A stretch of 64,000 bases of DNA, from positions 23,001 through 87,000 of the forward strand of contig JAJGQC010000326.1 of NCBI GenBank assembly GCA_021014325.1. The letters are read 5' to 3'. The notes under the pieces are model-generated. The model was not told where the DNA came from. It made no database searches and saw nothing but the letters and a program-made list of their open reading frames with translations. Below, piece after piece: positions 1 through 64,000 of the stretch. The translations under genes were made by a program, and so were the position numbers. This stretch comes from Plazaster borealis. Its lineage: Eukaryota > Echinodermata > Asteroidea > Forcipulatida > Labidiasteridae. Position 1 is the first letter of the stretch, and every line of letters begins with the position of its first letter.

Positions 1-540
1 ACACATAATGAAGCCTCCTATATGCTTGTGCTTGACCCTACATAGGGCCTACATATGAATTACAAACATTTGAAGCCTCTATATGCGTAAATGTGTTGCT
101 GACCCTACATACATGCAAATGCCTCCTCTATGCTTGTAAAATGTGTATGCTTGACCCCTACATACCATAGTGTGAAGCCTCCATTATGCTTGTTATGCTT
201 GACCATACATACATATGAAGCCTTCTATATGCTTGTAAATGTGTATGCTGGACCCTACTATGAAGTCTCATATGCTTGTAAATGTGTATGTTTGACATTA
301 CATGCCTCCTCTATGCTTGTAATTATGCATGCTTGACCCTACATATGAAGCCTCCTGTATGCTTGTAATGTGTATGCTTGAACCTACAAACTTGTGAAGC
401 CTCCTGTATATGCCTGTAAATGTGCATGGCTTGACCCTACATATATTTGAAGCCTCCTATATATGCTTGTAAAGCATGGAACCTTGTATATGCTTGTAAA
501 CGTGTATGCAATTGACCCTACATAAGCCTCTTCTTGTAAA
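1..540. repeat. Degenerate ~45-60 bp tandem repeat
   Basis: The motifs GAAGCCTCCTATATGCTTGT, AATGTGTATGCTTGACC and CTACATATGAA recur about 11 times at 40-75 bp spacing, with indels and substitutions. Small reading frames here follow the repeat and show no protein-like composition. The array is cut by the window start. Confidence 0.85.
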
Positions 541-552
541 ATGGGGTATGTG

Positions 553-628
553 GCCCACAGACGCCCACAACTACCCCCACAGACCCCCCACAGACCCCTC
601 ACAGACCCCCCACAGACCCCCCACAGGC
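553..628. repeat. C-rich CACAGACCCCC minisatellite
   Basis: About seven copies of a 10-12 bp unit, CACAGACCCCC with variants, directly follow the previous array. The strand is strongly pyrimidine-biased. Confidence 0.85.
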
Positions 629-746
629 CTGTCTATGACAGACACCCATTTAGGTATTTGCTTGTCTAAAACCTTTATTCTAGTTGTCGGTTACACTCAT
701 TTTATCCACTTTGAATAGTGGATTCCTTTACTCATGGTGGAATTCA

Positions 747-820
747 GAACATAGTGGTGTCAGAACATAGGGGTGTCAGCATATAGGGGTGTCGGAACAT
801 AGGGTGTCGGATCATGGGGT
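747..820. repeat. ~16 bp tandem repeat (GAACATAGGGGTGTCG)
   Basis: About five copies of a 15-17 bp unit, ending just before telomere-like sequence. Confidence 0.8.
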
Positions 821-985
821 GAACCCTAACCCTAACCAAGAGCCCTACTCCAAAAGCTAACCCTAACGCTAACTAGCCCAACGCCAACTCCTCATCCTCG
901 ACCTAACTGAAGCACCAACTCCAAACTGGAAGTCCAGGCCTAACCCTAACCTACACAAATGCCATTTTAAAACCCTAACCCAAAC
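821..985. repeat. Degenerate interstitial telomere-like CCCTAA sequence
   Basis: CCCTAACCCTAACC at 824-836 is followed by scattered CCCTAAC, GCTAAC and AACCCTAACCC motifs to about 985. The motif matches the animal telomere repeat but is short, degenerate and followed by unique sequence, so it is interstitial. Confidence 0.6.
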
Positions 986-1078
986 TCCAAACAAATTAGA
1001 ATACTGAAACATATAAATATTTACAGAACAAGTTGCATATGTCATTTTAATACTTTCAGCGTAATATACAATTCCAAT

Positions 1079-1387
1079 TTAAAAGGCACCGTACACACTT
1101 GGTAATTGGAGCCTTTTGTTTGTTTTAATCCTATATAGTTGTAGATATATACCATAAAACTAACCTGTGAAAATTTCATTTCAAAAGGTGGTAGTGTTTT
1201 TGAAATATTGCCGAAAATCTGGAACGGTTATGTCCACGCAAGAAGATTCATCTGCATTGGAATACACACTCTAAGAAGCATTACCGTATCTCAATATTAA
1301 AAATATTTGGGGGATAAAAAGTGATTTATTTTTCCATAACCGCAATAAATTTTCAGAGTCATTACCAAACGTGTAAGATGCCTTTAA
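1079..1387. mobile_element. TTAA-flanked MITE, family AGGCACTG (diverged copy)
   Basis: It begins TTAAAAGGCACCGTACAC and ends ACGTGTAAGATGCCTTTAA, an inverted pair matching the better copies at 19.8, 20.5, 48.6 and 61.8 kb. There is no coding capacity. TTAA target sites with RGG-type ends fit the Kolobok superfamily better than piggyBac. Confidence 0.75.
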
Positions 1388-4300
1388 CAAATGGTTGAGA
1401 ATAGATTTTTAAATATTAATTATGCTAATTATTCTCCAGACAATCTTGTAATTATTTTATGTCTCACACATGTAATTTGTCATAGCTGAAGACACCAACA
1501 AAAATAATTTCACAAGTAATGTCCGCATATTGTTATATTCACAAACCCTCCAAATGCAGAACATAATAGCAAATTTAAAAAAACCCACTTTCATTATCAA
1601 ACTGCAATACTGAAGAAAAGTACGGAACAGATTAAATATAAAATAAATAACGATGAAATGACATTTAATATGAATTTAAAAAGCATTCACGTGAACACCA
1701 AAACCAAGTGCTGTTGCCATATGACGCATTGGATATTAAAATCACTATACACACAGTAGGCCTACACAAACTGCACAGTAATTGGAATCTGACTCTTGAA
1801 ATGGCACAAGCAAGATTTATCATGCTTTGATGTCTGGTGAATTGGGTCAATACATTCCACTCTCATACTCAACATATCCACCTGGTCTGACTAAAAAAAA
1901 ATGAAATAAAAATAAACCCCCAAAACATTTCATTGGTAACTCTCACAACACTGCCACAAATGTTAATCAGTTTCCAGTGTCAACACTTTGACAGAGGCAA
2001 TAGGATGCCAAGCCCAGAAAATAAATAATTTAAGTTACGGAATGCTATGCAAATAAAGTACGGTACAAACTTAAGTACGTTACAAGTACTGTATATAGTG
2101 TATAGTCCAAACTCAAATCAAATTCTTAAGTTACTTTGCATAGACTGTTGATAACCCCAGCACACATTTCTCTGCTAAGCTAACATTACCAGGGAAACAA
2201 CCACAAAACAGTATAAATCAAAGGGCATTTTGGCTGATAACCTGCATCTGCTATTAAAGGAAAACATGTTGGCAATATTGCAGTTTTGTACATGTTCACC
2301 AGGGCCTCAGTTTCCTTGAGCCAATACAGTGTTTTAAACAAACACATTTTCTAAGCACAGATAAACTTTGTTAAGCAAAGAACAGGTTACACCAGGCAGT
2401 ATCAGATCTGGCTATGGGGTGCATTACCCTTGTGCAGACATTGCAAACATTGCCAAATATTCCCAAAAACTTTCTGGTGGAACAAGTTGTGCACCGCCAA
2501 TGCTGGCAAATGTCAGCAACAGATGGCGAATGTTATTCTGAGGTGTTCTTTAAAAATGGCAAGACAATTTTAAGATGGCAAAAAGGTAAGTAAATAACAT
2601 CATTTTGATACCACAAAAATAATTAAACTGTATTTTTCAGTGGTGGGTGGCACACAGTAGATGGGGTGAAATTTCTTCTTGCATGGGAATATTGAGTAGA
2701 AACTATGAAATTTATAGAAGATGACATGACTGTGGGCTGTCATGACATCGTTATGTTAGCTTTGCACTAACATATTTGGTTCCACTGAGCGCGAACATTT
2801 GTGTATAAATGCATGCAATGTTTGTGCAAGCAGAACACAGCCCTGGTCTCAATTTTGAAGCAAGTAAATCATTAACACAGCCAAAATTCACCATGGCATG
2901 GCCATTTGGTTTTTGCTTCCATTCAATAGCACTCCGCACTAATGATGTCAGTTTCGCTCAAAATACCCAAATGTCATACAAACATTCCACACTCCATCAA
3001 CACATCGGCACCCCAGACCGCATTGGTATAGTCAGTACACACATAAAAACTATAAAGCTAGGACACAATGTAGGCAGGCATACGTTAGTATTTTTTGACA
3101 GGTTGTCTGAGATCCTGGTACTGAACTTCTAAGTCATTTTTAGCATTGGTGCCAAGTGCTATTCAACTGAGTGTCAGTGAGGCTAGGAAGACAAAATAGT
3201 CCGGTACCTTGTTAAGAAGTGGCTATTAGAGTGTACATCATCATAGTGAACAAAGGAAACCAGACCAAGATGGCCAGGAGAAAGGTCTATAAGTTCTGCT
3301 TAGAAAATGGTGCAACCAAACTTATTGTGTCAGGTGAATTCAGTCAATACCCCTTGATGAAATTGGATCTCGGATGATTAACAGCGGAGAGGTGGGGAAG
3401 TCAGTTATACTTGGCAGCGATTATCACGTCAGTACGCACAATAGCTACATAATGTACTGGATCCAATAACTTCCTTAGTGGTTTATCTGTCAAAGAAAAT
3501 GAACGGAAACAAATGTAAGGCAGGGATGGAAGTCACTGCTAAACTATAACCCTATAACAAAAAGGTCTGAAACTAGGATCCAAACTTTAGGAGGTACATT
3601 GAAATGATGGCAATTCCACCTTCTGGTAACCCCTTCTTGGAGTAACGGGTTTCAAGAAGCTTTTGGGAACAGTATTCTCAGCACTAGAGAGTTACAAAGA
3701 GCATGATTAATTCTTTCCAAAGAAAATAACAGCTGCTTTTTTTACCAGGCAGACATCAAACATTCTGAATTCAGATAAAAGTCTGAAATTTCTTATCCCT
3801 GGTTAGGGTCACGTCACTTGAGGCAATTCACAGGAAACCAGTTTCAGGCAATCTCACAGGTCCATTCACTATTGCACGAGTTATGCTATTGAATTTAGTA
3901 CACCGACCCTCTGAAAAATGACCCAAATCAGGCTACTTTGTCATTGCAGGGCAGACTTTTCCAGCTAAAGTGACATTTTTATTCGGGAAAACGCGAGTTT
4001 ATCTCAAGTTTCAAATGTTTAGTGTTTGGTGGCAGAGTGAAGCTTATAATATTAATTTAAATATCCTGAGCGTAATTGTAAGATATGTTATTCTTCTGGT
4101 CCGTAATGATAAAATTTATTGTCGGCGTTGCAAGGGACAAGCTCAACATTACGCGCTTAACAGGCTGATGGGGTTTGCATTGAGTAGATGCGCCAAAGTT
4201 TTCAATATGTTAGAGCACCTTTAGTATAGGTGTGCATGTCAATTTACAATTAGAACACCTTTAGTATAAGTGTGCATGTCTATTCACACATTAGAACACC

Positions 4301-5093
4301 TTTTGGGGGGTTTCAAGTACTTGACACAAAACTTACAACTAATGAAAAACCACTCACATGACATATTGCAAAGTGGCCCCTTTTATTGTGTCTCTTGTCA
4401 TATAAAGAAGAGTGAATTCTGACAATTGGAGGCAATTTCACCAATGGCTTTGTTCATTGCCTTGCGGGGTGCCCCTTAAAATGTTCCATTACAAATCAAA
4501 TTTCTCAAATGAAAAAACTAAGGAAAACTGCCTTGCCCTTACAAGAGCAAAATATCAGTCGTGTGAGATTGTGTCTCAATCAATGTGATTGGCTTTGGTG
4601 GTGCTGGGTTCCAGCCGTATTGAAAACAAAGCTGTACTTTCAGAAACTTCTTTTAGAAATATGTGGCAATAACAACTGCTTCAGAAAAGCAAAGCAATAT
4701 GTCAAAAATGGTACAATAAATGGAAACACAACATTACCGTTATCATTTGCTTTTGGGTGAGATATGAACCCACCTGGGTTAAATTTCATGGATCTGCTTA
4801 CAACGGAAATATGCGCTTACAGTAGTAATTCTCCACTTAATACAGGGTTACCACCTATTTTTGTGTGATGGCTGTGTAAGAGAAAAATTCCCAGTATGAT
4901 GAAGTACGGAGGTGCACAAGCAAAAGTGCTGACCTCGGAAAAACGCTTTACGGAAAGCGTGGATTTTTCTGATACCACATGCTATGGTTTTTCACTTACA
5001 TTAAGCAGAGCTGTGAAATTGGGCCCTGATCCCAAATGCACACCTCTTAAGATAAAACTTTGACGGGTAATCAAGTTTGCTATAAATATCTAC
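1388..5093. other. Stretch without recognisable genes
   Basis: AT-rich sequence with no array and no recognised protein. The longest frames (107 residues at 2809-3132, 84 at 3970-4224, 83 at 4509-4760) look like chance. It could be intron or 3' UTR of a minus-strand gene whose possible exon lies at 5094-5150. A short direct repeat, AGAACACCTTTAGTATA with GTGTGCATGTC, occurs near 4210 and 4250. Confidence 0.5.
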
Positions 5094-5150
5094 CTGTTTT
5101 TTAGATTCCAGGAGAATTTGAATCCTGTCTCGTAATGTTTTGGCATCTCG
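5094..5150 (-). CDS. Possible 57-bp coding exon, coiled-coil type
   Basis: On the minus strand a good acceptor (pyrimidine-rich tract ending TTTCAG) precedes CGAGATGCC, and the segment ends AAACAG before GTAGAT. The 57 nt are open in phase 0 and encode RDAKTLRDRIQILLESKKQ, a charged heptad-like peptide. I do not recognise the parent protein. The only candidate neighbour upstream, at 6.5 kb, has the same character but carries stops. Either these are remains of one gene or this exon is a coincidence of good splice signals. Transcript data would settle it. Confidence 0.35.
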
Positions 5151-5847
5151 CTGAAATAAAATAAAAAGATACAGGTGAAGAATTTAAGTTTCAGGAACAT
5201 CATGGCTATAAAATAGAGCATATACTTTTTAAGTTTGGAAAATATTCAGGCCAAAACTTATCTCTTAACTCCAACTCTCTTGAGGGATTTACTAGGATCT
5301 TTCTTCATTCTAACAAAATCCAGCACCACAACTTGACCCCCAAGCTGTTGGACTCTGACTATGGTGGTACGCATGTGCCCAATCCCATGTAGAGCATAAT
5401 CAATTTCCTAGTGCAGTACTCAGTCAAACAGGAACAAACAACATATGCGGTAGGATTTTGAAGGGTTGGGGTTGGTTAGAATTCAGATTTTATCCACAAC
5501 CCTCCCAAATCCTTTTATATCCTCTCTGCCATAATGAAGGATTCAGAAGGACTGACTATGTGTTCACTTACTTCTTAGCTTGCCCTGAGTGCTTTGAATG
5601 ATTAAATAAATAACCTTTTTAAAAGATATTTCCAATAATAATTTTTAAATTTCCTCTGAATTACTTCCCTCGACTGTATACCGAGCGAGGCCATTTTGGA
5701 ATGACCCCAATCATGCCAATCAAATCACGACTTCATCGGCCGTCCGGGCTGTGGGCGGACATGTACAAGTCTTGATTTCAAATAGGGGGGGGGCAACCCA
5801 GGGGGGGCACGGACATCAATTGGGGGGTCACATAAAAAATCCGCCCA

Positions 5848-6195
5848 CAACATGGACTTGCAATTGTTTTGAGAGATGGTACAAAATTCGTTTGGAAATG
5901 ATTTGTACAGTACACAACATGAACTTGGAATGGTTTTGAAGATGACACAAAATTGGTTTGGAAATTATTTGTACAGTACAGCATGAACTTGGAATTGTTT
6001 TGAGAGTTGGCACAAAATTGGTTTGGCTATTTTGTGTACAGTACAACATAAACTTGGAACGGTTTCGAGAGATGACACAATATTGGTTTTGGAATTGATT
6101 TGGACAGTACAGCATAACCTTTTAAGAGGTTGATTTGGAAATGATTAGAGGGAAGTATAACATAAACTTGGGAAGGCTTTATGAGAGAGCACAAC
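5848..6195. repeat. ~65 bp minisatellite
   Basis: About 5.5 copies of a 64-67 bp unit containing GAACTTGGAATTGTTTTGAG, CACAAAATTGGTTTGG and TTTGTACAGTACA. The copies start near 5852, 5919, 5983, 6048 and 6113, and the last is degraded. Frames of up to 95 residues here are products of the repeat. Confidence 0.85.
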
Positions 6196-6435
6196 ACTGG
6201 CTTGATTTTTAGAAATCAAGCTCTAGTCAACGAGTAAATGACTGATGTCACGCTTTGTCCTGGGAGGTAAATGAGTCAATGATATTTGGTAAAACATTTG
6301 ACATACCTATTACAGTAACGAAGCAAGCCAGAATCTTATGAGTTCTGCAACCCTGTATGATGTTCCTTGAAGAGTCATCAGCCAGGGGGTACTGAGAGCC
6401 ATAAGTAAGGGGGGGCTTGGTGATCACTGATCCAG

Positions 6436-6588
6436 AGAGCCATCAAATAAGCAGGCTTTGGACTAATATTGTCAAGCGTTTGGAAGGTTTGGTCCAACTT
6501 CTCCACACCCTCCTGCATGTCCTGGATCCGTACACGTAACTGGTCCATTTCCTGTGCTCTTTTTCAAACTGTTTCTATGTCTTCATAT
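6436..6588 (-). pseudogene. Possible broken coiled-coil exon
   Basis: A pyrimidine-rich acceptor ending TTGTAG at 6589-6594 precedes a segment whose main frame reads YEDIETV, stop, then AQEMDQLRVRIQDMQ and EGVEKLDQTF. The helical, charged pattern looks protein-derived, but the TGA interrupts it and the other two frames also have stops near the start. It may be a decayed exon of the gene suggested at 5094-5150, or chance. The stop could be avoided only by a poor internal acceptor. Confidence 0.3.
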
Positions 6589-7335
6589 CTACAATGAAAG
6601 CAAACAAAGGTTCAATTTAGCTTTCAGATAACGAACCAATACATTTTGAAATTGACATTAAATAGTTTGCTAATTGAAAAAAAGGGAAAAAAAGAGTTCT
6701 CACCTCTTCACAGATTTCTAATTGTTTTTGAGTTACCATTTAAATAAAGGCATTTTAATACTGGTTCTGTCAGGGTCAACAATATTGCTTCAGAGTTTTG
6801 CGTGCATTGTACATGTACTGAATAGACAGATTGCACTCTCCAAGTGTCCTATAAGGGTGCACCTCACTAAATAAACTCCCACACCATACAGTGCAAAATG
6901 CTAAATAATTAAAAATACTAAACAAATACTTAGAAGTCTCACAGCTTTTTACAGTAAAGGGAAAATTATCCATTGACTCTTGAATTTTTATCCTCTGCTC
7001 AATTTGATATGGGGAGTCCCAAGGCCCGGCGAGTTATTCTCCCTCCAAATAAAAACACCCCTACACCGGTGTAATTTTCCAAACGTCCGAGCATCAATCT
7101 TGAAAAATTTCCCTACACCTCTCGGCAAATAGGACAGTTTGTTCAGGGCCTACATGTACGTCATCCAAAATACCTCAAGTTGGAAGTCAACAACCCCAAA
7201 GTCAACAACCCCAAAGTCACAATTGGGCAACATTTTTACACTGTACCCCTTTTATTGGGCCCTTGTATCGGTCTACAATAGACTATTTTGAAGGCCTACA
7301 AAATATAAATGAGGCCCACGCTCTGATTTCTCCCT
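6589..7335. other. Unassigned AT-rich stretch
   Basis: I see no gene. The minus strand has a GTGAGA donor-like site near 6700 after a 12-codon open segment, but no partner exon fits its phase. CCCCAAAGTCAACAA is duplicated near 7195. Confidence 0.4.
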
Positions 7336-8907
7336 ATTTAGGCAAGAGCCGACACACGAGGCTTGACATATCCTTGATTTACTTATTACCAGGTCTACAG
7401 ACACTTTTTTAAGTGATGTCACTGTTGACATTCCTCATATAGCTGATCATTCAGCCATTCATTTTAAACTACATCTACAGAAACCACCACCCACCCGGAA
7501 AACTGTTTCTAGTCGAAACCTCAAGAATATAACCTCCTCTGTGGTTTGCGATGAGCTTCATTTGTTTGATTTAGCTTCATCGCTTCTGGCTGATGTAGAT
7601 GATGCCATCAATATGTACAACACTACGCTGCAGAACATTCTTGATAGGCTTGCTCCGGTCAAGACATGCGTAGTGAACATTCGACCTCTGACTCCTTGGT
7701 ACAGCGATAGGATACGCGGTTTGAAACACCGGAGGAGACAACTCGAGCTAAGATGGCAAAAAACTAGGTTGGATACAGACAGGCGCGCATACCAGCAACA
7801 ACGCCAGCTTGTTTCTTCGGCTGTTCATAATGCTAAACTTGATTATCACTCTTCTAAAATAAGAGACGCATCTGGTGATCAAAAGCAATTGTTCAAAATA
7901 GTTAATAAATTGTTGTATAGAGGCACAAACGCATCGTTGCCCTCGAGTGGCTCCATTTCAGACTTAGCTACTCGTTTCTCTGACTTTTTTGGTGACAAAA
8001 TTCAAAGGATTCGCTTGAGTTTGGGTGACCAAGCTACAGAGAGCCACACCCACATGCTGACAGCACCTGTTGATTGCACCAGTTTGCAACATTTGAGCAT
8101 GCTACAGAAGATGAGATAAGCAGGCTTATTAGATCATCTCCAGTGAAGTCCTGTGAACTTGACCCAATTCCAACCTGGCTCTTGCAGGACTGCACATCTG
8201 AGTTGTCTCCAGTGTTGACAAAAATAGTAAATCTCTCTCTTGACTCTGCAGTGGTACCATTTCAGCTGAAGAGAGCACATGTTCGACCCCTATTGAAGAA
8301 GCAAGGCCTTGACACTGAGGTATTAAAAAACTACAGACCTGTGTCGAACTTGTCATACTTATCCAAGCTCATGGAGCGGGTTGTTGCGGCGAAACTTGCA
8401 GAGCACATGTCAATTCATAACCTTCATAACACTTACCAGTCTGCATACAGAGCCCATCACAGTGTTGAGACAGTACTTGTGCGTGTTCAGAATGTGATCT
8501 CGATGCAACACCAATCCTAAAGAGTCTTCACTGGCGAACAGTTGAGTCACGATCTCAATTTAAGCTCCTACTTATGTTCCGCTGCCTCATGCCTCAGTCC
8601 CTTCATATCTCACTGACCTAGTGATTGTCCATCAAAGAACCTGTCAGAAATCTGCGTTCCTGTTCCCAAACTACAATATTTCACATTCAAAGAACCAAAC
8701 ACAGTTGGGGGGATCGTGCCTTTTCTATCGCAGCACCAAGGATGTGGAATCATCTTCATCAGAACATCAAGCAATCTACTTCATTAGCCAATTTCAAAAC
8801 TTTGCTTAAACCTCACCTTTTTTGAAAGCCTACTGTACGGCGCTCTGAGCAACGACTGTTGGATTGGCGCCTTATAAATTTAACGATTGATTGATTGATT
8901 GATTTTT
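7336..8907 (+). mobile_element. CR1/L2-like LINE, internally deleted
   Basis: The order runs from the C-terminal end of an endonuclease (LDLLITR, then IADHSAIHF near 7370-7470), through the EN-RT linker (PLTPWYSDRIRGLKHRRRQ, 7541-8119), to reverse transcriptase fingers (DPIPTWLLQDC, LKNYRPVSNLSYLSKLMERV, YQSAYRAHHSVETVL, 8074-8517). It then jumps straight to the C-terminal tail (LHWRTVESRSQFKLLL; GDRAFSIAAPRMWN). The RT palm with its YxDD site is missing, which implies a deletion of roughly a kilobase at about 8517. The 3' end is the usual short tail GGCGCCTTATAAATT followed by TTGA microsatellite units. Frameshifts near 8100 and 8620, and a stop in the endonuclease part, make it inactive. 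Clade choice between CR1 and L2 is from memory of the motifs. Confidence 0.85.
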
Positions 8908-9897
8908 AGTGGGGTGAACCAATAGTGGGTATCAAACATCAACAAACAAAGCATCCTTCATGGGAAAGTGCCGCTGTTGTAAAGTACATGAATATTCTAG
9001 AGTTTGTATCAGAGACCTTACTGGAGTAGAAAAGGTAGTAAGGACAGTTTCAGCAAGTTTTGGGAATTCTACAAAGAACATTATGTTCACGCTTTGGTGA
9101 TGATTAGGATTCTAAAAGAATTCAAAGACAAGATGTTACCGAAATGCTTGAGGCTCTCACAAGCAATGCATGCATTAGAGTTGTGCATTTTACAGTTATT
9201 TTCCTAAACAGTTAAACAGAACTTGTGACCTCTGTGTAACTTAGCATAAAAAGAGCATGTCAAAACACTTTCAAGAATAGAACACTGTAACTTGGTCTTC
9301 ACAGTCACAAAACCAAAAACCACAGTGGAAGGGTGTGCAAAGCAAACTGTATTTATTAATTTGTGGGGATTGCAAATGATGTATTACATTTGTGGGGGAT
9401 TATGATAAGAAACGTTCCACCAACAAAAGGGATCTCAAATCCCTGGATAGTGTCTGAGGCTAACATTTTTATTAAGAAAAGGAAGGTCTCCTTTTTACTG
9501 TCTTTTAACTGTTTATAAAATTTGGAAACGGTTTTCACCACTTTTTTTTATACAGTTAAACGGTTATACAAAGCCAATGCTCAACTACCCATGTAATTTT
9601 TAGTGTGTTGCAAAAATGTAAACAAGTAGAATAATGCAATGAGGGCCTAGACTGATGGGTATGCTTGGGGTTTGGTTGAGTGCGGGTAGGGGGTGGGTCA
9701 GTGCCGGTGGAGTTTGGTTTTTAACATCACCTAATGCTTATAAAATTATGGATTTTTTCGGTAATGCAGTGATCTCAACACTTGAACTTTGAACTGTTCT
9801 CAGGGAAAAAAGGTCATCAATTACAGATGTTTTTAAGTGTAATAAAATCATACTCTGTCCCGCTCCATAGTGGAAAGTAAGGGCTGCCTATGTTCAG
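8908..9897. other. Stretch with no recognised feature
   Basis: No gene-like frame (longest 67 residues) and no clear repeat. Confidence 0.4.
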
Positions 9898-10038
9898 GGG
9901 CCGATTTCACAAAGAGCAAAGAATGATATTAACTGCGAATCAATCTTAATTGCTAAGCAAAGTGTGACATTACAAATCACATGGTAATACTGACAACTCA
10001 TCTTAAGATGAATCTTAGTGCTTTGTGAAATCGAGCTC
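9898..10038. mobile_element. Short palindromic MITE-like repeat
   Basis: The left end GGCCGATTTCACAAAGAGC is mirrored by GCTTTGTGAAATCGAGCTC on the right. The ~140-bp unit is foldback in structure and resembles the AATTTCATAGAGCT repeats at 21.4-21.75 kb. Confidence 0.65.
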
Positions 10039-12071
10039 TGGTCATCCATTGTGATGCGGGAATTTAAAAGTCATGTCTCCCAGCATGGATCTGGGGAAAA
10101 ATGGCACGCTAACCGTTGACACCGAGCGTCGATTGGTTAAGGACAGAACGACTATCAGCTAGCCAAAAACTGTCATGTACTTGGATTAATATGAAATAAA
10201 CACTCCAAAGTCAGCTTCAAAAGTTTTAAGTTAACTTTGCATCAAGTAATTTTATGCAGAGAAATAAATTGTCAACTTGAATTGAAGTGAAAATGTCCAA
10301 ATAACTGCATCAATAGACACACTTCATCCTCATGAGGATTACTGTGCAATTTGTCTCATTAATAAATAAATAACAGTAACTTTATAACAGGAACACAGGT
10401 CAGGGGCAAGTTTAAATTAATGATCTTTGGATATTTTACATTGTAAAGGACTTATCCAAAGACAGCACAAAGTACAGTGTATTCCAATGGGACAGGTAAA
10501 ATATCAATGATAAATAAATGAGTGAGGTTAATTACAGAAGGATAAAAAAGTTACTTCAAACTGACTTGATAAAAGGAACGACATGAACTCCTTCTTGAAC
10601 CTACGGTATTGGAGAGGGTTTACGTAGGTCGATCGTGGCATTGTTTTTAGTAGTAGGAAAAGTGTAGCATTGTATCTTCAAGTAAAAAATTAGACTGAAG
10701 TTCTTGCAATTCTCAATGTTCAGTGCAAAAAAAACAACCATTTAACACACTGTTATTAACATTACTTTGCAAGCGGGAGGCATCATTTTTAGTTGTAAAA
10801 CCTCAAATCATCGTCGCTCAGCTATAATAAACAATCCACACATGAGTCAACATGGTCAAACAATTAAGCATGTCTGGTTGCAAACCACCCAGTGGGCCTA
10901 CAGTAGGCCAATGGCGGACCATCAGATGGTTGCCACCAGCGTACCGCCAGCCCGGTCCCCCAGCCCGGTCCACCTCGGTCCTTAATCGGCTGCCGCTGGA
11001 GGGAGGCGAGCAGGCGGACGCTTGTGCCGGCGGTCCGCGGTGGCAGCCACCGTCGGCCCGCTGGCGGTGACACCGGTGGACCAATGACAGACTGATCGCA
11101 GCTTGTGGACTGGGCAGTTAAGTCTGCATAGCCATACCGTAAAGTAAATGTACATCGGAATCTATCAATGGAGAGGCGACAACCAGACACACGGACTTGA
11201 TAGTCTAAGAAACAAATGTTTGTTTAATTCCTACATAGCGTGTAACAAATATTCTCATTTTGCTGTAACGCCAACGGTGTGTACTGCTGCATGCCTTGAA
11301 AACCATGGAGGAACACGGTCAACTTCTTAGTACACTGCCCATAATGCATCAGCGGCAAACCTGACAGGTGACCACATGATCGACCGCTGCACTAAGAAGT
11401 CAATCACGATGGCTGGATGGTTTCTCAGATTGTGGTTTGGAGCACAAAAAAATGATCGCGAGTACAACTAAATGCCTATGTTGTATCTTTGACATATCGA
11501 GAAGCAAGTACACGACTTTCAAGCTATTTTGTTGGGTCTTTTTGTCATTTTTGAGCTTTTTTTGTGGCTGGGTGCTCGGGAAATCATAGCTAATTGCCAT
11601 TTGCCAAAGTTTACTACAATATCTGCCTGGGGCGCTCGTATGTCAAAATTTCGAAAAAAGGAGTACAGTGCTCCAGTCAAGCGCCAGTTACTGGGTTTAG
11701 GCTCCTATATAAAGTGGGATCGTATTTGGCGATCATTACCTTAGATCGAGCCTTAACGAGCCTTAACAAGGTCCAATCGGAACACTTTTTTGATAACTAG
11801 TTAGACCAGAACCATCGCTGACAACACTTTTTTGAAAGAAGGTCACACGGTGGCGCAGTTTGTATTCATGGTGAGTTGAAGAAACTTGGTTCGCTGGACA
11901 CCGCGATTTTACACTAAAATTCTAATAAATTTTGCTAAAACAGCAATAAATATCCTTAAAAAACATTTTCTTTAATAAAAATTTAATATTTTTAATCAGT
12001 GTGAATTATGTAGAATTATGTTGTCTTCCTTATATTCTTATAAGAAATCAGGGCGTTGCTTGTCTTTTCAG
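10039..12071. other. Intergenic stretch with a GC-rich island (10880-11085)
   Basis: The sequence is AT-rich except for a sharply bounded ~200-bp GC- and CpG-rich block at 10880-11085 with small palindromes such as GGTGGCAGCCACC. Overlapping frames on both strands there (up to 108 residues) are expected from GC richness. A hairpin is formed by ACTTCTTAGT at 11324 and ACTAAGAAGT at 11391. TATATAAAG occurs at about 11704, but no transcript can be attached to it. Confidence 0.4.
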
Positions 12072-12203
12072 TTATGTACAACAAATGACATCGAGTGGCA
12101 GTTTGTGAAGGCAATTCCCATCGCGGAAAAATCAATGATTGTGTGGACGCTTGAAGAGGAGCAAAGTCATATGGACATTAAAGAAAAAAATATACTGACC
12201 TGA
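12072..12203 (+). CDS. Possible terminal coding exon, unknown protein
   Basis: A strong acceptor (TTGCTTGTCTTTTCAG) precedes 44 codons ending in TGA, and AATAAA follows about 50 nt later at 12253-12258. The peptide begins LCTTNDIEWQFVKAIPIAEK and ends EEEQSHMDIKEKNILT. The acceptor, open frame and poly(A) signal together are what a last exon looks like. No matching upstream exon or known family was found, so it could be coincidence. Confidence 0.25.
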   Translation, partial: LCTTNDIEWQFVKAIPIAEKSMIVWTLEEEQSHMDIKEKNILT

Positions 12204-14090
12204 AACCTCACGTCATGAATGCTTTTATTGTGGCATTTATGTCTATGCAAAAAATAAAACAAACAAAACAAACACCCCAACACCCCAACAAACAAACATT
12301 TTGGTGAATCACGCACAGGTCCATTTTTTACTTAGATGAACGCCTGATCAGCCACTAATGACATGCGACAAGGCCTTGAGATCATAGAGCTAGCGATGCT
12401 GACAGCGCGCAACAGCTAAAACATGCATTATTCATATCATTTTTATGAGGAAATCCCTCGCAAACAGCGCCCCCTGTTTGTTCTGCCGCAAGTGGGCAGG
12501 AAACAAAATATGGCTTCCAGGGGGGGGGCCTGAAAAAATGTTTACATTGGGTTGTAACTAGATACAAAGTTCAACAATGTTGAATCATGTTTCAGACAAA
12601 GTTGAGCATGTTTGTTTTGCACACACTAAACCCACAATGCAGAAACGTTTCTCATATTGAAATGTTTTTGAATCCCTCTCTCTAAAACCACATTCCTTTG
12701 AAGGGAATTGTTTCTCAAAATGTTTTACATTATCAACAGCTGCAGTGCTTCTTACCAAGTAAGTTCTTATGGTCATTAACTTAAAGGTATACCCTCCCTT
12801 TAAGATTTTATCACTTGTGTTTTTGTATTGAGGGATGATTACCCACAACCGCCACTTCAGGGAACAATAAGTATTGCCTCAGGCTGATTGCCTTGGGTAC
12901 CTAGTATTAGTAAATCCTGCAATAAACGAGACTATCCAGACAGAATGGACTAGCCACCCTGTGCTGTGGCTAATTGCTTTAAGGGATTAACCAGATATTG
13001 TTACTGTTGGCTTGGTCAACTCAATGGTAAACAACAAAATCCTGCTACAAAGTATGAAATGGCACAGAATTTTTAATGGGAAATCACTTCATTCATGGAT
13101 TACACCTTTTAAAATTCAAAACCCTGTTGACACATGGCGGCGTAACAAGTCCTATCCAGTCATTACAATACTATAGAGATAAATGGTTTCAATCATCAGT
13201 TGAATGGAGTTATGGATGTTAACACTGGTTAATGAGCATTTTCAATAAACAACGCACAGTAGATGTGGACTCATCAAAAGTAAAATAAATATGGACATGC
13301 AGAATAGATGTGTTCTTACTTCAGTGACGTAAACGCATACTAACTTCAATGACGTAGCACGCGTAACGCTTGCGCGCGCTTTATGATTCGAAATAAGGTA
13401 AGATGCTACTTGTATTCTATTTTCGTCATTCTGCTGATGAGTGCCTTATGGTACAAAACAGTCTGTCCAGAAGAGAGATATGCCAGAGTTTGTTTAACTC
13501 ATATTCTGAATTTATTACATGACATGCAGAATAGTATATGAATAAAATTTCAGCTTTTTAAATCAGAAAACAAAATATGAACAGACATTAGATGAAATTG
13601 TATTTGCAGTGCAACGGAATCCGGCGTCCTAACACCATGACTACGCACAACAGTACGTTACGCACATGACGTAGGGGCTACAGTCGTAGCCACAAACAAA
13701 AATCATATATCTGAATAGCTACGGGGACAGTTTTGTTGTCTCATATTTCAAGTTGAGTACAGTTGTAATTTGACAAAATACAATTCAAAACGAATCCTCA
13801 ACTAACCTTTTTTCCCTGAGGCAGAAAACTGGACGTCACTTCGCAAACCAAAACGGCAAACGTCATCAGCGATTACTCTGTCGATGGCGGCCATGTTGTC
13901 AATAAGCAGCAATCAAAGCGACGTCACTAGACCGTGCAAGTCTTGCGCGTATTCGAAAATTGGGACCCGTTAAAGCGCGCGAGTTTGTTTCCTTCACGCG
14001 TTATAGCAATGTGCGTGGGACCGAAGCAATTCCAAAATTGTTCGATTACGCGCGAGACTTGCATGGTCTACTGAGACGCTAATTGCATCC
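12204..14090. other. Intergenic stretch
   Basis: AT-rich to about 13300, then CpG-richer from 13320 to 14060, with several TGACGTA motifs and GATGGCGGCCATG at 13883. That part could be a promoter or 5' UTR, but no spliced coding sequence could be followed from it. Confidence 0.35.
12706..12781 (+). mobile_element. Fragment of MITE family AGGCACTG
   Basis: TTTCTCAAAATGTTTTACA, then TATCAACAGCTGC and TTACCAAGTAAGTTCTTATG align with the 3' third of the copies at 19.8 and 20.5 kb. The terminal repeat is not preserved. Confidence 0.6.
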
Positions 14091-14210
14091 GAATTGGCGA
14101 CTACAGCTACGGCTACGGCTGTTGCTAAGGGTGTTGCTAAGGATGTCCTATTCTTCAACTCATGATGACGCGGAAATCTAGCCGTAGCCGTAGCTGTAGC
14201 TGCCAATTCG
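14091..14210. mobile_element. Foldback MITE with GCTACGGCTAC arms, copy 1
   Basis: GAATTGGCGACTACAGCTAC at the left is mirrored by GTAGCTGTAGCTGCCAATTC at the right. The interior has GTTGCTAAGG repeats. No coding capacity. Confidence 0.75.
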
Positions 14211-14227
14211 AACAGGGCCTAAGGCAG

Positions 14228-14384
14228 TGTTCGAATTGTTGGCTACAGCTACGGCTAGATTTCCGCTAGATTAACGTCGAGGGAAGTATAGGACGTCCTT
14301 GGCAACATGTTTAGCAACATGCTTAGCAACATGCTTAGCAACAGCCGTAGCCGTAGCTGTAGCTGCCAATTGGGATACAGCCTA
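14228..14384. mobile_element. Foldback MITE with GCTACGGCTAC arms, copy 2
   Basis: It starts GTTCGAATTGTTGGCTACAG and ends GTAGCTGTAGCTGCCAATTG, the same family as copy 1, which it follows within 20 bp. The interior carries AGCAACATGCTT units repeated about three times. Confidence 0.75.
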
Positions 14385-14684
14385 ACTGTTAACAACAAGG
14401 AGGAGGGGTGCGAGAAAAAGGAGACTGTGTGCCTCGCCACTGTTCTGCCAAATTAGTCTTTTATAGCAAATTGTGTGCTTATGGGACTGGGGGAAATTTA
14501 AAACTATTTCCAGCTCCGCCCCCATAACCCCCGGGGGCTTATAAGTGGGCCCTTGGACCCCACGCTGTCACATGCTAAGATTCTAAAGCTTTATCATTGT
14601 CATCCCCCCTTATTCAAATACCCTGGTGCCGCCCCTGGTTAAGCAGCTTGGTGAATTTTGGCACAGGGTCCATTTATATATAGT

Positions 14685-15212
14685 CAGGGGCGGATCCAGG
14701 ATTTTCCAAATGGGGGGGCGTGATTTTTTTTTCAGAATGAAAGACCGCGCCATCCCTAGACAGCATTTTATTTTTCTGCACTGCGAAATTGCCAATGTCG
14801 TAGTGCTTTTCAAAGAGAAAGTTGTTTCTTCTGAATCGGTTTAAAAATCAAATTTCATGGTTCTGCTTACCGTAAGCAAAGAACTTGGCGCTTACAGAAG
14901 CAGTGAATTCTGCGCTTACTTCAAGCATTTTCCACGAGTAAGCAGGGATTTTTGTTGCTTTATGCGCGTGTGGGTAGCCTACTCCACGTTACTACGGCCA
15001 GGCTGCATGAGACCCAATAAACTACTAGCCATGATTAAAAAATTAATAATAAAGGATTGTAAACAGATGCAGAGAATTTGAACATAATTTTTCTATAGAG
15101 ATGCACTAATGAGTATGACTTCTGAATTTTGTTTTTCTCTCCCTTTTTTTTTTTTTTCTCCTGGCAAAAGGGGGGGGCATGCGCCCCCACGCCCCCCCCC
15201 TGGATCCGCGCT
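14685..15212. mobile_element. Element bounded by inverted GGGGCGGATCCAGG
   Basis: CAGGGGCGGATCCAGG at 14685 and its near complement CCTGGATCCGCGC at 15200-15212 bound ~530 bp. G- or C-runs lie just inside each end. The interior is AT-rich and has no recognisable protein. It could also be two fragments in opposite orientation. Confidence 0.5.
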
Positions 15213-15399
15213 TGATAGTTGAGCAAAAAACATTGCTTAAACATTTTCTGCTGAGCAAATATGCGGGATACCAGTATCAGATGAAACGTGTAACATTGTA
15301 TTTAATTCTCGTAGGCATAATTTTGTTTGGCAAGCTCTTTGAAAATGGGCCTTTGACCATGGATGTAGGAATATTCCTACCTCCATGCTTTGACCAAAG

Positions 15400-15735
15400 C
15401 CTCTAAAAACTTGCTAAGCAAAAATTTGCTAAGCACAGAAAATGCTCGCTTAGCAATAATAGGTTAGCAGCCAAAACATCATGAAGTTACCATTTCTGTG
15501 ACTGGTACCCCACTCATTTCTTGCTTAGCAAAGAAGTACTTTTTTTTCATAAATAAAGCCTGTAAGCTGCAAAACTTGCTAAGCACAGAACAAAATACTA
15601 AGCAGAAACAGCTGGTTTTTAACCGTCAAAATGCTATCAAGTTTACATGGTTATAAGTGATACTCCACTTATTTCTTGCTTATCGAACATTTTGGTTAGC
15701 AGTATTTTCTGCTTAACAGCTTTAAGCAGTTACCC
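15400..15735. repeat. AAGCA-rich dispersed repeat, two partial copies
   Basis: TTGCTAAGCA, TTCTTGCTTAGC and GTGACTGGTACCCCAC motifs occur in two related blocks (about 15400-15540 and 15570-15730). They share words with the AATTTCATAGAGCT foldback repeats at 21.4 kb. Confidence 0.55.
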
Positions 15736-17150
15736 CTGGTCTGCTGTCTTTTGCTATCCATACAGATAAGGACAAGCACCGGTCATACAACAAACCCTGT
15801 AGTTTGACACTCTCTAACTCATTTGTATCGTAAGTGCTATTTTAGGAGACACAACGTTTTTGCACTGACACAAACATTTTTTGTAATAAAGACGCTAGTT
15901 CAAATTTGACCTCTAAAATTTTGATTTAAACTTTGAACAGCTATTTTTATAGATTCAAGAAAGTTAGCTTCCATTTCAGGTATTGCACGAGAAAAATACG
16001 CCAAGGATAAAAGGTAGTTCAATTACAAACTAAAAATGACCTTTTATCGGGATCTCGACATTACGTCCATCAGCCGTGTACAGACAATTGCTTGATACAT
16101 ACTACAAAGAAAATTATAGAAACAATAACTGCAGTCAATGCACACCAGTCAAAGCTGACTGCCTTAAATTTATTTTGGTCACAACTTGAACTTTTACAAT
16201 GGTCATTTGAGAGTCAAGTGGGGGTCAAGTGGCACTTTACCAGCACAACAAAGTTTTATTACTGCAGAGTGATCAGTTTCAATTAAAATTTTAAGCAAAC
16301 CCTCCGTGTATCTGAAATTGTTGCTTAATACATTTTAAAATGCCTGCGTCTAGTTTCAATGACATTGATTTAGTTTTTTACAAGCCGCAATGAACTTTGT
16401 TGAAGCGTAAATTGAACTTGACACCACTTACTATTTTATTTGTTTGAGATTTTAAAACTATACATATCAACTTTACTCTAATAAAACATTCTTGAAATTT
16501 TGCTTGACATTAATTACCTCAGAAATCATTCTTGAAACTTAAACCACTTTTCACTGAAATGTGTGCTTTCTGCAAAATATTAGGTTGTAGTTTCAATGTT
16601 TTCTCTGTTAAACAGATTCTCATAACTATATCAATTTGCATTAATAAAGTTTTATATTTTGAATACCATCTTTTACTTGAATGAATACATTTTGGAGTAA
16701 ACTTATGCTAATCCTTTATGAATATTAAAAATGATTTCAGCTGTTACAACATTTACCGATGACAAGAAACAAAGAAAATGCAAAATACTCATTAAAAAAT
16801 TAAGGCACTCAGTAAAAACGTAAAACTCTGAATTTGTATTAATTGCACATCAAGTTAGCCTTATCAAATATGTCCATTCTAGATTGAAGAATTTGATGTT
16901 TGTGATTGTACAAATTTATCAAACTGCGTTTGATAGGATTCAGCTAACCTGGTCAACAGCAGTAACTGCATTCCCATTAGAGCATTGCTAAATGCAACAC
17001 AAATTGTAAAAAGTTGCTTCTCAAAATTCATCATTTTGCTAACCAATAGTAACAGTGGTCAGTGTGCACAAAAACATGTTTGCTTTGTTACTTCTGTATG
17101 CAAATTGCTTGACAAGAGTCCCTGACCAGGCTAGCTTTATTGTCAGGTGG
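15736..17150. other. AT-rich stretch
   Basis: No gene. Segment 16440-16790 resembles 18020-18650 in order and wording, suggesting an old duplication. Confidence 0.4.
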
Positions 17151-17461
17151 TTAACCCTTTAGAGACCATAGCGGCTGAAAGTGGCTTGTATCGAAATGCC
17201 CATAGCAGCCACAAGATTGTACTTAATTCCAGCTCAAACAAGAGGGTCTAATTAAGAAAAGGTACTGGACCCCTTGAAGTTTCCCAATTTTTCTCATGTT
17301 AACATAAAATGCACAATTCTAAAACAACACCATGTACTTCTGTTTCTTAATAATTTTCCTGACATTTTTTCCTGAAAATGACGGAGTCAAAAAATCTACA
17401 AGATTAGCAATGTCCAGGTGTATGGTGATTATACAGAAAGGAACGTTCTGTAAAGGGTTAA
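17151..17461. mobile_element. piggyBac-like MITE
   Basis: TTAA flanks both sides. The inverted ends are CCCTTTAGAGA on the left and, read inward, CCCTTTACAGA on the right. A TTAA duplication with CCC-type termini is the piggyBac signature. At ~303 bp there is no transposase. Confidence 0.75.
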
Positions 17462-19064
17462 GATTGTAGCACGTCTTGGGTTCAATTGGATGCCCTATAT
17501 CTCTTTTGGATTCTACACACAGGATGAAGTCATGTATGCCACAGTGTTGTTATAGCAAATACATAGCATGTCATTTGCATTCTACCCACAATGCTTCTTA
17601 ATACTATCAGGGCCAGGAGGTTCCCCCAATACTTTCTCACATAAAACTGTTGTTTGTTGTGACTTTTTAAAAATATTATCTTGGGTCATAATCAGAGTAA
17701 ACAAAACCTGAAAGCGGTTTACTGTACCATGGCAACTGTGTATATTTTACCTTTGTATTTTGTTTAACTGGTTTCTGAATAGTAAATGAAAAAAGTGAAT
17801 TTAGCTTGAAAACCTTCTAAATTGATGCAACGAAAACCCATTTTAATCTCATTCTCACATGATACTACTTTGTTCCCAAAATGTATCATTTTTTGTCTTT
17901 ACTTGACAACTGCCAATTTTTAGTCACTGTAATTAAATTTGCATAATGCACATGACGCCCAAGTGATGATGAATTCCAGATTTTGAAACAGTCCACAAGT
18001 ACATTGCATTAATGACATTGTAAAGTCTAAAACTTTACGCATCAACTTTACTTTAACTACAAAACTCTTCAATTTTTGTTTACATCATCTTAAATAAGAA
18101 ACCATTCTTAAAACATAATAACAGTAAGTTTTCAATCAAGATTAACCCGTTTGCAACATGGTTGTTTATGTTCAATCAAGCTTTGCATGCAGTCAGCGGC
18201 AATAAGACAATACAGGTAATATAGGAGTGATGTTTCCTTCATAAAGCAGTAAGGTTGTATTTCTCTGCTGTATTTATGGCATTGATGATGTTTTTGTGAG
18301 GCTGGTGAATTTTTTCCCAGTCATCTCAGCCACTTTAAATCAGGTTCCAAACTACCTGCACACGGCGGTGGGTTGAGTTTGATTATTTTAGTTGAACCCT
18401 TTTTGGGAAAAGGCCTCTCTTTATAGGTAAACTTTAGAGGGCACTCTGTATTGTGGATTGTTCTAATTGCCAGATCTACTTCAAAAATATAATTTCCCTA
18501 AAGTTTATCTATATTTATGTACAATATCTTCAGACACCTCATAATTTAAATAACAAAGATCCCTTTTTTGAATTTAAAAAATGGTTTCAGCTAAGACAAC
18601 ATTTACCAATGAAATATCAAGAGAATATACAAAAGGTTTTAAAATATCTTATCTTTAAAAATCAGAAAAATGCAAAAAACTGAATTATTTTAAAGTTGAG
18701 GAAAAATAAGTAAACTTATGAATCGTGAAAAAATATATTAACTTGTGCAATCTAGGATGTCCCTTACTGTAGTTTACAGCAAGTTGTGAGAACTAATCAT
18801 AATACACATGGGGTGTGAACATATTTTACATTTGTATCAAGCCCAACACCCATCAGGGATGACAACAAGTCCAAGTGATGACAATAGGCAGGCTTGCTCT
18901 GAGGCTCCACCCCCATCAAAGCAAGATATTGATTGGTCTAAATAACACAGACACAGGCTTTGTGTGATGACTACAAGCGATGACCTCTGGTTTAACACTC
19001 TACGAACTGAGATCTAGCCATATGTTGTATCGTAAACTTGGGTGTGATCCCTGGCTACACGTGT
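17462..19064. other. AT-rich stretch
   Basis: No gene seen. The 76-residue frame at 18453-18683 is lysine/asparagine-rich, as expected of AT-rich DNA. Confidence 0.4.
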
Positions 19065-19403
19065 AACAGGCCTGTAACCAGGAAATTTTTTAAGGGGCAA
19101 ATATGAAAGAAAAGGTACATCAGCGCTCTGATGGGGGAAGCCCCCTCTCATAAGTTGGAAAACAAATTGAAAATGAAGGCCACATTCAAGCCATTTTGGT
19201 CTACGCTTATTTTTTGTGTGGACTTTTTCTTCTTCTTTTTTGATTTTGGGGGACTTTTTTGTGTCCCCCCTCCGGGTTTTATTGGGGCCGCAAACACCCC
19301 CCCCCCTAGTCAGGGGCCTGAAGACAGCTAACGGTTGCATGGCTTCTGACTGCCCCCCCCCCCCAACTAAGATATTGAAAAATTAGGGAGACCGCCAACA
19401 TAA

Positions 19404-19470
19404 GGCTAGATACCCCAGTTGGTAGAGCGCCGTTAAACAGGAGGTCTTGGTTCAAATCCCTTCTCTAGTC
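19404..19470 (+). pseudogene. tRNA-like relic (probable SINE head)
   Basis: GGCTAGA and TCTAGTC pair as a 7-bp acceptor stem with one G-T pair. Box A is present as AGTTGGTAGAGCG and box B as GGTTCAAATCC. At 67 nt it is shorter than a tRNA, and the D and T stems pair poorly, so a functional tRNA is unlikely. A tRNA-derived SINE head or tRNA pseudogene fits. Confidence 0.55.
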
Positions 19471-19840
19471 AATTTTTCTTAAAATTAAAAAGACTATAAT
19501 CCGAAACACTTACTTTGAAGGTATGAGATCAGTAAGCCCAAACATCTGACATTCCACTCAGTGAGTATATGATTTGCGTGAACTATACAGTGTTTCATTA
19601 ACTGTATATTTTTATCTAATGAGACCATTCAGTTTGTAAGACCAGTCCGGCGCCCGTCTTTATCCTTATGGATAAAAACAGGAGACCAGTCTAATGATCA
19701 TGCAACTACAGTCTCTGATGTATATTGAATGCACTGTGTAATGGTCTACTTACATTTTTTAAACTTGAAGAAAAACATTTAGAAGTACATTATGATTATT
19801 GTTAGTCAACAGCAAAATACACTGATATAACACATTACAT

Positions 19841-20216
19841 TTAAAGGCACTGTACACGTTTGGTAATTGTCAAAGACCAGTATTCTCACTTGGTGTATCC
19901 CAACATATGCATAAAATAATAAACCTGTGAAAAATTTGGGCTCAATTGGTCATCGAAGCTGGAAAAAAATGATGAAAGAAAAAACACCCTTGTTGTACAA
20001 ATTTGTGTGCTTTCAGATGCCTAAAAAAGGCTTCTGGCCTGAAGTCTTTTAATATTTTAGTGAGAAATTACCTCTATCTCAAAAACTACGTTACTTCAGA
20101 CGGAGTCGTTTCTCACAATGTTTTATACTATCAACAGCCGCCTGTTGCTCGTTACCAAGTAAGTTTTTATGCTAATATAATGTTGAGTAATTACCAAACG
20201 TGTACAGTGCCTTTAA
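19841..20216 (+). mobile_element. TTAA-flanked MITE, family AGGCACTG (best copy)
   Basis: The terminal inverted repeat runs AGGCACTGTACACGTTTGGT on the left and ACCAAACGTGTACAGTGCCT on the right, near perfect over more than 20 bp, with TTAA on both sides. The body includes TTGTACAAATTTGTGTGC and ATCAACAGCC. The 85-residue frame inside is not transposase-like. Confidence 0.9.
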
Positions 20217-20373
20217 GATTCAAGATTTTTGAATTAAACAATTTTCACACCACTGTATGAATCAAGCCACCGATATCGCAAGCCCAGCATCTTAGTCTTA
20301 AGTTTAAATACAACTTGTTTCACTTCCAACTCTTTTTCTATCTTGTATTATTTCCACAGTATTTGGACCGTCT

Positions 20374-20517
20374 TAAAGGCACTGAACACGTTGATTTGTT
20401 TTTGACACAATTAAAATCTGTTTAATCTCATGTGAACTCTATTTCCTTATTGATTGAAAACATTTTAAATGAATTTCAGCAAAGGTCATATGTTGCCGTT
20501 TTCGTTCAAGTAGGTCT
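20374..20517 (+). mobile_element. Fragment of an AGGCACTG-type MITE
   Basis: TTAAAGGCACTGAACACGTT marks a left end, but the following ~120 bp do not match the full family and no right end is present. It abuts the next copy. Confidence 0.5.
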
Positions 20518-20881
20518 TTAAAGGCACTGAACACGTTTGGAAATTGTCAAAGACCAGTGTTCTCACTTGGTGTATCCCAACATATGCATAAAATAACAAA
20601 TTTTGGGCTCAATTGGTCATCGAAGTTGCAAGAAAATGATGAAAGAAAAAACACCCTTGTTGTACAAATTTGTGTGCTTTCAGATAGAAATAAGAACTTC
20701 TTGCAAGAAGTTTTTATTATTTTAGTGAGAAATTACCTGTTTCTCAAAAACTCTGTTACTTCAGAGGAGTCGTTTCCTACAATGTTTTATACTATCAACA
20801 GCTCTCCGTTGCTTGTTACCAAGTAAGTTTTTATGCTAATATTTGTTTTGAGTCATAACCAAACGTGTACGATACCTTTAA
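20518..20881 (+). mobile_element. TTAA-flanked MITE, family AGGCACTG
   Basis: The left end is AGGCACTGAACACGTTTGG and the right end CCAAACGTGTACGATACC, both flanked by TTAA. The interior is closely similar to 19841-20216. Confidence 0.88.
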
Positions 20882-21397
20882 TGATTATACAATTGTAAAT
20901 AATATAAAAATATATATAGAATTAATATAGGTTTCCTGCCCGATTTCAACAACAAATTTATTCAATTTAACACCAGGCTTTTTCAAATTTGTTTGACATT
21001 GAATGCTTTGTTGCATCAGCATCCAACCGTCGAAACGAGTAAATCAACTAAAACAGTTTAGCATTCACTGGTCAAATAAGATCAATCAAATTCAATAGGT
21101 TACAAAGACCAATCAATTTTGGAACAGCCAACAGCAAGAGGCTGGTCAAACAATCAATGTCTTCAATTGTATATGGGCAGTAGAAATTCAACTGGAGAAA
21201 GGTGACAATTTAGTCTTGATTGCTACAAATGAAATAGAATAACTGAAACAAACCTGAGATGAAACCCTAGTTCTAAATGAATTAGAGAAACATGAGTGAA
21301 TATGAATGTGTGGTAATGAAAGTGAATTAAATGTTGCTGAAATTAACCGGGAAAACCTGTATAACATCCTGCTGGTGATTAGGAATCTTTATAACCA
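20882..21397. other. Unassigned stretch
   Basis: No gene or repeat recognised. Confidence 0.4.
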
Positions 21398-21586
21398 GGA
21401 CCCAATTTCATAGAACTCCTTAAGCACAAAAAGTAGCTAAGCACATCAAAATTGCTTATGAGAACAGGGTTACCAGCCAAAATACAATGTCACATGTACA
21501 ATTTGTGACTGGTATCCTGCACATTTTGCTAAGCAGAAAACTGTTAAGCAATATTTTCTGCTGAAGCAGCTCTATAAAATTGGGTC
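21398..21586. mobile_element. Foldback repeat AATTTCATAGAGCT, copy 1
   Basis: GGACCCAATTTCATAGAACT at the left is mirrored by AGCTCTATAAAATTGGGTCC at the right. TTAAGCA and CTAAGCA words fill the interior. Noncoding. Confidence 0.75.
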
Positions 21587-21588
21587 CT

Positions 21589-21753
21589 GGGCCCAATTTC
21601 ATAGAGCTCCTTAAGCAGCAAATATTGCTTGGCAGGATACCTGTCACAGAATGTACACTATCAAATGGTATTTTGGCTGGTAACCTCATTCTAATGAGCA
21701 TAGTTCTGCTATGCTTTGCTCCTTTTTTGAACAGCTCTATGTAATTTGGCCCA
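21589..21753. mobile_element. Foldback repeat AATTTCATAGAGCT, copy 2
   Basis: GGGCCCAATTTCATAGAGCT and AGCTCTATGTAATTTGGCCC are the two ends. It follows copy 1 with a 2-bp gap. Confidence 0.75.
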
Positions 21754-21780
21754 GATCCTAGTAATACTTAACTATAATTC

Positions 21781-22354
21781 GTCACCGACGCCACGAAGTA
21801 GCACAGAGGTAGATACCAGTAAAAAGTAACAATCAGAGAAAACGGTGTTTAAACTTGAAAGCTTTCCCACAAAATTTCAGGGTATTTTGAACTAGTTTTC
21901 TTACAGTGGAGACTTGATGCGTTGAACTTCATATTGGTAATGCTTTTGTTTGTGACGTCGAAAATTAACGAAAATGGACATTTTTCCATTTTCACAAAGT
22001 AGCACAGCAATGTTTTACTACGCGTGTTTGTGACCTGGATAATCCAGGTCATGTGCGCGCAACACACAAGATTGCAGTGCTACTTCGTGAAAATGTATTT
22101 TTAACACTTAGGTTGCGCCGTGTGTTTCACTGGTAAATTGAACATCAGTGCTACTTCGTGGCGTCAAAAATTTCAGGTTCGGTGCAAAGTTGCAAAGCCT
22201 AATTGCCGTAATTAAAAAAGTAAAACTCATGAAGCGTTGAAACTTCATGAAGTTGTAGGCCTCAGGTTAACATTGTTTAAATATGTAAAAAAATGAAATC
22301 TGAAAGGAAAAAAATGGTTTTGTACACTGTGTGCTACTTCGTGGCGTCGGTGAC
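21781..22354. mobile_element. TIR element with CCACGAAGTAGCAC ends
   Basis: GTCACCGACGCCACGAAGTA at 21781 and its inverse, GTGCTACTTCGTGGCGTC continuing GGTGAC, at 22331-22354 form a ~23-bp inverted repeat. Internal copies of the core occur near 21997, 22077 and 22148. No transposase frame. A small palindrome, GACCTGGATAATCCAGGTC, lies at about 22031. Confidence 0.8.
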
Positions 22355-22896
22355 GACTTATCAGCAAAAGTTACATGACAAATCATGACAGTATTGAACC
22401 ATTTATCTTTCATGTAAAGTGAGCATCTAAGGCTTGTCAAACCAAGTACAATTTGCCCATCATTGACTTGGATCAACATTATTACTTGATTCACTGTTTG
22501 GTTGAGTCTTGGTTTAGTGATTCCTTTGCTCAGAATTATAGTGCAAAGAGTGCTTTACTTTTACCATGGTAAAAAATCTCAGAAAACACAATGTGATTGA
22601 TATAGTGCCAGATTGTTGTGCAAGTTTAGTTTATTGACCCCATTCACCTAACGTCATCACCACAAGATTATCTTGGTTGGGCCATTTTGGGAGTCAGTTT
22701 CCCTCTGTGTTGTACTGTGAAATGCTCATTTTAGGCGTGTACACACTCACCATATCTCCACCTGCTATTTGACTCCCAAAATGGCAAACCATGGGCATCC
22801 AGTAGAAGTGTCTGAGGTCTGTTCAATAGAATGAAAAGCCCAGATTTTCTTTGTTGTTCATCACTGAAATAATAGTTAGTCATGCGTGACAGGTGA
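22355..22896. other. Downstream flank of the FReD/discoidin gene
   Basis: No exon seen. GGCCATTTTGGGAGTCAG near 22681 and GACTCCCAAAATGGC near 22771 form a hairpin like the centre of the repeat at 36.85 kb. Confidence 0.4.
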
Positions 22897-22902
22897 TTTA
22901 TT
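22897..22902 (-). promoter_or_regulatory. Predicted poly(A) signal AATAAA
   Basis: The first AATAAA on the minus strand after the stop codon at 23065, about 163 nt downstream. A second lies at 22630-22635. Which is used is unknown. Confidence 0.5.
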
Positions 22903-23064
22903 GGAGTTAAATGTGTGAACTTATCCAGCCCATAAATTGACTTAATGTAAGGATACTCTATTGGAGGAATAAGTTTTACAAACAAATAACCAAGTGTTCG
23001 TATGAATGTTATCTCAGTGCCAGGACATCAAGGTGTCAATGTATTTTTTATCCAGAAACCTTTT

Positions 23065-23348
23065 TTAGCCACGAGGTGGAGTTTGCCGACGTATTTTGAT
23101 TTCAGTCCTTGCAATACGAGAACCATTCCATTCACTAGCTCTAATGACTCGTTTGTATGGACCCATAACATCACTAGGTTGGATATATTCAGCATTAAGG
23201 TTATTATCTACACCAGGTATACCAGAGCATCTATTAAACCACCAACCTCCTTCACTATTCAGACTTGGACAGTTTGTTTCGTCTTGGTTAAAATCTGTGT
23301 GATGGTGAATGCTGAAGGCTTGATTGTTGGCCGTCTCAAGAATACCAC
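23065..23348 (-). CDS. FReD exon c (C-terminal, P subdomain) with stop
   Basis: 284 nt, entry phase 1, ending in TAA. It encodes GILETANNQAFSIHHHTDF, NQDETNC, GGWWFNRCS, NNLNAEY and ARTEIKIRR. GGWW.N.C, NLN and the closing (M/I)KIR are the final FReD landmarks, and the two cysteines complete the four of the fold. The usual DxDND calcium loop reads HHTDFNQDE here, so calcium binding may be altered. This is inference. Confidence 0.94.
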
Positions 23349-26300
23349 CTGAAAAATAGTACAACAAACAAACCATGAATTCATTTTGACAATAAAACTT
23401 TTTATCTTCAACCACACAAAACTATTGGAAACAAATTGTAGACTGGAACACTGCGCTCAGATCCTGTATTCTTCCTGAGTGCAGTCAGGCTGTATAGTTA
23501 AGGGGGATTTTTGTCCTTCTCTCTCAACATTTCAAGCCACTTCCAGAAATTGTGGAACTAACTCAACTCAAATAAGAGCAGCATTTCCAAATTGGAAATT
23601 CTTTTGTGTATCTGAGGTATTCAGAAGTTAGTTCAAAAATGTGTTAGTTTAAATAACACACTAATTTTGCCACTGGATGTGCTAGTATTAGTGATGCAAG
23701 TGTTGCTCTTAAAGTGTCAACGTATGGCACAATTGATCAAACACTGTAAAGAAATTTCTGTGCACAATTATACTATTCTCAAAGGATTTGTAATACCCAC
23801 TTTTTGAGTGATGACATGAATATTTAAATGGGACTTTAGTCATGATGATCATAATGACTGTCCCCCTTGTGGCTCTACATGGAATTATGAACTCTAACCC
23901 AGTTACAGCATGCGCCTCACATCACAAAGGCTGCTGTTATTACTATATTGTGATGTACTGGCCAGCACACCCACATGCAGTTACTGGGTTAGAGTTCATA
24001 ATTCCATGTAATTCCATGTCACAGGCCTGCTATGATCATGACGACAGTCCCCCTTTAAACAGTGCCTTAATAGTGAGATCAAAACACCAACAATTAGCAA
24101 AAACAAAAACATGGGATAGAATTGTAATCATTCATTTTTATTTAAATGATAAACTTACTTCTGCATCCAATGAGTTCAATGCGCATCGCTGGATATCCCT
24201 CATAAGTGATTGGTCTGATACGGATGAAGCGTGCTCTGATTGGCTGCTCAAATTTGTTAGTAACGGGTGTTGATTGGTCAGTGTTACCACGGAATGTCTG
24301 ATTAAAAAAAACCAAGAAAATCATCATGCAGATAAATGAAAGGCATGCATATTTAGTAAAACTTATCAAACAGTATAACAGGTTGTCAAAGCCTGGTTAA
24401 TAGAGTTCAAACAACTTTGTTATTTACACTCTGATTTAAGCTTTTGAAATCTAAGCAGAGATGTTTCGTTGAAGATATTTTCTAATTCAAGCAAAGTTTT
24501 CTAATTCAAGCAAGGTTTTCGAATGCATTTTTTTTCTTCAAATCCAAACATTGAGGTCATTTATCTCAGTTTGGTTCAATGGTTTCAACTTCAAATAAAG
24601 TGCTTTTCTGAAGCAATTTTTGCAATGGGGTTCACAAATTAGCAGGTGCTCTCTGTTTGCAAAGATTTTGAGGAATAATTCGTGTTCAAGAGTTGGAATT
24701 GTAAATTGAAAACAGCTGGCTTGTATTATTGTAATAAAGAAACCATTTACCTGAGGTTGTCCTGTAGGTGCTCCATGGCCAGTTACATGGTACCAGGTGT
24801 TGTTGTTGAGGCTGTATTCTACTTGGAATGCTGTAACACGCCAAGTGTTGTTATCTATCCCTTGAATTATTACCCCTTCAATAGGAGTCACCACCAGTAA
24901 GTCTACCTTTAGCCATGGAGATTCTGTGTCATTCTGTGATGGACACCATCCACCAATGACATGATTCAAACGTCCATTACTAGGCTGACATGGTTGGTCC
25001 TGGTTGGTACTAGAGGCTGTTATTCTCCAGTCAGGAATGGAATGATCTTCCACTCCAAGGTGTTGCCCACACACCCAATGAACTGTAAATAAACATACGT
25101 ATAGTCATGATTTTGATAACATTTTGTTAAGTTGTGCAAAAATGGCAGTACATTTGGCTTTTCTTTAAAACAACCCAACTCGCCGGCTGATGACTACTCA
25201 AATTGTTTCCGATTTTCTGAGTAATAGAAACCCCTTTTTTTATTGGATCAACTGCTAAATTGTTCAACTCTGTACAATTTTATTTAATGGCTCTTTACAA
25301 TCTTAATAATGGATAGCAATCTCTTGATGTGTTTGGTTTTCCCAAAAAAATGAAATGTGTACAGTCTTAAAATGGTTAATCCACTTATCTATCCCTTCAG
25401 AAAAATAGTTGTAAAACGAAAAAGAAAAATTGCACAGCCACACAGTTTTCAGAATGGGAAAGAGGACTCTTGAGGGTGCTATTGTGACCTGTTTTTGGGG
25501 GGTTACCATTTGCCAAAAAACAAATCAACAATTAATGTGTCCAATCAATTTATTACTAAAATAAATGGTGCATGAAAGGGTTAAACTGCATAGCCCTTAC
25601 CAAAATTAACAATTAATTCCAATTGGATATCCAGTTGGAAAGAATTGGATTGAGTTGGTATTGAGTTGGTGTTAGTTGGTTTATATTGGAATACTGAATT
25701 TCCAATTGGAATCAAATTGGACTCAGTTTGCTTGATTACATTGAATTGGAATTAGTTGGAATTTGTTTCCCAATTGAGACCAATTGGGTCCAGTTGGAAA
25801 AAGTCCAATTGGGTTCAGTTGGAAAACAAATTCAAACTGACTCCAACTGAGTCCAATGGTTTTGTGCCAAAAAACACAACATTGGAAAAATTCCAATTGG
25901 TTCCAATTGGAAAGTTGAATTGGAAATTTTGGTAAGGGAGAGTTACACAATTTTAAGAGTAAAAATTGCTAAACAAAATGATAAAAATGCACCCCTGTCC
26001 TGAATTCTGGTTTTCTTGTGTGTAATTGGGGTTCTTTGAAAGCATTTCTTGATAAGTCCATTGTTTCTATTCTGAATAATAATGCGAGTTAATCATTTCT
26101 TGTTGAAACTCACCTTTACATCCCAGGAGTTCAACACGTATCCATAGAGAGCCATCAGTCTGGTTTAGTATGATGCGAATATAACGAGCTGTGATTGGTG
26201 GATGGAACATGCTGGTAGCTTCAGAGTTTGATGTGGTGTTCTTTCTGATTATCTGTTGCAATACAAATGCAAAAATAATTTAATTTGTTTAAACATAAGT

Positions 26301-29300
26301 ACAGCCTTACTTACTGTAACAGTGTGATCCCATCAGCACTGAAGACTAGCATTGCACTTGTATACAACATTTAACTTTAGACACAGTAAACTCATCAATC
26401 TAGCTCCACCTCTTAATTTATTGACAAATCACAACAGGTGAATGTATTCCAATAATACAGGTCTGACATTATAAAATCCCATTACAAAATGTATAGCTGC
26501 AATGTAGCTGTAGCCATTGGGGCAGCTGCATTGTGTTTGGTGCAGTGATCTGGTAGGATAATCAAAGGGTGCAGATGATTATGCAATTCCATTTGAATGT
26601 TTTTGTTTGTCAGTTTTCATTGTGGGACCAAACGGACTTATGAAACTAGTTCTTTATTGATCAAACCAGTATTTAAAAGGTTTTAGCACAAACTCATAAC
26701 AAGTTTGATTTTATGATGGATACTTTATGTGCAGCAATTAACACATCAGTGTAGGTTAGACATCAAAGTTCTTACCTGTGTTGAATTCATATTATGCCAA
26801 GTGCTCTGGTCATCACTGTACTCCAGTTGGTACTCATGACTCATATCTACACTGGTTCCCTGATCAGATCCCTGCAGCATCATAATTCCCTCTACTGTGA
26901 CTCTAATTTCTAGATCAATCTGTAACCATGGTTTGTTGTCATTAGGTTCAGGGCACCAGCCAATAGTATTACTGTTTGCTGATTGAGTGAGTCGTGCATT
27001 GCTTGGTTGACAGTTACCATCTACCTTCCCATTTGTACTTGATGCTGTGATGCGGTAGTCAGGAATGCTACCATCTCCCATTCCAAGACGTTGCAAACAA
27101 AACCAGTGTTCTATTAAAGATAAATGGAAACTCAATATTAGCATTACTGAATTAAAGTGTCTGATTAATTCTTCACTGTGTGGCTTTTGGAACATAATTT
27201 GTTTTGTTTTGATACACAGTATGCAAATTGGATTATGTAATCCTTGACATCGCAATGTAGTCTGTAAATATTTAAATCAGATGTTAAACTTGTCTGGTAA
27301 AAAGTTTCTGCTTGATAAAAACAAAAGTTTTCTCCAAAAAGGTAAAAGATCTCTTTGGTTTAAAATTCAGACAAAGAGGAAATGAAGGTCCTCCTGGTTT
27401 TTCAAATTATATAAATTTGGTAAAACTTAAAACAATGTATGTTTCTTTTTACTTGTAAAGTAAGTATATTGGTACCTATTGTTTTCAATATGCATTGTCA
27501 TTTATATCAAATAAACTTCTACATGAGTGTTTATTTAATGTTTTAGTTGTGAAGTAAACCCAAGGGTTGTTTATAAGATGACCTTACCATTACATCCAAG
27601 GAGTTCAACACGCATTCCTGGACGACTGCCTACATACCCAGTTGGTATGATGCGGATGTAGCGTGTTCTGATTCCCTCATTGAACATGTTGGTTACTCTG
27701 GTGTACTTGTCACTATTTCCAGGGAATCTCTGTGAAAGAAAAATAACTTTGATGCTCATTGACAACTAATTATCTCAAAGTTAGAATGGTTGGAATACAC
27801 ATTGGTCGTGGGAAGTTCTCCTGTCATATGCTGCTCTACTATTTTGAAAGAAATAATGTTAAGTGAAAACAATCTTTTTTGACTCTCGATGACAACTAGA
27901 ACTAACCATCTCAAAGCTAAAATTGTAGAAAAACACAAGGGTCCTAAGAATTATATACTGCTATTTTCTTTTGGAGAAATCAAGTTATGTCAGTTTGGTA
28001 TACAAAAGCTGCTATAGCTTTTATTTTGCAGTTTCTTTTGTTTTAATTGTATAATTTTGACTTCCTATCTGTAATAAAAGCAATATGGTAAAAATAAACC
28101 AAACACAATATTAATATCATTCTTGTTGATTTGGAAGGAATGGTACCCATGCCATTTCAGTGACTCATTGAAGAAACAATGTAACTGCTAAGGCATTGCT
28201 TCATGTTGTTGATATTTCAATTCATTTATCTGCATGATGATTTTCTGCCATTTATGTATGATGTCATACCTGTGCATTGACCTCAGATGTCCCTCCTATG
28301 TATCCCCAGTCTTGTGCATTGCCACTGTATGCAATCAGGAACTCTGTCACCCAGTAGTCTTTGTAGTAGTCGTAGCCCTGTGTTATAACACCTTGAATCA
28401 GTGCTGGCTGTTGCAAGTCCACCTGGTACCATGCAGTGTCTTTGTCACTCTCTGAGGGACACCAGCCACCTAACACATCTAGCCGTCCTTTAGGGTTCTT
28501 GGGGCAGTGACCTTCATCAGTAGAGGATGCTGTTATACTGTCATCCGGGATGCTACCATCTTCCATTCCAAGACTATGGCCACAGCCTCCATCAACTGAA
28601 GAGATATTAAATAAATACATGTTTCCCATAAATAATCCATAACAGTCTGATTATTTTCATAGTTATGTTTCTTCCTAATGATCTTCCATTCCAAGATAAG
28701 GGCCACAGACTCCATCAACTGAAGAGATATTAAATAATTACAAACATTGTTTCATGTTGCCCATGAATAATCCAAAACACTCTGATTATTTTCATAGTTA
28801 TGGTGGGTTTTTTAATGATCTTTTCATTAATGTTTGATTTTATACTGTATGTGAAGAGAAGTGTCATGACACAAAGAATCATGTTTTGATATTTCCCCCA
28901 GTGTCTGGAGGAAATTCATAGTATGATTATTTTCATAGATATGTTTTTCAGAATTATGTTTTAATTAAAGCCTGGCTTATAATGTATTTGATTATAATAT
29001 TTATGACACAAGGAATCATGTTACATTATTTCCTTTATCTGAAGGAAATTCACATGAAATATAAATAAGGCATTCACTATAAAGGCAATAATACACTGCA
29101 TTTATTTTATTTCATTCATTTTAGTCATGTGACATGTAACTAGTGCACTATAGTTAACTAGTGCACTAGTCCCAAAATTGTTACACCATAGTATAGCAAT
29201 TTTGGGACAAGTAACATTATTGTATGGGGTAATTTTTCCTCATTTATGACCTCCGATGATATTCAATCAAACGACCTTGAATTTGACCCTTTGACTGATG

Positions 29301-32300
29301 CAAAGAATGTAAAGACCCATTTGTTGTTGAAATCCAATGACGTCATGTTTCAAATTTGTTTTTTTACAAGGGTCAGGAATGAACCAACAAATCCCCATAT
29401 AAAAATGCAGACCCCCAAGTAGGTCTAAGTGGCATCATTGGCTGTTCTTTACGTTGACAAATTATGCACTGGAAAGGTATCAAATACAATGGCAATTAAC
29501 GCCATTTTAACGTGAGGTTAGAGACTTGTAATTTTTTCCCCATTCATTATTAGGACTCTATCTATTGAAAAAAGAGTACATAAAAAGGGAAAAATTGACT
29601 TTAGAGCCCCTCTTTAAGATTGATGACATTTCACTGACCAACAGCACTAATGTTAGCTGTGAAGAAATAGTGAATGTTGTTAAATAAACATGGTACAAAC
29701 TTTGCTTTGCATCAGGACAGTTTCACAGCAGAACTTCATTTGGAAACTTGTTTTTCCTTCTGGAGAGCTTACATGTTTAAGATTTTTACATGTTCTAGTG
29801 TTTCCAGAAAAGTGTAAGTTAGGGTTTTGTCTATAAAAATAATGTACAGGAATTCCTAAACTCATATATTAAAACAGGAATGGTGTGTTGACAAACACAA
29901 ATGCCCTGCTGACTTTAATTTTATTCATCTTGAGTTATCACTCAGACAACATTTCTTTTGTTTTTGCCATAATGACCTTAATATTCAACTGAGGGGGTCC
30001 AAAAACAATAGGCTTCTGGGAGATCCCAAGACCAATCGCCACACCAAGTTTGAAGTTGATATGCCAAGTCCTTCTTGAGTTATTGCTCGGACATTTCTTT
30101 TGTTTTTGCCATAATGGCCTTAATATTTAACTTAGGGGATCCAAAAACAATAGGCTTCTGGGGGATCCCAAGACCAATTTCCACACCAAGTTTGAAGTTG
30201 ATATGCCAAGTCATACTTGAGTTATCGCTCTGACATTTTTTTTTTTTGTTGCTATAATGACCTTTACATTTGACCTAAAGGTTCTGCAAACAACAGGCTT
30301 CTGAGGGATCCCAAGACCAATCCCCACACCACGTTTGGAGTTCATATGCCTAGTCCTTCTTGAGTTATCGCTTTGACAATGATTGCAAACACACGCACAC
30401 ACACTCCCGTTTGTAAATCCCGCTTACCGAGGACTTCTCTTTAGTTCTCCCATTGTTTGGACATAGTTTTTTTTAGCGACGTCCCCATCGGGTTTGTACA
30501 CGAACACGAAGCGAGGACGTCCTCGCTCTGTCAAACACTCGGATCCTTTTGTTAAAGTCCTCGGTTTGAATGGATAGACACGCTCATGCACACATGTTTG
30601 TAAATTCCTGTAAATCGAGGCCTCCCCCTTCTTCTCCCATTGTTGTGACTTAATTTTGTTTAGTGACATCCCAGTTGGTTTTGTACATGAAAGTGAAGCG
30701 AGGACATCCTCGCTCTGTCAAACAACTAGATCCCTTTTGCTAAAGTCCTTGGTTTCAACGGGTAGACAAGCTCGCACACATGCACGGATCAACAAGGGAA
30801 ACATGGCCCTTCGGCTTTGCCTGGCCAGACATTAGAGAAACAGGACATCCATCCACAAAAACCTCCATCCACTCATGACAGATAAGTAACCTTGTTGTAT
30901 TTGTAAGTGCACCATTCTACACAGTTGCTTGATATTCAGTATTGGGCCTTATTAGACACTGGTGTATATTGTCATCATGTTGTGATAGGGAGAGACATTG
31001 CTGGAGTGTTAACATTATGCTATTCATTGTCTGCTGTCCGAGGATTGTACATGAATGAAATCTCAATCATTTTTCAGATTGCTGCATGATGTCATCAGTT
31101 ATATGTGGATTTATTAGACTTCACAATAAACCCTTTAAATACCAGTTTACTCTGGATATCAGATGGCTTTGTAGAATTTCTACACTCTACCATTGACATG
31201 TGTACATGTATAGAACATGGAAACATAAACACAGTTGATTATGGTAAGAAAGTATAATCAGTCTTAACATGGCTGTAATTTTGATACTTTGAAGAGGTGG
31301 CTTAGTCAAGTGTTAAACTGAGAAGGTCATAATTTCAACACATAAACCACAGTGGAGTTTGTCTTGAGCATATACAACCTAACAAAGGTTGAATGTGAAA
31401 ACATAAATTCCTTCCACAGGACCATCAAGTTCACGAGCGATTACTCAACCAAAGATACCCACTTTCTGGATGTCAAAGTTCTTAAGACGAATGATGGCTT
31501 AACCACAGATCTCTTTGTTAAACCCATAGATAAGTATCAATACCTACATTCAACCAACTGTCACCCCCGACACTGCAAAACTGGCATAGCCTATATAGTC
31601 AGGCCCTCAGACTTCATCGAATATGTTTTAATGATTCTGATTTTATCCACCACTCACAGGAACTTAAGAAACACCTTGTTTCCATGGATCATTAGCCCCC
31701 TAGCAGTTCATCGAGCGATCCACAATGTCAAGGCTTGCTCTATGGAGTCGGTACTTTCCAAAGGACACAAGCAACAACAGCGTTTCAAGGGGAAAGTTCC
31801 TTTTGTTGTTACTTTCCACCCCTCACTTCCTCCCATTCCTAAAATAACCAGTTCTAACCATCATATTCTTCACACATTAGATCGACTTCAACGTGCTGTA
31901 CAGGAAGAACCCATCGTTGCCTACAGATGCCCATCCAGTCTCAGGGATCTCATTGTCCGGGCAGAAGTCCCCCCCATTAATGATAATGTTAATCCCCCTT
32001 TACCACGGGGATTTTTTAAGTGTTCCAACACTTCCAAATGCATCGTCTGTAGACAACACATCAGGGAATCGGACTCCTCCCTCTTCCCACCTTTGATCTT
32101 GTCCTTTGCGTTTCCAATTTCTTGTGGTCAAACAAGCCCCCTCCAACCCCCCCCCCTCTGTCTCCCTATTCATTGTTTACCCCTTGCCTTGTCTGTTTGC
32201 TCTCTGCCTCTATTCATGTATTTCCACTTGACTGCTTTTGTTACGCTTACATACCTGTTCATGTGTGTAGTCTTGTCATTTAGCCTTCAAGAAAAACGTC

Positions 32301-35300
32301 AGGCCATTAACTATTTTTTGCAAAGGTTGAATGTGCAAGTGATGTGCACAGAGGGTAATGAGTTCCATACAAATTAGGCATATAAAGCAGGCTGAGGTCA
32401 TGTTTATCCACCAAGTGATCAGCTTGCATTGCAACCACAGAAGAACATCAACTATTTGGTCTAGTAATCATTTATGGGAAAAGTGTAATGAAGAACAGAA
32501 TGTTATTTGAATTCAGTTTGTCATGTCTCAATTAAATGAATGAAATTCTGTATCATAAACCTGCTACTTGAGAGCATACTGTGTGCTTAGCACCAGACAT
32601 TACTAAGTCATATCACTTACCTCTGCAGCCAAGGAGCTCAATACGTAGGGATGGGTAGCCATTCCAGGCTGTTGGTCTGATGCGGATGTACCGTGCTTGA
32701 ATAGGCTGCTGGAATATATTGGTAACTGGGGTGTCTCTATCAGTGTTGCCATTGAATGTCTGTCAATGAAATCAGAGGTGGACATGGTAGGAAATAAATT
32801 AATTAGTAATAATTAATACTTAGATCATGAATAATGACTGTACAGCTTCATTGAAGTGTCTTTGTTTATAAGGAATACATGTAGGGATGGAGGGTGTCTT
32901 TGCTGAATACTCTTACCTGTGGAGTAGAGTTCCCATTCACATACAGCCATGCATTATTATCAATGCTGTATTGTACCTGGTAATGTGTCACATACCAATC
33001 ATAGTATGGACGGCCCTGTGTGATGACACCCTCAATCTGCACAGGCTCTGTACCCATATCTACTTGAAGCCATGAATCACTGTATTGCCCATTAGCTGGC
33101 AACCAATACTGGTTCAGGTTCAGTCGTGCATTACTTGGCTGAGTCCATGAACCCCACTGACTAGATGCTGTGATTCTAACATCAGGAATACTCCTGTCTT
33201 CCATTCCAAGTGCATGTCTACAATATCTACCAACTGAAACCAAACAAAACCCAATAGCCTTTAATTACATGAGGAACTATAGGTGATGAATTTTGTTTTT
33301 TCAAAACAACATTTAAAGAGGAAAGGAGATTTTGTGATAGATACCATCCTCATGTGAGTGGGGAACAAATTACAAGATTCTAACCTCACATTAAAATGGT
33401 GTAAATTGATATTGTATTCCATAACTTTCCATAAAAGTGCACAATTTGTCAACATCCAAAACATCTGAGGACATCTTTCTGAGAAGAATGGGTCTCTACA
33501 TTTTTGTACAGGGATGTTTTGGCTAAAAATTTGAAACATGACGTCATTGGATTTCAAAAACTAATGGGTCTTTACATTCCAAGAGGAAATTTTTCGTAAA
33601 AAAAAATATTCAAAATCAAGGCCGTTTTTATTACATGTTATCGAAAGTCAGAAATGAACCAAAACGTCCCCGTAGAGACTGATTTTTCTCAGAATGATGT
33701 CATCAAATGTTTTGGATGTTGACAAATTGTGCAGTGAAAAGTTATCAAATACAATGGCAATTTACACCATTTTATTGTGAGGTTAGAGACTTTTAATTTT
33801 TTCCCCACTCACATGAGGACTCTATCTATTGGAAAATAAGTACATCACAAAAATTGATTTGGTCATTTATTACCTTCCTATTTAAGCCAAAAGCCAACTG
33901 ATGTGGTTTAAATTGTAGTGTTTCACATTAAATTGATATCAAATAATAAACCACAAGGGAAACTGACTGGGTACATTTCATATTAAATTGAGTCACTGTT
34001 AGAAATGTCTCACATAAAGAATCAAAACATTCAATGAATATGGAAACATCGGTAGTATTTCATGAAAATATTTTTCAAACTTATTCAGCAAAAGGTATTA
34101 GATGGAGATTGTAGTCCTCCTAGTCATGATTAATACAAGCAATTGTAGACATACCAGTTGGTTGTACACTCAAGTGCTCCATGGACAGGGTGTAGTTATC
34201 AGGTCCGATGTGAAAGGGTGTCTCCATCAAATGACCAGTGCTATTTTTTTCATTGGTGAGGTCAAGACGGATTGTCCAATTCCCATCAGTATCAGTCAGC
34301 TTATGTAAAATCTCATTGCCAAGCCAAAACTCCCCATCCATTGACCCAAAGCCAACCTTGTAATCTACCCAACTGCGGTTAAAATTGACGGATCCATCAT
34401 AGCGCCGCTGGACCACCTAGAAGAAAAAAAAGATAGATCGTATAATCTAATAGTGTGTAGTGAAGATCAAATTTGAAAATTAAGTTTCAGATTTATTTTC
34501 ATTATATTATCGTCGCGCCAGTGCAACAAGGTCGTAACTCCACTCGTTTGTTTTGCATGAATTACTTTTTAAGATTCGGTAACGTTTTAAACAAAACTGG
34601 TTGTTTAAGTCAAGTAAACTTGTACATATGAACTATGAAGACATTTATAATAAAAACATTAAAAGTAACATTTACACTTAAATACCTCTCAAACAAGTTT
34701 TATGCCTTAATTACCATGAAAATTGTAGATACATCCTTGTTGCACAGACACTGCATCGCGTGCAATCAATGGGTAAAACGTCATATTTCTCAGTGCAACA
34801 AGGTCGTATGTCTCAGATAAGACTTATTTGCTCGAAACACGTTAATGAATTATGTCGACATTTATTGATAATGACCTGTATCTTTTTAGTTACTTTTTGG
34901 ACAAAATTGAAACTTTTACAGTTAATCAGACAAAAATAAAGCAAATTTTGTATATCATAACACCAAAAATTTGACATACGACCTTGTTGCACTGATGTGA
35001 AATTTGTATGGTTAATTTTTCAAAACTCCGACAAGATAAAACAGTTGTTGTAGACTTCAGTATGAGTTATCAGGTAAATTATGCTTAAATTATTGATATT
35101 TTGGTAAAATGTTAAGCATCAGAACATTATGTAGGTGTTATGATTTAATGGAGGTAATGTGGATTGTTAATCTTCAGTACTTTTATTTCCAACAGAGATG
35201 TTTTCATCATACATGTTTAGATGCAAATCAATGTTTAAAATACTATATGACATACTATCTACTTAGGGAGTGCTCTCAATTATGAACATTTTCACGAGTG

Positions 35301-38300
35301 TCCAAACCATACGCTAAAGAAGAGGGTCTGCGGCTCGGTACGCTTCATCAAATAAAATAAAACATTGATTTTGTATTTATATCATGCCAGTAAGCCATGG
35401 CTAAGCTCACAGTGGGATTGTTGATTTGTACAAATCATTGCTGATTAGAATTAAGTGCCAGCCACCCTAACTTCAAGCAACCCTAACTCCAAGCCATCAT
35501 ATCACATGTCCTACAGCTAAATTCCCGAGCATGATTCAACAGCAGAACTAAACTTGAAATCAAGTGGTTATAATTGTGTGGGCTGCAAGGCCGTACTTTC
35601 ACTCCCTCATCAGCCGGGCCAATTACATGGTTTTGTTTACTGCAGCATTCAGTGCTTACAACAACAATTCTCCACATTTGAGAGTAGCTCTGAATTTCTG
35701 TGCCAGTTTTGTGAAATCCTTGGTTATGCAAGTGTAGAAGCAAAAATTCCAAGCTAAACTGAGGCATGATGAATTGGGCCCAGATCTAGCCCAAATCGCC
35801 TGGCCCATCGCACACTCAAGATTAGTGTTTGTATCTGGCCAACAGTGCTATGACGTTGGACCCAGTTGTATGGGGACTGGCCAGTTGCAGCTTCGCTTGT
35901 CCGCATCACCTTAACCAAAGGTGCTGGGAGGGGCTGATGTATCATTATGTTCTTTGGTCCATTATCCATGACCTAATAACCTGCAATCACCTCTTCCTGT
36001 TTACAAAAGACTAAACCTATATTTTGATGTTTGTAGATCAGTGGTGTAAATCAAGTGGAAGTTTTGCTCTTAATTTCCTCGCTGGTCTTGATGCCATCAT
36101 TTATTAATAATTTACCACAATGTGTTGTATGCACTTCATAAATGGGGAGTTCACTCATGCTTCCTTCAAGGTCTGAGTCTTAGCATAACACTGCGTTATA
36201 GCATGTTATGAGTGGTGTGCATACTGCACTGATCACCAATACTGGTACCACCAATCCCAATCCCAGCATGCATAACTTGGCTTCACCTGCATGACGTTCT
36301 TTAAGAAAAAGGGTTCGCCCCTAACAAGTAAAAGCCACTCTTGGTAAGGGGCTACAAGAAGAAAATTATTAAATGTGAAAACAACTCAGGAGAGCTGGAG
36401 GTAGGAATTGACATTCCTCTTAAAACAGTCTAGATTGTAGAGTTCCAAAGAGATGCACTACGTGGAATAAAACTGTTGGAATGGCTCTTTGTACTACATC
36501 TCAGCAAAGCAAGAGTGTATGGGTGATGAGAAGAAGCAGAAAGTCTGGTTTCCAACTCAAACATTCTGATAGGAGGAATTAGGTCGGACACACTGGTGTA
36601 GAAAAGACAGAGGCTGGCTACAGACCTACGACGGGAAAGAGGTTGTAACGTTGATCCCAACACTTCACCAACAAGGTTAAAGGGACACGTTGCCTTGGAT
36701 TGGACAAGTTGGTCAAAAAAAAGCGTTTGTAACCGTTTGTTATAAAAATGCATATGGTTAGAAAGACGTTATAAAAGTAGAATACAATGATCCACACAAA
36801 CATGCCTCGAAATTGCGTGGTTTTCCTTTTCTTTTGCGAACTAACATGGTCAGCCATTTTGTGGAGTCAAATATTTGACTCCACAAAATGGCCGACCGAA
36901 AAACTGCTACCTCAGGCAAAGTCAATGAACCCATATGAATAGATGGAAATGTATCATCTCTTGATGAGCGAGACAGAGACAGAAGTTTAGTTTTCTTTGC
37001 ATTGAAGGTTTCTAGCCAATCATTCCCCCACTTTAGCAGATTCTTTAGCAGTGTTCTTCGGGCAGATCATTAATGTAAACAAGAAAGATAGTGGGACCAA
37101 GTACTGGGCCTGGTAGAACAGGTAGGAGAAGAATGACCCTTAAGGACAACCTTCAACTTGCGGTTGAAAAGGAAAGCAGAGATTATAGATAACATTCTGC
37201 CTGACACACCATATGACTGAAGTTTGTTGAGCAGGCCAGTATGCCATACTTTGTCGAAGGCCTTGGAGATGTCCAATGCTACAACACGAGCCTCACCCCT
37301 GCGGTCTAAAGCCCTACCTAAACGATCGGTAATTAGAGAAAGCAGGTCACCGGTTGAGCGGGAATGGCGAAGTTGAACTTGTACAACCTCATCAGCCCAT
37401 CCCATCAATCCCTGCAGACATAACTTGGCTGCACCTGCATGACGTACATCCTGAAAAAGAACTTATACAACCTCAGCCCATTCCATCAATCTCAGCATGC
37501 ATAACTTGGCTTCACTTGCATGAAGTACATCCTGAACAAGAACTTGTACCTCATCAGCCCATCCCATCAACCGAAGCATGCATAATTTGGCTGCACCTGC
37601 ATGACGTACATCCTTAACAAGAACTTTTACAACCTCATCAGCCCATTACAGCAGTCTTGGATGAGACTTGTGGAGCTGAGCGAAGGCTGCTGCCTGATAC
37701 TGGTTGGATGGATAAGAACACTAGAGGGACAGGCGTATGACCCCCCCCCCCCCACCCCCAAACGTCAGAGGTCGCTGCTGTCTGCCACACTCACCATTTT
37801 TGGAGTCAAGTTGCAAGTAAAAGTATGGTAAGTGTGTAAACGCCGAGTGGACAAAATTTAGCGCTACAGTGTTTCCGGGTACATTGTTTCCAAAAATGGG
37901 CAACCAAGATTATTTTGATGATGGCATTTGGTGAATTGGGTCAAAATACAGCCCCTGCACCACAATATGTACATTGACCTGATGTTAAGTCTAGAGCCTT
38001 ATGAGATGGTCATTCAGTCAATGGTGGATCAATGATGGAGTCCCATGAAATGGGGCACAAGTATTGTGAAATAATTCAACATTTTCTGATGTACACTTTT
38101 AGGTGGTAGGGAGGGGCAGACCTGAAAAGTGTATGGTTTTAACGCTCGTGAATATGTTGTAAATATATGTCTGAATGTCTATGATTCTGAATGAATAATA
38201 GAATCCTTAAGGAGCGGGGTATAATTTGATGTACTTACAATCCAGCCTGTATGCATCGTCATATCACACAACACCTTTATTCCTTCATCATTCTGGTAGG

Positions 38301-39832
38301 GATAGATAGTGTAGATACCATCCTCTCTGTGACCAGCATCCAACAAAGCCTGACAGTCTGTCAATTTATCTGATGGATTAAACATAACAAATCATTTTAT
38401 CATTGTTTATTAACATTATTCATGTTAATACTATTGTGTGACTTTGTATTTGAGACCTAATGCAATAAACGCTAATGGAAGTGTTAGGATGTGACCCATT
38501 ATCTGTTGTCCACAATTAAACGTTGGTTTTTTATTCCTTAAACAGGGCAAGGAAAGTCAATGATTATCTACTGTACCTAGAAATCCTGAGAAACTTTCCT
38601 TGTGTTAATTTATTTGGAAGAAGATGAAATTACCTTTCAAATGAATTACATTACTAGAAGATTACTAGAAGATTTTGTTTATGTTAGTAGTGAACTTTTC
38701 TTATGTGGAAAATCACCACATACCTTTGGAAATATAAAACCCAATGCCTCTATGGCATACAGATATCTTCTCTACCTAAAACTCTCAGTTAATTCTTTCA
38801 AGTCATGGTATTCCCTGTGTCAAAACACTTGTCACTACATGTGAAAGCACGCTCAGTTTCCATTACACCATGCATGACGTACATGAAATACAATGTGTAC
38901 ACACACAAAACATTAAGGTGTTGCGTCACACATATGAGTGATGTGTTGGTGATAGGGCTTCCGACATTAGAATGTTTTTAAGGAAAATAACATCATATTT
39001 TCTACGGAGAACTTGTGCTAGTTGTAGACAATCAAAATCTTGAGTGTGCTTGATCTATGGCTGTTTCGTGCATTTCAACAACATGTGTCAAACTGTCTTA
39101 TTTCAAGGGCAATGGAGGGGGATTTGAGGAGTAAACATTGTTTCTCCAAAGTGCAATGCCCTGGGGATGTCAAAGTCCTTGATACCCAAAACTAGACCAT
39201 CCCACATATGGGATGGGGGGGGGGTGTCAGTTTCTACAGTTTTGTAGTGGGGTTTTTTATGGGATGGAGAAAACCAGCTGCCCATAGACTTCGTATTGGG
39301 GTGAAATCAGACCACACTGCCCACACATGATCCAACCCTCCTATAAAGTGGAATGATACGAGCCATTTGTTTGTTGTCTTATCTTTAAGATATCATATCG
39401 TCATCTTGTTAACACTCTGAGCCAGCTATGCGGTTTCCAGCACCCCCACCCCACACCACCAATTAAGGCTGCAAGTAATAATGTTGGTCTCCTGGAGGAT
39501 CGTGACCTTGGTTGACCACAACCAACTGAGGGTTAAAATTTGAGGTTTTTTTCATTTTCAAAATGCAACAATTTAACTTAATTTATAGGGGACAAGAACA
39601 AATAATGAGAAACACAAGACAGTCTATTGTTTCAGGATGATTGTCTAGTGCTCCCAGTACCTAGTGTCATTAAAAGTAGCTTTTTGCTCACCTTGTTTAG
39701 TAGACTGACATCGATTCCGTTTTGGTACCTGTTTCATGACTTGTGTTACCCAGTGTTCACCAGGAGTAAATCCGTCAGGTAGTGGTCCGAAGTGATGAAC
39801 TATCATCTTACTCTCAGTCAATTCAAGGATAA
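23065..39832 (-). CDS. Secreted-type FReD protein split by four discoidin (F5/8C) domains; 12 exons, 5' end missing
   Basis: Twelve exons with GT-AG borders join in one frame: 39832-39692, 38357-38239, 34416-34155, 33233-32917, 32759-32621, 28595-28270, 27729-27588, 27110-26776, 26252-26114, 25082-24751, 24297-24159 and 23348-23065. They give 2675 nt, an incomplete first codon plus 890 residues and a stop. The order is an unknown 47-residue segment, the FReD A and B parts, four discoidin domains, then the FReD P part. FReDs and discoidins are extracellular ligand-binding folds (sugars, acetyl groups, phospholipid, collagen), so a lectin-like recognition or matrix role is inferred. No signal peptide exon was found. 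It must lie upstream, perhaps beyond the repeat-filled region. Reading the locus as two genes is less likely, because the FReD halves complement each other exactly in phase and content. Confidence 0.85.
24159..24297 (-). CDS. Discoidin domain 4, second exon
   Basis: 139 nt, phases 0 to 1. It encodes TFRGNTDQSTPVTNKFEQPI, ARFIRIRPITYEG and MRIELIGCR. It is the only module that ends in A rather than G before the donor (GTAAGT). The joining codon to the FReD C-terminal exon becomes AGT (Ser) rather than GGT (Gly). Confidence 0.93.
24298..24750 (-). other. Intron within discoidin domain 4
   Basis: Phase-0 intron at the same position as in the other three modules. Beyond AT-rich text, TTTTCTAATTCAAGCAA is repeated. 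Confidence 0.7.
24751..25082 (-). CDS. Discoidin domain 4, first exon
   Basis: 332 nt, phases 1 to 0. It opens WVCGQHLGVEDHSIPDWRIT and contains GGWCPSQNDTESPWLKVDLL, IEGVIIQGIDNN and VEYSLNNNTWYHV. Confidence 0.93.
25594..25938. mobile_element. Foldback MITE rich in CCAATTGG
   Basis: CCCTTACCAAAATT on the left is mirrored by AATTTTGGTAAGGG on the right. The ~345-bp interior consists of variants of TTCCAATTGGAA and CAGTTGG. It lies in the intron between discoidins 4 and 3. Confidence 0.8.
26114..26252 (-). CDS. Discoidin domain 3, second exon
   Basis: 139 nt, phases 0 to 1. It encodes IIRKNTTSNSEATSMFHPPI, TARYIRIILNQTDG and IRVELLGCK, with donor GTGAGT. The N-terminal part is more diverged than in the other modules (no F.GN.D). 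Confidence 0.92.
26776..27110 (-). CDS. Discoidin domain 3, first exon
   Basis: 335 nt, phases 1 to 0. It opens HWFCLQRLGMGDGSIPDYRI and contains IGWCPEPNDNKPWLQIDLEI, VEGIMMLQG and HEYQLEYSDD. The acceptor TTTAATAG is weaker than in the other modules. Confidence 0.92.
27588..27729 (-). CDS. Discoidin domain 2, second exon
   Basis: 142 nt, phases 0 to 1, one codon longer than its counterparts. It encodes RFPGNSDKYTRVTNMFNEGI, RTRYIRIIPTGYVG and MRVELLGCN, with donor GTAAGG. Confidence 0.93.
28270..28595 (-). CDS. Discoidin domain 2, first exon
   Basis: 326 nt, phases 1 to 0. It opens VDGGCGHSLGMEDGSIPD and contains GGWCPSESDKDTAWYQVDL, IQGVITQGYDYY and VTEFLIAYS. Its first 39 nt plus the preceding intron are duplicated just upstream (28680-28818). 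Confidence 0.93.
28680..28818 (-). pseudogene. Tandem duplicate of the discoidin 2 acceptor and exon start
   Basis: Segment 28557-28679 (intron plus first 39 nt of the exon) is repeated at 28680-28818 with substitutions and a 3' length change. The copy keeps the acceptor CTCTTCAG and encodes VDGVCGPYLGMED, then runs into intron sequence, so it is a truncated exon. It could serve as a decoy acceptor. Confidence 0.8.
29290..29617. mobile_element. Right part of TTAA MITE family AGAGGGGCTCTA
   Basis: It ends TAGAGCCCCTCTTTAA and shares GTGAGGTTAGAGACTT, TTTTTTCCCCA and GACTCTATCTATTG with the copies at 33313 and 49474. The left terminus is absent. Confidence 0.65.
29929..30378. repeat. ~143 bp tandem repeat, three copies
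   Basis: Each copy includes CTTGAGTTATCGCT, TTTTTGCCATAATGACC, AACAATAGGCTTCTGGG and AAGTTTGAAGTTGATATGCC. Copies start at about 29929, 30073 and 30216, with a partial start at 30359. It lies in the intron between discoidins 1 and 2. Confidence 0.85.
30425..30785. repeat. ~178 bp direct duplication with GCGAGGACGTCCTCGC palindrome
   Basis: Two copies share GGTTTTGTACATGAAAG-type text, GAAGCGAGGACGTCCTCGCT, CTGTCAAAC and TAGACACGCTC. The first copy has a perfect 16-bp palindrome, GCGAGGACGTCCTCGC. The second has one change. Confidence 0.75.
31352..32377 (+). mobile_element. Penelope-like element fragment (RT end and linker)
   Basis: A 341-residue frame matches the end of a Penelope-like reverse transcriptase (FHRTIKFTSDYS, THFLDVKVL, TTDLFVKPIDKYQYLHSTNC, HPRHCKTGIAY). 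It continues through the linker VPFVVTFHPSLPPIPKI, NHHILHTLDRL, AYRCPSSLRDLIVRAEVPP and FFKCSNTSKCIVCRQHI. The stretch IVRPSDFIEYVLMILI looks frameshifted relative to the family, so the open frame is partly accidental. From about 32095 the match ends in unrelated hydrophobic residues, and no GIY-YIG endonuclease is seen. It lies opposite in strand to the host gene, in an intron. Confidence 0.8.
32621..32759 (-). CDS. Discoidin domain 1, second exon
   Basis: 139 nt, phases 0 to 1. It encodes TFNGNTDRDTPVTNIFQQPI, ARYIRIRPTAWNG and LRIELLGC. The closing cysteine pairs by family rule with the one at the domain start. It lacks an ATG-led frame of useful size and is recognised by content and splice sites. 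It ends AGA-G before GTAAGT. Confidence 0.93.
32917..33233 (-). CDS. Discoidin domain 1, first exon
   Basis: 317 nt, phases 1 to 0. The domain opens with RYCRHALGMEDRSIPDVRIT and shows SWLQVDMG, IEGVITQG and VTHYQVQYSIDN. C..(A/S)LGMED.SIPD.RITASS is the classic F5/8 type C start. The GTAAGA donor after CCACAG is shared in position with the other three modules. Confidence 0.93.
33313..33885. mobile_element. Palindromic TTAA MITE, family AGAGGGGCTCTA
   Basis: Both ends show TTAA next to AGAGG-like and CCTAT-like termini. The arms GTGAGTGGGGAACAAATTAC and TTTTTTCCCCACTCACATGA are inverted over more than 100 bp. It sits in the intron just upstream of discoidin 1. Confidence 0.75.
34155..34416 (-). 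CDS. FReD exon b (B subdomain)
   Basis: 262 nt, entry phase 0, exit phase 1 (donor GTATGT). It encodes VVQRRYDGSVNFNRSWVDY, KVGFGSMDGEFWLGNE and, near the end, YTLSMEHLSVQPT. The QRR.DGS, W.DY..GFG and GEFWLGNE motifs are diagnostic of FReDs. Four N-glycosylation sequons are visible (NRS, NWT, NST, NYT). The exon stops at the loop after the YTL strand, exactly where the discoidin modules begin. An ordinary FReD would continue here to the calcium loop. Confidence 0.95.
34519..34994. mobile_element. TIR element CAGTGCAACAAGGTCGTA
   Basis: CAGTGCAACAAGGTCGTA at 34519 is inverted at 34977-34994, and a third, direct copy lies at 34791. The ~476-bp unit is noncoding. No clear target duplication is visible. 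Confidence 0.65.
35010..36420. other. Intron between FReD exons a and b, unassigned part
   Basis: The 67-residue plus-strand frame at 35554 has three Cys pairs (NCVGC, YCSIQC, LCQFC), but there is no family match. GCATGCATAACTTGGCTTCA at about 36267 belongs to the repeat expanded at 37.4 kb. Confidence 0.4.
36430..37408 (-). mobile_element. Jockey-like LINE fragment, interrupted by a MITE
   Basis: The 5' portion (37408-37070) encodes RT motifs RHSRSTGDLLSLITDRLGRA, VVALDISKAFDKVWH and LKSYGV-like text (LQSYGVSGRML), then shifts frame. The 3' portion (36676-36430) encodes the usual C-terminus: LVGEVLGSTLQPLSRRRSVA, SLCLFY, TRLSASSHHPY and SASLWNS. Between them is a 36677-36897 insertion. The YxDD region is lost. 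It lies in the host gene's intron in the same orientation. Confidence 0.8.
36677..36897. mobile_element. Half of a TTAA foldback MITE (AGGGACACGTTGCC)
   Basis: TTAAAGGGACACGTTGCC is the left end, and GGTCAGCCATTTTGTGGAGT with its inverse forms the central palindrome at about 36850-36897. The right arm is missing. It interrupts the LINE above. Confidence 0.7.
37385..37650. repeat. ~80 bp tandem repeat, about 3.3 copies
   Basis: Units contain CAACCTCATCAGCCCATCCC, GCATGCATAACTTGGCTGCA and CCTGCATGACGTACATCC, then TGAACAAGAACTTGTA. The 87-residue frame across it is a repeat product. Confidence 0.8.
38239..38357 (-). CDS. FReD exon a (N-terminal, A subdomain)
   Basis: 119 nt, entry phase 1, exit phase 0, with a consensus donor GTAAGT. 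It encodes DCQALLDAGHREDGIYTIYP followed by YQNDEGIKVLCDM and TGWI. The two cysteines (DCQ and LCDM), GIYTIYP and GW are the opening landmarks of a fibrinogen C-terminal domain. Joining to the next exon gives GWIVVQRRYDGS, the expected family sequence. Confidence 0.93.
38358..39691. other. Intron between the first two visible exons
   Basis: No additional exon recognised. CCTTGTGTTAATTTATTTGG and similar AT-rich text dominate. Confidence 0.4.
39692..39832 (-). CDS. Exon 1 of those visible: 47-residue segment of unknown type
   Basis: The acceptor TTTTTCAG and donor GTGAGC bound 141 nt in phases 1-1. The peptide starts ILELTESKMIVHHFGPLPDG and ends VPKRNRCQSTKQ. It has a single cysteine and no recognised domain. 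The final G joins AC of the next exon to make the aspartate before the first FReD cysteine. Because it is phase 1-1 it is skippable. Coding status rests on phase match and splice sites, not on homology. Confidence 0.7.
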
Positions 39833-40985
39833 CTGAAAAATGAGCAATGTCAAGTAATTGCAATGTTGAGACATGAGAACATGCAACATGAGAACATGGA
39901 ATCATTTGAAGTGTTTTCCATTGGTTGGTGTCAATTCTCTTCGAGCAATAAAAATGATTGATGTTTTGTAAACCAGGGTGGTTTGGGGAATTGTTCAAAT
40001 TGTATATTCTTGGCAAGTCCCACACTTATTCAAACAATTTTGGGACCACTTCCGTGCTTATTTGAACAATTTAGGACCACTTCGGTCCTACAAACATTGC
40101 TTTAACGCGTAAAGGAAAAAAAACTTGTGCACTTTAGAGGGTCCCAATATTCAAATAGGCACGGGACTTGCACAGTCTATAACAGATTAGTGTTGTTGAA
40201 TTGTTTTTGTGTTGTTTAACATGTACATATTTCTCTGGAGGATTGAGACAATGTTAGGTGTATTCAAACATGACGTTTTTGCAGCTGAACAGCTGATTTG
40301 CCTTGTTTTTTGGTTTCTGTAATAAAACAATGATTCACCAACTACACAAGTGATTAAAAGACTAATTGTAACAACAAATTGAAGTGAACAAGATACAGAA
40401 AATATTTGTGTATATATGAAAATTATTTGGAATCAAAGACAAAAATTTAAACAACATATCATGAGACTGTTGAAACAATTATAACAGTTGAATAATAATA
40501 ACTAGGTTTTACATTGTGCTTTATCTGGGGGCATCTCAAAACACTTCTTTCATTTGATTTAAAAACAGTTTTTTAAATTTTTTAGATTAAGTGACCCATT
40601 AATATAGCAAACAATTTTGTTTGTCTAATTATGTCACTAAGCAAAAATGTTTGCATAAATGAATGATATAACAAAGGGCACTGAAAGCACTTACAGTAGC
40701 ATTTTTGTTATCTCAAAGTAGCAAGTCTCCTTTTGTGGTTGATTTTCAATTATTTGATTCTATTTCTATAATGAACAGAGTTAAGAAGTTGAGACAAAAA
40801 GCAGCTCCAGGATGAATGGATACAGTTCCAGTCAACAGTCATGATAGTTAATCACATTGCAATGCAAAAGGTCATACAATAAAGGTGCCGAACATGCGCA
40901 GTATGGAAGATTTCGCACAGGATGTTGTTCAATAAATAAAAGGTACTTGGAACAATCAAAGGACAGTTCTCTGTAGAACACAAAG
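39833..40985. other. Upstream flank or intron, no feature seen
   Basis: No exon with a phase-1 donor on the minus strand was found that could precede the 39692-39832 exon. Confidence 0.4.
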
Positions 40986-41088
40986 TGTCAGAATTGCCAT
41001 AAGTTTGGACATATGAAGGTCAACTGTTCCAAGTTGGAAGCCAAGGTCCAGGGCATTTCAGGAGGGGGAAAAGCGAAGGTGTTGGTTT
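40986..41088 (+). mobile_element. Retrotransposon gag relic: CCHC zinc knuckle
   Basis: Nucleotides 40986-41027 encode CQNCHKFGHMKVNC, a perfect CX2CX4HX4C knuckle of retroviral-type nucleocapsid. The frame runs on through SKLEAKVQGISGGGKAKVL into the first satellite unit (QGQQQNQEKLLDAVLEG) and then a stop. A TAG lies just upstream. A Ty3/Gypsy-like gag end is the likely source, given the protease relic at 47.0-47.4 kb. Confidence 0.75.
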
Positions 41089-43722
41089 CACAAGGTCAGC
41101 AACAGAACCAGGAAAAACTACTTGATGCTGTGCTTGAGGGCTAAGGGCAGGGCAAAAAGAGTCCAACATTATTGCACAAGGTCAGCCACAGAACCAGGAA
41201 AATCTACTTGATGCTGTGCTTGAGGGCTAAGGGGCAGTGGGACAAGAGAGTCCAACCTCATTGCACAAGGTCAGCAAAAGAACCAGGAAAAACTACTTGA
41301 TGCTGTGCTTGAGGGCTAAGGGGCTAAGGGACAAGAAGAGTCCAACATTATTGCACAAGGTCAGCAACAGAACCAGGAAAAACTACTTGATGCTGTGCTT
41401 GAGGGCTAAGGGGCTAAGGGACAAGAAGAGTCCAACATTATTGCACAAGGTCAGCAACAGAACCAGGAAAATCTACTTGATGCTGTGCTTGAGGGCTAAG
41501 GGGCAGTGGGACAAGAAGAGTCCAACATTATTGCACACAATCAGCAATAGAACCAGGAAAATCTACTTGATGCTGCACTTGAGGGATAAGGGGCTAAGGG
41601 GCAAGAAGAATAAAAAATTATTGCACAAGGTCAGCAATAGAACCAGGAAAAACTACTTGATGCTGTGCTTGAGGGCTAAGGAGCAGTGGGACAAGAGAGT
41701 CCAACCTCATTGCACAAGGTCAGCAACAGAACCAGGAAAAACTACTTGATGCTGTGCTTGAGGGCTAAGGGGCTAAGGGACAAGAAGAGTAATAAATTAT
41801 TGCACAAGGTCAGCAACAGAACCAGGAAAAACTACTTGATGCTGTGCTTGAGGGCTAAGGAGCAGTGGGACAAGAGAGTCCAACCTCATTGCACAAGGTC
41901 AGCAACAGAACCAGGAAAAACTACTTGATGCTGTGCTTGAGGGCTAAGGGGCTAAGGGACAAGAAGAGTCATAAATTATTGCACAAGGTCAGCAACAGAA
42001 CCAGGAAAAACTACTTGATGCTGTGCTTGAGGGCTAAGGGGCTAAGGGGCTAAGGGGCAAGAAGAATCCAACCTCATTGCACAAGGTCAGCAACAGAACC
42101 AGGAAAAACTACTTGATGCTGTGCTTGAGGGATAAGGGGCTAAGGGGCAAGAAGAATCCAACATTATTGCACAAGGTCAGCAACAGAACCAGGAAAAAAT
42201 ACTTGATGCTGTGCTTGAGGGCAAAGGTTCGTGGGACAAGAGAGTCCAACCTCATTGCAAAAGGTCAGCAACAGAACCAGGAAAAACTACTTGATGCTGC
42301 GCTTGAGGGCTAAGGGGCTAAGGGGCAAGAAGAAGAAAAAATTATTGCACAAGGTCAGCAACAGAACCAGGAAAAACTACTTGATGCTGTGCTTGAGGGC
42401 TAAGGAGCAGTGGGACAAGAGAGTCCAACCTCATTGCACAAGGTCAGCAACAGAACCAGGAAAAACTACTTGATGCTGTGCTTGAGGGCTAAGGGGCTAA
42501 GGGACAAGAAGAGTCATAAATTATTGCACAAGGTCAGCAACAGAACCAGGAAAAACTACTTGATGCTGTGCTTGAGGGCTAAGGGGCAGTGGGACAAGAG
42601 AGTCCAACATTATTGCAGAAGGTCAGCAACAGAACCAGTAAAATCTACTTGATGCTGTGCTTGAGGGCTGAGGGGCTAAGGGGCAAGAAGAGTCAAACAT
42701 TATTGCACAAGGTCAGCAACAGAACCAGGAAAAACTACTTGATGCTGTGCTTAAGGGCTAAGGGGCTAAGGGGCTAGAAGAGTCCAACATTATTGCACAA
42801 GGTCAGCAACAGAATCAGGAAAAATTACTTGATGCTGCGCTTGAGGGCTGAGGGGCTAAGGGGCAATAAGAATCCAACATTATTGCACAAGGTCAGCAAT
42901 GGAACCAGGAAAAACTACTTGATGCTGTGCTTGAGGGCTAAGGGGCTAAGGGGCAAGAATAATCCAACATTATTGCACAAGGTCAGCAACGGAACCAGGA
43001 AAAAATACCTGATGCTGCGCTTGAGGGCTAAGGAGCAGTGGGACAAGAGAGTCCAACCTCATTGCACAAGGTCCGCAACAGAACCAGGAAAAAATACTTG
43101 ATGCTGTGCTTGAGGGCTAAGGGGCTAAGGGACAAGAAGAGTCATAAATTATTGCACAAGGTCAGCAACAGAACCAGGAAAAACTACTAGATGCTGTGCT
43201 TGAGAGCTAAGGGGCTAAGTGGCAAGAAGAGTCCAACATTTTTGCACAAGGTCAGCAACAGAACCAGGAAAAACTACTTGATGCTGTGCTTGAGGGCTAA
43301 GGCGCTAAGGGACAAGAAGAGTCATAAATTATTGCACAAGGTCAGCAACAGAACCAGGAAAAACTACTAGATGCTGTGTTTGAGAGCTAAGGGGCTAAGT
43401 GGCAAGAAGAGTCCAACATTATTGCACAAGGTCAGCAACAGAACCAGGAAAAAATACTTGATGCTGTGCTTGAGGGCTAAGGGGCTAAGGGGCAAGAATA
43501 ATCCAACATTATTGCACAAGGTCAGCAACGGAACCAGGAAAAAATACCTGATGCTGCGCTTGAGGGCTAAGGAGCAGTGGGACAAGAGAGTCCAACCTCA
43601 TTGCACAAGGTCAGCAACAGAACCAGGAAAAACTACTTGATGCTGCGCTTGAGGGCTAAGGGGCTAAGGGACAAGTAGAGTCATAAATTATTGCACAAGG
43701 TCAGCAACAGAACCAGGAAAAA
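41089..43722 (+). repeat. 90-bp satellite, first block (~29 units)
   Basis: The unit reads CAAGGTCAGCAACAGAACCA, GGAAAAACTACTTGATGCTG, TGCTTGAGGGCTAAGGGGCT, AAGGGACAAGAAGAGT and a variable CCAACATTATTG or CATAAATTATTG. Units are 89 or 90 bp. An 89-bp variant with GAGCAGTGGGACAAGAGAGT alternates with 90-bp units to make 179-bp higher-order repeats (frames restart at 41686, 41865 and at 42231, 42410, 42589). A period divisible by three yields long frames in any phase without a stop, but the gag phase is closed once per unit by GGCTAA. Confidence 0.95.
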
Positions 43723-45977
43723 CTAGAGCTTTAGTGTTTGTTGGAACAAACACTAGGTGTTCGGCTATCTTTGGGGTCAGTGCTTTGTTTATGTGTGAGC
43801 TATATCATTGAATCGATGAACAAATTGTTGATAGCTTTGGGAATATCAAGGAAAACAAAGGGTTAATCTTCTTTGATTATATGCGTTAGTTTAAACAGGG
43901 AATAAATGCAACTCACAATATGAGTTTTCAAAAATAGTAATAATCGTTTGTTAAGCCAAATTAGAAAAACGATGACGTCATTATGACGTTAGATAAGTTC
44001 TTATCGAGACATTGGTATTTAAGTATGTGATTAAAATGTTAAGTGAAAAACTAAACTATTGTTACTATACAAAGTGTTTTCAGCAAAAGAGTACATTATT
44101 TAATTTATTAGAATAAATTATTAGGGTAAATTGTCCTTTTCATGCAGAGCATCATTAGTTTGAATTCCCTTTCATCTTGGTTGCATATCTTCAAACGATC
44201 CGTTGAATTACTTACAAGTACAGCCATGTAAGCTATTTACTGAAGTTTATTTATTTTTCAATGAATATTCATTTTGATTCTTTATGAATTAATAAATCCA
44301 ACTATGCTAATCATGTTGACATTATTAATTTACAATTATTAGAAGTTTTCATCAGGGTTTCAAATACAGTGAGTTGGATACTCATGAAGTATCGGTGCAT
44401 GAAACATTGATTGTTCAAAACATATGCACTGATGATGATGTCATTAAAATAAGTCCAGCATAGTATGAGCTATCGGTTGCATTTTTTTTAAATAGCTTGC
44501 TTGATTTTTAGACATTGATTTTCATTCATACAGAATGGTAGGTTAAATTTAGAATATTGAGAGACACTTGTTTTGGGAAAGACAAAGGCAAGTCATGAAG
44601 ACGGCAAGTCTAAGCCTCTCGTGAATTTTGAGTAATAACGTAACGAGTTGAGTATATTCTTCCTCTATGGTGCATCATACACTCAGCAAGGAAATAAGGA
44701 TGGAACACAACAACGGGTGTGAAAACTTTCACTGCAGACCATTCAGGTACTGGATGTGCTGCACTCTGACGAAGAAAAAACAATTATAAAGAAAGTGTGA
44801 CTCAAGGTTAATTAAGTTGGGCTGAAACTGTTTAAATAATTTATATTCAATACCTAAAACATTTCATCATAATATTATAAAACTAATAACTTATTTAATT
44901 TATATTGTGCTCTCCCAAGGACCAGTCTGATGGAGGGCGCATAAAAATACAAAATATCAGAGTAAGGAAATTACGCAAGAAAAAGCTTGTGGAAGGTGCA
45001 CAAACTGTTTTTGAAGTGAACCCCTTCCTTCCTTAGTTTTAAAAACGTCACCATTGTCACCACTTGATGATTAACGGTAAACTTTATAACATAACTGTGC
45101 ATTAAATGAAGAATCATTTGAAAGGCAATTATGCTTACCGTTTTATTCACCGTGTCTCACTGATAGACACCGCCATCAAATGACGGTCTGAAATGCCCTT
45201 CTATTCACGAGCCGATGTTATGCCCCGTTTTACGGTGTGTGATTAAAACATAACCAATGTCTGTCTTTTTCTGCTTGCATTTTCTCACATAATTAAAAGT
45301 CATAGGAATCACTGAAGCAGGTGACCATCTCAGTGAAACTTCGTCTTCGATTCCGTTTTCACCATTGAGCCACCAAAAGGGCGAATAGGGGAACAATTTG
45401 ACGCTGAACATGGCACAGGTTGAGCGGAATTCAATTCTGCAGTGCTATTGAGCCGTTGATAAGCTTGCGTTATAGTGCGTTGAACTGCGACACGTCAAAA
45501 CTTGCACGGAAATCATGCCACTACAGCGCACGTAGGCTTTGGACCTCGTGATCAATGGAGCAGAACGTGCTTCCGAGGGCTATTACTAACGAAATGTTCA
45601 ACTTACATTTTGAGCCGTAGGTCAAGGTCAAACGGGGTCACTCTTTGTGTAGCGTTTGTTGAGTTTTAAAAGACCTGTCCGATGATGTATAGATTGTTGT
45701 AATCCATGTGGTATTTATCGAGTTATGATTTTTTTGAAATATTAAACTTTGATTTTCTGTAATTCGACACCTGATGACGTAATCATTACGTCACAACTTA
45801 CTCGGCATCTCCTAGTTATACTCTAACTACATGCAAAGTTTCAAGTTCATCAAAGGTTTGCAACTATGCGTTTGCTTGCGGACAAACGACTATCAGAAGA
45901 AAAAGAAGAACTAAAAAAACCAAAAAAAAACCGAACAATAACAAAGAGTTGTTCGGGCTTAATGCCCGAACACCTAA
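43723..45977 (+). mobile_element. Helitron/HINE-like element A inside the satellite
   Basis: It begins CTAGAGC, followed by hairpin AGTGTTTGTT-GG-AACAAACACT and TAGGTGTTCGGC. It ends in hairpin TTCGGGC-TTAAT-GCCCGAA followed by CACCTAA. The 5' TAGGTGTTCGG can pair with the 3' CCGAACACCTA. Flanking GGAAAAA and ATACTTGATG join to the intact unit seen in sibling repeats, so there is no target duplication. ~2.26 kb, no transposase. Terminal hairpins and absence of duplication fit Helitron-related nonautonomous elements (HINE, pearl-like). Confidence 0.75.
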
Positions 45978-46985
45978 ATACTTGATGCTGTGCTTGAGGG
46001 CTAAGGGGCTAAGGGACAAGAAGAGTCATAAATTATTGCACAAGGTCAGCAACAGAACCAGGAAAAACTACTAGATGCTGTGTTTGAGAGCTAAGGGGCT
46101 AAGTGGCAAGAAGAGTCCAACATTATTGCACAAGGTCAGCAACAGAACCAGGAAAAACTACTTGATGCTGTGCTTGAGGGCTAAGGGGCTAAGGGACAAG
46201 AAGAGTCATAAATTATTGCACAAGGTCAGCAACAGAACCAGGAAAAACTACTTGATGCTGTGTTTGAGAGCTAAGGGGCTAAGTGGCAAGAAGAGTCCAA
46301 CATTATTGCACAAGGTCAGCAACAGAACCAGGAAAAACTACTTGATGCTGTGCTTGAGGGCTAAGGGGCTAAGGGACAAGAAGAGTCATAAATTATTGCA
46401 CAAGGTCAGCAACAGAACCAGGAAAAACTACTTGATGCTGTGTTTGAGAGCTAAGGGGCTAAGTGGCAAGAAGAGTCCAACATTATTGCACAAGGTCAGC
46501 AACAGAACCAGGAAAAACTACTTGATGCTGTGCTTGAGGGCTAAGGGGCAGTGGGACAAGAAGAGTCCAACATTATTGCACAAGGTCAGCAACAGAACCA
46601 GGAAAAACTACTTGATGCTGTGCTTGAGGGCTCAGGGGCAGTGGGACAAGAAGAGTCCAACATTATTTCACAAGGTCAGCAACAAAACCAGGAAAAACTA
46701 CTTGATGCTGCGCTTGAGGGCTAAGGGGCTAAGTGGCAAGAAGAGTCATAAATTATTGCACACGGTCAGCAACAGAACCAGGAAAAATTACTTGATGCTG
46801 CGCTTGAGGGCTGAGGGGCAGTGGGACAAGAGAGTCCAACTTCATTGCACAAGGTCAGCAACAGAACCAGGAAAAACTACTTGATGCTGCGCTTGAGGGC
46901 TAAGGGGCTAAAAGAATCCAACATTATTGCACAAGGTCAGCAACTGAACCAGGAAAATCTACTTGATGCTGTGCTTGGGGGCTAA
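45978..46985 (+). repeat. 90-bp satellite, second block (~11 units)
   Basis: Continuation of the first block after element A. 180-bp dimers dominate (TGTTTGAGAGCTAAGGGGCT alternating with TGCTTGAGGGCTAAGGGGCT). The 269-residue frame at 46075-46884 is produced by the repeat. Confidence 0.93.
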
Positions 46986-47019
46986 GGGGCAAGAAGAGTC
47001 CAATATTACTGATCTACAA

Positions 47020-47385
47020 ATGGAGAATGTTGCAGCTGTATGCGGTGATGGATTGCATTTTGATGCATGTATATATGGGGTACTGGTAGACACAATATTG
47101 GACACATGGGGCAACAGAATATCTGCTCTTAGAGACGGGTGTCTGAGGATGGTCAAAAGAGGACCAAGCTACAATGGTAAGAACAAATATTAACATGCAA
47201 CTATAGTAGCAAACAACAAGGCATGACCATTGACCAGAGAATTTGAAGCTAAGCTACAACTGGAAGGAAAAAGTGTGCTGCACCAGTTTGTAGTGGCTTC
47301 AATTGGAAGTGAGATGCTACTGGGATTAGACTTCATGCCCAGCGAGAAGTGTGTGATAGATGTGACCAACAGATGCATGGAATGA
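47020..47385 (+). pseudogene. Retropepsin relic of an LTR retrotransposon
   Basis: The first part reads CIYGVLVDTILDT, then diverges at the place where the catalytic D-T-G should be, consistent with a frameshift. After further shifts it gives EAKLQLEGKSVLHQFVVAS and IGSEMLLGLDFMPSEKCVID. (L/I)LG.DF plus C.ID is the usual end of a Ty3/Gypsy protease. With the knuckle at 40986 it frames the satellite as an expansion within gag-pol. Confidence 0.65.
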
Positions 47386-48556
47386 GGAGGGATACTGCCT
47401 CTAAGGGAGAGAGGATAGTAATCAGCAACAGGGGATTCTTTCCAACCAGTTGAAACCAGCCAGCAGATTGTGTATAAAAATGATCTTAATCTGTAGGTAG
47501 TGGTTGATGTATATAAAGATATTAGCTGAAACTACTCATAGTCATATAAACAACTTGTAAACTAGTTTTTAGACTCTGGGAAATTTTAAACACGGCAGGT
47601 TTTGAATCTAAACTAGGAAGAAAGTCATCCTGGGTAGAGAGTAGACTGACTTTAATAACTGCCTGTTATGTGTTAGTCACGCTCACTCACACAGTCTCAC
47701 AGAAATTCACAGGGTTTTCAAATATTGATCAAACAGATATCAATAAAAATAAACCAAATTTATCATGCGAGAAGTGTGTGCAACAAAGTGAAAATAACAT
47801 CCAGAATTCTGAAGCATCTCTAAGAGTGATATTGATTTACTTGGCACACGTATCTTGTATCAAAAACTATACAGTGCTATATCTAAAATTGCGTAGGATG
47901 GCGATGGCAGCCATTTTGTATTTACAGAAATTTTGAAACTGATTTCCAGGAAATTTTCTACAACTCTTTTCTTGAAGCGAAACCTAGATGCTAGAGACAA
48001 AACAATTTTTCGCCAAAGTGCTACAACAGGGCAATTTTGATGATTTTCCCCCTTTTTTTGGTATATAAAATACCCATAATTTTGCCATATTTTTTTACAC
48101 TAATTGTTTTTTAGTGAGCAATTATCCATAATAGTGGCCTTACTAAAATCCTAATATTCATTTAAGCAACAGGTGATACTTTAGGCCTATGTTTTGTTCA
48201 TAAAGTAAAATTTACTATTATTTTTTGGCTCTTGAGACAACCAACCAATACCCCATGGCACAACAGTGACATCTTGAGGCATATACATACTTATGTAGAG
48301 AGTTTTTAATAGCTATTGCCCAAAGTGCTTCAATGAGAGTGGTTAAATCATTACACGATAAGTTGATATTTACTTAGTCCTGTAAACAACTTGTAAACTG
48401 TGTATGAAGCAATTAGTTAAACCTACTCATAGTCATATAAACAACTTGTAAACTATTTTTAAGACTTTGGGATTTTTGAATTTTTTAGGTTTTGAATCTA
48501 AAGTTGATTCTGTGGTTCTAGGAAGAAGGTTATCCTAGGTAAAGGGCAAACTGACT

Positions 48557-48912
48557 TTAAAGGTATCGTACACGTTTGGTAATGACTCAAAACAAATATT
48601 AGCACAAAAACTTACTTGGTAACAAGCAACGGAGAGCTGTTGATAGTATAAAACATTGTAGGAAACGACTCCCTCTGAAGTAACGTAGTTTTTGAGAAAG
48701 AGGTAATTTCTATTAGTTTCTAGTAGTTTTTATTCCTATCTGAAAGCACACAAATTGTACAACAAGGTGTTTTTTCCTACATCATTTTCTTGCAACTTTG
48801 ATGACCAATTGAGCCCAAATTTTCACAGGCTTGTTATTTAGTGCATATGTTGGGATACACCAAGTGAGAACACTGGTCTTTGACAATTACCAAATGTGTT
48901 CAGTGCCTTTAA
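48557..48912 (-). mobile_element. TTAA MITE family AGGCACTG inserted in the array
   Basis: It is inverted relative to the 19.8-kb copy. The left end is TTAAAGGTATCGTACACG and the right end TGTTCAGTGCCTTTAA. Sibling units read GACTTTAATAACTGCC without it, giving an exact empty site. Confidence 0.9.
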
Positions 48913-49473
48913 TAACTACCTGTGCTGTGTTAGTCACGCTAACTCACACAGTCTCACAGAAATGCACAGGGTTTCCAAATATCGATCAAACAGATATAAA
49001 TATTGATATACTTGGCACATGTATCTGGTATCAAAAATTAAACAGTGCCGCATTTAAAATGGCATAGGATGGCCAGATGGCAGCCATTTTGTAGTAACAG
49101 AAAGTTCAAAACAGATTTCGAGGAAAATTTCTAGAACTATTTTATTTAAGCAAAACCTATAGGCCCCTATGCTAAAGACAAAACAATTTTCCGCAAAGCT
49201 GCTACAACAGGGCACTTTTCATGATTTTACTCCTATTTTGGTATATAAAATAACAAAATTTTGCCATATTTTTACACTAGGCCTTATTCTTTTTTAGTTA
49301 GCAATTATGTTTGTAATGACACAGGAAATATTTTTATACAATTTGTACTTCATGAGCTCACCGTTGAGCCTACTGGTAGAGCCTGAAATTGTCAATCTTT
49401 GTATTTGTAACAAAATTTTACAAACAGAAAACCAAAATCCAATATAGTGGCCATACAAAATTCCATAATGCAT

Positions 49474-50597
49474 TTAAAGAGGGGCTCTAGGATGCTCTCA
49501 ATATTTGAGTTATTACCTTTTTATGGTCGAATAGACATCGTAGATACCGGACCATTTAACACTTAAAATTTGCATTTAGTAATAAAGAATTCAAGTCAAA
49601 AATGCACCTCTCCGCGCGGCTTTTTCAGCCGGAAGTCAAAAACTGTTTATCTATGACAATGATATGCATTGACCCCTTGACGTCGCTGGCAGCTTAAAAC
49701 TCACGGTTAGCATTATAAACACACATAAAAGGTCTCTTTGCTTGGTAAACAAAACAAAATCAAGAAGAAACCAAACTTACATCATACAGTAAAATACTCT
49801 TTCTGTCCATCCAAAGTATCCTTAATTGTGTAAATTGTAAAATGAAGCCTACACGTTGGGTAGTTTTTCGCTATAAACAAGCTAAAATTTCCACGGAACT
49901 TAACTAAAGCTCCGCAGACCATGAGCGTGTGGACCAGTGTTGTATACGGTTTGAACGTGTGCACACCAGCGATGATTATTGCAATGTCATGGGAATAACC
50001 GTTTCCCCGAGCATGCGCAAAAACGTTAAGTCTACAAACTCGCGACTGCTTGATTGTGCATTGTGTATAATAGGGGTCTCCCCCATGATAATGTCGCGCC
50101 GTTGTTGCTGTTTGCAGGAATCGCCGTGCCGTGTGTGTAAGTTAGGGGAATTTGACGTGTAGAGCGATGTACTGAAAATCAAGCCGAGCTGCGGAATCGC
50201 CTTGCCTCTCAAAGAACGAAAACCCCCAAATCATAAATCTGTTGTAATTTGGCTTGCTGATTTTTGCCTGTTGGATCATCCTATAAAAAGTCATATTTAC
50301 GGCCGTATTGATTGCAAATGGTGAAGTTTTGCGGTGTATTTGCGTTAGCTCAGTGCATTCATATAGGCAGGTCAAAACTAACTAGACTCCGGTGACGTCA
50401 TGAGTTCGTCGTCGCGGGGTTTGTTTGACCTCGCGTTTTCAGATTTCGGGCTGGGAGTGTTTCGAGAAAAAGACATTTTTACCCTGTTTTAGCGTGAGGT
50501 AAGGGACTCATAATAATTTATTATATTTCTTGGGACTCCATCTATTGGAAAAATGTAAAAGCCAAATATTTCCAAACATCCTGGAGCCCCTCTTTAA
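49474..50597. mobile_element. 1.1-kb TTAA element, family AGAGGGGCTCTA
   Basis: TTAAAGAGGGGCTCTAGGAT and CATCCTGGAGCCCCTCTTTAA are the ends (TTAA at 49474-49477 and 50594-50597). Another unit, at about 48160, reads CATTTAAGCAACAGG and is the empty site. The centre is GC-richer, with a 77-residue Cys-rich frame at 49929-50162 that I cannot assign. Confidence 0.85.
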
Positions 50598-51739
50598 GCA
50601 ACAGGTGATAATGTAGGCCTATATTTCTTTGAAAAGTCATTAATAAGTATTATTTTTAGTCTCTCGAGGCAACTAACCAACACCCCATGGCACAGCAGTG
50701 ACAATTTGAGGCATAAACATACTGATGTAGAGAGTTTATCCATTGCCCAAAGTGCTTCAATGAGAGTGGTCAAATCATTACACTATAGGCCTAAATTGTT
50801 ATTTACTTAAAACTGTGTTTGAAGCAATTAGGTGAACAAACTCATTGTCATATAAACAACTTGTAAACTAGTTTTTAAGACTTTGGGAAACTTCAAACTG
50901 CAATTTTGAAGAGTTTGCTCTTATTTTGGTATAAAAACCCATAATTCTGCCATATTTTTACACTAAATGTTTATTAGATAGCAATTATATTTGTAACCTA
51001 ATTTCACCACCAGAAACCTAAAATCAAATACAGTACCCTTATATCAAATTCCTAATACTATTAAGGCCTATGTTTTTGATAAATCTAAAACAAAAGTAAT
51101 ATTTTAGTCTCTTGAGACAACTAACCAATACCACCAAGAGTGACAATTTGATGCGTAAACATGTACAAACTGATGTAAAAAGTAAAGCCATTGCTCAAAG
51201 TGCTTCAATGAGAATTGTAAAATCATTATACTATAAAGTGTTAGTTACTTAGTCCTGTAAACAACTTGTGAACTGTGTAAGAAGCAGTTAGGTGAAACTA
51301 CTCATAGTCATATAAACAACTTATAAACCAGTTTCTTAGACTTTGGGAAAAATTTACGAGGCAGGATTTGAATCTAAAGTTGATTCTGTGGTTCTAGGAA
51401 GAGGGTCATCCTAGGTAGAGGGGAAACTGACTTAAATAACTGCCTGTTATGTGTTAGTCATGCTCACTCACACAGTCTCGCAGAAATGCACAGGGTTTCC
51501 AAATATTGATCAAACAGATATCAATGAAAACTAGGACTATGTGTTTGTCCTTAGGACAAACACAAAGCTGTTTTTTTTACTTTGATTAAATGCTCCAGAC
51601 CTTGAAAGTTAGTCTGACTTTGAGATAGAGGACCCTTCACCTTTAACAGGCCCTTTTTGACTTAAGTGTGCCCAAAAACCTAAACCTAACCCTAAATCTG
51701 ACCCTAACTTTCACCAACATCATATTACAACCACATGCT

Positions 51740-52640
51740 GTTGGACCCTTTTTTCAGAAATAAAGGTCAACATGGGGTCACGGTAACCTGAGGCTAAACC
51801 TCAATGCTCAAAAGGTTTAAAACTGAAAATAATTCGAAAATTGGCTGAGTAGTTCTTGAGATATGGTCCCACTTCCAGTTGACCCGGAAGTAAAGGTCAA
51901 CATTGGGTCATGGTAACCCAAGTTCAATCTTCAATGCTCAAAGGGTCTATAACTGAAAAGAAATTGCAAATCAGGTGTGTACTTCTTGAGATCTGGTCCC
52001 ACTTCCGGTTGACCCAGAAGTAAAGGTTAACATGGGGTCATGGTAACGGAAGTTCAATGTTTAATGCTCAAAGGATCTATAACCGAAAAGAAATTGAAAA
52101 TCGGGTGTGTTCATCTTGAGATATGGTCCCACTTCCCGTTGAACCAGAAGTAAAGGTCATCAAGAGGTCACGGTAACTGAAGTTCAATTTTTAACGCTCA
52201 AAGGATCTACAACTGAAACAAATTTGAACATTGGCTGTGTACTTTTTGAAATATGGTCCCACTTCCGGTTGACCCGGAAGTAAAGGTCAACCTGGGGTCA
52301 CGGTAACCGAAGTTCAATCTTTAATGCTCAAAGGATCTATAACTGAAAAGAAATTGAAAATCGGTTGTGTAGTTCTTGAGATATGGTCCCTTTTCCGGTT
52401 GACCCGGATGTAAAGGTCAACCCAGGGTCATGGTAACCAAAGTTCAACCTTTAATGCTCAAAGGATCTATAACTGAAAAGAAATTGAAAATCGGTTGTGT
52501 AGTTCTTGAGATATGGTCCCACTTCCGGTTGACCCGGAACTAAAGGTCAACATGGGGTCAAGGTAACCCAAGGATAATCTCCAATGCCCAAGGAGTCTAT
52601 AACTGAAAAAAGTTTGAAAAACGGCTGTGTTATGGTGCTG
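51740..52640 (+). repeat. 130-bp core repeats of element B
   Basis: ATATGGTCCC-type landmarks fall at 51861, 51991, 52121, 52251, 52381 and 52511, exactly 130 bp apart. Each unit has a hairpin (ACTTCCGG, TTGAC, CCGGAAGT) and AAAGGTCA followed by GGGTCA. Confidence 0.93.
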
Positions 52641-52857
52641 CAAAGATTAACTAACTAAAGCTTTGAATTATCGTAATATGACACCTGATGACGTCACAAT
52701 AACAAAAATGTGTTTTTTCATACTAATAAATTTGATAAGGTACACGATGGTATGTAACTTATCCCAATCCAATGCTTTTTAACGAAAACCCTATTGGAAC
52801 GTACGTATATCCTCTCTCGGTTAGGATTCCAATATCACGGCAGTCTTTGACGCCTAG

Positions 52858-52877
52858 CCGTGATTGCGCAATCACGG
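52858..52877. repeat. Perfect 20-bp palindrome
   Basis: CCGTGATTGCGCAATCACGG, conserved without change at 62827-62846 in element C. Confidence 0.9.
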
Positions 52878-54570
52878 CACAATATGCCAACTAGCCATGG
52901 GTTCCGATTTGTCACTTCATCGTAAATTATCTTGGAAATACATTGTACCTTGATTAGTTTTAATGGTCTGGAATAACTGTTAGTGAAAGCATTCGTGTTT
53001 AAAAAAAAAATTTCTTTCTTTTAGGTAACTAAAATTTAACTTATTTGAAAAAGTTGTGTTTTTGACCAACTAAACACTTACCTTTTCAGAGCCATTGGCT
53101 TTTTTTTGTACACAGGTATAAAATCGAAGTTTGACGATCGGACGTATACTTTTCGAGATATGGTGGTCTAAAGATTGGCTAATTAAATATTCATGTCATT
53201 AAAACTAAGTAAATTAATTAATTAATTTAAGCTAATTACATTTAACTATAACTTCAAGACCTCAGCTTTATAATCATATAGGATATGAATCTTTTATACT
53301 AAGCCAAATTTGACCTTTGGACGTAACAAAATGCCTGGGTTAAACCAATGGGCTTTTGACGGAAGGAAAGCATTATAAGGAAAAAAAATTAAAATCCTGA
53401 CGAAAACAATAGCTGTTCCGAGCACTATGTCGGAACAGCTAATAAACCAAATTTATCACGCGAGAAGTGTGTGCAGCAAAATGAAACTAACATCCAGAAT
53501 TCTGAAGCATCTCTGAGAGTGATATTGATTTACTTGGCACACGTATCTTGTATCCAAAATTATACAGTGCCATATCTCAAATGGCATCAGATGGCGATGG
53601 CAGCCATTTTGTTATTCCAGAAAGTTCAAAACTGATTTCCAGGCAATTTAGTTAGCAATTATGTTTTTAATGATGCAATATATTTATACAATTTGTACTT
53701 CATGAGCTCACTATTGAGCCTACTGGTTGAGCCAAAAATTGTCAATCTTTGTATTTGTAACCAAATTTCACAAACAAAAAAACAAAATCCAATATAGTGG
53801 CCATACAAAATTTATAATATGCATTTAGGCAACAGGTGATAATTTAGGCCGATGTTTTTTTGATGAATCAAAAAAAAAAAGTATTGTTTTAGTCTCTCGA
53901 GACAGGTTACCAATACCTCATGGCACAACAGTGACAATTAGAGGCATAAACATACTGATGTAGAGAGTTTATCCATTACAAAAAGTGCTTCAATGAGAGT
54001 GGTAAAATCATTACACTACTTGTTAATTACTTAGTCCTGTAAACAACTTGTGAAATGTGTGTGAAGCAATGAGGTGAACCTACTCATAATCATATAAACA
54101 ACTTATAAACAATTTTTTTGACTTGGGAAACTTTGGACGAGGCAAGTTTTGAATCTAAAGTTGATTCTTTGGTTCTAGGAACAAGGTCATACTAGGTAAA
54201 GGGCAAACTGACTTCATTAACTGCCGTGTGTCAGTCACGCTCACTCACACAGTCTCACAGAAATGCACAGGGTTTCCAAATATCGATCAAGTCCATGATC
54301 AAACAAATATCAATAAAAATGAAACCAAATTTTTCTCGCAAGAAGTATGTGCAGCAAAGTGAAAATAACATCCAGAATTCTGAAGCATCTCTAAGAGTGG
54401 TATTGATTTACTTGGCACACATATCTCGTCAGAAAAATTCTACAGTGCCATATTTGTGATACTTAAGGCCTAGGTTTTTTTTGATAAGTTAAAAACGAAA
54501 GTATTATGTTAGTCTCTCGAGACAACTAACCAATACCCCATGGCACAACAGTGACAATTTGATGCGTATA

Positions 54571-55330
54571 CAGTCGACTCTTGTTAATACGAGGTCCACC
54601 GGACTGTTTTCCTCTTATTTTCCAAACCTCGTCTTAAACGCAGCGCACTAATATAGATACACATGTCGTCATAGTGCATGCACATCACACATGTATACAT
54701 GTTTGTAGTGCTTTACAGCATATAATGCTGGCCTGCCACAAAACTGTTTTCTTCCAAAAACAGGTCGAGCATCCTGTACACAAAACTATCAATGATAAAT
54801 GCGTTTCTATTGACTAATTAATCATAAAAATTAAATCTTTTCTACAATTCATGATAAAAATCAAAGCAAAGAGTAATCAAACATGGCGTTCATGTAAACA
54901 AATTCGTTACTGCCTAGAGCCTGGCATGCTGAGTGCTCATTTTTATTAGTAGTCATCCTGGTATGCAAGATAAGTAGAAATTCAAGGGTGGGTTACCAGC
55001 GAAATGTTTCTGGTGTTTTCTTGTGCATGGATGAAGTGTTGTGTAACTCAATATAATGCAGGCGACTATTTTTTTCACAACCTTGACAAAGGCATGCTTT
55101 TGTTACACAAGAATATTTACAGATCTCGCTACCAAACTATGGAAAAATATACATTTTGTCGTTAAGGGGCCGCAAAAATACCTCGTATTATCCGTGTTCT
55201 TGTTACGTCTGTGTTCGTATCTTCCGTTTTTAAGACAAAAACCACGCATGGGACAGTTTGGGACCAGTGAAAAACCTTGTGTAAACCAGGGTTTTGTATC
55301 TTCCTAGCTCGTATTAACGAGAGTCGACTG
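54571..55330. mobile_element. pogo/Tc1-like nonautonomous element in the array
   Basis: Inverted ends CAGTCGACTCTTGTTAATAC and GTATTAACGAGAGTCGACTG match with one difference over about 23 bp, flanked by TA on both sides (54569-54570 and 55331-55332). A TA duplication with CAGTCGACTC ends fits pogo-like Tc1/mariner elements. At 760 bp there is no transposase frame. Confidence 0.85.
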
Positions 55331-58300
55331 TACATGTACATACTAATGTAGAAAGTATAGCTATTGCCCAAAGTGCTTTAATGAGAGTGAACAAAATCAT
55401 TCCACTATAAATTGTTATTTACTTAAAACTGTGTATTAAGCAATTAGGCCTATATTTTTCTATAAATCAAGAATAAGTTTGAGTTTAAGTCTCTCAAGAC
55501 AACCAACCAATACCCCATGGCACAACAGTGACATTTTGAAGCATACAAATACTGATGTAGAGAGTTTATCCATTGCACAAAGTGCTTCAAAGACAGTGGT
55601 AAAATCATTACACTACTTGTTAATTACTTCGTGCGGTAAACAACTTGTGAACTGTGTATGAATTAATTAGGTGAAACTACTCATAGTCATAGAAACAACT
55701 TTTAAACCAGTTTCTTAGACTTTAGAAAAATGTAAACGAGGCAGGATTTGAATCTAAAGTTGATTCTGTGGTTCTAGGAAGAGGGTCATCCTAGGTAGAG
55801 GGCAAACTGACTTTAATAACTGCCTGTTATGTGTTAGTCATGCTCACTCACACAGTCTTGCAGAAATGCACAGGGTTTCCAAATATCGATCAAACAGATA
55901 TCAATGAAAATAAACCAAATTTATCATGCGAGAAGTGTGTGCAGCAAAGTGAAAATAACATCCAGAATTCTGAAGCATCTCTTAGAGTGATATTGATTTA
56001 CTTGGCACACGTATTTTCTATCCAAAATTATAAAGTGCCATATCTTCAAATGGCATAGGATGGTGATGGCAGCCGATTTTTATTCCAGAAAGTTCAAAAC
56101 TGATTTCCGGGCAATTTAGTTAGCAATTATGTCTTCAATGATGCAATATATTTATAAAATTTGTACTTCATGAGCTCACTATTGAGCCTACTGGTTGAGC
56201 AAGAAATTGTCAATCTTTGTATTTGTAACCAAATTTCACAAACAAAAAAACAAAATCCGATATAGTGGCCATACAAAATTTATAATAAGCATTTAGGCAA
56301 CAGGTGATAATTTAGGCCCATGTTTTTTTGATGAAAAACAAAAAGAAAAGTATTGTGTTAGTCTCTTGAGACAGGTTACCAATACCCCATGGCACAACAG
56401 TGACAATTAGAGGCATAAACATACTGATGTAGAGAGTTTATCCATTGCCCAAAGTACTTCAATGAGAGTGGTAAAATCATTACCGGTACACTACTTGTTA
56501 ATTACTTAGTCCTGTAAACAACTTGTGAACTGTGTGTGAATCAATGAGGTGAACCTACTCATAATCACATAAACAACTTATAAACAATATTTTGACTTGG
56601 GAAACTTTGGACGAGGCAAGTTTTGAATCTAAAGTTAATTCTTTGGTTCTAGGAACAAGGTCATACTAGGTAAAGGGCAAACTGACTTCAATAACTGCCG
56701 TGTGTCAGTCACGCTCACTCACACAGTCTCACAGAAATGCACAGGGTTTCCAAATATCGATCAAACCATTCCTACCTCCATGATCAAACAGATATCAATA
56801 AAAATGAAACCTAATTTTTCTCGCAAGAAGTGTGTGCAGCAAAGTGAAAATAACATCCAGAATTCTGAAGCATCTCTTAGAGTGGTATTGATTTACTTGG
56901 CACACGTATCTCGTAAGAAAAATTCTACAGTGCCATATTTAAAATGGCATAGGATGGCGATGGCAGCCATTTTGTATTTACAGAAAGTTCAAAACTGATT
57001 TCCAGGAAGTTTTCTTCAACTCTTTTGTTAAGGCAAAACCTAACTGCTGAAGAATTATCAATTTTCAACCAAATTGCTACTACGCACTTTTCATGATTTT
57101 GCCCCTATTACACATAATTTTGCCATATGTTCACAGTTATTGTTTATATGTTAGCAATAATGTTTGTAAAGACACAGGAAATAATTATTCACATTTTGTA
57201 CTTTCTGAGCTCACTGTTGAGCCTGCTAGTTGAGCCTGAAATTTTCAATATTTGTAATTGTAACCCAATTTCACAAACAGAAAACTAAAATCCAATACAG
57301 TGGCCTTATCAAATTCCTAATCTCTCTATTAAGCAACAGGTGATACTTTAGGCCTATTTTTTTTTGGATAAATTAAAAAGTATTATTTTAGTCTCTCGAG
57401 ACAACTAACCAATACCCCATGGCACAAGAGTGACATTTTGAAGCATACAAATACTGATGTAGAGAGTTTATCCATTGCACAAAGTGCTTCAAAGACAGTG
57501 GTAAAATCATTACACTACTTGTTAATTACTTAGTCCAGTAAACAACTTGTGAACTGTGTATAAAGCAATTAGATGAAACTACTCATAGTCATAGAAACAA
57601 CTTATAAACCAGTTTCTTAGTCTTTGGAAAAATGTAAACGAGGCAGGATTTGAATCTAAAGTTGATTCTGTGGTTCTAGGAAGAGGGTCATCCTAGGTAG
57701 AGGGGGAACTGACTTTAATAACTGCCTGTTAGGCTATGTGTTAGTCATGCTCACTCACACAGTCTCGCAGAAATGCACAGGGTTTCCAAATATCGATCAA
57801 ACAGATATCAATGAAAATAAACCAAATTTATCATGCGAGAAGTGTGTGCAGCAAAGTGAAAATAACATCCAGAATTCTGAAGCATCTCTTAGAGTGATAT
57901 TGATTTACTTGGCACACGTATTTTCTATCCAAAATTATAAAGTGCCATATCTTCAAATGGCATAGGATGGTGATGGCAGCCATTTTGTTATTCCATAGTT
58001 CAAAACTGATTTCCAGGCAATTTAGTTAGTAATTATGTTTTTAATGATGCAATATATTTATACAATTTGTACTTCATGAGCTCACTATTGAGCCTACTGG
58101 TTGAGCAAGAAATTGTCAATCTTTGTATTTGTAACCAAACTTCACAAACAAAATAAACAAAATCCAATATAGTGGCCATACAAAATTTATAATATGCATT
58201 TAGGCAACAGGTGATAATTTAGGCCTATGTTTTTTTGATGAATCAAAAACAAAAAGTATTGTTTTAGTCTCTCGAGACAGGTTACCAATACCTCATGGCA

Positions 58301-59060
58301 CAACAGTGACAATTAGAGGCATAAACATACTGATGTAGAGAGTTTATCCATTACCAAAAGTGCTTCAATGAGAGTGGTGGTAAAATCATTACACTACTTG
58401 TTAATTACTTAGTCCTGTAAACAACTTGTGAAATGTGTGTGAAGCAATGAGGTGAACCTACTCATAATCATATAAACAACTTATAAACAATATTTTGACT
58501 TGGGAAACTTTGGACGAGGCAAGTTTTGAATCTAAAGTTGATTCTTTGGTTCTAGGAACAAGGTCATCCTAGGTAGAAGGCAAACTGACTTCAATAACTG
58601 CTGTGTGTCAGTCATGCTCACTCACACAGTCTCACAGAAATGCACAGGGTTTCCAAATATCGATCAAACCATTCCTACCTCCATGATCAAACAGATATCA
58701 ATAAAAATAGACCAAATTTATCATGCGAGAAGTGTGTGCAGCAAAGTGAACATAACTTCCAGAATTCTGAAGCATCTCTAAGAGTGGTATTGATTTACTT
58801 GGCACACGTATCTCGTAAAAAAAATTATACAGTGCCATATTTAAAATGGCATAGGATGGCGATGGCGGCCATTTTGTATTTACAGAAAGTTCAAAACTGA
58901 TTTCTAGCAATTTAGTTAGCAATTTTGTTTTTAATGATGCAATATATTTATACAATTTGTACTTCATGAGCTCACTGTAGAGGCTGCTAGTTCAGCCTGA
59001 AATTGACAATTTGTACGCTATTTCACAAACAATTTGAACTCTATTTCACACACAAAAAAA

Positions 59061-60878
59061 AATCCAAAATAGTGGCCATATTAAATTCCCAATGTATTTC
59101 AGGACTATGTTTTTTGGATAAATTAATTTTAACAAGTTTAATTTTTAACTTTTGGAGAGAACCAACCCGTACCCCATTATGGCACAACAGTGGCATTTTG
59201 AGTCAGACACATACTGATTTGTCCAAAGTGCCTCAATGAGAGTGCTAAACTGGAGAAGCCACACACTGTGCTTAATTGCAAATCAACTGTGTCAATATGT
59301 ATACAATATACATACAGTTCTTATATTGAAAAAGTATTTTTCCCAAGGTAAACATAATTCATTAGCATAAAAACAATATCCCACTTCTTTAGTTTTTCTT
59401 TCATATTAGGGGTCTTGTCAAAATTCTCTGATGTCAAACTTTTGATGGATTTTAATTTGATTGTATTTCTATGAGAGACATTGTTTTACTCACTGAAAAG
59501 CACACAGCTCTCCGATGCACTACAACACGCCCTATGCCAATGCACCCCTGCTGGGCGCTCTGCGGTTTGACTGGCTGATTAAATGTAGTATAAATAAACT
59601 TGGGATTTCGATCAATATGAACAGTTTGGAGGTCAATACTGTTTTCATTACTTGGAGTGCTTGATCAAAGAAAGTACATCCTTTTCAATGTTTACCTTCT
59701 TCAACCTCTTATCTCCTTCTAATCTCTTCAACAAACAAAGACTTTTAATCTAATTAATATCTGGACTACTGTATGAAGCCTGTACTACTTTTAACCAGTG
59801 GGGCCTGGAGTAGGTTTGTCCATGGTGATGTTTTGAAAATGACGAATAAAAAAAAAAAACTATCAAAAAATGCATTCAAATACGTCGCGACTGACTTGAG
59901 CTGCCATCTATATAATAGCTCAGGCATAATGCCTGTTGATCTTGAGAAGTTAAGTAAAACAAAAAGAGAAATTTTCGGCTAAAAATCTGAACCGATGTCC
60001 AAATTAGATGGTGCAAATTTCTTGTGTGCGTCGATACTCGTGGAGCACATTCTTGGGATTTGCACAATATTTAGACTGCGCTCTGAGACAAGTCAGCTCA
60101 ATAAAAATCATGCACAATCTTTAAATTGTGCAAATCCAAAAAATGCGCTCCAAAATTTGTGAATTTTTTTCCACAAAGGGCATTTCACATGATCGAGCAT
60201 ACAGTGTTTATTAAATGAATTGCTCCTTTTTTATCGTTGTGAGAGAAAATTAAATATATATGAAATAAAGAGTAACAAACCCTGTTTCCGTTCATAAAAA
60301 TATCTTTCTTTACGAGAAAAAGAAAAAGTTGAACCACGTGTGAGATGGGTTCACGGCTGCGTGCAGTTGATTTGGGCCCGATGGCACCCCCAATATTTTA
60401 GCAGTGCTGTACCAAAGAGTCCCAAAAATCTGGCTAAAAATTCATCACAGAAAAGACGACAGTATGATCCAGCAATCTGGCATGATCCAGCAATGTTCTT
60501 CTGCAGTTCACAAACCGTTTAATGCCAACAGTACAGCTGAGCAAAGTTCGAGCTACGCTACTTCGTGGTTTCGAACCACTGAACGTAAATTTCCACTTTC
60601 TGTATATTTTAGGTTGAAAGGCGGGTCATTTTAACAAATTTTTCGATGCTTAACAAGCCGACGAAGTTGGGCTCTCTACCTTGACTGCTAGTGATCAAGC
60701 CAGCTTACGTTTGGTATGGGTTTACATTACTAGAACGGGTACTAAGCCAGAAAAACTAGTGCAGTGCACAATTGCACGAATACTTTTTTTTTCCGGGTTA
60801 AATCAAACAAAAAACTAATTGGCGTACCAATCAACTATATATCTATACTTAGTTTCTTTATAAAAGTTACAAACATAA
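59061..60878. other. Stretch without assigned features
   Basis: No recognised gene. A 76-residue plus-strand frame at 60404-60634 includes a short direct repeat (ATGATCCAGCAATCTGGC, then ATGATCCAGCAATG), but no family or splice pattern supports it. Confidence 0.4.
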
Positions 60879-60949
60879 CTAGACATTAGGTGTTTTTGAA
60901 CAAACACAAAGCTGTTCCGTGTTTTTTTTACATGCTCAAAAGGTTTAAG

Positions 60950-62610
60950 TTGACCCAGAAGTAAAGGTCAACATTGGGTCACGGTAACACAAGTTCAATC
61001 TTCAATGCTCAAAGGGTCTATAACTGAAAAGAAATTGCAAATTGGGTGTGTACTTCTTGAGATCTGGTCCCACTTCCGGTTGACCCGGAAGTAAAGGTCA
61101 ACACTTGGGTAATGGTAACCGAAGTTCAATCTTTAATGCTCAAAGGGTCTATAATTGAAAAGAAATTGAGAATCGGTTGTGTAGTTCTTGAGATATGGTC
61201 CCACTTCCGGTTGACCCGGAAGTAAAGGTCAACATGGGGTCACGGTAACCCAAGTTCAATCTTCAATGCTCAAAGGGTCTATAACTGAAAAGAAATTGAA
61301 AATCGGGTGTTTACTTCTTGAGATATGGTCCCACTTCAGGTTGACCCAGAAGTAAAGGTCATCAAGGGGTCACGGTAACCGAAGTTCAATTTTTAATACT
61401 TAAAGGATCTATAACTGAAAAGAAATTGAACATTGGCTGTGTGCTTCTTGAAATATGGTCCCACTTCCAGTTGACCCGGAAGTAAAGGTCAACCCGGGTC
61501 ACGGTAACCATGTTCAATCTTTAATGCTCAAAGGATCTATAACTCAACACAAATTGAAAATCGGTTGTGTACTTTCTTGAGATATGGTCCCACTTCAGGT
61601 TGACCCTGAAGTAAAGGTCAACATTGGGCCAAAGTAACACAAGTTCACTCTTCAATGCTCAAAGGGTCTATAACTGAAAAGAAGTTGCAAATCGGGTGTG
61701 TACTTCTTGAGATCTGGTCCCACTTCCGGTTGACCCGGAAGTTAAGGTCAACATTGGGTCATGGTAACCGAAGTTCAATGTTTAAAGGCATAGTACACGT
61801 TTGGTAATTGCTCAAAATATATATTAGCATAAAAACTGACTTGGTAACGAGCAACAGAGAGCTGCTGATAGTATAAACAATTGTTAGAAACGACTCCCTC
61901 TGAAGTATTGTAGTTTTTGAGAAAGAGGTAATTTCTCACTAAAATATTAAAAACTTCTTGCAAGAAGTTTTTTTTCCTAACTGAAAGCACAGAAATTTGT
62001 ACAACGGGTGTATTTTCTTTCATCATTTTCTTGCAACTTCGATGACCAATTGAGCCCAAATTTTCACAGGCTTGTTATTTTATGCATACGTTGGGATACA
62101 CTAAATGAGAACACTGGTTTTTGACAATTACCAAACGTGTACGATGCCTTTAATGCTCAAAGGGTCTATAACTGAAAAGAAATTGAGAATCGGTTGTGTA
62201 GTTCTTGAGATATGGTCCCACTTCTGGTTGACCCGGAAGTAAAGGTCAACATGGGGTCACGGTAACCACAGTTCAATCTTCAATGCTCAAAGGATCTATA
62301 ACTGAAAAGAAATTGAACATTGGCTGTGTACTTCTTGAAATATGGTCCCATTTCAGGTTGACCCGGAAGTAAAGGTCAACCCAGGGTCACGGTAACCGAA
62401 GTTCAACCTTTAATGCTCAAAGGATCTATAACTGAAAAGAAGTTGAAAATCGGTTGTGTAGTTCTTAAGATATGGTCCCACTTCTGATTAACCCGGAACT
62501 AAAGGTCAACATGGTGTCACGGTAATCCAAGGCTAATCTCCAATGCCCAAGGAGTCTATAACCGAAAAAAGTTTGAAAATCGGCTGTGTTCTTCTTGAGA
62601 TATGGTGCTG
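60950..62610 (+). repeat. ~130-bp core repeats of element C
   Basis: About ten units of the same core as in element B, with the same hairpin and AAAGGTCA/GGGTCA words, interrupted once by the MITE at 61792-62152. Confidence 0.92.
61792..62152 (-). mobile_element. TTAA MITE family AGGCACTG nested in element C
   Basis: The ends are TTAAAGGCATAGTACACGTT and CGTGTACGATGCCTTTAA. Neighbouring core units read CAATCTTTAATGCTCAAA, an exact empty site. Confidence 0.92.
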
Positions 62611-63477
62611 CAAAGATTAACTAATTAACGCTTTGAATTACCGTAATTTGACAACTGATGATGTCACAGTAACAAAAATGTGTATTTCATACTAATAAAT
62701 TTGATAAGGTACACGATGGTATGTAACTTATCCCAATCCAATGCCTTTTTACTAAAACCCTATTAGAACGTACGTATATCCTCTTTCAGTTAGGATTCCA
62801 ATATCACGGCAGTCTTTGGCGCCTAGCCGTGATTGCGCAATCACGGCACAATTTGCCAGCTTGCCATCGGGATCAATTTGTAACTTCATCGTTAATTATG
62901 TTGGAAATACATTGTACCTTGATTAGTTTTAATGGTCTGGAATAACTGTTAGTGAAAGCATTCGTGTTTAAAAAAAAAATCTTTCTTTTAGGTAACTTCA
63001 TTTAGCTTAATTGAAAAATTATGTTTCTGGAAGTCGGATTTGTTATCACTTTCTCCTATGTGTTTTGTACACGGGTGAAAATGTGCAATAAATGACGTCA
63101 TGATGACGTCGTTCGGAATTTCAGGCCGGCATATACATAAACAGTATCCCAGAAGTCTTAAACTGAGAAAAGTTTGACAATCGGGGATATACTTTTTGAG
63201 ATATGGTTCTCGGAAGGTTGGCTAAATAAATATTCACATCGCTGTACAGTGGCTAATATTACCATTATTACAATAATTGTTTAGTTTTTGTAGTAAGCTT
63301 CAATTTGATTTAGGATCTAAGTCTTTCTTATTCACTAAGTTTTTTTAAAGAATTAAACAAAATTGTGTACAAATACTATGGGGATTTAGGCAGATAGAAA
63401 GAACAATAATAATAATAAAAATCATAAAAATCTTGACAAAAACAAAACCTGTTCTGACCTACTGTCAGAACAGCTAA

Positions 63478-64000
63478 TAATGTTACTTGACACGATGTTA
63501 AGAAACGAATTGCCTTCATTTTCCACTCATTACAAATCGATGCGCACACGCCGCGGTCTTTTCTCTAGCAGCGCAGGCGATCGTGCAAGCGCTTCTTGGG
63601 TAATACTTGGTCCTTTTTCATGATTGAAACATTAAAGTATGAAAACTTTTTGTACATATTAACAATATTTGAAGATTTTAGAAGAAGAAAACAGTCTTTT
63701 GTATGATATTTATTATTTACAAACTCCCAGTCCGCTAGCACTTCCATCCCTTCTAGAGGATTAGACCTAACTTAATAATCAGATAAGATTATTGACACAC
63801 GTAGATCAAATGTAAACACGTCTCTCATTAAAAAGGATGTGGAATTCCCAGTTTGGGGCCTCAAACTCGGAAAGGCTTTAATAGAGCATTCCGGTAATGT
63901 TCAACTAAGATTTTTAGTGAGATTTTTTAAGTGAGACAGAGACCCTTACTTGTTTTCCAGTAGATAGCGATCTAAGTCTCTGCAGTTTGTAAACAGATGT
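63478..64000. other. Stretch without assigned features
   Basis: Nothing recognised up to the window end. Confidence 0.4.

What the first reader, a model, noticed from the sequence alone, without database searches (positions are those of the whole stretch)
23065..39832. A fibrinogen-related domain split by four inserted discoidin domains
The FReD A/B part (exons at 38239-38357 and 34155-34416) and P part (23065-23348) are complementary and share the four expected cysteines. Between them, on the same strand and in frame, lie four complete F5/8 type C domains in eight exons. The insertion falls in the loop after the YTLSMEHLSV strand, just before the calcium/ligand-pocket half. In FReD proteins I know, extra domains are added at the ends, not nested inside. 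If translated as one chain, the discoidins would project from the FReD fold as a loop insert.
Basis: partly seen in the sequence, partly recalled or inferred. Interest (0 to 1): 0.88.

Follow-up and report, generated by a model that had tools for sequence, protein, structure and literature searches.

The report
Fibrinogen domain split by discoidin cassettes
In what is likely a sea star genome, a gene carries eight exons for four discoidin domains inside the intron that cuts a fibrinogen-type recognition domain in two; the gene likely makes one protein in which the two halves are predicted to fold back together with the discoidins looped out, an arrangement that likely arose more than once at the same intron.

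Summary
On the minus strand, eleven introns with AG/GT ends join twelve exons into one open 890-residue chain: N-terminal exon, FReD A and B parts, four F5/8 type C domains, FReD P part, stop. Every discoidin unit is bounded by phase-1 introns, as is the FReD cut, so units can be skipped in frame. The window and 20 kb of flank hold one A, one B and one P part. All 17 Asterias models of this kind in the search have discoidins at this place (13 with four units, 4 with two). A Patiria miniata protein has one at the same place. Eight FReD loci fetched from the same genome have no discoidin; six show on both sides an intron at the same codon. The FReD tree rejects one origin for the Asterias-type and Patiria inserts (AU p 0.0006; discoidin tree p 0.048), so the same intron likely took discoidins twice. 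A model of the Patiria protein gives a complete ficolin-like fold across the insert; the four-unit model was unusable. No transcript was seen. None of the papers listed by nine searches is about it. Binding function is inferred. New variant of a known kind.

The parts
39692..39832 (-). N-terminal exon E0 (ILELTESKMIVHHFGP...CQSTKQ), phase 1 at both ends
   Evidence: 84-91% identical to the same stretch in P0002, P0005, P0014, P0015, P0016; absent from P0001 and others with a different N-terminus
38239..38357 (-). FReD exon A, two cysteines
   Evidence: PF00147
34155..34416 (-). FReD exon B, ends in phase 1 inside a Gly codon (ACT G|gtatgt)
   Evidence: PF00147 65.3 bits alone
32917..33233 (-). 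discoidin D1, first exon
   Evidence: PF00754; factor VIII C domains by sequence
32621..32759 (-). discoidin D1, second exon (internal intron phase 0, end phase 1)
28270..28595 (-). discoidin D2, first exon
27588..27729 (-). discoidin D2, second exon
26776..27110 (-). discoidin D3, first exon
26114..26252 (-). discoidin D3, second exon
24751..25082 (-). discoidin D4, first exon
24159..24297 (-). discoidin D4, second exon, ends phase 1
23065..23348 (-). FReD exon P with stop codon, two cysteines; starts by completing the split codon (|GT)
   Evidence: 85-91% identical to the eight Asterias models compared
23349..34154 (-). the FReD B/P interval (phase 1) that holds all eight discoidin exons
   Evidence: at the same codon other FReD loci of this genome have an intron of 324-537 nt without discoidins

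Best explanation
This is a gene, in what is likely an asteriid sea star, whose eight exons for four F5/8 type C (discoidin) domains lie inside the phase-1 intron between the B and P parts of a fibrinogen-related domain, so that it likely makes one secreted protein with a complete FReD predicted to form around a looped-out discoidin string. Shown by sequence: the exons, the frame, the phases, one A/B/P set only, and the same order in Asterias and Patiria protein models. Shown by comparison: an intron at the same codon, short and empty of discoidins, in other FReD loci of the same genome. Inferred: discoidin units, each flanked by phase-1 introns, were shuffled into that intron and were four in number before these asteriid loci split; a like event happened apart in the Patiria line. 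Predicted: because a discoidin brings its two ends together (terminal cysteine pair), a unit can sit in the loop at the B/P border without breaking the FReD fold. Inferred and untested: the protein joins an FReD glycan- or acetyl-group-binding face with membrane- or glycan-binding discoidins, as a recognition or agglutinating factor of the body fluid, and exon skipping can change the number of discoidins without touching the FReD.
Against: No transcript or peptide was available; the relatives are automatic gene models. The AF2 model of the four-unit protein P0001 was unusable (pLDDT 38.1). The alignment behind the usable model (A1) included uncut FReDs, which favours a joined fold; its mean pLDDT is 63.3. 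The signal-peptide exon was not found in the 24 kb upstream before the contig ends. Splicing that skips all eight exons also gives an open, full FReD, so much of the mRNA could lack discoidins. Two A. rubens models, P0222 and P0223, are cut short: one runs a little into D1, the other stops after B without a discoidin. Nothing tested binding.
Confidence: 0.78

Rival explanations
1. Cassette use: the main product skips all eight discoidin exons and is an ordinary FReD lectin; discoidin forms are minor isoforms.
For: All unit borders and the FReD cut are phase 1, and the direct B to P join is open and gives a full PF00147 match. A. rubens P0014 is named an isoform and has two discoidins.
Against: The discoidins are conserved at protein level (D1 72%, D2 63%, D3 83%, D4 75% identity to P0001) and 13 of 17 Asterias models carry four. 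The 220-residue skip form found 29 proteins among 51 candidates; the Asterias ones over 70% identity (P0222, P0223) hold only the A/B part, and the best uncut Asterias one is P0225 at 39%.
Confidence: 0.12
2. Two genes: a FReD gene with a discoidin gene nested in its intron on the same strand, each with its own promoter and ends.
For: The frames of the first D2 and D3 exons run back to an ATG; before D3 it is followed by a hydrophobic stretch that could be read as a start.
Against: In relatives D1 or D3 follows FReD B directly and D4 is followed directly by FReD P in single models. The D1 and D4 frames have no ATG before the domain's first cysteine. Phase match at all five junctions between units.
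Confidence: 0.05
3. One origin: a discoidin entered once before Asterias and Patiria split, and the uncut FReDs of Patiria and Acanthaster lost it, or gene conversion blurred the FReD tree.
For: Same place in both lines. All sea star discoidins of this type fall in one supported clade of 30 rows (100/96). The discoidin test is only just under 0.05 (AU p 0.048). The FReD tree tool warned of a long branch at the asteriid nested group.
Against: The two Patiria nested FReDs lie inside a clade with ten uncut Patiria FReDs (100/99), and one clade of all nested FReDs is rejected, AU p 0.0006. The Patiria nested discoidin groups with Acanthaster discoidins from proteins without a FReD match (97/84).
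Confidence: 0.3

Closest known systems
Ficolins, FIBCD1, MFAP4, tachylectin-5 (FReD lectins)
   Same: PF00147; the parts set together match MFAP4 (E 4.2e-31), angiopoietin-like and ficolin chains in the PDB.
   Different: In the solved chains aligned the FReD is one unbroken stretch; here four discoidins sit between B and P.
Factor V/VIII C domains, neuropilin b domains, lactadherin
   Same: D1 matches factor VIII, factor V, neuropilin and lactadherin domains; PF00754 four times in the chain.
   Different: There (recalled) they stand in line with other domains; here they are nested in another domain.
Lancelet proteins P0028, P0040, P0041
   Same: Both PF00754 and PF00147 in one chain.
   Different: Discoidins come before an uncut FReD with GTAGD(S/A)M intact: a row, not a nest.
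Asterias 'uncharacterized protein' / 'coagulation factor VIII-like' models (P0001-P0017)
   Same: Same family, same nested order.
   Different: Automatic names only; 13 have four units and 4 have two; D4 is shortened in all but P0001 and P0014.
Mollusc FREPs
   Same: FReD plus other extracellular domains, a diversified germline family (passage of PMC13428168).
   Different: They carry IgSF domains (abstract start of PMC7588048); Pfam found no Ig domain in our chain, whose N-terminus is incomplete.

Membership tests
Fibrinogen-related domain (PF00147) | Profile match over the whole domain above the curated cut-off | tested here: met
   125.6 bits against cut-off 22, profile 5-217 of 221, parts set together; 119.2 bits on the chain as it is
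Fibrinogen-related domain (PF00147) | Four cysteines, two in A and two in P (recalled rule) | tested here: met
Fibrinogen-related domain (PF00147) | One unbroken stretch of chain | tested here: not met
   four PF00754 stretches lie between B and P
Fibrinogen-related domain (PF00147) | Canonical calcium motif (DxDND-like, recalled) | tested here: inconclusive
   window, P0001 and P0014 read HHTDxNQD there, other Asterias copies vary; Patiria nested FReD reads DKDHD
F5/8 type C (discoidin, PF00754) | Profile match, terminal cysteine pair | tested here: met
   four stretches, 329.5 bits; each unit starts and ends with Cys
Class 1-1 exon-shuffling modules | Phase-1 introns at both ends of the unit | tested here: met
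   all four units
Ficolin | Collagen-like stalk before the FReD (recalled) | tested here: inconclusive
   no such Pfam match in the exons found, but the N-terminus is incomplete
Mollusc FREP | IgSF domain with the FReD | tested here: inconclusive
   no Ig match in the exons found; N-terminus incomplete

The most novel reading that the evidence does not exclude
The phase-1 intron at the B/P border of the FReD is a reusable docking site: in sea stars discoidin units entered it at least twice on their own (Asterias kin and Patiria), giving lectins whose recognition fold is built around plug-in, splice-adjustable discoidin cassettes rather than carrying them at an end.
Probability: 0.55. Interest if true: 0.75.

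Novelty: new variant of a known kind. Interest (0 to 1): 0.64.

Why it matters
Shuffled extracellular modules are held (recalled textbook view) to be added between whole domains. Here an intron inside a compact recognition fold served as the entry point, and the FReD is predicted to survive it. That gives a clear test case for how far a fold can be opened, a natural design for joining two binding faces in one unit, and a new class in a very large FReD repertoire (165 matches in this genome, a lower bound).

Tried and rejected
Signal-peptide exon: searched upstream for sequences like the first exon of Asterias models, nothing printed; the contig ends with the window. Two-gene reading: disfavoured by relatives and by the lack of a second A, B or P part. 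Chance frame: rejected, eleven junctions keep one frame. AF2 of P0001 (four units): pLDDT 38.1, not used. Copies of the nested gene in the same genome: the protein search did not complete, so their number is unknown. Expression: the main text of one starfish coelomic epithelium paper (PMC9630195, term search and one passage; supplements not read) has no 'fibrinogen' or 'discoidin'. Papers: nine answered searches; by title and abstract start none of the papers listed is about a sea star FReD with discoidins, but one search listed 20 of 73, 18 of 20 and 10 of 169. Passages were seen of PMC9630195, PMC13228809, PMC13428168 and PMC5638244; the others only as listings, PMC3269628 among them. Only open-licence papers are held, so 'not in print' is limited to that. 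Rows dropped: P0130, P0028, P0143's first FReD, L001, L004 and L005 were put to the FReD-tree script and fell to its filter, L017 was not assembled, P0125 gives only its A/B part; 38 rows remained. Discoidin tree: 27 proteins given, P0125 gave no full domain, short D4 units were left out by a length filter, 76 rows from 26 proteins. Result that does not help: the asteriid nested discoidins are not one clade in the best tree (D3 stands next to the Patiria and Acanthaster ones), though one clade is not rejected (AU p 0.388).

Full report
What is in the window. The minus strand holds twelve exons from 39832 down to 23065. Eleven introns have GT/AG ends; the chain stays open for 890 residues and ends with a stop in the last exon. 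Order: N-terminal exon, FReD A, FReD B, D1, D2, D3, D4 (two exons each), FReD P. Pfam finds PF00754 in four stretches (329.5 bits) and PF00147 (119.2 bits); set next to each other, the FReD parts match PF00147 over 5-217 of 221 positions at 125.6 bits. The B part alone scores 65.3 bits, the P part alone 19.6, under the cut-off of 22; P's kinship rests on the joint match and on 85-91% identity to the P parts of the eight Asterias models compared.

Phases. FReD B ends and FReD P starts in phase 1. Each discoidin unit starts and ends in phase 1 and has one internal phase-0 intron. So units can be added or skipped in frame, and the direct B-P join restores the split Gly codon.

One gene, not pieces of several. 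In one search five Asterias models gave no match in the two 10-kb flank stretches (E<=0.01) and nothing under E 0.05 in the window outside 22500-40000. In one search twelve FReD sequences, nested and uncut, matched one A, one B and one P place in the window and none in the flanks, apart from a stray 15-residue match at E 0.1. The contig is 87 kb and ends at the window's end; 3 kb at its other end were not read.

Relatives. The search with the whole chain gave 150 proteins, 120 listed. Seventeen are Asterias models of this kind (16 A. amurensis, 1 A. rubens, P0014). I read or aligned all 17: all have discoidins at this place; P0012 lacks the A part and P0013 begins near the end of B. Thirteen have four units; P0014, P0015 and P0017 have D3+D4, P0016 has D1+D4. 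D4 is shortened in all but P0001 and P0014. Two more A. rubens models are cut short: P0222 runs a little into D1, P0223 stops after B. In the discoidin tree D1, D2, D3 and D4 of the window each fall with their namesakes (100/97, 100/99, 100/100, 100/97), so the four-unit array is older than these loci.

Same place in Patiria. P0044 has one discoidin where its uncut paralogs read GDA-GDSL; P0125 has the start of the same and is cut short. Patiria gene models P0123, P0124, P0126 and P0127 hint at an intron at that codon by running into or starting at it; in P0123 the stretch between GDAG and GDSL is 56 residues and is no discoidin.

Empty sites. The genome has 165 PF00147 matches, a lower bound; most of those listed cover the whole domain in one open frame. 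Ten listed matches begin at profile position 44-45 and end at 136-158; I fetched eight of the ten. All eight have A, B and P matches in order on one strand (in L017 the A match is about 4 kb off and the P match is partial). At the B/P border six of eight show both sides as phase 1 in a Gly codon, with introns of 324-537 nt; L016 was read on the acceptor side and L017 on the donor side only. No discoidin query matched in them at E<=0.001; four matches at E 0.31-0.95 are noise. The window's cut lies at the same codon when aligned on NNQAF. So an intron was there to receive the units.

Once or twice? In the FReD tree (38 rows) the ten asteriid nested FReDs form one clade (100/100) and the two Patiria nested FReDs lie within a clade with ten uncut Patiria FReDs (100/99); holding all nested FReDs together is rejected, AU p 0.0006. 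The tool warned of long branches at the asteriid nested group, which can sway such a test. In the discoidin tree the same hypothesis is just rejected, p 0.048, and the Patiria nested discoidin groups with Acanthaster discoidins from proteins without a FReD match (97/84). The asteriid nested discoidins themselves are not one clade in the best tree, but one clade is not rejected (p 0.388). Gene conversion among paralogs could mislead the FReD tree, so I put repeated entry at a little over even odds.

How it would work (inferred). FReDs of ficolin type bind acetylated sugars; F5/8 C domains of factor V/VIII and lactadherin type bind membranes (recalled). The closest solved relatives by sequence are of these kinds. 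A secreted chain with both would tie glycan or acetyl recognition to a second surface. The asteriid calcium motif looks changed, so its FReD ligand may differ; P is among the best conserved segments (85-91%, with E0 alike where present and A at 76-84%).

Literature. Nine answered searches listed no paper about this architecture (some lists were capped). FREP expansion in a sea cucumber is in print (PMC5638244, passages).

Noticed in passing
window 41089-43725 and 45979-46990: A 90-bp minisatellite, about 29 and 11 copies, open for long stretches on the + strand, starting about 1.3 kb upstream of the gene's first known exon. Pfam hits of one of its ORFs have no significant stretch.
   Followed up: partly
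window 28681-28742 versus 28558-28619: A 62-nt copy (92%) of the D2 acceptor and exon start lies 123 nt upstream, in a block of local duplications: a decoy or dead exon start.
   Followed up: partly
window 37073-37462 (-) and 8074-8517 (+): Reverse transcriptase fragments (PF00078; the first above, the second below the cut-off); the first lies inside the FReD A/B intron.
   Followed up: partly
window 51757-52630, 60949-61785, 62148-62606: Three arrays of what looks like one 130-bp tandem repeat.
   Followed up: no
window about 47550-58897, + strand: Several dispersed copies of an ORF with words like VSQKCTGFPNIDQTDIN and QNSEASLRVILIYLAHV: probably an interspersed repeat.
   Followed up: no
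G000, contigs C5, C7, C8, C16, C19, C20, C21 and others: 165 FReD matches, many uncut in one open frame and in clusters: a very large FReD repertoire.
   Followed up: partly
P0226 (public protein, ENA source): A 187-residue record whose first part looks like a bacterial gyrase A start (recalled) fused to an asteriid FReD B part ending at the donor read-through: likely a chimeric contig.
   Followed up: no
P0223 and P0224, and window 34123-34154: Models that end just after FReD B by reading through the donor (QPSGM, QPTGL); the window would give PTGMSTIACINHD then stop. Possibly a truncated form, possibly annotation noise.
   Followed up: no
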